From positions 1-39,333 of IMG/VR virus record IMGVR_UViG_3300001097_000018: a stretch of 39,333 nt of DNA, one strand, 5' to 3'. The translations under genes and the position numbers were made by a program. Each line of letters opens with the position of its first letter. Position 1 is the first letter of the stretch. The notes under the pieces are model-generated. The model was not told the DNA's origin, did no database searches, and saw nothing but the letters and a program-made list of their open reading frames with translations. This document shows, piece by piece, positions 1 through 39,333 of the stretch. The DNA is from a virus.

Positions 1-507
1 AGATTTAACGCGGCGTATGCTAAGAATAGGGGTAGCGACAAGCCTTTTGAATTTGAAGGCAAGATGTACAGAACTGCTGCGATGGATAAAAAGGCTGCTA
101 AGTCTGTAGATGAGGATGAAGGCGAAGCAGAACGTCGCATGGCGGCAAAAGGCGATGAGTATAAAAAATCTAAGCTAAAAGTTCCAGAAGCCACGGCAGA
201 ACAAATGGCTAGTCGTGATAAACGAGAAAAAGAACAAGCCTTAGAGACCGTTAATCCAGAATACTTTATTGGTGCGCCAGCATTCATAAAGGCACTTCCA
301 AAACTTGCAGCGCGTGCAGCCGCTAAGTCTGGCCCAAAAGATTTGCCTAAAGCATTCCAAAAACGTGAACCAGTTTATGAATCTAAACCAAACTTTAAGC
401 ACGGGGGCAAAGTTAAAAAGATGGCTTCGGGAGGCATGGCTAAATCAGCTTCTTCCCGTGGTGACGGCTGTGCACAGCGCGGTAAAACGAAAGGTAGGAT
501 GGTCTGA
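1..507 (+). CDS. Small Lys-rich virion-region protein, 5' truncated by window edge
   Basis: The reading frame is open from base 1 (it begins RFNAAYAKN) and runs into a possible start at 64, so the gene is most likely cut by the window edge. The N-terminal part contains a 'FNAAYA...FEFEGKMY' segment, which I associate with small proteins in aquatic podophage structural modules. A charged middle section follows, then a Gly/Lys tail with KHGGKVKKMASGG and the end signature SSRGDGCAQRGKTKGRMV. Two downstream neighbours carry the same end signature. The stop overlaps the next start (TGATG). Function is unknown; position beside adaptor genes suggests a virion or assembly role (inference). Confidence 0.75.
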   Translation, partial: RFNAAYAKNRGSDKPFEFEGKMYRTAAMDKKAAKSVDEDEGEAERRMAAKGDEYKKSKLKVPEATAEQMASRDKREKEQALETVNPEYFIGAPAFIKALPKLAARAAAKSGPKDLPKAFQKREPVYESKPNFKHGGKVKKMASGGMAKSASSRGDGCAQRGKTKGRMV

Positions 508-743
508 TGGCTGACAAAAAACCTAAAGTAGAACCTAAAAAACCTGCTACGCCTATGCCACCCGGTATCGCGCGGGACATGGAAAATATGCGTAAAGACC
601 GTATGGTTGATGACGAGTATAAAGGGGGCGAAAAGGCGCGTAAAGAAAGTATGGGTAAGATTGGGTTTAATAATGGGGGAACTGCTTCATCCCGTGCAGA
701 TGGTTGTGCAATTCGTGGTAAAACACGTGGGATGATGCGGTAG
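507..743 (+). CDS. Small basic protein with DGxAxRGKT C-terminal signature
   Basis: This is a 78-residue, Lys/Pro/Met-rich protein without membrane segment or known fold. It ends in SSRADGCAIRGKTRGMMR, nearly the same tail as the gene before it. The ATG overlaps the upstream TGA, and its TAG overlaps the downstream GTG, so the three small genes are translationally coupled. The middle part is rich in charged residues and probably disordered. I do not recognise a function. The shared tail suggests a common binding partner, for example a virion component or DNA (inference only). Confidence 0.75.
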   Translation: MADKKPKVEPKKPATPMPPGIARDMENMRKDRMVDDEYKGGEKARKESMGKIGFNNGGTASSRADGCAIRGKTRGMMR

Positions 744-1060
744 TGCCTGCCAAGTCGGCAAAGCAAGAACGGTTTATGCAAGCCGTGGGGAACAACCCTA
801 AATTTGCTAAAAAGGTCGGCGTACCTACGTCTGTCGGCAAAGAGCTCACTAAATCTGGAGGTGGTATGGCTAAAGCAAATCCGTTCATGGAAATGATCGC
901 TAAGAAAAAAGCAATGGGTAAAACAATGGGTAAAGCCCCTGCTAAAAAGATGGCCTCTGGTGGTCTGGCTGCCGGGCATAAATCGGCTGATGGTATTGCT
1001 AATAAAGGTAAAACAAAAGCTAGGCAAGTCACTATGAAGCATGGTGGGAAGGTCTGCTGA
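743..1060 (+). CDS. Small basic phage protein with conserved N-terminal motif and shared tail
   Basis: A GTG start at 743 (TAGTG overlap with the upstream stop) gives 105 residues. The N-terminal segment (KSAKQERFMQAVGNNPKFAKKVGVPTSVGK, residues about 4-33) resembles a small conserved protein I recall from many phage structural modules. The C-terminal half is Lys/Met/Gly-rich and ends in KSADGIANKGKTKARQV, a diverged copy of the tail in the two preceding genes. It therefore looks like a composite of two modules. No catalytic motif is visible and the function is unknown. Confidence 0.75.
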   Translation: MPAKSAKQERFMQAVGNNPKFAKKVGVPTSVGKELTKSGGGMAKANPFMEMIAKKKAMGKTMGKAPAKKMASGGLAAGHKSADGIANKGKTKARQVTMKHGGKVC

Positions 1061-1061
1061 T

Positions 1062-1331
1062 ATGATGCCAAGTCGCGGGATGGGCGCAGTTAGCCCAGCA
1101 AAAATCAAATCCATCAAAAAGAAAGATGGTAACGAATCCGTGGCAGTGTATAAAGATGGCGGTAAGGTTAATGCTGCGGGTAACTACACTAAGCCGGGTA
1201 TGCGTAAGCGCATTGTGTCTCAAGTAAAAGCAGCGGCTACGCATGGTACAGGCGCAGGGCAGTGGAGCGCGAGGAAAGCGCAGCTTGTAGCAAAGAAGTA
1301 CAAAGCAGCCAGTGGTGGGTATAAGGACTGA
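1062..1331 (+). CDS. Small conserved phage protein (DUF5872-like)
   Basis: The start at ATG 1062 (alternative 1065) is preferred over the upstream in-frame ATG at 1041, because the latter overlaps the previous gene. The product is 89 residues. Its C-terminal half reads NYTKPGMRKRIVSQVKAA...GAGQWSARKAQLVAKKYK, a pattern I associate from memory with the DUF5872 family of small phage proteins; the exact family name should be confirmed. It is strongly basic. It sits in the coupled small-gene run left of the adaptor genes. Function is unknown. Confidence 0.75.
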   Translation: MMPSRGMGAVSPAKIKSIKKKDGNESVAVYKDGGKVNAAGNYTKPGMRKRIVSQVKAAATHGTGAGQWSARKAQLVAKKYKAASGGYKD

Positions 1332-1332
1332 T

Positions 1333-1566
1333 ATGAAAGCCCCACAGCAAAGCCTAAAGAACTGGGATGACCAGAAGTGGCAAACAAAGTCAGGTAAGCC
1401 CTCGTCAAAAACTGGGGAACGGTACCTGCCAGAAAAGGCAATTAAAGCGTTAAGCCCTGCGGAGTATGCAGCCACTACAAAGGCAAAGCGAAAAGGTAAA
1501 GCAGCAGGGAAACAGTTTGTTGCCCAGCCTAAGCAGATTGCAAAGAAAACATCGGGATTTAGATAA
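1333..1566 (+). CDS. Small basic conserved phage protein
   Basis: ATG 1333 is chosen over an in-frame GTG at 1312 because it follows the upstream stop by one base. The 77-residue product contains SLKNWDDQKWQTKSGKPSSKTGERYLPEKAIKAL and SPAEYAATTKAKRKGKAAGKQ, an arrangement I recognise from small proteins beside head-tail connector genes in other phages. It is Lys-rich throughout (predicted pI very high) with no membrane segment. The TAA overlaps the next ATG (TAATG). The role is unknown; DNA or virion association is a guess from charge and position. Confidence 0.75.
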   Translation: MKAPQQSLKNWDDQKWQTKSGKPSSKTGERYLPEKAIKALSPAEYAATTKAKRKGKAAGKQFVAQPKQIAKKTSGFR

Positions 1567-2309
1567 TGGCAGTCACTACGTCTACAACCGCGTTTAACCC
1601 TACGCTAAACGAACTTCTTGAAGAGGCTTTCGAGCGGTGCGGTATTGAGTTGCGGACGGGCTATCACTTTCGCACTGCCCGTAGGAGCCTTAACTTCCTA
1701 ATTACGGAGTGGGCTAATCGTGGTATCAACCTGTGGACTATTGAACAGGGGCAGATTTCGTTAGTACAAGGACAGACTACTTACGATCTACCTAATGACA
1801 CCGTGGATCTTCTGGAGCATGTTATTCGTACTGCTCCCGGACAAGATGCTAATCAGACCGACATTAACATCAGCCGTATCAGTGTCTCCACCTACTCCAC
1901 GATCCCGAACAAACTCACGCAAGGCAGGCCAATCCAAGTCTGGATAAACCGCCGTTCAGGGCAGACTACAGACTTACTGGGTGCAACCCCAGCGCTGCCT
2001 CAAATTAACGTCTGGCCGTCACCGGATCAGGGCACAATAGGTTCGCCGTACTACTACTTCGTGTACTGGCGGCTGCGGCGTATGGTCGATGCGGGGTCAG
2101 GGGTGAATGTTGAGGATATTCCGTTCCGGTTTCAGAACGCCTTGGTGGCGGGGTTAGCTTACATGATATCTATCAAGCTGCCCGAGGTAATGCCAGACCG
2201 GATCGCTATGCTAAAGATGCAATACGATGAGGCTTGGCAATTTGCTTCGGATGAGGATCGTGAAAAAGCACCGCTTCGTTTTGTCCCGCGTAGTCTGTTC
2301 TACCGGTGA
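1566..2309 (+). CDS. Head-tail adaptor / tail tubular protein A-like
   Basis: This 247-residue protein has the look of podophage connector adaptors. An N-terminal helical pair (NELLEEAFERCGIELRTGYHF, RRSLNFLITEWANRGINLWT) is followed by a beta-rich centre with QTTYDLPND and INVWPSPD. The C-terminal helices include DIPFRFQNALVAGLAYMISIK and end in ASDEDREKAPLRFVP. Such proteins form a ring between portal and tail nozzle. A second, different adaptor-like protein is encoded at 3191. Identification is by pattern, not by search; a general virion protein is the alternative. Confidence 0.65.
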   Translation: MAVTTSTTAFNPTLNELLEEAFERCGIELRTGYHFRTARRSLNFLITEWANRGINLWTIEQGQISLVQGQTTYDLPNDTVDLLEHVIRTAPGQDANQTDINISRISVSTYSTIPNKLTQGRPIQVWINRRSGQTTDLLGATPALPQINVWPSPDQGTIGSPYYYFVYWRLRRMVDAGSGVNVEDIPFRFQNALVAGLAYMISIKLPEVMPDRIAMLKMQYDEAWQFASDEDREKAPLRFVPRSLFYR

Positions 2310-2317
2310 GGTAGGGA

Positions 2318-2740
2318 ATGCCGTCTAAGTATTCGTCAGGTAAATACTCAATTGCCGAGTGTGATCGGTGCGGGTTTAGGTATAAACTGACTGAGTTGCG
2401 AAAGATCACGATTAAGACTAAGCAGGTTAGTATCAAGGTCTGCCATACGTGTTGGGAACAAGACCACCCACAACTACAACTTGGGATGTATCCAGTTAAT
2501 GATCCGCAAGCAGTGCGGGAACCACGGCCAGATGTGAGTTACAGGCAGTCTGGGTTTAGTGGGCTTCAGTTAAAACAGTCGCCTGCGGATAGTCTTGATG
2601 CGTTTGGTGATCCGGGTGGAGGTAGTCGGGTAATACAGTGGGGATGGGCACCGGTAGGTGGGGCGAGTTCAAACGATGCAGGGTTGACACCGAACTACCT
2701 GACATCAAAAGGCGCGGTGGGTAGTGTGACAATTTCTTAG
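2318..2740 (+). CDS. Zinc-ribbon virion-module protein
   Basis: The 140-residue product carries four cysteines in two pairs, C15xxC18 and C42xxC45 (DRCGFRYK and CHTCWEQD). This is a typical treble-clef or zinc-ribbon arrangement in the first 50 residues. The rest is Gly/Ser/Pro-rich and ends in a beta-type segment (LTSKGAVGSVTIS). It lies eight bases after the adaptor gene and before two small basic proteins. The zinc site is inferred from spacing. The role is unknown, perhaps as a small structural or scaffold-associated protein. Confidence 0.7.
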   Translation: MPSKYSSGKYSIAECDRCGFRYKLTELRKITIKTKQVSIKVCHTCWEQDHPQLQLGMYPVNDPQAVREPRPDVSYRQSGFSGLQLKQSPADSLDAFGDPGGGSRVIQWGWAPVGGASSNDAGLTPNYLTSKGAVGSVTIS

Positions 2741-2749
2741 GAGTAGGGC

Positions 2750-2923
2750 ATGAAACACGAAGATATGGAACAAGATAAGCCGGTAATGGAAAAGATCGCT
2801 AAAAAAGCGGTAAAAAGCCATGAAAAGAGTATGCACGGCATGAAAAAGGGAGGTGTAACTGGGGAGGCTATGAAAAAGATGGGTCGCAATATGGCTCGTG
2901 CAATGAACCAAAGAGGTCGATAA
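2750..2923 (+). CDS. 57-residue Met/Lys-rich small protein
   Basis: ATG 2750 lies about four bases after an AGGAGTAG stretch that serves as ribosome binding site (2739-2746), and the TAA overlaps the next ATG at 2923. The product begins MKHEDMEQDKPVMEK and contains HGMKKGGVTGEAMKKMG followed by RNMARAMNQRG. It is highly basic with nine methionines in 57 residues. The KKMGRNMARAMNQ end resembles small proteins I recall from the same position in related phages. Good spacing, coupling and codon usage support it as real despite its length. Confidence 0.7.
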   Translation: MKHEDMEQDKPVMEKIAKKAVKSHEKSMHGMKKGGVTGEAMKKMGRNMARAMNQRGR

Positions 2924-3180
2924 TGGCTAAGTTCTCGCGAAAAGTAATGGGTAAAGAAGTGGGTTCGGCTGCAGTTTATGCTGCCCCGCATACCATGTCT
3001 GGTAAGTCCGGAACGGATAGGGCACCCCGTAAATCGGGTGGGGAGTGCATGAATGAGATGAATATCTCTGTGGGCGGAATCTCTAAAAAAATCCCTGCAG
3101 ATAATGCCTCTGAAGGCATTAAAGTTCGTGGTACTGGCGTAGCCACTAAGGGTTTGATGGCTCGTGGGCCAATGGCGTAA
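2923..3180 (+). CDS. Small conserved phage protein ending in ARGPMA
   Basis: This is an 85-residue basic protein coupled to the preceding gene by a TAATG overlap. Its last third reads GIKVRGTGVATKGLMARGPMA, a tail I recognise in small proteins encoded beside adaptor genes of other podophages. No cysteine pairs of zinc type and no membrane segment are present. It may be an assembly or virion accessory protein (inference from location). Confidence 0.7.
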   Translation: MAKFSRKVMGKEVGSAAVYAAPHTMSGKSGTDRAPRKSGGECMNEMNISVGGISKKIPADNASEGIKVRGTGVATKGLMARGPMA

Positions 3181-3190
3181 GGGGTAATCT

Positions 3191-3910
3191 GTGACGTATA
3201 CCGAGTTATTTACGCGAGTAAAATCGTACCTACAGAGTGACTTTCCAACAGTTGTTTGGACGGATGTAGCAGGTACGGGCCCGATTGTGGACGATGGCAC
3301 AGCGCAGATTGACGCGCTCATTAAACAAGCCGAAGAACGTATTTATAACTCGGTGCAGATTCCACCACTACGCAAGAACGTAATGGGTGTTTTATCAACG
3401 AATAATCCGTACTTGTCTTGCCCTAGCGATTTTATGTCTTCTTTCTCGCTGGCCGTTATTGACACAAGTAACAACTACGAATATTTGCTAAACAAAGACG
3501 TAAACTTTTTACGTTCGGCGTACCCTAACCCTACTGAAACCGGCCTACCTAAGTACTACTCTTTATTTGGCCCTACGGTGGTAAGCACCACAATCACTGA
3601 TGAGCTTAGCTTTATTGTTGCCCCCACGCCCGATGCTGCATACGCTGCTGAACTACATTACTACGCATATCCTGAGTCAATTATAGATGCTGCTGATGGT
3701 AAGACATGGCTTAGCAATAACTACTCTCCTGCCCTGCTGTACGGCACGCTGGTTGAAGGGTATATTTTCTTGAAGGGTGAAGCTGATTTGATGGCCGCCT
3801 ACGAGAAGAAGTTCCAAGATGCGTTAGGCCAATTGAATCGTCTAGGTAGTGGGTTAGAAAGAGGCGATGCGTACAGAGACGGTCAGTATAAGATGAAAGT
3901 TGGGCCATGA
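3191..3910 (+). CDS. Second adaptor-like virion protein (DUF6682/SU10-adaptor type)
   Basis: A GTG start at 3191 follows AAGGGG at a suitable distance. The 239-residue protein begins with a helix (YTELFTRVKSYLQSDFP), followed by IDALIKQAEERIYNSVQIPPLRKN, then a beta-rich part (LSCPSDFMSSFSLAV...LPKYYSLFG) and a C-terminal helical part (LYGTLVEGYIFLKGEADLMAAYEKKF). This matches what I know of the second adaptor/gp11-like proteins near the tail in SU10-like and other podophages. The family name is tentative. It overlaps the next gene by four bases. Confidence 0.65.
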   Translation: MTYTELFTRVKSYLQSDFPTVVWTDVAGTGPIVDDGTAQIDALIKQAEERIYNSVQIPPLRKNVMGVLSTNNPYLSCPSDFMSSFSLAVIDTSNNYEYLLNKDVNFLRSAYPNPTETGLPKYYSLFGPTVVSTTITDELSFIVAPTPDAAYAAELHYYAYPESIIDAADGKTWLSNNYSPALLYGTLVEGYIFLKGEADLMAAYEKKFQDALGQLNRLGSGLERGDAYRDGQYKMKVGP

Positions 3911-4323
3911 TCCAGCAAGGACTAACCACAAGCTTTAAGCAGCAGATGCTGCAAGCCGGACAGAGCCTCTTAACGGATACGCTGTATATGGCGTTGTACA
4001 CCGCATTTGCAGACATTGGGCCTAACACCACAGCGTATAGCACTGCGGGTGAAGTTGTAGGTACCGGTTATGTTGCTGGCGGGGTTCCTGTTACTGGTGC
4101 GACAATCGGTGTGGGCACAGACGGAACTGTGTACGTGAACTTTAATAATGTGCCGTTCCCTAGCGCGTCGTTTATTGCCCGTGGGGCGCTTATTTATAAT
4201 ACGTCTAAGAGTAATAAGTCTGTAGCGGTGTTAGATTTTGGGGCAGATAAAATATTTACTTCTGTTACCAATACTGTCACTATGCCTGCAAACACGTCAA
4301 ACACAGCGTTACTTAGATTTTGA
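3907..4323 (+). CDS. Virion protein paralogue A (pairs with gene at 4620)
   Basis: This 138-residue protein and the one at 4620 share the order (S/T)FKQQ, YxALY, NTTxYxTxGEV, FPSxxxxARGxLIYN, NK(S/A)VAVxDFG and a final beta strand. They are clearly homologous. The composition (Gly/Thr/Val-rich, no membrane segment) suggests a compact beta structural protein, possibly decoration or minor capsid/tail. Start ATG 3907 overlaps the upstream stop (ATGA). Function is not established. Confidence 0.7.
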   Translation: MIQQGLTTSFKQQMLQAGQSLLTDTLYMALYTAFADIGPNTTAYSTAGEVVGTGYVAGGVPVTGATIGVGTDGTVYVNFNNVPFPSASFIARGALIYNTSKSNKSVAVLDFGADKIFTSVTNTVTMPANTSNTALLRF

Positions 4324-4333
4324 AAGTTAAGAC

Positions 4334-4618
4334 ATGCAAATAACGGCACAAGCACAATTAGGGCAATTACAAGTACGTACTAGCTCAAATCGGGGGCATA
4401 CGGCGGATGAACTAACGGATGCAGCGGTAGCGCGTATTTTGTATGTTGGGGAAAATGTTCACCCGGTTTTACGCGAACAAGCAGTTGCTTTTAAAGAGCA
4501 CATCAGAGAGATTATTGCTTTCTATATGAAAGAAGCTGTTCAATCTGATAGGACAACAGTTGCAAATATCCTCAAGAATGCCGGGCATCCAGAACTAGCA
4601 ACAATTATTGGAGTTTAG
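4334..4618 (+). CDS. Conserved small helical phage protein (RGHT...SDRTT family)
   Basis: The 94-residue product contains SNRGHTADELTDAAVARIL, HPVLREQAVAFKEHIREII and a YMKEAVQSDRTTVANIL core followed by GHPELA. I recognise this pattern from a widespread small phage protein of unknown role, found also in cyanophages. It is predicted to be nearly all helical. Here it is inserted between two paralogous genes (3907 and 4620). It could be a packaging or virion accessory factor, but no evidence decides this. Confidence 0.75.
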   Translation: MQITAQAQLGQLQVRTSSNRGHTADELTDAAVARILYVGENVHPVLREQAVAFKEHIREIIAFYMKEAVQSDRTTVANILKNAGHPELATIIGV

Positions 4619-4619
4619 T

Positions 4620-5054
4620 ATGGCTATTACACAAGATATTTGCAGCACTTTTAAGCAGCAATTATTTCAGGCGCAGCATAATTTTGACGCTGGTACTGGG
4701 GATACTTTCTACCTTGCGTTATACGAAGACACTGCAACTATCGCCGCAAATACTACGGTGTACACCACTTCTGGCGAAGTATCTTCATCCGGTACAAACT
4801 ACCCAACGGGTGGGGGGGCTTTAACTAGTCTTGGAGTGTCTCTAGCTACTGCAACCGCGTTTTTAGGTTTTACTAATTTAACGTTCCCTAGCGTAACGCT
4901 TACGGCGCGGGGATGTTTAATTTATAACTCCACCAACGCAAATAAAGCGGTGGCAGTATTTGATTTTGGGTCTAATAAAACCTCCACAAGTGGTGATTTT
5001 ACGGTTATATTTCCAGCAGCGACAGCGTTAGCTGCGGTTATTAGACTGGTGTAA
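4620..5054 (+). CDS. Virion protein paralogue B
   Basis: ATG 4620 is chosen over an in-frame TTG at 4608 because GGAG at 4610-4613 is well spaced from it. It gives 144 residues. The sequence repeats the layout of the gene at 3907: STFKQQLFQAQ, FYLALYEDT, ANTTVYTTSGEV, FPSVTLTARGCLIYN, NKAVAVFDFGSNK. Identity between the pair is moderate, so the duplication is old. It is probably a beta-rich structural protein; function unknown. Confidence 0.7.
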   Translation: MAITQDICSTFKQQLFQAQHNFDAGTGDTFYLALYEDTATIAANTTVYTTSGEVSSSGTNYPTGGGALTSLGVSLATATAFLGFTNLTFPSVTLTARGCLIYNSTNANKAVAVFDFGSNKTSTSGDFTVIFPAATALAAVIRLV

Positions 5055-5056
5055 TT

Positions 5057-5434
5057 ATGGCGTTTGTCACAGCGGATCGTGTACGGGAAGCGACAGCCTC
5101 TGTAGGTACGGGGGATGTTACGCTTTCTGGCGCGTTTAACGGGTGCCAAACTTTTGCAGCAGGTATAGGAGCTAACAACTCTACGTACTACACTATTGTA
5201 CTAGACAGCGCAGATGAGTGGGAAGTCGGGATTGGAACTTATGTTGGGCCGAACTTTACCCGGGATATAGTTTTGTCGAGTTCTAGTGGAACCGCGTTAG
5301 TTAATTTTTCTACTGGCATAAAAGAAATATTTTGTACTCTTCCAGCGGAACGCGCAGTTTACAACAACCCGGATGGGTCGTTAGTGTATGACCCCGCTGG
5401 GTCAGCAATTATTTATGCGATAGCGTTAGGGTAA
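5057..5434 (+). CDS. Small virion/fibre-region protein
   Basis: This 125-residue protein starts MAFVTADRVREATASVGTGD and contains NGCQTFAAGIGANNSTYYTI and WEVGIGTYVGPNFTRDIVLSS. This is a beta-rich pattern I recognise from small proteins and fibre N-termini in many phages ('TADRVxETTxTxGTG... EWEVGxGTY...F.. Ag.r.vy'). It precedes two further small proteins and the fibre gene. It may be a fibre-attachment or baseplate-like component (inference). Confidence 0.7.
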   Translation: MAFVTADRVREATASVGTGDVTLSGAFNGCQTFAAGIGANNSTYYTIVLDSADEWEVGIGTYVGPNFTRDIVLSSSSGTALVNFSTGIKEIFCTLPAERAVYNNPDGSLVYDPAGSAIIYAIALG

Positions 5435-5437
5435 GAC

Positions 5438-5752
5438 ATGGCGTCGTTTAAAAGCACTGCAACAAGAAATCTTGGTTCAGCCGCTACCACCATTCATATG
5501 GCAGTGGGGGGGACGGTGGTCATCGGCCTAAGTGCAGCAAATATCTACGCCTCAGAGTTGCCCATTGACGTTTGGCACAGAAGAAGTTCAAATAACACAA
5601 TGATTCTTCAACAATATCGTGTCGGACCGGGCCAGACCGAAGAGCTTATGCGGGGCAATAAAATTGTCCTTGAAACCGGGGATTTGCTTCAGGCTTCTAC
5701 GGCGGTTGCCAACGGTTTTGATATTCTTGTTTCCGTATTGGAGAGCGTGTAA
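5438..5752 (+). CDS. Small putative virion protein
   Basis: The 104-residue product begins ASFKSTATRNLGSAATTIH and is predicted to be mainly beta (VVIGLSAANIYAS, DVWHRRSSNN, KIVLETGDLLQASTA, ILVSVLESV). That pattern fits a small tail or head accessory protein. The TAATGG junction couples it to the next gene. I do not recognise a named family. There are no catalytic signatures. Confidence 0.65.
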   Translation: MASFKSTATRNLGSAATTIHMAVGGTVVIGLSAANIYASELPIDVWHRRSSNNTMILQQYRVGPGQTEELMRGNKIVLETGDLLQASTAVANGFDILVSVLESV

Positions 5753-5985
5753 TGGCTGGATTTCATACAGGAACCGATTTAGCAGATAAAACTTTTTATG
5801 GTTTTAAATTTATTCAAGCTACTGGGGATTTAAACGTAGACATTATTAACGATGGTTCTACGGTTAATTTACCCCAACCGGAATATATTTTAGCCCCTAA
5901 TCAGTACGTAAATTGGATTTGGTCAACCGGCACTTATCAGTTCCGATGGGGAACTAAGGGCCATTTGGAAATGGTGTTCCTATGA
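5752..5985 (+). CDS. Small protein upstream of fibre gene
   Basis: This 77-residue protein overlaps both neighbours (TAATGG at its start, ATGA at its end). It is aromatic and beta-rich (TFYGFKFIQATGDLNVDIIND; VNWIWSTGTYQFRWG). The GTYQFRWG ending resembles fibre-associated beta segments. Strict coupling to the 436-residue fibre protein suggests it belongs to the same structure or helps its assembly. No family is recognised. Confidence 0.65.
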   Translation: MAGFHTGTDLADKTFYGFKFIQATGDLNVDIINDGSTVNLPQPEYILAPNQYVNWIWSTGTYQFRWGTKGHLEMVFL

Positions 5986-7292
5986 CTACAGTCGTCGATC
6001 TTGGTAAGCTTCGGTTCTACTGGGCGGGGGATTACAATGCCTCTACCCAGTATGAAATTAACGACGTTGTGCGCTATGGCGGCAACGTATACGTCTACAT
6101 TAATATTGTGGCAGATATTGGCAACGTGCCCATAGACACAACTTATTGGGCGTTAATGATTGAGGGCATCAACTTCGTTGGTGTTTGGAATTCTTCTACT
6201 CAGTACTTTATTGGCGACGCCGTTGCTTACGGATCTACTGTGTATGTCTCTTTGTCCGACAACATCAACAAGCAGCCCGACCTGTTTCCCTCGGTTTGGT
6301 CGCAGTTTGTTGAAGGCATTCAGTACGAAGGCGTGTATGTCGGGTCTACCACATATCAAGCTAACGACGTAGTTACATATGGCCCGTCGGCGTATATTGC
6401 CAAGCAGACTACTAATAACAACTTACCTACAAATACCGTTTATTGGGACTCGTTTGTCCAAGGTATTTCTGCAGAAGGCGTTTACAACAGCGGTACGGCG
6501 TATGTCCCCAACAACATCGTTGCTTATGGTGCAAATTTATACATAGCCACTGCTAATACAACAGGTAATATTCCTACAAATACGTCCTATTGGCAGCCAT
6601 TTATTTCTGGCTTACGCCAGCGGGGGAATTGGACAACGGCTACTGCATACTTACCGTCTGATATTGTTGTCTACGGAGGTAACACTTATTCATGCGTACT
6701 CGCAAATACTTCCTCTGTTTTTGCTACCGATCTTGCAGAGGGCCGGTGGCAAATATTTAACGGTGGTATTCGCTCACGGGGCGCTTGGACAACCGCTACT
6801 GCGTACCTAAAAGATGACTTGGTTAGCGATGACTTGTCAACCTACATTGCGCTGGTTGACTATACCTCTGGGGCCTCTGTGGCCGCTGATTTGACGGCGC
6901 TCAATCTGGGCGTTCTTGCTAGAGGGGCTGTGGGGGTTCCGATACCTGATTCGACCACGATAGGCAAGCTACTGAGCAATGACGGGACAAGTACTTACTG
7001 GTTTGACGCTGCTATTAAATACACCGCAATAGGTGCCAATACAGCCGCAGCGAGTGGGTATAACTACTTAGTAGATACATCGGTCGATGCTATTACTTTA
7101 ACGCTGCCTGCCGCCCCCGTAGTTAATGACATTATTAGCGTTGCCGATGCCAAAGGCACTTTCAAAACCAACAACCTCACTATTTCTGGTAACGGAAACC
7201 AAGTAGCTAGAGACGCTACTCTGGTTATTGACCTAGCCAACGCGGCAATTTCATTAATATACACCGCCGCTAATGGTTGGGTATTGGTTTAA
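5982..7292 (+). CDS. Tail fibre with six carbohydrate-binding-like repeats
   Basis: The 436-residue protein has six tandem repeats of about 49 residues, starting near residues 16, 67, 117, 166, 215 and 267. Each follows the pattern G-x-W/Y-x3-T-x-Y-x3-D-x-V-x-YG-x3-Y, and most add P-x3-x-W-x2-F and a closing G-I/L. This is the chitin-binding/CBM5-12-like module found in phage fibres, so it probably contacts surface sugar. Residues about 340-436 form a different beta domain (NYLVDTSVDAITLTLPAAP, NNLTISGNGNQV) of the type that ends many phage fibres. It overlaps the upstream gene by four bases. Confidence 0.75.
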   Translation: MTTVVDLGKLRFYWAGDYNASTQYEINDVVRYGGNVYVYINIVADIGNVPIDTTYWALMIEGINFVGVWNSSTQYFIGDAVAYGSTVYVSLSDNINKQPDLFPSVWSQFVEGIQYEGVYVGSTTYQANDVVTYGPSAYIAKQTTNNNLPTNTVYWDSFVQGISAEGVYNSGTAYVPNNIVAYGANLYIATANTTGNIPTNTSYWQPFISGLRQRGNWTTATAYLPSDIVVYGGNTYSCVLANTSSVFATDLAEGRWQIFNGGIRSRGAWTTATAYLKDDLVSDDLSTYIALVDYTSGASVAADLTALNLGVLARGAVGVPIPDSTTIGKLLSNDGTSTYWFDAAIKYTAIGANTAAASGYNYLVDTSVDAITLTLPAAPVVNDIISVADAKGTFKTNNLTISGNGNQVARDATLVIDLANAAISLIYTAANGWVLV

Positions 7293-7307
7293 CTTTAAAG
7301 GAACATC

Positions 7308-8693
7308 ATGAGTACTTTATCTTTTTTATTCGGCAGCGGTAACACCGTTGACCCGCGCAAAGAAGGCCTGCCTTTATTTGGCATCGGGTATGCGGACTTT
7401 AACATTCAGACCAGTTTGCGGGTTATCGACTCCAACTTCAATATTGTTGGCTCTCCTTGGGGCGCTATCTTCAATACAACCGTGAGCTACGGCTCGGGTA
7501 TGCACGCAGATGCCATGTGGGGGTATGGCAGCGGCAGTAGCCCTGATATGGGGGCTTGGCGGGGTACTTTGTCTACTGAGGGTTACGCCAGTTATGCCCA
7601 GTGGATACGGGCGATGCACCAACACGACCAGTACCCTATGGGCATGTACGTTGACCTGAGCCCTACAGGTATGTTTAACGGACAAACATTGCATGGTTTT
7701 AGCAACACCAAAACTCTGCGTGGGAGGTTCTTGATCAATCAAATACTGCCGGAAGGATGCAGGCCGCGCAGGTACTTTCAGATGGAAAGCAATACCTTCC
7801 GGGAATGCCCAAATATGGGTTCTTTGCTCAACGGCATAGATTCAGTTAATTTGAGTACCTTTAGAACCCTAAACGGTTTCACCATAGGCAACGGGTCTGC
7901 TGGATATAACGAAAAAACTAAAACACTGGTCACGCTTCATTACTCCGGTGCTGCAATTCAAATCAACAGGTTTGTAAGCACTGTTGATTTAAACACCTGC
8001 GTCAGCTTGGCAAGCTTTTTCGCAGCGGCCACCGTTACCAGTGCAACGGGTACTCGTACGGGCAGTGATAATCCAGGTGATACAGTTGTTATTGTTGGGG
8101 ATAATGGCTTTGTTGCAGTGAATTATCGTAGTAGTAATACACAGTATGGTGACTTAATAAACCCGGATAATACTTACTCTAACGGTTATTTTGCATCTAT
8201 AAGCAATACCACTTCTTATGGAACAGATCATGGCGCTCCCTATTACAACAAGATGCAACTGACTTGGGATGGGAAATGGGCTGCTGCGTACACCGCCTAC
8301 TACTATTACGGTAATGGCTTGTCCTGTTTTGTTCACTCAACAGAAGACCCGCGCAGGTACTTCAGGATAAATAATACCAATTCCGGAAGCTATGGCTGTG
8401 CCTTCTTGCCACTGGGTAAGTCTGGTTTTATGTTCGCACTGGGTACAAATACAGACAGTGTTCCTGTTTCCATGAATGTTTACAATTTCTCCAATACAGA
8501 GCGTAGTGGGACTGGAAGTACCACTTACTCAAATCAGGGCAGTGATGGGAATGTGGACACTGCAAACGGTGGTGCTTTGAATGCTTCTGTGTACACCTAC
8601 AACAATTTGCATGGTGGATACGGTACAACTTGCTACCCTATATTTTTCACCGTTAACCAATGGCCCACGCTAGTTGCCAACGCCGTTAAATAA
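7308..8693 (+). CDS. Putative receptor-binding / tail fibre protein
   Basis: The 461-residue product is rich in Gly, Ser, Thr, Asn and Tyr, with many aromatic beta-strand segments and no membrane segment, coiled coil or enzyme motif that I recognise. AAAGGA lies upstream of ATG 7308. It lies between a carbohydrate-binding fibre gene and further fibre-like genes, the usual place for a receptor-binding tip. A propeller-like fold is possible given repeated 'F...G..G' and 'DG.W' type strands, but I cannot establish it. Confidence 0.6.
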   Translation: MSTLSFLFGSGNTVDPRKEGLPLFGIGYADFNIQTSLRVIDSNFNIVGSPWGAIFNTTVSYGSGMHADAMWGYGSGSSPDMGAWRGTLSTEGYASYAQWIRAMHQHDQYPMGMYVDLSPTGMFNGQTLHGFSNTKTLRGRFLINQILPEGCRPRRYFQMESNTFRECPNMGSLLNGIDSVNLSTFRTLNGFTIGNGSAGYNEKTKTLVTLHYSGAAIQINRFVSTVDLNTCVSLASFFAAATVTSATGTRTGSDNPGDTVVIVGDNGFVAVNYRSSNTQYGDLINPDNTYSNGYFASISNTTSYGTDHGAPYYNKMQLTWDGKWAAAYTAYYYYGNGLSCFVHSTEDPRRYFRINNTNSGSYGCAFLPLGKSGFMFALGTNTDSVPVSMNVYNFSNTERSGTGSTTYSNQGSDGNVDTANGGALNASVYTYNNLHGGYGTTCYPIFFTVNQWPTLVANAVK

Positions 8694-8701
8694 GGAAATA
8701 T

Positions 8702-8941
8702 ATGACTATCAAAATTGCATTCACAAACAAAGGCGACCCTTGGACTGCTGACCCAAGTAGTTTGCTAGAGCCGCACCTTTTGGGCGACGTACCGGAGGGT
8801 GTGGCTTGGTGGAGAATCAGCCTAGACCCTAAAACTCTGGTGGTTTCTGTTTTGTTTCCAGACCTATCAGATGCACAGGCAGAAGTTAAGCAAGAGGCAG
8901 TATTAAAAGCGAAGCATGATGTAGAGGCAGCATCATTGTAA
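8702..8941 (+). CDS. Small protein of the fibre module
   Basis: The 79-residue product starts MTIKIAFTNKGDPWTADP, has a central WWRISLDPKTLVVSVLFPDLSD and ends in a charged helix (AEVKQEAVLKAKHDVEA). AAGGA precedes the start. The short beta part plus C-terminal helix resembles small fibre-associated or chaperone-like proteins. No family is recognised with confidence. Confidence 0.6.
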   Translation: MTIKIAFTNKGDPWTADPSSLLEPHLLGDVPEGVAWWRISLDPKTLVVSVLFPDLSDAQAEVKQEAVLKAKHDVEAASL

Positions 8942-8960
8942 TTATGTAAAGGACGCATTC

Positions 8961-9851
8961 ATGTTTGGATACGCAGCATTCGCCCAAACCTCGTTTGCGT
9001 CTTTTCCGATGTTGGGTACGCCCGCGTCGGTTACGCTTACAGGCCAAGAATTATTTATATATGTAAATAGTTTAACGCCTACAGCTGCCGCAAATGTGCA
9101 GTTAACCCCCCAGATGTCTTTGGTTGCCTCGCAAGGTGTACTGCAGTTTAATTCTGCGTACGCACTTAACGGGCAAGCTATCACTGCGTATTTGAACAGC
9201 GTGGGTACTACTGCCGCTGCTACTACAACGCTAGATGCGCAGCTACTTCAGCTTTACCAAGGTCAAATAACAGGGGCGCCGGGTTATAGCATTACTGGTA
9301 TAGCGATGGTTGCTAGTCAAGGGGCGTTAAACACTACGGCTGCTAGTAATGTAGTAGTTGCTGGTGAGGCGTTAAACGCGACTCTTGGAAATATTAATGC
9401 TGCGGGGATTGCGAATGTCGCGCTTACTGGACAGTATGCGGCGGTGCTACAAGGAATAATTTCTGGGAAAGGTAACGCAAACGCTACCATTACCGGCGTC
9501 ACTGCCTTAATTAACATAAATAATTTGTTAGTGTGGGGATTAATTCCAACACCAGACGACCCAGTATGGCAGACTATTAATACGGCTCAAACTGATAGCT
9601 GGATAGTGATGCCAACACCGGACGACCTAGTATGGCAGACTATTAATACGGCTCAAACTGATAGCTGGATAGTGATACCAACACCGGACGACCCAGTATG
9701 GCAGACTATTAATAAGGCTCAAACTGATAGCTGGATAGTGATGCCAACACCGGACGACCCAGTATGGCAGACTATTAATAAGGCTCAAACTGATAGCTGG
9801 ATAGTGATGCCAACAAATCAAACAGCGTTGTGGAGCAATATACCAAATTAA
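8961..9851 (+). CDS. Repeat-containing fibre or surface protein
   Basis: The 296-residue product begins with MFGYAAFAQTSFASFP, then has Ala/Thr/Val-rich beta repeats (G-Q-x-L/I spaced about 35-40 residues, such as TGQELFIYVN and NGQAITAYLN) to about residue 190. The C-terminal third holds four 22-residue repeats of the form PTPDDPVWQTINTAQTDSWIV, encoded by near-identical 66-bp units, and ends in TALWSNIPN. The Trp/Pro pattern W-x2-I-x-T-A-Q-x-D-S-W continues into the last partial unit. It is probably an extended surface appendage; ligand unknown. Confidence 0.65.
   Translation: MFGYAAFAQTSFASFPMLGTPASVTLTGQELFIYVNSLTPTAAANVQLTPQMSLVASQGVLQFNSAYALNGQAITAYLNSVGTTAAATTTLDAQLLQLYQGQITGAPGYSITGIAMVASQGALNTTAASNVVVAGEALNATLGNINAAGIANVALTGQYAAVLQGIISGKGNANATITGVTALININNLLVWGLIPTPDDPVWQTINTAQTDSWIVMPTPDDLVWQTINTAQTDSWIVIPTPDDPVWQTINKAQTDSWIVMPTPDDPVWQTINKAQTDSWIVMPTNQTALWSNIPN
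9546..9809 (+). repeat. Four tandem 66-bp repeats inside fibre gene
   Basis: Units start at 9546, 9612, 9678 and 9744. Period is exactly 66 bp (22 codons), so copy-number change keeps the frame. The copies differ at only a few bases (for example ACCAGA/ACCGGA, CCCAGT/CCTAGT, ATACGG/ATAAGG and GTGATG/GTGATA), which points to recent expansion or ongoing homogenisation. Confidence 0.95.
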
Positions 9852-9863
9852 GGAGTGTAGGAT

Positions 9864-9965
9864 GTGTTTGATCCAATCACTATCGGTCTTGTAATCAAAG
9901 CGGCAGCGGTAAGTGAAGTAAGAAAAATGCGTGAACTGCGCTTAAAGATTTTATTGGGGGAATGA
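9864..9965 (+). CDS. 33-residue small protein before holin
   Basis: A GTG start at 9864 follows AGGAG (9851-9855) at eight bases, and the TGA overlaps the ATGs of the holin gene (AATGATG). The product is FDPITIGLVIKAAAVSEVRKMRELRLKILLGE after the start Met: a short hydrophobic helix then a basic helix. It may be a small lysis-related or regulatory peptide. The competing ATG at 9862 gives only ten codons. Existence is supported by the ribosome binding site and coupling, not by recognised homology. Confidence 0.5.
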   Translation: MFDPITIGLVIKAAAVSEVRKMRELRLKILLGE

Positions 9966-10480
9966 TGCTTACGCTTCTATCAACACTGGTTTCATTTCTA
10001 ATGGGCGGCCTGCCCAAAATCCTAGACTTCTTTCAAGACAAGTCAGACAAGTCCCATGAGCTTAAGTTGGCTCAGATGCAGACTGAGCGTGAGATGCAAC
10101 TTATGGCGGCAGGTTTTGCATCGCAACAAAAGATTGAAGAGATCAAGCTAGATGAGATTAAGGTTAGTTCTAAGGCAGAGACTAAACAGTCTATTATTGC
10201 GGCGCAGCAGTCTGAGATGGAGATGGTCTACAAGCATGACATGAGTCTAAATGAGGGCACCAGCCAATGGATGAAAAACCTCCGGGCAGGTGTAAGACCA
10301 ATAATTACTTTTGGTTTTTTCTTTTTACTAGTGTTTATTGATATTGGGTTGTTTTCTTATGGATGGTATAGCGGCGCTAATTTTAAAGATTTAGCAGAAA
10401 TGTTGTGGGATAGCGAAACCCAAGCCTTGTTTGCGTCAATTATAGCGTTCCATTTTGGCGGTCGGGCGTTTGGGAAATAA
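9962..10480 (+). CDS. Holin (3-TM, GTA-holin type)
   Basis: The product is 172 residues. A hydrophobic N-terminal segment (LTLLSTLVSFLMGGLPKIL, about residues 3-21) is followed by a long charged coiled-coil region (about 25-90). Two C-terminal membrane segments (PIITFGFFFLLVFIDIGLFSY, about 113-133; ALFASIIAFHFGGRAF, about 155-170) follow, with the motif LWDSETQALFASIIAFHFG. This matches my knowledge of the 3-TM holins of gene-transfer agents and many podophages. Holins permeabilise the inner membrane at a set time so the lysozyme can pass. GGGGGA (9957-9962 area) supplies the ribosome binding site. It is directly followed by lysozyme. Confidence 0.7.
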   Translation: MMLTLLSTLVSFLMGGLPKILDFFQDKSDKSHELKLAQMQTEREMQLMAAGFASQQKIEEIKLDEIKVSSKAETKQSIIAAQQSEMEMVYKHDMSLNEGTSQWMKNLRAGVRPIITFGFFFLLVFIDIGLFSYGWYSGANFKDLAEMLWDSETQALFASIIAFHFGGRAFGK

Positions 10481-10482
10481 CC

Positions 10483-10962
10483 ATGCCTATTAGCAAAAAA
10501 GCATTAAAGATGATCGCGCACCACGAGGGGGTGCGGACAAAACCGTACCGTTGTCCGGCCAAGCTTTGGACTATTGGGGTGGGGCATGTGATTGACCCAA
10601 ATCATGGAAAACTTAAGATAGAAGACAGGGTTAGTTTGCCCTGCCCGGTTGGGTGGAATCGGACGTTTACGATGGAGGAAGTCAATGCTATCCTTGCAAA
10701 AGACCTTAAGAGGTTTGAGCGCGGAGTACTTAAATATTGCCCTGCTGCTGGCACTCGCCAAAGTTGGCTCGATGCTCTGGTCAGTTTTAGCTTTAACGTA
10801 GGACTCGGTACTCTACAACGCAGCACATTACGGCAGAAGTTTAATCGTGGAGATTACGCCGGGGCGGCAGAAGAATTTTTAAAATACACCAAAGCCGGGG
10901 GCAATGTGCTTAAAGGTTTGGTAAATCGGCGTAACGACGAACGAGCGTTGTACCTTAGTTAA
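10483..10962 (+). CDS. Endolysin, GH24 lysozyme
   Basis: This 159-residue protein is a phage GH24 (T4/P21-type) muramidase. The catalytic Glu15 lies in AHHEG; the spacing Glu15-8-Cys24-5-Thr30 matches the family's E-8-D/C-5-T triad, and TIGVGH (30-35) follows. The C-terminal lobe has NVGLGTLQRSTL and GLVNRRNDERALYL, typical of the family. No signal peptide or N-terminal anchor is visible, so export depends on the holin. It cleaves peptidoglycan between MurNAc and GlcNAc. A fragment of a second, different GH24 gene lies just downstream. Confidence 0.92.
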   Translation: MPISKKALKMIAHHEGVRTKPYRCPAKLWTIGVGHVIDPNHGKLKIEDRVSLPCPVGWNRTFTMEEVNAILAKDLKRFERGVLKYCPAAGTRQSWLDALVSFSFNVGLGTLQRSTLRQKFNRGDYAGAAEEFLKYTKAGGNVLKGLVNRRNDERALYLS

Positions 10963-10971
10963 GGAACTAAC

Positions 10972-11073
10972 ATGTCAACATATTCCCCGAATCTTCGTAT
11001 TGAGCTTATAGCTAACGGCGACCAGACAGGTACGTGGGGCCTTCTGCTCTTCCACCTTGGTCAAAAAACTTAA
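10972..11073 (+). pseudogene. Truncated fibre N-terminus (first 23 codons) joined to foreign sequence
   Basis: From ATG 10972 the first 23 codons read STYSPNLRIELIANGDQ followed by TGTWG. This is the same N-terminus as the intact fibre gene at 11621, but with many silent differences. The similarity stops exactly at base 11040. From 11041 the frame runs into lysozyme-derived sequence in the wrong frame and ends at TAA 11071-11073. It is a decayed gene or recombination scar, not a functional protein. AAGGA upstream suggests the 33-codon peptide could still be translated. Confidence 0.85.
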
Positions 11074-11194
11074 CGCCCAAGATTACGCCGGGGCATGTAA
11101 AGAAATCCTGCGTTGGAACCGCGCTCAAGGGCGTGTAGTAGCGGGGCTTACAAATCGCCGCCAAAAGGAGTATAAGCAATGCTTAGGGAACTGA
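11042..11194 (+). pseudogene. Remnant of a second GH24 lysozyme (C-terminal lobe only)
   Basis: The frame 11042-11194 reads FCSSTLVKKLNAQDYAGACKE...RWNRAQGRVVAGLTNRRQKEY and ends CLGN. It aligns without gaps to the last 46 residues of the intact lysozyme (I count about 22 identities). The catalytic lobe is missing and no convincing start with a ribosome binding site is present. Its 3' end overlaps the Rz start at 11179, the usual lysozyme-Rz arrangement. It was therefore probably the original lysozyme of this cassette before replacement. Confidence 0.85.
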
Positions 11195-11619
11195 CAATTG
11201 TTGCTATCATAGCGGGGGTTGCAGGAATTACCTGTGGGTGGAGTGTGCAAGGCTGGCGTAAGGACAAAGAGATTGCCGTTATGCAGGCCACGTATAATCA
11301 ACACCGTGCTGACGCAGAAGAAAACGCCCGTATTAAGGAACAAGGTTGGCAGAGCACCGCCGAGCAGATAACGAGAGACAAAAATGCGCAGATCGCTACT
11401 ACTACTCGCCGTCTTAACAACACTATTGCAGGGCTGCGCACTCGTTCGGAGCGCCCCACAGGTGAAATGCCCACGACCCCCGGCGCTTGTTTTGGACTAT
11501 CCGGAGCGCAACTGGCAAGGGGAGATGGAGAGTTTCTTGCAGGGTACGCTGCCGACGCAGCCCGGCTTGAAGCCGCCCTCGAACAATGTGAAGCGCAATA
11601 CAACTCAATAGGACAATAG
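11179..11619 (+). CDS. Rz-like inner-membrane spanin
   Basis: The 146-residue protein has an N-terminal membrane anchor (about residues 4-22, LTIVAIIAGVAGITCGWSV) followed by a long charged alpha-helical periplasmic part (WRKDKEIAVMQATYNQHRADAEENAR onward). This is the standard i-spanin design. The second gene Rz1 is nested within it in the +1 frame, which is diagnostic. Spanins fuse inner and outer membranes as the last lysis step, so a Gram-negative host is implied. AAGGAG lies upstream of ATG 11179. A CF/CE pair near the C-terminus may affect oligomerisation. Confidence 0.85.
   Translation: MLRELTIVAIIAGVAGITCGWSVQGWRKDKEIAVMQATYNQHRADAEENARIKEQGWQSTAEQITRDKNAQIATTTRRLNNTIAGLRTRSERPTGEMPTTPGACFGLSGAQLARGDGEFLAGYAADAARLEAALEQCEAQYNSIGQ
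11384..11611 (+). CDS. Rz1-like outer-membrane lipoprotein spanin (nested in Rz)
   Basis: This 75-residue product is encoded wholly within the Rz gene in the +1 frame. It starts MRRSLLLLAVLTTLLQGC: a basic N-terminus, hydrophobic stretch and lipobox LQGC with Cys18 as the lipidation site. The mature part is proline-rich (CPRPPALVLDYP, LPTQPGLKPP), as in Rz1 proteins. It would sit in the outer membrane and pair with Rz across the periplasm. Confidence 0.85.
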   Translation: MRRSLLLLAVLTTLLQGCALVRSAPQVKCPRPPALVLDYPERNWQGEMESFLQGTLPTQPGLKPPSNNVKRNTTQ

Positions 11620-11620
11620 C

Positions 11621-12739
11621 ATGCCGTCAACATACTCCCCCGACTTACGAATTGAACTCATTGCCAACGGCGAACAGTCGGGCACATGGGGTGTAACTAC
11701 CAATAATAATCTCGGTGCGCTTATTGAAGACGCTATTTCTGGGCAAGCCTTAGTCTCAGTAATTTCGGATAACCAAGTTCTGACTGCTTTTAACGGCAAC
11801 GCGGATCAATCTCGATGTGCGGCGGTTGAGCTTAGTACAACCACCAGTGCAAACTTCGCCGTCTACGTACCGCCAGTAACTAAGCTCTACGTCGTCAAAA
11901 ATAACTCTGCGTATACGGCAACCGTATATTGCTCAACCGTCTTAGGTAACACCACTGCTGCCGGTACTGGCATCTCTATTCCCGCAGGTAAATCCGTTTT
12001 ACTTCGTGCAGATAGCGTAAATGTCGTAGGGCAGTTCGATCAGGTAGTGGGTGGTTTAGGTGTAGGCGGGGCGCTGACGGTTACTGGGAATACGACGGTT
12101 ACTGGGAATACGACGGTTACTGGGAATACAACGGCTGGGGGAACTTTATCTGTTGGGGGAACTTCTGCTTTTACCGGAGTAGCTACATTCATTACTTCAC
12201 CTGTAGTGCCAACTGCTACGGCTGGAGACAATAGCACTAAAGCTGCCAGCACTGCTTTTGTAGCTGCTGCTGTTTCTCCGGGTTCTAATGATTATTTAAA
12301 CGACCCAAATGTAGATGGGATACTTTCAAGAATCGCAGATAAGACTGTAGCAGCTAGAACAATTACATCTGGCGCAGGAATCTCTATTACAAATGGTAAC
12401 GGAGTATCAGGAAATCCAACGGTTACTAATGCTGGGGTATTGACGTTTAATGGAACGGCGGGTGCAGTAACATACACAAGTACAAACGTTTTAGCTGCTA
12501 CTGCAAGCGCATCGGTTGGTGCAATTGGGACGTATGCGTTGCTTATCACACCATCAGTAGCAACGATTTACAGCCCCGGCACTACGGTATCCGGGTCATC
12601 ACTAAGCTGGGGTGGTATTGAGTCAGGCGGCGGCCAATCAGTACTTTCAAGCCCGACACCAAGCGGAACTTGGATGGCAATGGGTTACAAAGACGCGTCG
12701 GCTAACAATACGGCAATTGTCTGGTTGCGGATTTCTTAG
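11621..12739 (+). CDS. Tail fibre protein
   Basis: The 372-residue protein begins PSTYSPDLRIELIANGEQ then SGTWG, an N-terminus I recognise from many phage fibre proteins with the pattern 'LxIELIxxGEqsGTWGxTTNxNL'. The centre has a triple VTGNTT repeat and AGGTLSVGG/TGVATF shaft segments, then PTATAGDNSTKAASTAFV. This resembles the AxxADNSTxxATTxFV motif of fibres. The C-terminus is a compact beta domain (SWGGIESGGG; GTWMAMGYKD). A decayed copy of the first 23 codons lies 580 bp upstream. Confidence 0.75.
   Translation: MPSTYSPDLRIELIANGEQSGTWGVTTNNNLGALIEDAISGQALVSVISDNQVLTAFNGNADQSRCAAVELSTTTSANFAVYVPPVTKLYVVKNNSAYTATVYCSTVLGNTTAAGTGISIPAGKSVLLRADSVNVVGQFDQVVGGLGVGGALTVTGNTTVTGNTTVTGNTTAGGTLSVGGTSAFTGVATFITSPVVPTATAGDNSTKAASTAFVAAAVSPGSNDYLNDPNVDGILSRIADKTVAARTITSGAGISITNGNGVSGNPTVTNAGVLTFNGTAGAVTYTSTNVLAATASASVGAIGTYALLITPSVATIYSPGTTVSGSSLSWGGIESGGGQSVLSSPTPSGTWMAMGYKDASANNTAIVWLRIS
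12076..12129 (+). repeat. Three tandem 18-bp repeats in fibre gene
   Basis: Three copies of an 18-bp unit (GACGGTTACTGGGAATAC) start at 12076, 12094 and 12112; the last copy differs only at its final bases. They encode a triple TVTGNT shaft repeat and are in frame, so gain or loss of units alters fibre length only. Confidence 0.9.
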
Positions 12740-12750
12740 GGGTGAACGTA

Positions 12751-12945
12751 ATGAAACTAGAGTACGCGAACCGGCCTGTTTGGGCGAACGATGAAAAAAC
12801 AGCAATGGATTTGCTTATTAAGTGGGATGGAGTTCGCGTCGAGTACCCTTTTGCGGCAACCGACAGCGCCGTAGAAGAGCACGGGCTTAGCAAAAGGCAC
12901 AAAATTCTGCGCAAGCAGGGACTTGGCGATGTATGGGCTATTTAA
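12751..12945 (+). CDS. Small tail-fibre-assembly-like protein
   Basis: ATG 12751 is preferred to the in-frame GTG 12742, because GGGGTG (12739-12744) then serves as its ribosome binding site. The 64-residue product has VEYPFAATDSAVEEHG, similar in layout to WIPFTASPEDVEQSG in the next gene. Both look like the N-terminal half of fibre-assembly or chaperone proteins. Its end overlaps the next gene by 17 bases. It may be a stand-alone N-terminal module. Confidence 0.6.
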   Translation: MKLEYANRPVWANDEKTAMDLLIKWDGVRVEYPFAATDSAVEEHGLSKRHKILRKQGLGDVWAI

Positions 12946-13360
12946 GAAACTCAGGCTGGTCAACAACACTATTTTTGAGAATCGCATGAACTATAGAAAC
13001 CCAACATATAATTCTTCTGGCTTTGTTGATTGTGAGATCGACCATCCAGTTTACGGATGGATACCTTTTACTGCAAGCCCAGAGGATGTAGAACAAAGCG
13101 GGAAGTTGCTTTTTTCTGAGATTATTGCCTCTGGTAATATAAAAAAATATCTTCCGCCACCTGCTTACATTCCCACAGAAAACGACGTTCGCCAAGAGCG
13201 AGACGTTTTACTATCTAAATCAGACTGGACGCAATTACCGGATGCCCAAGCGGCATTAAGTAGTACTCAAAAGCTAGATTGGTTAAAATACCGGCAAGCA
13301 TTGAGAGACGTTCCCCAGCAGTTAAATTTTCCCTCAAATGTTACTTGGCCTGTTATGTAG
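12929..13360 (+). CDS. Tail fibre assembly chaperone-like protein
   Basis: The 143-residue protein (from ATG 12929) includes MNYRNPTYNSSGFVDCEIDHP, WIPFTASPEDVEQ, a PPPAYIP linker and the C-terminal motif ERDVLLSKSDWTQLPDA...YRQALRDVPQQ...NVTWP. That C-terminal motif is typical of phage tail fibre assembly (DUF4376/PF02413-like) proteins. ATG 12929 has an AGGGA site seven bases upstream. ATG 12986 would match the usual family start (MNYRNP) but has a weaker site, so the true start is uncertain. It follows a fibre gene directly, as expected. Confidence 0.7.
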   Translation: MYGLFKKLRLVNNTIFENRMNYRNPTYNSSGFVDCEIDHPVYGWIPFTASPEDVEQSGKLLFSEIIASGNIKKYLPPPAYIPTENDVRQERDVLLSKSDWTQLPDAQAALSSTQKLDWLKYRQALRDVPQQLNFPSNVTWPVM

Positions 13361-13427
13361 TCAGCAACGGATTAGAAACGTCCTTAAGCGACACACTTGC
13401 CTACATTATGGAATCGTAAGGGTTAAT

Positions 13428-15662
13428 ATGCTTCAGAAAATTCAGCTACGCCCGGGCGTAAATCGCGAAGGAACTAACCTATCCAATGAGGGCGGTTGGT
13501 TCGAGGGCGACAAAATTCGGTTTCGTTCTGGCTTTCCTGAGAAGATCGGTGGATGGGCTGCGGTTTCGTATGCTAGGTTTCTGGGTGTAGCTCGCTCTTT
13601 GTGGAACTGGGTAACACTCAAAAACTACAATCTACTGGGTATAGGTACTAGCTTAAAGTTCTATATTGAGAATGGTGGTGTTTACTACGACATTACGCCT
13701 ATCCGTAGGATAAACGGTAATACGCCTTCTGCTGGCCCCCCTATAGTTACGGCTTCTACTATTGTTCTTACTGCTAGTGGTACGGTACTAACTGTGTCGG
13801 ATAGCGCTGCAGAGAGTTTGCAGGTTAATGACTTTGTTACCCTAGCAGGAGCAGGGACTATTGGTGGGGTAAATGTAAACCGCGAGTATCAAATTGATTC
13901 TGTAATTTCTAGTACGTCATATACCGTCACATTAACTATAGCTACAACCGGAAGCAACGCTGCATCCACGATAACCCTTGCATACCAGATCAGCACTGGT
14001 AGTCCTATCTATTCAATAGGTACTGGTTGGGGTAGCGATTCTTGGCCGTTGTATACGGAATTATCTCTAACAAACCCCTTCACAGCAACAGGTACAGGTA
14101 TTTCCGTTCTCACAGTTACAACGCCAAGCGCACATAATTTAACTACCGGTGACTACGTTAGCTTTGCCGGTACGGTAGGTGTTGGTGGGATTTCTTCTGC
14201 TACTGTTTGTGGCATTAATAGCGACGTACTAGAAAAAACTTTTCAGGTTACGGTTACTGGGGCTACTACGTTTACTATTTCAACGGTTATTGGCACGCTT
14301 ACGTACTTAACTTCTTCTACAGCAGCTAGCGGTGGTACAGTAACTATGGATATACCGAACCCCCTACCGACTACAGTAGATAACGTACGGGGTTGGAGTT
14401 CAGGATTCAGTACAGGTTTTGGTCTTCAGTTACGTTTGTGGAGCCAAACAAACTTTGGTGAGCAGCTTCTATTCAACCCTCGTGGCAGTGCACTTTATAA
14501 CTGGAACCCGGGTTCTGGAGCTACCCCTGCGTATGGTACTCGTGGGGTAGTTGTTTCAGGCAATGATGTACCTGCGATAATTAATCAGGTTATGGTGTCT
14601 GACGCAGCGCGGATTGTTATTTGTTTTGGGTGTAACGACTACGGTGCATACGGTACAACAGGCTTAGACCCACTGCTAATTCGCTGGTCAGCACAAGAAA
14701 GTTTTGCCGACTGGACGCCTGACGCTACTAACCAAGCAGGTAGTTACCGGTTGAGTCGCGGTTCTTACATTAATAGTGCGCTACAAACCCGCCAAGAGAT
14801 ACTAATCTGGACCGATGCGGCTGTGTACTCGATGCAGTATTTAGGCCCCCCGTTTGTTTATGGCTTTAACATATTGGTAGATAACGTATCCATCATTAGC
14901 CCTAACGCTATGGCAACGGCGTCGGGGGTTACTTACTGGATGGGGGTAGATAAATTCTATACATACTCTGGTCGTGTCGAAACGCTACCTTGCTCGGTAA
15001 GAACCTATATTTTTAACGATATTGACCCTGACCAGAACTTCCAAGTAGTTTCTGGCACGAACGAAGGCTTTAGCGAAGTATGGTGGTTCTATTGCTCTAC
15101 AAACTCCATAGTGCCAGATAAGTACGTTATTTTTAATTATCTTGACCGAGTTTGGTACTATGGTAGCTTAACGCGTACAGCATGGCTAGATAGCCCATTA
15201 CGTCAATTCCCGCAGGCTGCTACTTCCGGTAACCTTATAGTAGACCATGAGTTCGGTGTAGATGACGGCGAAACTAACCCCCCATCTCCTATTCATTCTT
15301 ACATACAGTCATCAGACTTTGACATCGGTGATGGTTATAACTACGGCTTTGTATGGCAGATGATCCCAGACATTACGTTTGATGGTTCTGATACTCAATC
15401 AGGCTTCCCAACGGTTAACTTTACGGTTCGCCCACGCCAGAATCCCGGTGCAAACTATAACCTCGGAGGTAGTCCAGTAGTTCAGTCGGCGCAGTCTTAT
15501 GCAGGGCAAAGCACTTACAACGTGCAGCAGTTTACTGAGATTGTGTATACCCGGGTTCGTGGTCGCCAGATGGCGCTTAAAGTGGAATCTAGTGCACTTG
15601 GTACGCAGTGGCAGCTAGGTACACCCCGAATAAATGTACGTCCTGACGGTAGGAAAGGATAA
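13428..15662 (+). CDS. Tail nozzle / tail tubular protein B-like
   Basis: ATG 13428 is chosen because AAGGG (13418-13422) precedes it; the open frame extends upstream to 13338 without support. The 744-residue product begins LQKIQLRPGVNREGTNLSNE then GGWFEGDKIRFRSG. I recognise this start from nozzle-like proteins in podophage tail modules (equivalents of T7 gp12/P22 gp10). The rest is beta-rich, with a middle insertion of Thr/Ser/Val strands (about residues 95-300) and later WxxQESFADWTP and YSGRVETLPC segments typical of such propeller-like nozzles. It is the largest tail component seen before the ejection proteins. Confidence 0.6.
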   Translation: MLQKIQLRPGVNREGTNLSNEGGWFEGDKIRFRSGFPEKIGGWAAVSYARFLGVARSLWNWVTLKNYNLLGIGTSLKFYIENGGVYYDITPIRRINGNTPSAGPPIVTASTIVLTASGTVLTVSDSAAESLQVNDFVTLAGAGTIGGVNVNREYQIDSVISSTSYTVTLTIATTGSNAASTITLAYQISTGSPIYSIGTGWGSDSWPLYTELSLTNPFTATGTGISVLTVTTPSAHNLTTGDYVSFAGTVGVGGISSATVCGINSDVLEKTFQVTVTGATTFTISTVIGTLTYLTSSTAASGGTVTMDIPNPLPTTVDNVRGWSSGFSTGFGLQLRLWSQTNFGEQLLFNPRGSALYNWNPGSGATPAYGTRGVVVSGNDVPAIINQVMVSDAARIVICFGCNDYGAYGTTGLDPLLIRWSAQESFADWTPDATNQAGSYRLSRGSYINSALQTRQEILIWTDAAVYSMQYLGPPFVYGFNILVDNVSIISPNAMATASGVTYWMGVDKFYTYSGRVETLPCSVRTYIFNDIDPDQNFQVVSGTNEGFSEVWWFYCSTNSIVPDKYVIFNYLDRVWYYGSLTRTAWLDSPLRQFPQAATSGNLIVDHEFGVDDGETNPPSPIHSYIQSSDFDIGDGYNYGFVWQMIPDITFDGSDTQSGFPTVNFTVRPRQNPGANYNLGGSPVVQSAQSYAGQSTYNVQQFTEIVYTRVRGRQMALKVESSALGTQWQLGTPRINVRPDGRKG

Positions 15663-15970
15663 TGCAAAATAAATTCTATACGCGGGTTAAGGCCCCGGCC
15701 CTACCATTTGCTCCTGTGCACTATGACAGGCAGTATCAAGACCAGACAAACACGGCGTTACGGTTGTACTTTACCCAAGTTGACTTCTTTATCTCCCAGT
15801 TCTCTCAACTATTTGAGGTGGCTAATCTTCCCAGTGCAGTTGTGGTAGGCGCTGGGGGTCGGGCGTTCGTAAGGGATTCTTCTGTGACAGCCTTTAGAAG
15901 CATTGTTACTGGGGGTGGGTCTACTAATATACCTGTGTACTCGGATGGTACTAACTGGCGAGTGGGGTAA
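15662..15970 (+). CDS. Small virion protein downstream of nozzle
   Basis: A TAATG overlap couples it to the nozzle gene. The 102-residue product has a helical N-terminal half (YQDQTNTALRLYFTQVDFFI) and ends in VGAGGRAFVRDSSVTAF, then IPVYSDGTNWRVG. This 'G.RAFV.Ds....f....V..GG....PVYSDGTNWRI' ending is a familiar phage tail-associated pattern. It may be the tip or plug of the nozzle (inference). Confidence 0.7.
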   Translation: MQNKFYTRVKAPALPFAPVHYDRQYQDQTNTALRLYFTQVDFFISQFSQLFEVANLPSAVVVGAGGRAFVRDSSVTAFRSIVTGGGSTNIPVYSDGTNWRVG

Positions 15971-16013
15971 ATAAAATGGTAAACTTTGACAAATATCTAA
16001 GGACGAGGTATCT

Positions 16014-17831
16014 ATGAGCCTTCATGAACTAGCACACAGCGTGCAAAAAGCTGGCCGGGGCGAAGATACTGTCCTTATTCACATGACCCCAAAAGAAGTT
16101 AACGGCCTGCAATCGCTGGCTATGGCTCATGGCGGCTCTCTTACTATCAATCCAGAAACGGGCCTGCCTGAAGCGGGGTTTTTAAAATCGTTACTACCAA
16201 CGCTGATTGGGGTGGGTTTGACCGTTGCTTCTGGCGGGGCGCTATCACCCCTTATGGCTGCTGCAATTACCGGTGCAGGTTATGGTCTTGCTACAGGTAG
16301 TTTGGAAAAGGGTTTGATGGCTGGTCTTGGCGCGTACGGGGGTGCAGGTTTAGGTGCTGGGTTATCTAGTGTGGGTGCTGGGGCAGCGGGGGCGGGGGCG
16401 GGGGCGGGGGCAGCTAATGCGATTACAGGTACTGCGCCAAATCTTGGTGGGAGTTTAATGGCAGGCGCTACAGGCACTACGTCAGTAGCGCCCTCGGTGC
16501 TAGGTTCTGGTTTTTACAATACTGCGCCGAGTCTCGTTCCAACGCAACTAACCGCTGCTAAACAAATAATACCCATGAGTTCTAACTTTGGAAATATGGG
16601 CGCTGGATTAAAAACGCTTAACAGCACTGCAGGCTTTTCAAATCTTTATGACGCATTACCTAAGTACACGATACCTGCACTAGCCGGAACTGCTTTGGCA
16701 GGTATGCAAAAAGACTACAAACCACCAAAACAAAATTTAGGAATGATCCGTCCGTATGAGTTTAACCGCACTCAAAACCAAGAAGCCTACGACCAAGGTA
16801 ATCCAATTTATGCTGAAGATCCCGGCAGTTCACGGGAGCGTAACTACTTTACTGACCAGTACACAGCACTTACCCCATATGAAGCACCCGGGCCTGAGTA
16901 CAAAAACGCTGCGGGTGGTGGGTTAATGGGGTTGAATGCCTTTAACGTTGGTGGCCCTGTAGAAGAGATGTCAGCTATGAACGCTCTCAGTGGTAACCCG
17001 ATGTACCCCCAATCGCAACTGCAAACGCCTGCGTACAGCAACCCAATGATACAAAACCCTGTTGCGTCTAACGTAATTAATGGTGGTATTGATACACCTG
17101 TAGACGCGTTTAGTGGTGAGCAACGTATGGCCGAGGGGGGTAAAACTACGGGGGAGTATAAGTACGATTATAACCCACAGACCCAGCAGTTCACGCAGTT
17201 GAGTGCGCCTATATCAGTAGTTAAAGATAAACGGCGTAGTCTTTCTGGGCCTTTCTCCGCAGCGTTCCAGTTGGCACAGCACTCAGAAGCATCAAAACAA
17301 ACACAGCAAGCACAGCAAGCACAGCAAGCACAGCAAGCACAGCAACCTAAAGTAACCGGCGGTCTTGCTCAAGCTCCACAGATGCAGCAGCAGCAACAAT
17401 CGCCATACCAAATGCAACAAACAGCGCCGCTACCCGAATATCAAACGCCTGAACAGCAGCTAGGGATGGGTAACTTTTATAAGGATCTAAACGCACAAAT
17501 GGCAGGTATGCAGTTTGCTGACGGTGGCATGGCTGGTGGGGGATACAATCTTGGTGGTTACTCGGATGGTGGACGTTTACTAAGGGGGCCCGGCGATGGC
17601 GTTTCTGATTCTATTCCTGCTTCTATCGGTGGCCGGCAGCCTGCTCGTTTGGCTGATGGTGAGTTTGTGGTGCCAGCGCGTATCGTATCTGAAATCGGTA
17701 ATGGCTCTACTGAAGCGGGGGCGCGAAAGCTTTACGCTATGATGGATCGTGTGCAGAAAGCCCGTAAGAAGACCGTCGGTAAAAACCAAGTAGCCGCTAA
17801 TACACGTACTGAAAAACTGTTACCTGCATGA
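16014..17831 (+). CDS. Virion-associated protein with Gly/Ala membrane-active segment
   Basis: The 605-residue protein starts SLHELAHSVQKAGRGEDTVL and contains MTPKEVNGLQSLAMAHGG, followed by a long Gly/Ala/Leu-rich region (about residues 58-160, GFLKSLLPTLIGVGL, GAGAGAGAA) with membrane-insertion potential. A Gln-rich middle (QAQQ repeats, about 425-480) and a C-terminal ADGEFVVPARIVSEIGNGSTEAG...LYAMMDRVQKARKK motif follow. I recognise both ends from large virion proteins preceding internal-virion genes in aquatic podophages. It probably travels in the virion and acts in DNA ejection (inference). Confidence 0.65.
   Translation: MSLHELAHSVQKAGRGEDTVLIHMTPKEVNGLQSLAMAHGGSLTINPETGLPEAGFLKSLLPTLIGVGLTVASGGALSPLMAAAITGAGYGLATGSLEKGLMAGLGAYGGAGLGAGLSSVGAGAAGAGAGAGAANAITGTAPNLGGSLMAGATGTTSVAPSVLGSGFYNTAPSLVPTQLTAAKQIIPMSSNFGNMGAGLKTLNSTAGFSNLYDALPKYTIPALAGTALAGMQKDYKPPKQNLGMIRPYEFNRTQNQEAYDQGNPIYAEDPGSSRERNYFTDQYTALTPYEAPGPEYKNAAGGGLMGLNAFNVGGPVEEMSAMNALSGNPMYPQSQLQTPAYSNPMIQNPVASNVINGGIDTPVDAFSGEQRMAEGGKTTGEYKYDYNPQTQQFTQLSAPISVVKDKRRSLSGPFSAAFQLAQHSEASKQTQQAQQAQQAQQAQQPKVTGGLAQAPQMQQQQQSPYQMQQTAPLPEYQTPEQQLGMGNFYKDLNAQMAGMQFADGGMAGGGYNLGGYSDGGRLLRGPGDGVSDSIPASIGGRQPARLADGEFVVPARIVSEIGNGSTEAGARKLYAMMDRVQKARKKTVGKNQVAANTRTEKLLPA
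16387..16410 (+). repeat. Four 6-bp CGGGGG repeats, G-quadruplex motif
   Basis: Four uninterrupted CGGGGG units give four runs of five G separated by single C on the coding strand. This fits the standard intramolecular G-quadruplex pattern with one-base loops. It encodes an Ala-Gly run in the virion-associated protein. Confidence 0.9.
17303..17346 (+). repeat. 9-bp tandem repeats encoding QAQ
   Basis: Four perfect ACAGCAAGC units (17303-17338) and a partial fifth encode a QAQQAQQAQ tract in a Gln-rich, probably disordered linker. It is a simple-sequence region prone to in-frame length change. Confidence 0.9.
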
Positions 17832-18262
17832 TTACTGTATCCGCAGTACCTACAGAATACTTAGCGGATTGTTGGCCGCACATAGAAAAGTACATGGAGG
17901 GGGCTGCGGAATACACCTATGGCCGGTATACGGCTAGTAACATTTATGATCGTGTAGCAGAAGATGGGTATCAGTTATGGGTTGCTTTTGATGAGGTCAA
18001 TAAGATCAAAGGGGCTGTAGTAACTAACGTTATTACCTACCCGCAGCGTAAACTGCTATCTATGACGTACTGCGGTGGAGATGATCTGGCGGAGTGGAAA
18101 GACCCTATGCTGGATTTGCTACGTAAATACGCTGCTGAAGCAGGATGCGATGGTATTGAAGCTGTTGCCCGTAAAGGCTGGGCAAAGATTTTTAAAGATG
18201 ACGGATATAAAGATCGTTGGGTGACGTTTGAGTTGCCCTTAAAAGGAGTAGATCATGGGTAA
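17828..18262 (+). CDS. GNAT-like acetyltransferase fold protein (T7 gp13-like)
   Basis: The 144-residue product shows a GNAT-like order of elements: DCWPHIEKYMEGAAEYTYGRYT, then QLWVAFDEVNKIKGAVVTNVITYP (paired strands), LSMTYCGGDDL, LRKYAAEAGCDGIEAVARKGW and FKDDGYKDRWVTFELPL. Proteins of this type lie in podophage internal-virion modules and are comparable to T7 gp13. The canonical acetyl-CoA loop (Q/RxxGxG/A) is not evident, so catalysis is uncertain. It overlaps both neighbours by a few bases, consistent with one virion operon. Confidence 0.7.
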   Translation: MITVSAVPTEYLADCWPHIEKYMEGAAEYTYGRYTASNIYDRVAEDGYQLWVAFDEVNKIKGAVVTNVITYPQRKLLSMTYCGGDDLAEWKDPMLDLLRKYAAEAGCDGIEAVARKGWAKIFKDDGYKDRWVTFELPLKGVDHG

Positions 18263-19211
18263 AGACGCACCTAAAGAAACGCCGACTAGTCAGAACGTAA
18301 CGCAGACCTCGATTCCCGAGTACGCAAGGCCGTATGTCGAGCGCATGATGGGTAAAGCAGAGGCCGTATCTAACCAGCCATATCAGTCTTATGGTGGTGA
18401 GCGTATTGCGGGGTTCGCCCCCATGCAGCAGCAAGCGTTTCAAGGAGTGCAAAACTTACAGCCAGCACAGCAGTTAGGTAGTGCTACACAGATGGCCGGT
18501 ATAGCGGGTCTGGGCAGTATGCGGGTGGGACAGAACTATCAAAACATGGCGACAGACCCCGGCTCTATGCAGGCGTACATGTCGCCGTATATGCAGAACG
18601 CACTTGCACCTCAGTTAGATGAACAGCGCCGTCAAGCAATGATTACGCGTAGCAACATCGGTGGTCAGGCGGCGCAACAAGGTGCGTTTGGCGGTGCTCG
18701 CCACGGTATTGAAGAGTCTAAAAACGCAGAAGCCCTTGCGCGACTGCAAGATCAGACTTACGGCGCAGGTATGCAGAATGCCTTCCAGAATGCGCAGCAA
18801 GCACAGCAGTTTGGGTCTACGCTGGGGCTACAGGGTTTAGGTCAGGGACTACAGGCAGCAAATACACTTGGGCAACTAGGCAATACGCAGTTCGGTCAGC
18901 AGAAAGACATTATCAACGCGCAGTCTACGGCTGGCTCTCAACAACAAACCCTAGAACAACAACGCTTACAACAACAGTACCAAGACTTCCTTACACAACG
19001 CGGCTATCCACAACAGCAGTTGTCCTATATGTCGGACATGTTGCGTGGCTTACCTCTTTCACAAAGTACGCAGTCTATGTATCAAGCGCCGCCTTCTGCT
19101 CTTGGGCAAATGGCAGGTCTTGCGGGAACTATGTATGGAGCGTCTAAGGTGTTTGGTGCTGCTAACGGTGGTCTGGCAGGGATAGCAGCTAATCAATTGA
19201 TGCAGGGGTAA
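18255..19211 (+). CDS. Internal virion / ejection protein (gp14-like position)
   Basis: This 318-residue Gln/Ala/Met-rich protein has SIPEYARPYVERMMGKAEAV near the N-terminus, then MQAYMSPYMQNALAPQLDEQRR and RSNIGGQAAQQGAFGGARHG. Long Gln-rich helices follow. The C-terminal end is Gly/Ala-rich and hydrophobic (LGQMAGLAGTMYGASKVFGAANGGLAG), compatible with membrane interaction. Its place after the gp13-like gene and before two larger proteins parallels T7 gp14-gp15-gp16. I recognise the type from other phages but not a numbered family. Confidence 0.65.
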   Translation: MGKDAPKETPTSQNVTQTSIPEYARPYVERMMGKAEAVSNQPYQSYGGERIAGFAPMQQQAFQGVQNLQPAQQLGSATQMAGIAGLGSMRVGQNYQNMATDPGSMQAYMSPYMQNALAPQLDEQRRQAMITRSNIGGQAAQQGAFGGARHGIEESKNAEALARLQDQTYGAGMQNAFQNAQQAQQFGSTLGLQGLGQGLQAANTLGQLGNTQFGQQKDIINAQSTAGSQQQTLEQQRLQQQYQDFLTQRGYPQQQLSYMSDMLRGLPLSQSTQSMYQAPPSALGQMAGLAGTMYGASKVFGAANGGLAGIAANQLMQG

Positions 19212-19213
19212 TC

Positions 19214-21211
19214 ATGCTACAACAAATCGAAGAGATCCAAGGGTTAGCCACCAAGTACTCCAAAGCGGAACTTGGGCGTATGGTGCAGATGGGGTTGTTA
19301 GAACCCCAGAAAGCCATGATGGCTGGCATGATGATCCAACGGATCTCTCAGCAGAACGCTCAACCACCACAGACTACTGTAGCCCAAGATGTATTAGGGT
19401 TACCTGCTGTTACGTCCCCAGAACAAGCACAGCAACAACCGCAGCAGCCTCAAGCTCAACAAGGCGGCGTTGCCGCACTCCCACAGCAACAAGCACAACC
19501 ACAACCGCAAGGAACTGGCATCGAGGGCCTTCCCGCTGGGGACGTTGGTAGCTACGCTGGTGGTGGGATTGTTTCGTTCGATGACGGTGGTGAAGTGCCG
19601 GGATATGCGGGTGATCCCAAAAACGGTAGCCTAGTAACAGGCCCTAATGACCCAAAGTTTCAAGTAGATCCTGCGGTTCAAAGAGCACGGGATTCTGACC
19701 GGATGCAGATACTCCAATTTGAGTACAAGGACGCACTGCGTAGAGAAGCAGAGGGGGATCCGCGTGCTGCGCAGGACGTTTTAACGTTGGCACGGGAGAT
19801 TGAGCGGGAGCGAAAAAGATTAGGTATTGCGCCAGTAAACCCAGAAAAAGGTGCAGCGATAACGGCACTACCGCCGCCAGTAAAGAAGGAAGCAGTAGTG
19901 CCGGTAAAGAAGAAAGCACCGCCGCCAGCTAACGGTGTTGAGACGGCTTTAGATCAACGTCAACGTCAAATGGAGCAAGACCAGATCGACATGCTGACCC
20001 CTGTGTCTGCAGTCGGTGACGTTATGCAAGCCCCCCTTATGGGCGCTGGTGTTGCAACAGCGAACACGCTTACTGGAGTGCAGAACTTATTTGGACGTTT
20101 AGGCAACGCCATCACGGGCGACCCCGAGAGGACTACGGACAATAAGTACATGGATTACGATTGGACCCCGTTCACCGACAAGCTGCGCAAACGACAGGAG
20201 GAGCTTAATAAACGCAATGCGCCAAAGACCCCCGTGGCTGGCAAAGGCACTGCGACTAAGCCTCCGGTAGAAACTGCTGCTAATCCTCCCGGAGCCCTTC
20301 CTGCAAATAAGGCAGCAAACACAACGGTAGCCACAACGGTAGCCACAGAACTACCTCCTATTGCCCGTCCTGAGGTTAAAGCTACTTCGTATGAAGACTA
20401 TGTAAGGCAAACTACTCCAACCGTTGGAAAACTTACTGCAGCCCCAGTAGAGGATCTGGCTACGTTAGCCGCAAAGCGTAAGGAAGCATACGCAGCGGAA
20501 GGGTACGACCCAGAGATGTACAACAAGCGGATTATGGATCTGGAAAATAAACGAGATGCTGCTGGTGGGGGTAAAGAAAAAGATCGTGCAATGGGCGCGG
20601 CAATCATGACCGCTGGTTTAAAATTGATGGGTGCACGTAGGGGCCAAGAATTCCAAGCTTTGAGCGAAGGTGCGCAAGAAGGGTTGAAAGGGTATCAAGC
20701 CGCAGTTAAAGATATGAAAACCCTGCAAGATAAATACGACGAGCGTATGGATGCTTACCGTCTGGCGGATATGCAAGCACGTAAAACCGGGGTAGATAGT
20801 GACATGGCGCGTCGGGATAAACATCTTGAAGCTGCTCGTACGGTAGAAACAGATTTATTTAAAGCTACAAATGCGGCAAATACGATTGCAGTACAAGCAG
20901 CCACGCAGTTAACTAATGCAGATAAACAACTGTTTGCTAGCACATATAGTACGAATGTTACCGCACAGACCCACCGCGACTCTACGGCAGCGTTGAAAGC
21001 ACAAGGGCTACAAGATTCCCAGATTAAAAACATCATGGATAATGCTACAGAAATATACAAAGGTATGTTGCTTACAAACCCTAATGCCAACTTCAATGAA
21101 GCGGTAAGAAAAGCGTTTGCAGCGTACCGCACGGTTATCTCAGGTATAGCAGGGGGTACAGGAAATAATAACACTCCTACCGCCCCAATTAGTGATTTTT
21201 TAAAGAAATAA
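19214..21211 (+). CDS. Internal virion protein (gp15-like position)
   Basis: The product is 665 residues. The N-terminal helical part (about 1-45, MGLLEPQKAMMAGMMIQRI) is followed by a Gln/Pro-rich stretch, then YAGGGIVSFDDGGEVPGYAG (near residues 114-133). A Lys/Pro/Ala-rich linker comes next, then a helical C-terminal half with repeated charged segments (KEKDRAMGAAIMTAGLKLMGA; TLQDKYDERMDAYRLADM). The order fits an ejected internal-core protein. No enzyme motif is recognised; assignment relies on context and the GGGIVSF motif. Confidence 0.6.
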   Translation: MLQQIEEIQGLATKYSKAELGRMVQMGLLEPQKAMMAGMMIQRISQQNAQPPQTTVAQDVLGLPAVTSPEQAQQQPQQPQAQQGGVAALPQQQAQPQPQGTGIEGLPAGDVGSYAGGGIVSFDDGGEVPGYAGDPKNGSLVTGPNDPKFQVDPAVQRARDSDRMQILQFEYKDALRREAEGDPRAAQDVLTLAREIERERKRLGIAPVNPEKGAAITALPPPVKKEAVVPVKKKAPPPANGVETALDQRQRQMEQDQIDMLTPVSAVGDVMQAPLMGAGVATANTLTGVQNLFGRLGNAITGDPERTTDNKYMDYDWTPFTDKLRKRQEELNKRNAPKTPVAGKGTATKPPVETAANPPGALPANKAANTTVATTVATELPPIARPEVKATSYEDYVRQTTPTVGKLTAAPVEDLATLAAKRKEAYAAEGYDPEMYNKRIMDLENKRDAAGGGKEKDRAMGAAIMTAGLKLMGARRGQEFQALSEGAQEGLKGYQAAVKDMKTLQDKYDERMDAYRLADMQARKTGVDSDMARRDKHLEAARTVETDLFKATNAANTIAVQAATQLTNADKQLFASTYSTNVTAQTHRDSTAALKAQGLQDSQIKNIMDNATEIYKGMLLTNPNANFNEAVRKAFAAYRTVISGIAGGTGNNNTPTAPISDFLKK

Positions 21212-21213
21212 CT

Positions 21214-24200
21214 ATGACATTTGATTTAGAAGGTGCGCTGAACGCGGGATACTCTGTGACTGATATCGCCAACTTTTTGGCGAAGGAAAAAGGATTTGAT
21301 GTTGCAGGCGCACGAACAGCGGGATATTCCGATGATGACATTGTGCAGGAACTTACAAAAGTAACTCCTAAACCAAAAACAGGGTTTGTAGCTGGGGTTA
21401 AATCCGGTTACGAGTCTTTAAAGGGGAATGTTGGGGCTATTGGTGCGGCAATGGGGGTCAGTGGAGCGGAAGAGTATTCTAGGGAACAGCAAGAAAAAGC
21501 TGCTAAAGAAGCGCAGCTTCCAGAGTTTACTGACTCCCCGTTTGAATACGCTAAGACCTTACTGGGGCAATCAATTCCTTATATGGCGGCTCCAATAGCC
21601 GCAGCGTATGCTACCCCTGCAGTTACGTTAGGTACGGTTGCTGGAGTTACTTTGACCGGGGCTACTTTAACGGCAACTGCCGTGGGGGGAATACAAGCTT
21701 TTGGTTCTAATTTATCCCGTCAATTAGCAGAAGGTAAGACAGCTAAAGATCTTGATATTGCTAGTGCCGCATCTGCTGCTCCTTTGCAGGCTGCTTTAGA
21801 TACTATTGGCTTTCGGTTTATTCCGGGGCTTCGTCGTGTCTTTGGTGAAGCAGGGGTAAAACTTAGTGACGCCCAATTAAGAGAAGTTATGAAGGCCCGC
21901 ATGACAGAAACACTTGCGGAGAAAATTCTTGGGTATGGAACAAAAACAGTGCAGGTTGCTGGAGTAGAAGGGTTTACGGAAGCTGGGCAAGCAGTGCTTG
22001 AACGCGCTCAGGCAGGTTTAAATATTACCGATCCAGAAGCCCGCAAAGAATACTTTGACAACTTCCTTGGTGGGGCGGTACTAGGGGGTACGATCTCGGT
22101 TCCCGGGCGAGCTGTAGAACGTGGGGGACAGCAATCACAGTTTGCACAGCTTCAAAAACAAGATGCAGAAATGCAACAACAGAACACAGAAACAGCACGT
22201 AAAACAGAAGCATATAAACAGCAGGCAGGAACACAACTCCCTCTTGGGCAAGCCCCAGAATTAGGCGAAGGTTACGACGGGTATAGGATGCCACCAGAGC
22301 CGTACCGTGCAGCGGAGGAAACAGAAGGGGCTCGTCAAAATAAGCTGTTTCAAATTACAGAGTTACGCGACCAGCATGATGTACTAATGCGGGAATTGGA
22401 CAGACTTAAGCAGCAATACGAATCTCCGAACGCAACGCTAGAGCAAAAGCAAGAAATACTAGATACCGCAGAGGCGTATAACACTGCTCGTACCGATATT
22501 ACGCAGCAAATTAAACAGCTATCCAAAGGGGTAAAGGGTACTGAACGTGCTGGTGCAGCGCCAGAGCCGGAGCAAAGAGGGTTAGATTTTGAAGCGCCTG
22601 AAATGCTGCGGCAGCAAACTGGCGAGGGGGTAGTTCTTGGGGAAGAACCTGCTGCACCTGCTGGGCTTACGCCTGAACAAACAGAGCTATTCCGCCAAGA
22701 ACGTATCAACGCGATACAGGCTCGTATGAATGCAGGGCAAACGGTAACGCCTGCTGATCAAGCTTTCCTTCGTATGGACGAGCGAGAGCAACGTGCACTG
22801 TTTGAAGCGCAACCAACTCCCGAACTGTTTACTCCGGAAGAGCGCCCTGAGTTTCGACTTGGCCCACAATATTTACAGCCTTCCGTTGCAGAAGTCCCTG
22901 CGGTAGAGGCACGGCCTATTACTGAAGCTGATTTTAAAACAATGGGTATCGGCATCACTAATAAAAAATTGCGCGAAGCTATCCTTGAAAAAGATCTTAC
23001 TGACCCTGTGCAGCGCGAAGAAGTTAAAGAATTATTGACAGATTTTGCAAACGATCCAAAGCGTAGTGCAAAAATAATTGATGGAGTTAATAACTTCTTG
23101 AGTAGCCCTGCGTTCATGGAGCAGGCAGCGTTTGATTTTGGTAAGCCTAAACGTACCCGTGCTAAAAAACAGGAGGTTGCTGATGTCATCCAGCCTACAG
23201 AATCTATCGAACAGCCAAGTGAGCCTAGCCCTACAGTGGCTGAGCAGCCCAGAGAACAACCCACCACAGGAATTGAAACACCTGAACCTGCTGGAGTGGA
23301 TGTTACTGGAGAACCTGTTGAACAGCCTATTGCTGGAGAAGCAATACAGCCAACTGCACTAGCAGAAGAGCAAGCACCTACTCAAGAAAAACTAGCCCCT
23401 AATCAGGCAGTGCGCCGTTTGGTTGTTGAAGGAAAAATGTCCCAAGGCGATGCACGTGCGCTTGTAGAAGATTTAACTGATGGGTATGGGCAAGTTGCTA
23501 CTGCGGACGTTACTGAGCAACTTGATAGTTTGCGTGGAAAATTTACGCCTAAAGAAAAGTACACGCCAGAGCAACGTGCGAATGCAGAAAAAGTTGCTTC
23601 AAGTTTTGGGGGGAAAGTTGTTTGGCAAGAAGGTGACAACGCATTAATCCGTGGGTATTCTCTACTAAGCGGAAACCCTGTGTATATGGCTGCTAAAGGG
23701 ACTACGCATACAAAAAATGACATTGAAAGTTTTACAGGTAATTTATTTACCCCTCAAGAACGTGCGCAATTAGTAGCGGAGAAAAAACGGCAAGAATACG
23801 CGGATACGAAAAAGCATAAAGCCGCTCCTTTTATTAACTTCGATAAAGGGCATATTCAAACATCCAAGAACACCCCTAAAGGACTTGGAGATATTGTCAC
23901 TGGCTGGTCGAAGTTACTAGGACTTAAAGCAAATGTTTATGTCACTACAATAGCGGATGCCCGGGCAGATGCGGATAAATTTACTGGCCCCCATCGTTCT
24001 ATTGGTTCTGCCGCATTAGACCCATCTGATATTGGCTCTGCACGGCGCATGAATAATGGAGACTACTATATTGCGTTTACTGCATCTACTAGCAAGACTG
24101 CAATGCTGGAAACCCTTGCGCATGAACTTGGGCATATCCACCAAAAAGAGATGTACAACAATGCAAGCCCAGAGTTAAAAACATCGATTAAAAAAGAGTT

Positions 24201-27200
24201 TGAGAAGTGGCTTGGCACCCAGAAGGGTAAAACTGCTCGGGAGTTAGTAGACGCGTTACGTGCAAAAAGTACTGCTAAACAAACAGCGGTTGATCCAGAT
24301 CGAACAGCGGATAGCCTTAAGGACTACTGGCGCAGTTTTGAGGAGTGGTACGCAGACCAAGTATCTCGTTGGGCTACAACAGATGCCAAGCCTATTTCTG
24401 TTGTGGAGAAATTCTTTGCGCGTCTTGGACGGGCACTGCGTACTTTCTTTGGTAACCTAAAAAATAATCGGTATCTTGCTAACGAAACATTCGTTCAGTA
24501 CTTAGACAAAGTAAAAGATTCCGTGGTTGCTTCTGGTACGGTGCCCGATACTGGGAAGGCGCAAGCACAACGGCGCAGTGTAGAAACCCTAACTCCTGAA
24601 GGCGAGAAAGCCGCTGCATTGAACGAGCGGATGAAAAATATTGGCAACGAACCGCCTCCTAATATTGACCAGAGTTTTAAAGAGCGGGTAACGCTACATG
24701 CAGGTAAGGCTAAATCCCTACCGATGAAGTTTAGGCAGGCAGTGGTTGATAAGGATGCGCCGGTTAAGGAACAACTTGCTGCAAAATTCCAAAACGCTGT
24801 GACTAACGGTCTTGGTGATATTCGGCCTGATATTCTCAATGAACAAGCGCAAGAAGCTACAGGTCTGGCTGATCAACTGATGCGTAAAGGTGGGGTTCGT
24901 ATTGGTAAAGATGGCTTAGTAGAAGCTTATGACCGCGTTGAAGGCGGAGAACAGATTAGCCTTGACCGTGTTTTTGATATTGTCGTTGAAGATTTAGGTA
25001 AGAAGCTAGGCTCCCCTGAGACTGCGGTTACTCTCGCCCATCGTGCGTTCATTGCGCAACGTGCTGCAGAGATTAACAAGCGGAATGCGGTGCGGGAAAA
25101 AGAAGCAGCGGCAGCAGAAGCGAAAGGTAATACCGCAGCGGCTAAGAAGTTACGTGCCCAGATTATCCGTGTCCGTGCCTCACAAGCTGAAATTGATGCT
25201 GGGCTAGAGGCAATGAACGCGTACCCAGAACTTAAGAAAGCGTTTGATGTGTTCACTAAATACAATGAAGGCATCACTGACTTCTTGGTTGCTACGGATA
25301 GGGTAAGCCCGGCTGAAGCGCAAAGCTGGAAAGATAATGTTGGGTATGTACCTTGGACGCGCATAGAGGAAGAGGAAAGCAAAGTTAATGATCTGACTAA
25401 GATCCGTGTGGGTAATGCACACTTAACCTCGCTCCCAACTCTGGACAAAGAAGGAAGCTCTAAAGAAATCCGCAACGTGCTGGACAACATGGTGGGGCAT
25501 ACTATCTGGGCTATCCGCTCTGGGATGAAGAACCGTGCTGCGCTTAAAACACTGGAGCAACTACCGTCTACGGAAGAGTTAAAAACCCAAGATAAAGTAG
25601 ATACGGAACGCAAAAATAACCCGCAGTTAGTTGTATTTGCATACCGTGGTGGGGAACGTGTTGCGTATAAATTGCAAAACCTAGAAGATGTTCCAGCCTT
25701 CTCTGACGTTATTGATGTTGCAGGCCCTATTCTTGGGGTATTTAAAGCGTCATCAAATATCCTGCGTGGGTTTATTACCCACATGCCTACCTTTGCACTA
25801 AGTCAGCTTTCACAAGATACCGTGCGTGCCATGTTCTTATCTGGAGTAAAGCATCCGTTTTCGTTACCGACTAAAGTAATGAAGAACTTCTACAAAGCGG
25901 TAACAAACGATGCGTCAGATATGCAGGCACTGGGAATTACTGGGTCTTATGACGGGATGCCTGATAACGCGATGCGTAAGATGAGAGAGCGGCATGGGTT
26001 GCAAGATCGTGCTGTGTTCAAACGGTTTTGGGATAAGTTAGAAGACTTCTCATTGGCTGCTGATATGGCTGTTCGTGCTGCGATTTATGACCAGACTATG
26101 CAGGAGACCGGTGATCGGGTAATGGCGTTCCATCGTGCCAAGGAATACGTTAACTTTAAGACTCAAGGTAACGGGCAGACGGTGCGTATCCTGCGTCAAA
26201 TTGTGCCGTTCATGAATGCCTATATTCAAGGTATGGATGTGCTGTACCGCACCATACAGGGTAAAGGTATTTCTGGAGCAGACAAGAAAGAAGCTATCGC
26301 ACTATTTCTGACTACCGGCATGAAGGTCGCTGCGCTATCTACGCTGTATGCAATGTTGGTAGGTGACGATGAAGACTACAAAGGTTTGGATGATAGAGAG
26401 CGTGACAATAGCTTTATTATTCCGGGCACTGGGTTAAAACTTCCTGTTGCTCCTGAGATTGGTTTCTTGTTCAAGGTCATCCCAGAACGTCTGTATCAAG
26501 CAATAGTCCGTGAGGGTACTGACCGTCCAGTTGACGCTACAACCTTTATGAGAAGTATGCGGGAAGCTGCTGTGAATGCCTATGGGGGGATGAACATAAC
26601 CCCACAATTGGTTAAACCGCTTATTGAGGTAGCAACTAACTACTCTTTCTTTACAGGTAACCCGATTGTAGGCATCTACATGGCAGGGAAAGAAACGTAC
26701 CTGCAGGTTAATAGCTCTACTTCAGAACTAGCAAAACTTCTTGGGTACGTAGGGGTATCCCCACTAAAGGTTGATCATCTGGTGCGTGGGTATCTAGGAA
26801 CTGTGGGTGGAGTTATGTTGGACGTAACTGACGCAGTGGCTGACCCTACCCGTATGAACAAACCAATCAACAAACTGCCGTTGATTAAGACGTTTATGTA
26901 TGACGATACGGGGCGCGGGTATAAATCTGAGTTTTATAACTTCCGTGAAAGTGTAGATAAAGTTGTTGAATCGGTCAACGCGTTCAAACGTGAAGGTCGT
27001 ACGGAAGAGCTAAAAGAGTATCTGACCGAAGATAATTTAAAACTATATGCTATGAAGGGTGTGGTTAATAAGCTTGAGGGAACACTTGGGAAGTTGCGTC
27101 AGTATCGCAACATCATTGCAAATGATCCTGACTTATCAGGGGCAGAAAAACGAGAGCAGACGGATAATATATTGCAACAAGAGAAAGAAATACTAAAAGC

Positions 27201-27240
27201 GTACAACGTGCCGCAGTTGAAACAAATGGCAGGGATGTAA
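21214..27240 (+). CDS. Large polyvalent internal virion protein with metallopeptidase motif
   Basis: At 2008 residues this is the largest product. The N-terminus repeats 'AGYSxxDIxxxLxK', followed by a Gly/Ala-rich hydrophobic region (about 90-165). The middle holds Glu/Pro/Gln-rich, probably disordered segments (about 400-700). A zinc-peptidase motif HELGH lies at residues 970-974, in LETLAHELGHIHQKEMY, with a candidate third ligand in FEEWYADQ (Glu1043/1044). From about residue 1500 comes a helical region (SNILRGFITHMPTFALSQL...RAKEYVNFKTQGNG...IVPFMNAYIQGMDV) that resembles the large polyvalent protein-associated domain LPD38. It takes the place of T7 gp16. It is probably ejected into the host, where the peptidase could act (inference). 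Confidence 0.75.
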   Translation: MTFDLEGALNAGYSVTDIANFLAKEKGFDVAGARTAGYSDDDIVQELTKVTPKPKTGFVAGVKSGYESLKGNVGAIGAAMGVSGAEEYSREQQEKAAKEAQLPEFTDSPFEYAKTLLGQSIPYMAAPIAAAYATPAVTLGTVAGVTLTGATLTATAVGGIQAFGSNLSRQLAEGKTAKDLDIASAASAAPLQAALDTIGFRFIPGLRRVFGEAGVKLSDAQLREVMKARMTETLAEKILGYGTKTVQVAGVEGFTEAGQAVLERAQAGLNITDPEARKEYFDNFLGGAVLGGTISVPGRAVERGGQQSQFAQLQKQDAEMQQQNTETARKTEAYKQQAGTQLPLGQAPELGEGYDGYRMPPEPYRAAEETEGARQNKLFQITELRDQHDVLMRELDRLKQQYESPNATLEQKQEILDTAEAYNTARTDITQQIKQLSKGVKGTERAGAAPEPEQRGLDFEAPEMLRQQTGEGVVLGEEPAAPAGLTPEQTELFRQERINAIQARMNAGQTVTPADQAFLRMDEREQRALFEAQPTPELFTPEERPEFRLGPQYLQPSVAEVPAVEARPITEADFKTMGIGITNKKLREAILEKDLTDPVQREEVKELLTDFANDPKRSAKIIDGVNNFLSSPAFMEQAAFDFGKPKRTRAKKQEVADVIQPTESIEQPSEPSPTVAEQPREQPTTGIETPEPAGVDVTGEPVEQPIAGEAIQPTALAEEQAPTQEKLAPNQAVRRLVVEGKMSQGDARALVEDLTDGYGQVATADVTEQLDSLRGKFTPKEKYTPEQRANAEKVASSFGGKVVWQEGDNALIRGYSLLSGNPVYMAAKGTTHTKNDIESFTGNLFTPQERAQLVAEKKRQEYADTKKHKAAPFINFDKGHIQTSKNTPKGLGDIVTGWSKLLGLKANVYVTTIADARADADKFTGPHRSIGSAALDPSDIGSARRMNNGDYYIAFTASTSKTAMLETLAHELGHIHQKEMYNNASPELKTSIKKEFEKWLGTQKGKTARELVDALRAKSTAKQTAVDPDRTADSLKDYWRSFEEWYADQVSRWATTDAKPISVVEKFFARLGRALRTFFGNLKNNRYLANETFVQYLDKVKDSVVASGTVPDTGKAQAQRRSVETLTPEGEKAAALNERMKNIGNEPPPNIDQSFKERVTLHAGKAKSLPMKFRQAVVDKDAPVKEQLAAKFQNAVTNGLGDIRPDILNEQAQEATGLADQLMRKGGVRIGKDGLVEAYDRVEGGEQISLDRVFDIVVEDLGKKLGSPETAVTLAHRAFIAQRAAEINKRNAVREKEAAAAEAKGNTAAAKKLRAQIIRVRASQAEIDAGLEAMNAYPELKKAFDVFTKYNEGITDFLVATDRVSPAEAQSWKDNVGYVPWTRIEEEESKVNDLTKIRVGNAHLTSLPTLDKEGSSKEIRNVLDNMVGHTIWAIRSGMKNRAALKTLEQLPSTEELKTQDKVDTERKNNPQLVVFAYRGGERVAYKLQNLEDVPAFSDVIDVAGPILGVFKASSNILRGFITHMPTFALSQLSQDTVRAMFLSGVKHPFSLPTKVMKNFYKAVTNDASDMQALGITGSYDGMPDNAMRKMRERHGLQDRAVFKRFWDKLEDFSLAADMAVRAAIYDQTMQETGDRVMAFHRAKEYVNFKTQGNGQTVRILRQIVPFMNAYIQGMDVLYRTIQGKGISGADKKEAIALFLTTGMKVAALSTLYAMLVGDDEDYKGLDDRERDNSFIIPGTGLKLPVAPEIGFLFKVIPERLYQAIVREGTDRPVDATTFMRSMREAAVNAYGGMNITPQLVKPLIEVATNYSFFTGNPIVGIYMAGKETYLQVNSSTSELAKLLGYVGVSPLKVDHLVRGYLGTVGGVMLDVTDAVADPTRMNKPINKLPLIKTFMYDDTGRGYKSEFYNFRESVDKVVESVNAFKREGRTEELKEYLTEDNLKLYAMKGVVNKLEGTLGKLRQYRNIIANDPDLSGAEKREQTDNILQQEKEILKAYNVPQLKQMAGM

Positions 27241-27273
27241 AAAAGCCCCCGAATGCAGAAATGCACCGGGGGC
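27239..27273 (-). terminator. Intrinsic terminator of the minus-strand early operon
   Basis: Arms 27245-27251 and 27267-27273 (GCCCCCG/CGGGGGC, seven perfect base pairs, 15-base loop) are followed, on the minus strand, by six T residues (27244-27239). This is a standard Rho-independent terminator for the leftward replication operon. Its T tract overlaps the stop codon of the converging late gene. On the plus strand the hairpin is followed by CAAACTCAG with no T run, so it is not a proper plus-strand terminator. Confidence 0.85.
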
Positions 27274-27314
27274 AAACTCAGTGTCCTCGGAGAAAGGAGA
27301 GTGCGTACAGCATA
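27274..27314. other. Short convergent intergenic stretch
   Basis: This 41-base spacer between the terminator hairpin and the last minus-strand stop contains a purine-rich AGAAAGGAGAG run but no reading frame of interest. I see no other signal. Confidence 0.5.
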
Positions 27315-27515
27315 TCATGACAATCTCCAGACTCGCAAGCCATACCGGCCTTTCTCTACTACCCGCTTACAAACTATTTGCATCCTGAACCGGAAAGCTT
27401 CTTCTTCAACAAACTGCTGCACTTCTCGGTAAGCAAGGCAGGGAATGAAAAAGGAAGTTTCCGGTTGGAAGCTTTTCCAATCAATCCAGATCTGGGTGGA
27501 TAGAAGGCGGAGCAT
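27315..27515 (-). CDS. Small phage protein (SFF(I/V)P motif), last gene of early operon
   Basis: The 66-residue frame begins at ATG 27515, 35 bases inside the primase-helicase gene, with an AGAGG site nine to ten bases upstream. It reads WKSFQPETSFFIPCLAYREV, then FRFRMQIVCKRVVEKGRYGLRVWRL. This is an arrangement I recall from short phage proteins ('PG.SFFVP.L....+...A....+....+V..G..G.RVWR'). The motif, ribosome binding site and terminator just beyond support it as real. The role is unknown. Confidence 0.65.
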   Translation of the reverse strand: MLRLLSTQIWIDWKSFQPETSFFIPCLAYREVQQFVEEEAFRFRMQIVCKRVVEKGRYGLRVWRLS

Positions 27516-30345
27516 TCAATAATACCTCTGCGTCAAAGAACCCTAACTTCGAAGCGTCAAACACAAGTGCCTGCACATTCTGGGAGGTGTTGGTCACCGT
27601 ACCGGCAAACATACGCTTGCGTTTAAGCCCCATAAAAGCACCGGCTTTCTGGTAGGGCTCCAGCGACCCGTCATAACTTAGTGCGTATTTACTACAATCC
27701 TCGCGATAGGGACGCACAGAAACAAACAATAGGTTGGTGTCTGGCTCATAGCGTGCGGTTAGTGGGCCACGTGGCTCCCGTATCGGTGCATGTTCCAACC
27801 CAGTACGCCCATCCCTAGTGCCGTTAATAACCAAGATCTCATGGAAGTGCCGCTGCAAGAACGCCCCAAGGAAGTCTTCACTATCGAACATCGATTCTTT
27901 ATTAGTACGGCGGCTGTTCTTAATAAGCTCCACAGCGCAGTCCATAACTGGCTTCACGGGGATATCGTGCAGCCCCAGCTTGCCCGAGATAATCCCCCCA
28001 GTGATTGCGATAGCTATACCCGCAGACCAGAACCGTTCGTTGCTTGTGATGCCTGCGGCAATGTCGATCTTCTCATTGACCCGATTAAGCAACTCAATCG
28101 TAGCTGGTAAGTCGGTCTGGATGTGCTGTATGTACGGGGTGATAGCGTGCCCATAGTTACTGGAAAGACGGCCAAAGTGCTGCTTCGCTTGGATCGCACT
28201 AAGTGTGGGGTCAATACCTAAGTTAGCCTCCAGTATGCGCAATAGTTCCGGCTCCGGAAAAGACTTAATAGATAACAACGCATCACGTATAACTTTGTTT
28301 GAAGAAGACACCACAGGAAGTTGCCATGTCGTATTGTTGACGCGCTCTACGTTAGCCTTGGCGGACATACGGCCTTTACCTTTACCCGATGTAATGTCGT
28401 ACACCATATCGGACATTTGCTCGGCCTTCATGTTCGACAACTCGTCAATCGTGGCCGTAATGTTTTGGAGGATACCCAATCGTTGTAGTCGAAAGTTGTG
28501 GGTATCTTTGTACGTCATCATCAATGCTTCAGGATTACCATAGATGCTATTGATCGCTTGAAGCAGCGTCGATTTACCGGTGCCCCCTTCCTTACTAACA
28601 AGGTTAAGTAAGAACCCATTAAGTGCCCCGCCGCCCACGTGCTTCATCAACGGGCCACCAAAACCCATGAACAGGGCTAAAGCACGCATTGCCATATCAG
28701 GATGCCGGTAGTGATTAATAATATCTTTCCATACGTGGAAATCGCCACGCATACCAAACGCGGGTACTAGAGGTAATGTTGATGCCGATGGAGGGCTGTA
28801 GTCAATGGTGTCGTGCCGAATCTCTTTGTCCCCCACAATGAACGCGCTGTTGTCTACTAGCCACCCAAACTGCTTACGTGCAATCTCAGCCTTACCCATT
28901 GCCTGTAACTCTTCCACCCATCGTGTGGCATACATCATCATTACCTCTTGCTTTTTACCAATGATGGCAATGCCGTGGGTTGCCAACGTGCCCATAAACT
29001 TATCTTTAGAAATAACGTCCCGCAAGGGCATGATGAATTCCCGCACTCCATCCTTTGGAAGATGCAAACGCATCATCAAGCACTCGCCATCTTCAGGATC
29101 GTGTAAACGCTTCACAACGTAAAAGTCATACGGGAATACCAGCATATCTTCTGTAGCTTCTTCGTGCCCATCTTTACCTTTTACCGGCGTACCCTTTATG
29201 TAGATACCTCCTACGTTGCCTCTGAAAAAAGGGAACGGGTACTTTGGAATGGTGTACGTACGTATTTCCTTCGTGACCGGTTCAACTGCACTGACAATCG
29301 GGTTTTCCGCGTCCTCGGCAGGCCGGATGACTTCCCTGCCAATCTGAATTGGGGAGGTAACCGAGAGCGTACAACCCGCGCAAAGTGCAGGTGCTATCTT
29401 CTTAAAAGTGTCGCAGGTATAAGGCCCTTTAGTTTGCGCAGCTTTTTTCTCGGTGGTGCGGGCATCGTACTCAGGATGCTTGTTCGATATGATATGAATA
29501 GCCTTCCCTGCGTCCGTGCAATGCTGTGCAATGGATAAACCCGCCCGCCAAAGCGGTTCTTCCACGGTGTCCTGATTTTCGTAAATGTACACAATCTGCG
29601 CACAGCCTTCCCCCTCAATCGACTTGATCAGAATGGTCTTAAACCGCGATTGAAAATTCCCCAGCAATACTTTTGTAGTCTCGTCCAACTCCCGTGCTGG
29701 GGGACGCTCACCGGGAATCTGAAAATCGTCGGCAACAAATTTGTCCCGTAAGGCTTCAATACCTACACGGCTCCCCACCATTACCAACTTTACTGGCAAT
29801 GGACTATCGGGGTTTTTAAAGTTCAGCGTGTCAGGTACACGTAAAATACGTGCAGTATCCGCAGTAACCGCAGGGTCAGCATGGAACGCATGAGATGTGC
29901 ATAGTGCCTTCAACCCCTCGGCCATCCCACGCCATTCGTTCTTCTCTACCGGTTGCTCAACGACCCAGTACACGTGGACTCCACGGCCTGAGTTAACAAT
30001 AGCAGTAGGCTTAGGTAATCCTGCCTTCTTAACAAATACTTTAAGCGCCTCAATCCCCTCGGATTGATCAGCGTATGGTTTCCCTGCACCACAATCGATA
30101 TCAAGGAAAAAAGAATTTAGATGTGCAGCGTTCGCATTAGTGCGTCCAGAGCTGTCTGTAAATGAAGCAAGTGCAAAGTAAGCGTCAAATCCTTTGTGCA
30201 GTAATGCATCTGTGTAGCTATCAATCTCCTCAACTGAAGATGCAAATATTTGTTTTGGTTTTGTGTCCTTATTCTTTAGCCCCACGATGCAGTACGTGCC
30301 AACCGGTGGAAGAACTAAAGACAGGAATTCTGTCCTCGTAAGCAT
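27481..30345 (-). CDS. Primase-helicase fusion (AEP primase + SF3/DUF927-like ATPase)
   Basis: This is a 954-residue replication protein. The N-terminal archaeo-eukaryotic primase domain (about residues 1-190) shows the metal-binding FFLDIDC (Asp82, Asp84), SGRGVHVYW (His124) and the conserved RILRVPDTLNFK. A linker with several cysteines (CDTFKKIAPALCAGC) follows. The ATPase domain carries Walker A SKEGGTGKSTLLQ near residue 585 and Walker B ATIDELSN near 632. It is similar to DUF927/D5-like helicases. It would unwind and prime phage DNA for the family A polymerase encoded upstream. Start ATG 30345 has GGGGCGG upstream. Its 3' end overlaps a small gene. Confidence 0.85.
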   Translation of the reverse strand: MLTRTEFLSLVLPPVGTYCIVGLKNKDTKPKQIFASSVEEIDSYTDALLHKGFDAYFALASFTDSSGRTNANAAHLNSFFLDIDCGAGKPYADQSEGIEALKVFVKKAGLPKPTAIVNSGRGVHVYWVVEQPVEKNEWRGMAEGLKALCTSHAFHADPAVTADTARILRVPDTLNFKNPDSPLPVKLVMVGSRVGIEALRDKFVADDFQIPGERPPARELDETTKVLLGNFQSRFKTILIKSIEGEGCAQIVYIYENQDTVEEPLWRAGLSIAQHCTDAGKAIHIISNKHPEYDARTTEKKAAQTKGPYTCDTFKKIAPALCAGCTLSVTSPIQIGREVIRPAEDAENPIVSAVEPVTKEIRTYTIPKYPFPFFRGNVGGIYIKGTPVKGKDGHEEATEDMLVFPYDFYVVKRLHDPEDGECLMMRLHLPKDGVREFIMPLRDVISKDKFMGTLATHGIAIIGKKQEVMMMYATRWVEELQAMGKAEIARKQFGWLVDNSAFIVGDKEIRHDTIDYSPPSASTLPLVPAFGMRGDFHVWKDIINHYRHPDMAMRALALFMGFGGPLMKHVGGGALNGFLLNLVSKEGGTGKSTLLQAINSIYGNPEALMMTYKDTHNFRLQRLGILQNITATIDELSNMKAEQMSDMVYDITSGKGKGRMSAKANVERVNNTTWQLPVVSSSNKVIRDALLSIKSFPEPELLRILEANLGIDPTLSAIQAKQHFGRLSSNYGHAITPYIQHIQTDLPATIELLNRVNEKIDIAAGITSNERFWSAGIAIAITGGIISGKLGLHDIPVKPVMDCAVELIKNSRRTNKESMFDSEDFLGAFLQRHFHEILVINGTRDGRTGLEHAPIREPRGPLTARYEPDTNLLFVSVRPYREDCSKYALSYDGSLEPYQKAGAFMGLKRKRMFAGTVTNTSQNVQALVFDASKLGFFDAEVLLNAPPSIHPDLD

Positions 30346-30362
30346 AGCCGCCCCAAACCGTC

Positions 30363-30429
30363 TTTTTTAAAAAATAGGTGGGCAGGGATAGTGACGGTAA
30401 CTATCCTTTTCGGGTGCGCTCCCTATCCC
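30363..30429. promoter_or_regulatory. Inverted repeats and T6A6 palindrome upstream of primase gene
   Basis: A perfect 7-bp inverted repeat (GGATAGT 30386-30392; ACTATCC 30400-30406; 7-bp spacer) lies between the HTH gene and the primase-helicase start. A third copy CTATCCC (30423-30429) could pair instead with GGGATAG (30385-30391), giving two mutually exclusive hairpins. A 12-bp T6A6 palindrome spans 30363-30374. The T run is 11 bases from the stem, so it is a poor terminator. An operator for the adjacent HTH protein or an attenuator is plausible. Confidence 0.45.
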
Positions 30430-30441
30430 CCTAAACCTGCG

Positions 30442-30684
30442 CTATTTGCGTTTATCCAGTAGTGTTTTAACCGCCTGTGTAACAGGCTCTTGGTACACCG
30501 AGGACACAAGGGAGAGTCCCTTAAACCAATTATGGACAGTGGTAAGGCTCACATTAAAGTGTTCCGCCACATCCTTAGCTGGAATGTCATGCTCGATGCA
30601 TAGGTTCCCGAACTGGACACCAAGCTTATTGGTGTCCCCTGAGTTCACTAGCTGGGTAAAACGCTGAGAATAACTACTACGCAT
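30442..30684 (-). CDS. Small HTH DNA-binding protein
   Basis: The 80-residue protein has a clear helix-turn-helix: IPAKDVAEHFNVSLTTVHNWFKG (about residues 34-56), the form used by phage repressor-like and terminase-small-like DNA-binding proteins. The ATG overlaps the stop of the SSB-like gene. A 96-bp non-coding region with inverted repeats follows it, which may be its own operator. It could regulate the operon or act at a replication origin. Confidence 0.75.
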   Translation of the reverse strand: MRSSYSQRFTQLVNSGDTNKLGVQFGNLCIEHDIPAKDVAEHFNVSLTTVHNWFKGLSLVSSVYQEPVTQAVKTLLDKRK

Positions 30685-31567
30685 CGTCCCACTCAGCGAG
30701 GATCTTACTCACATCTTTTTTGGGGACAGGGGCATCCTCCTCCTTTTTAGATGTGCGCTTGGTCGGCTCGGGTGTTTCTTCTACTTCAGGGGCGGGCTTC
30801 GTTGCCTTTGGGGCAGTGGGAATAAACTCTTCACCAACTGCGGTATCTTTTACTCCGTCTGTCTGCGCCACGCTCATCGTGATGGCACTGATAGCTGCTG
30901 GTGCTTTGCCTTGCTCCAATGCGCTATTAAACTCATCGGTCTCCAAATAACGTACAGGCTTAAACGTCAGCTTAGGTGTAGAGCTATTGGTATCAAAGCG
31001 CATCTCAGTAACCACTGAAGTGATAGGCACGCCCTTACTAGCAACCATCTTGGCATACGTCTGCAACGGCCACTTACCATTCTCACCAGCACCAAAGATT
31101 GAAGTCGAAGGTAGTGCAAGCTGGTAAATATCGCCACCAATATCGTTCTCCAACACAACTGCCAGACGCTGTTGGAATCGGCATGCACGGGTATCGCCTT
31201 GCCCAGAACCCTTAACATTCTTTGGGCAGGTTGCGCACGACTTACTTTGTGGTTCCTTCGACTTGGCATCAGGTACTTCGCCCTCAGGTGACCAGCAATC
31301 AGGGGCGCTAACTACACCCTTCTTGTATACACCAGCGTAGAAGATACGCGAGACTTTAGGTGCGGCAGCAACAACTATTACGTTCATTGAACGGTCTTCG
31401 TTCTGGGCAACTTCTTTACCATTGACCATCATGCGCCACACGCCACCTTCGATAGAGATGCGTTTGCTACTACCGCTGCCACCTATCAGAGCTTTGGTGG
31501 TGTCATCCATTACTGCGTTACGCAGGTGGGCGGGAAGGGTTTGGCTTAGTACAGCGAGTTCACTCAT
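30677..31567 (-). CDS. Zinc-containing ssDNA-binding-like protein
   Basis: This is a 296-residue protein. Four cysteines (Cys91, Cys111, Cys114, Cys129; PDCWSPEG, SCATCPKN, ACRFQQR) likely bind zinc within a beta-rich N-terminal domain. The C-terminus is a Pro/Lys/Glu linker ending in the acidic KILAEWDDA, resembling the acidic tail of single-stranded-DNA-binding proteins such as T7 gp2.5. It lies beside polymerase, helicase and primase genes. AAGGAG precedes ATG 31567. The SSB role is inferred from architecture and context. Confidence 0.65.
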   Translation of the reverse strand: MSELAVLSQTLPAHLRNAVMDDTTKALIGGSGSSKRISIEGGVWRMMVNGKEVAQNEDRSMNVIVVAAAPKVSRIFYAGVYKKGVVSAPDCWSPEGEVPDAKSKEPQSKSCATCPKNVKGSGQGDTRACRFQQRLAVVLENDIGGDIYQLALPSTSIFGAGENGKWPLQTYAKMVASKGVPITSVVTEMRFDTNSSTPKLTFKPVRYLETDEFNSALEQGKAPAAISAITMSVAQTDGVKDTAVGEEFIPTAPKATKPAPEVEETPEPTKRTSKKEEDAPVPKKDVSKILAEWDDA

Positions 31568-31579
31568 GGATCTTTCTCC

Positions 31580-32002
31580 TTATTTACGACGAACAACAAC
31601 CGAATAGCGGCTGTCAACATTGAGACCCGGCGGGGGCAGGTCAGGGTTTTCTTCAAGAAACGTGGACATGACGGTTTGCGCAATGCGCTTTTCTAACAAC
31701 TCCAATGCCTCATGTTCCTTTAAGAATTCATGGAACGAGTGCCAGTCGTTTGTCCAGTACCGCTTCCTAACAACTCGGCTTAACGTACCGAATGGGGTGC
31801 GGATACTGTCTGCGCCAATTGCCTTGCACGCTTCTAATAACTGGAACTCGATAGTATCAAGTGACTCTTTTAAATATGCATCTGACTTCTCGTATTGTTC
31901 CGCTAGCTCTTTACGGGCATCACGGATCTTTACATACGCCTTTACTAACCTGTCTGTCGGTATTGGTACTGGCTCTATTTTAATTTCTTCTTCTATCACC
32001 AT
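31580..32002 (-). CDS. Conserved phage replication-module protein of unknown function
   Basis: ATG 32002 is preferred to an in-frame TTG at 32014 because GGAG lies six bases before it. The 140-residue product has an acidic N-terminus, a predicted coiled-coil helix (IRDARKELAEQYEKSDAYLKE), then ADSIRTPFGTLSRVVRKRYW. The C-terminal part is LEKRIAQTVMSTFLEENPDLPPPGL. I recognise this family from many phage replication modules ('G..Sirt..GT..R....RYW..DW..F....PPGl'), where its role is unknown. It lies between SSB-like and helicase genes. Confidence 0.7.
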   Translation of the reverse strand: MVIEEEIKIEPVPIPTDRLVKAYVKIRDARKELAEQYEKSDAYLKESLDTIEFQLLEACKAIGADSIRTPFGTLSRVVRKRYWTNDWHSFHEFLKEHEALELLEKRIAQTVMSTFLEENPDLPPPGLNVDSRYSVVVRRK

Positions 32003-32038
32003 CTTTTTCTCCAAGGTTGATACAACTACAGATTAGAA

Positions 32039-33601
32039 TTATTCTTGGGGGCTGTCAATAACTTCAAGTAAATTTTTATATAGATCAATCATTCGTGAAT
32101 GAATATCAATTTTCGCTTCTAGCATAGCGTACATACGCTTCTCGACAGGGGAGCCTCGCAAGTGAACTACAGTACATGGGTTACGTTGACCCGCACGGTG
32201 GGTTCGTGCGTTCGCTTGCAAATAAGTCTCCACGCTCATGACAGGAGACCAATAGACCACCACATTTGCGGCCGTCAAGGTTACACCATGTGAAGCAGCT
32301 TGTGGCTGGATTACTAAAACTTTTGGATCTGGTTCAGTCTGGAACCGTGCAAATATCTCTGTACGTTTATTTACAGATACATCCCCACTGATCACCTCAC
32401 AACTATATCCAGACTTTTTTAACTCTTCACTAATTATCTGAATACTATGTTTGTACGGAGCAAAAATAATAACCTTGTGGCTTGCCTCGTCAATAACTTC
32501 TTTTAGTGCTGCCATCCTGTTAGATGAATCAAACGCAACAACTTCCCCACTATCTGAGTAGACTGCACCACAAGAAAGTTGCAGGAGTTTATTTAGGTTG
32601 GCCGCTGCATTGACGGTCGTAATTTCTTCTCCTGCTGCAACAGTCACCATGTGCTTGCGTAACGCTTCGTAGTACTTCATCTGTTGTGAGGTTAGCGGTA
32701 TGTCTCGCGTTACGTAAGTTACGTCTGGTAGGTCAAGGCATTCCTCCTTAGTAAATCTAATTGCCGGTTGCAGTGCAGTATGCACAATGGTCTCTGACTG
32801 TGGGCGCGGGACGTATTTAAACTGGGTGATCTTCTGCATCACCATATCTCTGAACGAACCAAAGAATTTAGGCACACCTGATGGGTTAACGATACGCGCC
32901 AATCCATACGCATCAGTCGGAGACTGTGACGCGGGTGTACCTGTCATCATCCATACCCAAGTGCTTGGCTGTATCACAGAGTTCAATACCTTCCATCGTT
33001 TTGTAGAAACAGTTTTATACGCGTTGGCTTCGTCAACTACGATAAGGTCGAACTGCGCATCACGCACTGCCTGCTGAATAATGTCTAGCCCATCGAAGTT
33101 ACAGATAACAAACTCGGCACTGCTGTTGACTGCTTTTACCCGCTTGTCTCTGGAGTGACTATGGGCAAGGGCTACCGTTCGATGCATAGCAAACCGAAAC
33201 AAATCATCCTGCCACGCGGACTGCATGATCGACAGGGGGCATAACACCAGCACACGTTCTATTACCCCGATATTCATCAGATAGTCCGCCGCCCAAATCA
33301 CACTGCCGGTCTTGCCTGTACCTTGCTCGTTAAAACAAAATGCTCTGCGGTGCAGGGTTAGAAACGAAGCGGTCTCCCGTTGATGGTCAAACGGACGATG
33401 CAACCCCGGCCAGTTGTATTGCGCCACGATAGGCGAAGGAACATTCTTGATGCGTAGGTTCTTCAGCACCTGTGCTTCTTCCAGCCCCCACTTCACCAGC
33501 ACTTCACCACTATCCAGCACTTTACTTTTAGGGATTACTTCAGTGATACGTTCAGGATGGCGTACCTTTAAAAGTAACGCCCTGTTGTCAATGATCTGCA
33601 T
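32039..33601 (-). CDS. SNF2-family DNA helicase
   Basis: The 520-residue SF2 ATPase has all core motifs. These are Q-like DHQRETASFL, Walker A NEQGTGKTGS (residues 91-100), Walker B VVDEANAYK (Asp190, Glu191), motif III MTGTPASQ (219 onward), and the C-lobe VLVIQPQAASHGVTLTAAN, then motif VI QANARTHRAGQ near 470-480. The RTHRAGQ box is typical of SNF2/RapA-like enzymes in phages. Such proteins remodel or unwind DNA at replication or repair. The residue after DEA is Asn instead of His. Its ATG overlaps the upstream stop (TAATG). Confidence 0.9.
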   Translation of the reverse strand: MQIIDNRALLLKVRHPERITEVIPKSKVLDSGEVLVKWGLEEAQVLKNLRIKNVPSPIVAQYNWPGLHRPFDHQRETASFLTLHRRAFCFNEQGTGKTGSVIWAADYLMNIGVIERVLVLCPLSIMQSAWQDDLFRFAMHRTVALAHSHSRDKRVKAVNSSAEFVICNFDGLDIIQQAVRDAQFDLIVVDEANAYKTVSTKRWKVLNSVIQPSTWVWMMTGTPASQSPTDAYGLARIVNPSGVPKFFGSFRDMVMQKITQFKYVPRPQSETIVHTALQPAIRFTKEECLDLPDVTYVTRDIPLTSQQMKYYEALRKHMVTVAAGEEITTVNAAANLNKLLQLSCGAVYSDSGEVVAFDSSNRMAALKEVIDEASHKVIIFAPYKHSIQIISEELKKSGYSCEVISGDVSVNKRTEIFARFQTEPDPKVLVIQPQAASHGVTLTAANVVVYWSPVMSVETYLQANARTHRAGQRNPCTVVHLRGSPVEKRMYAMLEAKIDIHSRMIDLYKNLLEVIDSPQE

Positions 33602-33903
33602 TATCTGTAGTACCTTTTCGCTAAAGACTTAATTGCGTAGTCGCGCCGGGATACCCAATTAGTAGCTAAAATAATATTCCCCTCTTTACCAATTATCCTA
33701 GCTTCGTAGTGGGGGCGAATATCCCTTGTATCTGAACTTATTGTCCGTAAGTACTCCCGCGTTACTTCTAAAACACTACCTTCTAATGCTAATAACGCTC
33801 TGAATTCCTTCTCAACCATAGCTTTCTCCAAAGGGGTACAGGCTAAAGTGACATTTGCACAATAGCCTGCGGTTACTTCTAATTTTTTACTGCGGTACTG
33901 CAA
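33601..33903 (-). CDS. Small protein of unknown function
   Basis: The 100-residue product begins QYRSKKLEVTAGYCANVTLA and includes TPLEKAMVEKEFRALLALEGSVLEVTREYLR, probably helical. A short C-terminal part follows (HYEARIIGKEGNIILATNWV). No known motif is visible. It overlaps the SNF2 helicase start by TAATG, so expression is coupled to the replication module. Confidence 0.6.
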   Translation of the reverse strand: MQYRSKKLEVTAGYCANVTLACTPLEKAMVEKEFRALLALEGSVLEVTREYLRTISSDTRDIRPHYEARIIGKEGNIILATNWVSRRDYAIKSLAKRYYR

Positions 33904-33911
33904 CTACATGA

Positions 33912-34226
33912 TTACTTCTTTTTACGTTCTTTAGTACTTGTCTCTGATACTAATGCACCTGATGAACTACGCTTGAAAGATCGGTTCTTCGCAGCGGTTT
34001 CAATGCGGGTGCCATCTTTGTTAGCACCACCTTTAGATAGTGCCTTCACGTGGGCAATGTCCTTACCCTCTCGTGTATCCGCTTTACCATTCCCGTTTGC
34101 ATCCTTACCTGTCTTGTCTACTGCGCGTCTGGCACGTTGCCGCTCCATCCTGTCTGAGTGTTCCCCGCGCTTCTTTTCCATCTCATATTCGTGCCCATAG
34201 GGTCTTGGCGATTTCGTATATGGCAT
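33912..34226 (-). CDS. HNH-endonuclease-like protein with EF-hand-like loop
   Basis: The 104-residue basic protein has GKDIAHVKALSKGG...AAKNRSFKR (about residues 54-86). This matches the phage HNH pattern 'KDVDHxxpLSkGGxNxxxNLRvxsxxxNRSf', though one Asp of DxDH is Ala here (DIAH). Just before it, residues 42-53 (DANGNGKADTRE) match a calcium-binding EF-hand loop at positions 1, 3, 5, 6, 9 and 12. It could be a nuclease or a DNA-binding relic. Context is DNA replication/recombination. Confidence 0.6.
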   Translation of the reverse strand: MPYTKSPRPYGHEYEMEKKRGEHSDRMERQRARRAVDKTGKDANGNGKADTREGKDIAHVKALSKGGANKDGTRIETAAKNRSFKRSSSGALVSETSTKERKKK

Positions 34227-34228
34227 TT

Positions 34229-34897
34229 TTAATGCGCCCTTCCATTGTGCATACAGTCAGTAACAGGGCACCAAGCTTTGCAGGTGAAGTTGGGTTTTGG
34301 GTTCCACACTTCTGCCTTCATGCAAGCTTCTAGTGAGTGCGTCATGTTTAACCATTGCAACCACGCTTTGCCCTTGCCTTCATCGTTTTCGTAATCACGA
34401 GTAACGAAGTCTTTCACTACTAAGAACAACAAACCAGCTTTAATCTTTTTGACCTGCGGGAAGTGCTTGAAGATTGCTAACGACAACAACTCTAGCTGCT
34501 TAGTATCTGCGTACTTGCTGGACTTGCTAGTCTTATAATCAACTAAATAACACTTGTCCTTGTTGATAATAATCAGGTCAGCAATACCCCTCCACCATAC
34601 ATCCTCTGCTTTGAATTTACAAGCCTGTAAGTTCTTGGTCAACCCCATCTCGTACTCGCAGTACTTATCCCCTTTGATGTTTACCAAGGCATCTAGTTGC
34701 TCCTTGATGAACGCATACTTTGCAGGGATCGGTGTGCCATCTCTGACGTACTCTTCTGCAACCTTGTGTACCGCAGTGCCATATAGCAGATGTTCCTGTG
34801 GAGGTTCAACAATGTCCTTCACTACCCGCATTCGATAGTACTTTTTAGGGCATTGATCAAACAAACTAATACTACTGTATGACCATGTATATTTCAT
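34229..34897 (-). CDS. PD-(D/E)XK exonuclease, Cas4/RecB type with Fe-S cysteines
   Basis: The 222-residue nuclease has YSSISLFDQCPKKYYR (Cys16), LLYGTAVHKVAEE (His44), WWRGIADLII (Asp107), the catalytic VDYKTSK (Asp120, Lys122) and QLELLSL (Gln134). Three C-terminal cysteines (206, 210, 215) with Cys16 form the four-Cys cluster expected for Cas4/AddB-type Fe-S nucleases. It probably works as a recombination or replication exonuclease. GGAGGG lies upstream, and ATGA overlaps the frameshifted small gene. No CRISPR array or other Cas protein is near, so a CRISPR role is unlikely. Confidence 0.85.
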   Translation of the reverse strand: MKYTWSYSSISLFDQCPKKYYRMRVVKDIVEPPQEHLLYGTAVHKVAEEYVRDGTPIPAKYAFIKEQLDALVNIKGDKYCEYEMGLTKNLQACKFKAEDVWWRGIADLIIINKDKCYLVDYKTSKSSKYADTKQLELLSLAIFKHFPQVKKIKAGLLFLVVKDFVTRDYENDEGKGKAWLQWLNMTHSLEACMKAEVWNPKPNFTCKAWCPVTDCMHNGRAH

Positions 34898-35026
34898 GCA
34901 TTGACACCCTCCATAAGTTTAGTGGTTTTTACTACATACGCCTCGCGCTTAGAAGGTACACCATTACCCCTGACAAGCAGAGATTTTTCCTTTTTGGCGA
35001 ATCGTGTCTAGTAGGGTTTTATTCAT
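34894..35026 (-). pseudogene. Small gene interrupted by +1 shift at an A tract
   Basis: ATG 35026 overlaps the polymerase stop (TAATG) and reads MNKTLLDTIRQKGK, then soon stops at 34964. The +1 frame entered at the five-A tract (about 35 bases in) reads SLLVRGNGVPSKREAY, VVKTTKLMEGVNA, and ends in TGA 34894-34896. That TGA overlaps the next gene's ATG in the coupling form ATGA. The second part has no ATG, GTG or TTG start before its last residues. The two halves make a 43-residue protein if one A is removed. It could be a frameshift mutation, a programmed shift or a sequence error. The region is otherwise a 128-base gap. Confidence 0.6.
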
Positions 35027-36933
35027 TAGCATCCCCCGTAAGATTCAGCAACGCCTGATTCGCAGTTCAACGGTAACCCTGTTGCCCATGCCGGAGTCCA
35101 CCGCATACAGGCCTCAATAAATGCCCGTGCTTCACTAGCTTCAGCCTTCGGGGTAATGCATGCAACAGCGTCATGCACGGTAAGCACGGGCTTGTACCGT
35201 TTACCGATCTTTACTAACTGCTCTGCAATGATGCACCTTGCTAGGGCCTGACACAGGTTCTCGATGACCTTCCCACCGTAAATATTAGTAAACCCTATCC
35301 GCGTTTTGTACTCGTACTGGGGGCGACCCTGTGCATCTAACACCTTGCGTAGTTCCGCGTAGCGTAAAGGAAGCCCGTTAGGGAGGATAAACCCGTGCCC
35401 CTCTGAGTCAAACTGTATCACGCCTTCCCGCCCAACGGAAGCGGCACGCCCTAAAATCATAGCCTCAATCGAGTTGTTTGCAGTGCGCCATAATTCAGGA
35501 ATCTTCTCGTACGTCTGCCGGTACACGCTGATGACGCGCTTGCATTCGTCCAGTGGGAGATCCACGTTGAATGTCCTCAGTTGTGCCTGAAACTTCGCTG
35601 CACCCATCCCATATCCAGCACCAAGAATAGTTGTCTTACCAACGAAGCGTTCATCGTCTGTTACTTCTAAAACTTCCTTACCGTATATCTGGGCTGCCAT
35701 GATTTTGTATGGGTCAAACTTCATATCCTTTTTAGGGACACCCGCTGTAATCTCTGCATTGTTCTTCTCAAAGAACTCCACCAAGTCCGTTTGCTCCGCC
35801 AACCATGCCAGCGTGCGTGCTTCAATCTGTGACGAGTCAGAGTCAATCATCACAAACCCTTCTGGGGCACGGATAGCGTGCTTCAGCTTGCCTGCGTTCT
35901 GTCCACGGCTCGGGAGGTTCTGTAAATTAATCTTGTCATCCCCACCCCATCGCCCTGTGTGCGCTGCGTAATACTTAATCGGCACAGGCAGCTTACCCCG
36001 CTTGGCAATATCGATAAACCGTTGGGTGCGTGTTTCTTCCAGCGTAGTCTTGTTACCCAACCGTGCTGCTACCAACGTCTGCACACGTAGATCAGGGTGC
36101 TTAGCGAGTTCTTTAAACTCCTCATCGGTCTTAGCAAACGCCCATGCTTCTTTACCGGTCTTGGTGCTAATCTTTCTAGGCAACATCGCAGGGGATTTGA
36201 ACACAGGCTCGTCCTTATCTTTGTCTACTAACCCCAACAGCAATTCGGCAAACTTGTCGTTAGACATGAGCGAGTCTTTACCCGCAGCGGCGGCGGTTAG
36301 CAACTTTTCCTTGCAGTCTTTCACATCCTCAAGATGCTGCTCTAGTAAAAGTAAATCAAGCTCCAGTGACGGTTCAATAAACATACGTAGGGTAGCGTCA
36401 ATCACCTTCAGTTCAAGCATAGGGAATCCCTTTGCCATCATCACGCCAAAGATAAACCAGCACAACTCCACATCGTTACGGCAGTACTTCCCGTACTCCG
36501 CGAGTTGCACGGCCCCAAAATCCTCCCGCCGCAGTCCTAACGCGTTAACGACTTCCGTGCCTTTTTCACCCGCTTCGTAATGCTGTGCCAGCTTCGCGAG
36601 GCTACCCCCCACGCTAATACCGTGAATCGCACGCGCCATAGAAAGAGTGTCCAGCCAACCTTTCGGCTTAATCCCAAAAAGCCATGAGAGTATTGCCCCA
36701 TCAAAGGTGGTGTTATGGGCGAGGACGAACGACCCCTGCCAGTCGTAATGGGTAAGTACTTCCGCAATTTCTTCATGTGTGCCTGTGTGCCAAGTTGTTT
36801 CTTCGTCATTTACTTTTATCCCCACCCCGATAACTTGAAAGTTCATATGACGCACGTATTCCTCAGTGGTCATCTTAGAGAAGCCAAAATCCTTACTGTA
36901 GTAGCTCTCGAAGTCCACAGTGATTATGTTCAT
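35026..36933 (-). CDS. polA: Family A DNA polymerase with 3'-5' exonuclease domain
   Basis: The 635-residue replicative polymerase has the proofreading motifs Exo I VDFES (Asp7, Glu9), Exo II HNTTFDG (Asp78) and Exo III YCRND (Tyr150, Asp154). Polymerase motifs are HTGRWGG...NLQNLPSRG; motif A DSSQIEAR (Asp366); motif B R429-x3-K433-x3-L437-x3-Y441-G (FVGKTTILGAGYG); and motif C TVHDAV (His587, Asp588). The residue equivalent to E. coli Pol I Phe762 is Leu437, and the usual motif C HDE is HDA. It replicates the genome with the nearby primase-helicase and SSB-like protein. Confidence 0.92.
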   Translation of the reverse strand: MNIITVDFESYYSKDFGFSKMTTEEYVRHMNFQVIGVGIKVNDEETTWHTGTHEEIAEVLTHYDWQGSFVLAHNTTFDGAILSWLFGIKPKGWLDTLSMARAIHGISVGGSLAKLAQHYEAGEKGTEVVNALGLRREDFGAVQLAEYGKYCRNDVELCWFIFGVMMAKGFPMLELKVIDATLRMFIEPSLELDLLLLEQHLEDVKDCKEKLLTAAAAGKDSLMSNDKFAELLLGLVDKDKDEPVFKSPAMLPRKISTKTGKEAWAFAKTDEEFKELAKHPDLRVQTLVAARLGNKTTLEETRTQRFIDIAKRGKLPVPIKYYAAHTGRWGGDDKINLQNLPSRGQNAGKLKHAIRAPEGFVMIDSDSSQIEARTLAWLAEQTDLVEFFEKNNAEITAGVPKKDMKFDPYKIMAAQIYGKEVLEVTDDERFVGKTTILGAGYGMGAAKFQAQLRTFNVDLPLDECKRVISVYRQTYEKIPELWRTANNSIEAMILGRAASVGREGVIQFDSEGHGFILPNGLPLRYAELRKVLDAQGRPQYEYKTRIGFTNIYGGKVIENLCQALARCIIAEQLVKIGKRYKPVLTVHDAVACITPKAEASEARAFIEACMRWTPAWATGLPLNCESGVAESYGGC

Positions 36934-37308
36934 CTATTCCCCCCCACCTTTTATCGCGCCTGAGTACGGGTGGTACGCAGGCTCCTTGAGGGCATTAAAA
37001 TCAAAACCTAGCTGATCCATTGGCTTTTCTTCTGGCGCTAAAAGGTTTGAGTAAATCGCAGCCTCTACCTGCTTGCGTACTAACGTAGTTAACTTTTGCT
37101 TGTACACTGCAACTTCTTCTGGTGTGTATACCTCTAACAAACTTTCATCCAAATCTTGTTGTAGGACGCCGAAAGATACAGTCCGCCATTTAGTATCGTC
37201 AAGCAGGCTACCAATATTGCGGTAGTTGCGGTGCGTTGTACCGCTAGCAAATTCTTCTGGGAACTCATCCATCCTATTAAGCAGCATCTGTATGGTTTCA
37301 GAAATCAT
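36934..37308 (-). CDS. Conserved small protein of replication module
   Basis: The 124-residue protein begins ISETIQMLLNRMDEFPEEFA and contains WRTVSFGVLQQDLDESLLEVY, then TPEEVAVYKQKLTTLVRKQVEAAIYSNLL. This mainly helical, acidic sequence resembles small proteins near phage polymerases ('LL.RM...PEEF'). The stop abuts the polymerase start, and its start overlaps the preceding stop (ATGA). The role is unknown, perhaps a polymerase or helicase accessory protein. Confidence 0.65.
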   Translation of the reverse strand: MISETIQMLLNRMDEFPEEFASGTTHRNYRNIGSLLDDTKWRTVSFGVLQQDLDESLLEVYTPEEVAVYKQKLTTLVRKQVEAAIYSNLLAPEEKPMDQLGFDFNALKEPAYHPYSGAIKGGGE

Positions 37309-37613
37309 TTTGCCTCCCGCAGCACCTTAATGTAGTTCTTCATCTGCATGCCCGGCACTATGTAAACCACACGTTTGTCTTCTTTGCTTGGTTGTTTTTT
37401 GATAAGCCGGTTTGAGACCAGTTCTTGCACCGCCTTGTGCGTTGTAGCTGTAGAGGTTCGTTTGTACATCTTAATTAACTCCATCACCTTAACTGACTCG
37501 CCCCGCTCCCAGCACCGTGCCACTAACCCCATCACATGTATCTTGTGTTCGTCCACCCCAAATCTAATACGTAACTTAGTAAGTAATGTGGAAGCTGCGG
37601 TAATCTCTTTCAT
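37305..37613 (-). CDS. Winged-helix (MarR-like) DNA-binding protein
   Basis: The 102-residue protein has IHVMGLVARCWERGESVKVMELIKMY, then SATTHKAVQELVSNRLIKKQ, PSKEDKRVVYIVPG. This is the helix-turn-helix plus beta wing (DKRVVYI) order of a MarR-type fold. The wing pattern K-x-D-K-R-x-V-Y-I is diagnostic for that family. It overlaps its neighbours by ATGA on both sides. It probably regulates early genes or the host; target unknown. Confidence 0.75.
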   Translation of the reverse strand: MKEITAASTLLTKLRIRFGVDEHKIHVMGLVARCWERGESVKVMELIKMYKRTSTATTHKAVQELVSNRLIKKQPSKEDKRVVYIVPGMQMKNYIKVLREAK

Positions 37614-37849
37614 TTCTCTCTCCTGATACTGTAGTAAAACGTGGGTCTACGTGCCCCATCGCCAAACAAATGATAACGGCGGAACACTTTCTTTTCTTTG
37701 CGTAGCTCTACCAGAAACCGCCGTATGCTTCGTACATGCATACCCAACTTATTAGCCATCTCTACTGCGGACAATGCATGCTCTTGTTTCAGCATCCCAA
37801 GTATCTCTACCTTGCGGCATACCTTGGTGTTAGTGTTTCCCTTTGGCAT
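37610..37849 (-). CDS. Small winged-helix regulator
   Basis: The 79-residue basic protein includes KVEILGMLKQEHALSAVEMANKLGMHVRSIRRFLVELRKEKKVFRRY, a clear winged-helix DNA-binding domain (LSAVEMANKLGMHVRSIRRFLVELR is the helix-turn-helix). It lies between a VRR-NUC nuclease and a MarR-like gene, overlapping both, so these small DNA-binding proteins are co-expressed. Confidence 0.75.
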   Translation of the reverse strand: MPKGNTNTKVCRKVEILGMLKQEHALSAVEMANKLGMHVRSIRRFLVELRKEKKVFRRYHLFGDGARRPTFYYSIRREK

Positions 37850-38144
37850 CTCGATCTATCCTTACCAATAGCGCAGCTACAGCGGGTATATTTTCTTCAT
37901 TCACTACTTCTGTATACCCACCTGCCGTAGCAATCGCGGAAAGACTCTTCAACTGTAGTGCCGTAGGTCTATTACTTCCTGCCTTGCACTCGATGGCAAA
38001 CATCTTTCCGTGATAGCAACCAACAATATCAGGAACCCCAGATGTTCCGTACCCATGCGTAGCAGGCATAAAATGATACGCCCCACCATCGTTCAGGATC
38101 TTCCTAACCTTATCTTTAACTTTCTTTTCAGGTGTTACGGACAT
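37830..38144 (-). CDS. VRR-NUC nuclease
   Basis: The 104-residue protein fits the stand-alone VRR-NUC family. An N-terminal helix (TPEKKVKDKVRKILND) precedes the core YGTSGVPDIVGCYHGKMFAIECKAG with Asp39 (GVPD), Glu52 and Lys54 (IECK), then RPTALQLKSLSAIATAGG. These proteins cut branched DNA such as Holliday junctions and are common in phage replication modules. It overlaps the preceding HTH gene by 17 bases and the next by 20. Confidence 0.9.
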   Translation of the reverse strand: MSVTPEKKVKDKVRKILNDGGAYHFMPATHGYGTSGVPDIVGCYHGKMFAIECKAGSNRPTALQLKSLSAIATAGGYTEVVNEENIPAVAALLVRIDRDAKGKH

Positions 38145-38403
38145 TTATCTTTGCTCCTTTAGCTGACGCATCTAAGCCGTTTTGTTTTTTGACTAGATTG
38201 CGAATCTCCTCAAGGCTCAAATCCGTTTTGTCGTATACGTTCAGAACGAAATCCCCAGAGACTTTATTCATGCCATATCTGATCTTACTCAGGGTAGATT
38301 CAGTAACCTCTAGGTGTCTTGCCAATGCACGATTGTTCTTGAGTTGGTACGTAGTGATTAAAAAATCAAGCAGTGTATGTTCCGGAATCGGTATGTTACG
38401 CAT
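38128..38403 (-). CDS. HTH DNA-binding protein (Cro/CI-like)
   Basis: The 91-residue protein shows a helix-turn-helix region NNRALARHLEVTESTLSKIRYGMNKVSGDFVLNVYD (about residues 23-58). It is similar in layout to small XRE-type phage regulators. Its C-terminus is basic (QNGLDASAKGAKINVRNT). Near the operon's early end it may control early transcription. It overlaps the nuclease gene downstream. Confidence 0.75.
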   Translation of the reverse strand: MRNIPIPEHTLLDFLITTYQLKNNRALARHLEVTESTLSKIRYGMNKVSGDFVLNVYDKTDLSLEEIRNLVKKQNGLDASAKGAKINVRNT

Positions 38404-38406
38404 TTT

Positions 38407-38724
38407 TTACTCCTGTAGGTTTATGTCACTAATATCTTCTGCTAACTGCGCATCCATCCACATCAAAAACATCAGGCAGCATATGGCGTGGGCTAGGTGT
38501 GGCTTCATTGTTTCTAGGTCTTTCTGCTCCCCATTCCACCATGCGTCTATGTGGCGCATCGATGCGTCATAGTACCGAGAGTACGCTTTGGGAACCTTCT
38601 TCCAATTGTCATCGCCGTACTTCTTAGCACCGAACTCCAACACCTCGACCACATCCTGTACTGCACCTTCAGGGATTAAACTCCAACGTGGCTTGTTCAT
38701 ATCAAACTTTATACCCCCCATCAC
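38407..38724 (-). CDS. dATP/dGTP diphosphohydrolase-like (MazG-type, DUF5664) protein
   Basis: The 105-residue protein contains KFDMNKPRWSLIPEGAVQDV, EVLEFGAKKYGDDNWKKV, RYYDASMRHIDAWWNGEQ, then DLETMKPHLAHAICCLMFL. This is the pattern I know as the DUF5664/dATP-dGTP diphosphohydrolase N-terminal domain. The Glu/His/Asp-rich helical surface matches an all-alpha NTP pyrophosphatase. In some phages such MazZ-type proteins supply dGMP for 2-aminoadenine (Z) synthesis, but no purZ partner is visible here. TGATG couples it to the upstream gene. Confidence 0.75.
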   Translation of the reverse strand: MMGGIKFDMNKPRWSLIPEGAVQDVVEVLEFGAKKYGDDNWKKVPKAYSRYYDASMRHIDAWWNGEQKDLETMKPHLAHAICCLMFLMWMDAQLAEDISDINLQE

Positions 38725-38930
38725 CCCTCCGATTTTTTCTTTATTAGATCAATCAACTCACTGTATGAATTGCGGCTATGCGCATGTGTTTTAGCGTGTA
38801 CCATCTCATGAGCGGTTTCATATACAAGCATCAAACGTCTAAGATGTTGTGCGGCTTTGTTATCCTCCGGCCCACGTGCGTTATCTTCTAGGTAGATTGC
38901 GAGTTGGTTTACGTTCTCAGTTAGCTGCAT
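38721..38930 (-). CDS. Small helical protein of unknown function
   Basis: ATG 38930 is chosen because it follows the previous stop closely and has AAGGG seven bases upstream. A longer open frame starting at 39077 conflicts with the 60-residue gene. The 69-residue product reads QLTENVNQLAIYLEDNARG, then AAQHLRRLMLVYETAHEMVHAKTHAHSRN, helical and His-rich. No family is recognised. It overlaps the next start by TGATG. Confidence 0.6.
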   Translation of the reverse strand: MQLTENVNQLAIYLEDNARGPEDNKAAQHLRRLMLVYETAHEMVHAKTHAHSRNSYSELIDLIKKKSEG

Positions 38931-38940
38931 TACTTTGCCC

Positions 38941-39123
38941 TTACATCCGTAATAAAAATCCAAAAACACGGGAAAGAATAGATAGTTTTTGTTCTGCAAT
39001 ACCCAACAAAATATTCTGCGCAAACTGTTCCTCTTTACTAATGTGCGACGGATACTTTTTTGGTATGTAGTGCACACTTAATTTGAGCGGGGCTTCCCGA
39101 ATATATTGTCCATCTCGTAGCAT
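38941..39123 (-). CDS. Small protein with strong Shine-Dalgarno
   Basis: ATG 39123 is preceded by AAAGGAGG at an ideal distance and overlaps the preceding stop (TAATG), which decides for this frame. The 60-residue product reads LRDGQYIREAPLKLSVHYIPKK, then EEQFAQNILLGIAEQKLS and a short hydrophobic C-terminus (ILSRVFGFLLRM). No family is recognised. Confidence 0.6.
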   Translation of the reverse strand: MLRDGQYIREAPLKLSVHYIPKKYPSHISKEEQFAQNILLGIAEQKLSILSRVFGFLLRM

Positions 39124-39333
39124 TAGTTTTCCTCCTTTATTTGTTGGATGTCCTCCGATCTACGGCGTACCGCTACTTGTTTTCTACGTATCGCCGCTTT
39201 CTCATCTTCCGTGTACATCTTCTTGCTGCCTGTTGCAAATAATTCTTTGCTAGAAAAACTTTCTCCACACTTTTGGCACTGTCGTTTCACCCGAGAGATG
39301 CCGTTAATTAAGTAGGTATTTACCACCAAGGTA
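39123..39333 (-). CDS. NrdR-like zinc-ribbon protein, 5' end beyond window
   Basis: The frame is open to the right window edge. An alternative TTG start lies at 39329, but the gene probably continues. It contains VNTYLINGISRVKRQCQKCGESFSSKELF, whose CQKCGExFSSxE part resembles the second half of an NrdR-type zinc ribbon ('G..RR+R.C..CG..FTT.E'). The first CxxC would then lie outside the window. The rest is basic and helical (KKMYTEDEKAAIRRKQVAVRRR). It may be a small DNA-binding regulator (inference). Confidence 0.6.
   Translation of the reverse strand, partial: TLVVNTYLINGISRVKRQCQKCGESFSSKELFATGSKKMYTEDEKAAIRRKQVAVRRRSEDIQQIKEEN

Follow-up and report, generated by a model that had tools for sequence, protein, structure and literature searches.

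The fusion found downstream of the lysozyme gene of this phage is confirmed to be a real and probably recent mosaic joint, at which the start of a fibre gene from one type of lysis cassette (type A) is joined to the end of a lysozyme gene from another (type B). The window, by which we mean the whole stretch of DNA that was analysed, comprises 39,333 bases out of a 40,419-base IMG/VR virus record, and the features of the lysis region described below lie on its plus strand. The event is ordinary phage mosaicism and a new instance of it, unusually well resolved: both fragments are in place, both parental arrangements are known and the joining bases can be read. As a whole explanation, we consider it likely that an A block was inserted into a B-type resident, replacing most of its predicted SAR endolysin gene.

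Within the window, an intact A-type GH24 lysozyme gene (lysA, 10483-10962; PF00959, Phage_lysozyme, E=5.8e-37) is followed by a truncated fibre ORF of 33 codons (10972-11073), in which the fibre start occupies 10972-11040 and, by direct reading from the ATG at 10972, gives MSTYSPNLRIELIANGDQTGTWG. Past the joint this ORF continues through 10 codons of unrelated sequence before a TAA (11071-11073) ends it, and a family search with the 33-codon scar peptide gave no match. In a different frame, from 11042, the DNA encodes FCSSTLVKKLNAQDYAGACKEILRWNRAQGRVVAGLTNRRQKEYKQCLGN, which matches positions 83-125 of the Pfam Phage_lysozyme model (E=2.6e-14), only the C-terminal third of that model. This remnant of about 50 codons (11041-11194) derives from a B-type GH24 lysozyme gene (lysB) that is SAR-type in intact relatives; its frame is in phase with GCC at 11039-11041, and its stop at 11194 lies past the start of Rz at 11179, so that the two overlap. 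Sequence reading and Pfam thus agree with a preliminary description of this region, which had proposed that the first 23 codons of a fibre gene were fused to the C-terminal part of a GH24 lysozyme, with an intact lysozyme gene before the scar and an intact fibre gene after Rz/Rz1 (11621-12739). The same description had placed the join at one base; the joint is indeed sharp, but it may fall anywhere within the six bases TGGGGC at 11035-11040.

Both parental arrangements exist among relatives taken from IMG/VR, while DNA comparison with annotated phages gave no match. In type A, the fibre start comes immediately after a holin-like gene and a lysozyme gene (L006/L082, L096/L097, L111, L112, L119, L144 and others); in type B, an intact gene for a lysozyme of 151-153 amino acids is directly followed by Rz, the start of which it overlaps (L163, L164, L165, L170, L171 and L172). 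Among type A, the closest relatives are L006/L082 (lysozyme 92% and fibre start 91% identical in amino acids), the window lysozyme being 89-92% identical to the closest A relatives overall; L096/L097 are 78% identical in nucleotides over 10406-11040, and the similarity ends exactly at 11040. On the type B side, L163/L164 are 98% identical in nucleotides across 11028-11604, and L165 is about 81% identical (80.7%) across 11036-12166, fibre included; the order lysB-Rz-fibre is collinear in L165 and L172, and the intact fibre gene of the window is collinear with L165 in this order. The remnant shares 96% of its amino acids with the intact lysB of L163/L164 and 90% with that of L165, and Rz shares 95-97% with L163/L164. 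The two sides of the joint therefore match different lineages (L096/L097 up to 11040, L163/L164 from 11028), as the preliminary description had expected when it called for a lysozyme-fibre-start lineage and a lysozyme-Rz lineage. Intact versions of both interrupted genes are present in relatives, the A fibre gene after lysA and lysB before Rz, and no gene running intact across the joint was seen among them. In a tally of all fetched loci, the order lysA-fibre-lysB-Rz-fibre occurred in this phage and in one duplicate record (3300000405_000125) only.

At 11029-11040 the window reads GGTACGTGGGGC, which aligns with GGTACTGGGGC in the type B phage L163 and with GGTACATGGGGC in the type A phage L111, and within it the TGGGGC of 11035-11040 is identical in type A and type B. 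When joints were placed at random between five fibre starts of type A and the lysozyme gene of L163, the sharing of at least 6 nt at the joint had a probability of P=0.0015; out of 805,506 placements, the extended 12/11 match with one indel occurred at this site alone, where two adjacent registers gave it. A short sequence common to both parents, above chance, is the pattern expected from short-homology joining. The right crossover would have occurred at this short chance match, where fibre codons reading GTWG face lysozyme codons reading GTGA. Both illegitimate and homeologous recombination have been treated as sources of phage mosaicism, and joining by RecET at 5-13 bp has been cited in that context (PMC2327257). 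Here, an annealing system of the phage or of its host may have carried out the joining; the window encodes a PD-(D/E)XK exonuclease (34229-34897), and the proteins scanned included none that could be recognised as an annealing protein.

The A block is larger than the lysozyme gene and fibre start. It has a length of about 1.14 kb, also carries the upstream holin-like gene (9962-10480), which is 70-84% identical in amino acids to A-type relatives and for which no counterpart was found in B-type records, and probably carries the end of an A-type TM gene as well. The holin-like gene of A-type phages follows a small TM gene with the ending ...RKMRELRAKIL..GE, of which this phage has only the last ~20 codons. 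They stand behind a start, VFDPITIGLVI, similar to that of the DPxTIGL gene with which the lysis cassette of relatives such as L020 and L336 opens. The resulting short ORF (9864-9965; VFDPITIGLVIKAAAVSEVRKMRELRLKILLGE) is a probable in-frame fusion of the two, its C-terminal 20 amino acids matching A-type relatives at 66-80% and its first codons matching L336 of the DPxTIGL family at 22 of 33 nt; the protein search used the longer DPxTIGL gene, and a degenerate-DNA search with the short ORF returned the duplicate record as its sole match. An A TM gene end behind a DPxTIGL-like start suggests that the left edge of the block lies probably at about 9890-9905 and forms a second gene fusion, for which the left partner is drawn from about ten codons.

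The model that we favour proposes that the ancestor of this phage carried the B arrangement, with a SAR-type GH24 endolysin, Rz/Rz1 and fibre, and that its recombination partner was an A-type phage with a TM gene, a 3TM-holin-like gene, a canonical GH24 endolysin and fibre. The A block (~9890-9905 to 11035-11040), made up of the tail of the A-type TM gene, the holin-like gene and entire lysozyme gene of A and the first 23 A fibre codons, would then have displaced the resident SAR endolysin gene over its first two thirds. The earlier proposal that a foreign lysozyme and the start of its fibre had replaced most of the resident lysozyme is thus supported as to the exchange and amended as to its extent, since the holin-like gene is also part of the block; that A came in from outside and B was resident is probable and favoured, but not proven. 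In L165, lysB is directly preceded by a relative of the window ORF 8961-9851 (E=9e-12), and downstream of the fibre gene lies one of the window ORF 12742-12945 (E=5e-16); such L165-like genes flanking the A block on both sides, together with the broken A TM gene, favour an L165-like resident and an incoming A block. Against the model, the nearest A donor by DNA is only 78% identical.

Under the opposite direction of transfer, an A-type resident would have received a B segment consisting of the lysozyme end, Rz/Rz1, fibre and perhaps the following genes, joined after fibre codon 23. We regard this as unlikely, if still deserving of some weight. In its favour, A097, which has the A arrangement, is among the closest whole-backbone relatives, and the 98% lysB-Rz match to L163/L164, which are 99.9% identical to each other and have almost nothing else in common with this phage, indicates that the lysB-Rz cassette itself moves between phages. 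Against it, the A TM gene is cut short at the left edge and L165-like genes stand on both sides of the block, neither of which would be needed if an A resident had received one insertion on the right. The backbone genes match the A-type A097/G001 at 66-84% of amino acids in many genes and are also close to X020/G008, whose cassette is of a third type that includes a GH108 lysozyme, and in the right half they match the B-type B171 less closely; given this closeness to both an A-type phage and the third type, the backbone alone cannot make B the resident.

A false joining at 11035-11040 of two phages from the same sample, by assembly or amplification, appears very improbable. The joint is present identically in two IMG/VR records, although the second, base-identical to the window over 1-16465 and starting at the same first base, may come from the same sample and so perhaps is not independent. 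The exact overlap of 6 nt is far below the usual k-mer lengths of assemblers, so that an overlap-driven misjoin is not expected, and the block has an apparent second edge ~1.1 kb to the left; six identical bases and a second edge together make misassembly unlikely. As each gene is present twice in part, the lysozyme remnant and fibre start could also be imagined to be copies of genes resident in this genome, which we hold to be next to impossible. The fibre fragment is 76% identical in nucleotides to the start of the intact fibre copy (11626-11691, 66 nt), with 11 of 14 differing codons synonymous when counted from codon 3, the remnant is only ~50% identical in amino acids to the intact lysozyme, and each fragment has closer relatives in other phages. 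Internal duplication is refuted by these identities, and the earlier view that neither fragment is a recent copy from within this genome stands.

An insertion of the A block into a B-type resident would bear on the mode of lysis. An N-terminal hydrophobic segment was found in 44/44 lysB homologues with a readable start and in 0/62 lysA homologues, from which the ancestral lysB is predicted to have been a SAR (exported) endolysin and lysA to be a canonical endolysin that needs a holin. In the lysB homologues this weakly hydrophobic segment stands ahead of the catalytic domain, as in SAR endolysins; lysA has a triad E15-x8-C24-x5-T30, in keeping with the pattern E-x8-(D/C)-x5-T of canonical GH24 enzymes, with a Phage_lysozyme domain and no signal anchor. 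The gene at 9962-10480 is predicted, by position and topology only, to be holin-like; its likeness to GTA_holin_3TM (PF11351) comes by way of a relative and of position, as the window protein had no Pfam match and its close relative L006 scored E=0.025 and 15.5 bits against a cut-off of 24.8.

The spanin genes are of type B. Rz (i-spanin; 11179-11619; PHROG Rz-like spanin phrog_312, E=1.1e-8) begins with an N-terminal TM segment and contains, out of frame, the lipoprotein gene Rz1 (o-spanin; 11384-11611; phrog_3198, E=5.8e-4) with the lipobox LLQGC and a consistent hydropathy, the layout of a two-component embedded spanin. With two spanin models, Rz was detected in this phage as well as in the B-type records, but six A-type records yielded none; the recombinant thus seems to pair an A lysis block with B spanins. 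A doubtful single match in A097, in a scan for overlapping Rz/Rz1-like pairs, was given no weight, and a scan of bacterial and archaeal genomes returned no relative of Rz. What is likely to be the ribosome-binding site of Rz, AAAAGGAG (11163-11170; read directly, with its function inferred), is contained in the remnant, as is the overlap with the Rz start, and this would account for the retention of the stranded SAR endolysin gene end. The outcome would be a phage with an A holin-like protein, an A endolysin and B spanins, in which the exchange has probably switched the lysis mode while Rz/Rz1 were kept. We tentatively suggest, as a reading that might well prove wrong, that this is a young natural recombinant caught in the midst of a switch from a SAR endolysin to a holin and canonical endolysin, the old tail being kept only as the translation start region of Rz and the spanins being newly paired with an A block in whose own lineage no spanin is recognisable.

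Compared with L163, the remnant has 4 differences in 138 nt and Rz has 6 in 423 nt, and the remnant frame is undamaged; these few differences and the intact frame point to a probably young joint. Similarity to L163/L164, at 98% over 11028-11604, stops just short of the Rz/Rz1 stop codons, which marks a second mosaic border. In L005 and L020, the same conserved fibre start is preceded by the third type of lysis cassette, which has a GH108 lysozyme and occurs with or without Rz/Rz1, so that the site upstream of this fibre start looks like an exchange hot spot.

Most surviving phage mosaic joints fall between genes, and they are mostly observed once selection has tidied them to gene borders. The joint described here resembles those of lambdoid and other tailed phages in that non-homologous modules meet sharply with few shared bases, and in that lysis genes are a common unit of exchange (PMC2327257); it differs in lying inside two genes, with both fragments left and both parental arrangements identified. 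The incoming holin-like gene and a GH24 lysozyme without signal anchor recall the canonical holin-endolysin pathway of lambda, the N-terminal hydrophobic segment of the discarded gene resembles SAR endolysins of the phi21 pinholin-SAR pathway, and Rz/Rz1 serve both (PMC6139136); here, however, one predicted type overwrote the other in one cassette, with the tail of the SAR gene remaining. Related coliphages likewise have either SAR or canonical endolysin clusters with Rz/Rz1 conserved, but the cassettes compared in that work were finished ones, whereas the present one is a scarred intermediate (PMC8136144). The scar offers a natural test of swapping two lysis strategies in one cassette, and of why the tail of the old gene stays.

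Elsewhere in the window, the end of ORF 8961-9851 carries a 66-nt spaced unit that is present four times in tandem (9534-9863) and encodes repeats like PDDPVWQTINTAQTDSWIVM, and a weaker form of this motif occurs in L165 upstream of lysB. The tail-fibre-like ORF 5982-7292 contains a CBM_5_12 carbohydrate-binding module (E=7.3e-12) and, at 6748-6940, a stretch of 193 nt that is 96% identical to L222, a phage with another SAR-type lysozyme cassette in which a 68-aa holin-family gene stands in front. ORF 21214-27240 encodes 2008 amino acids with an LPD38 domain (E=2e-31) near the C-terminus.
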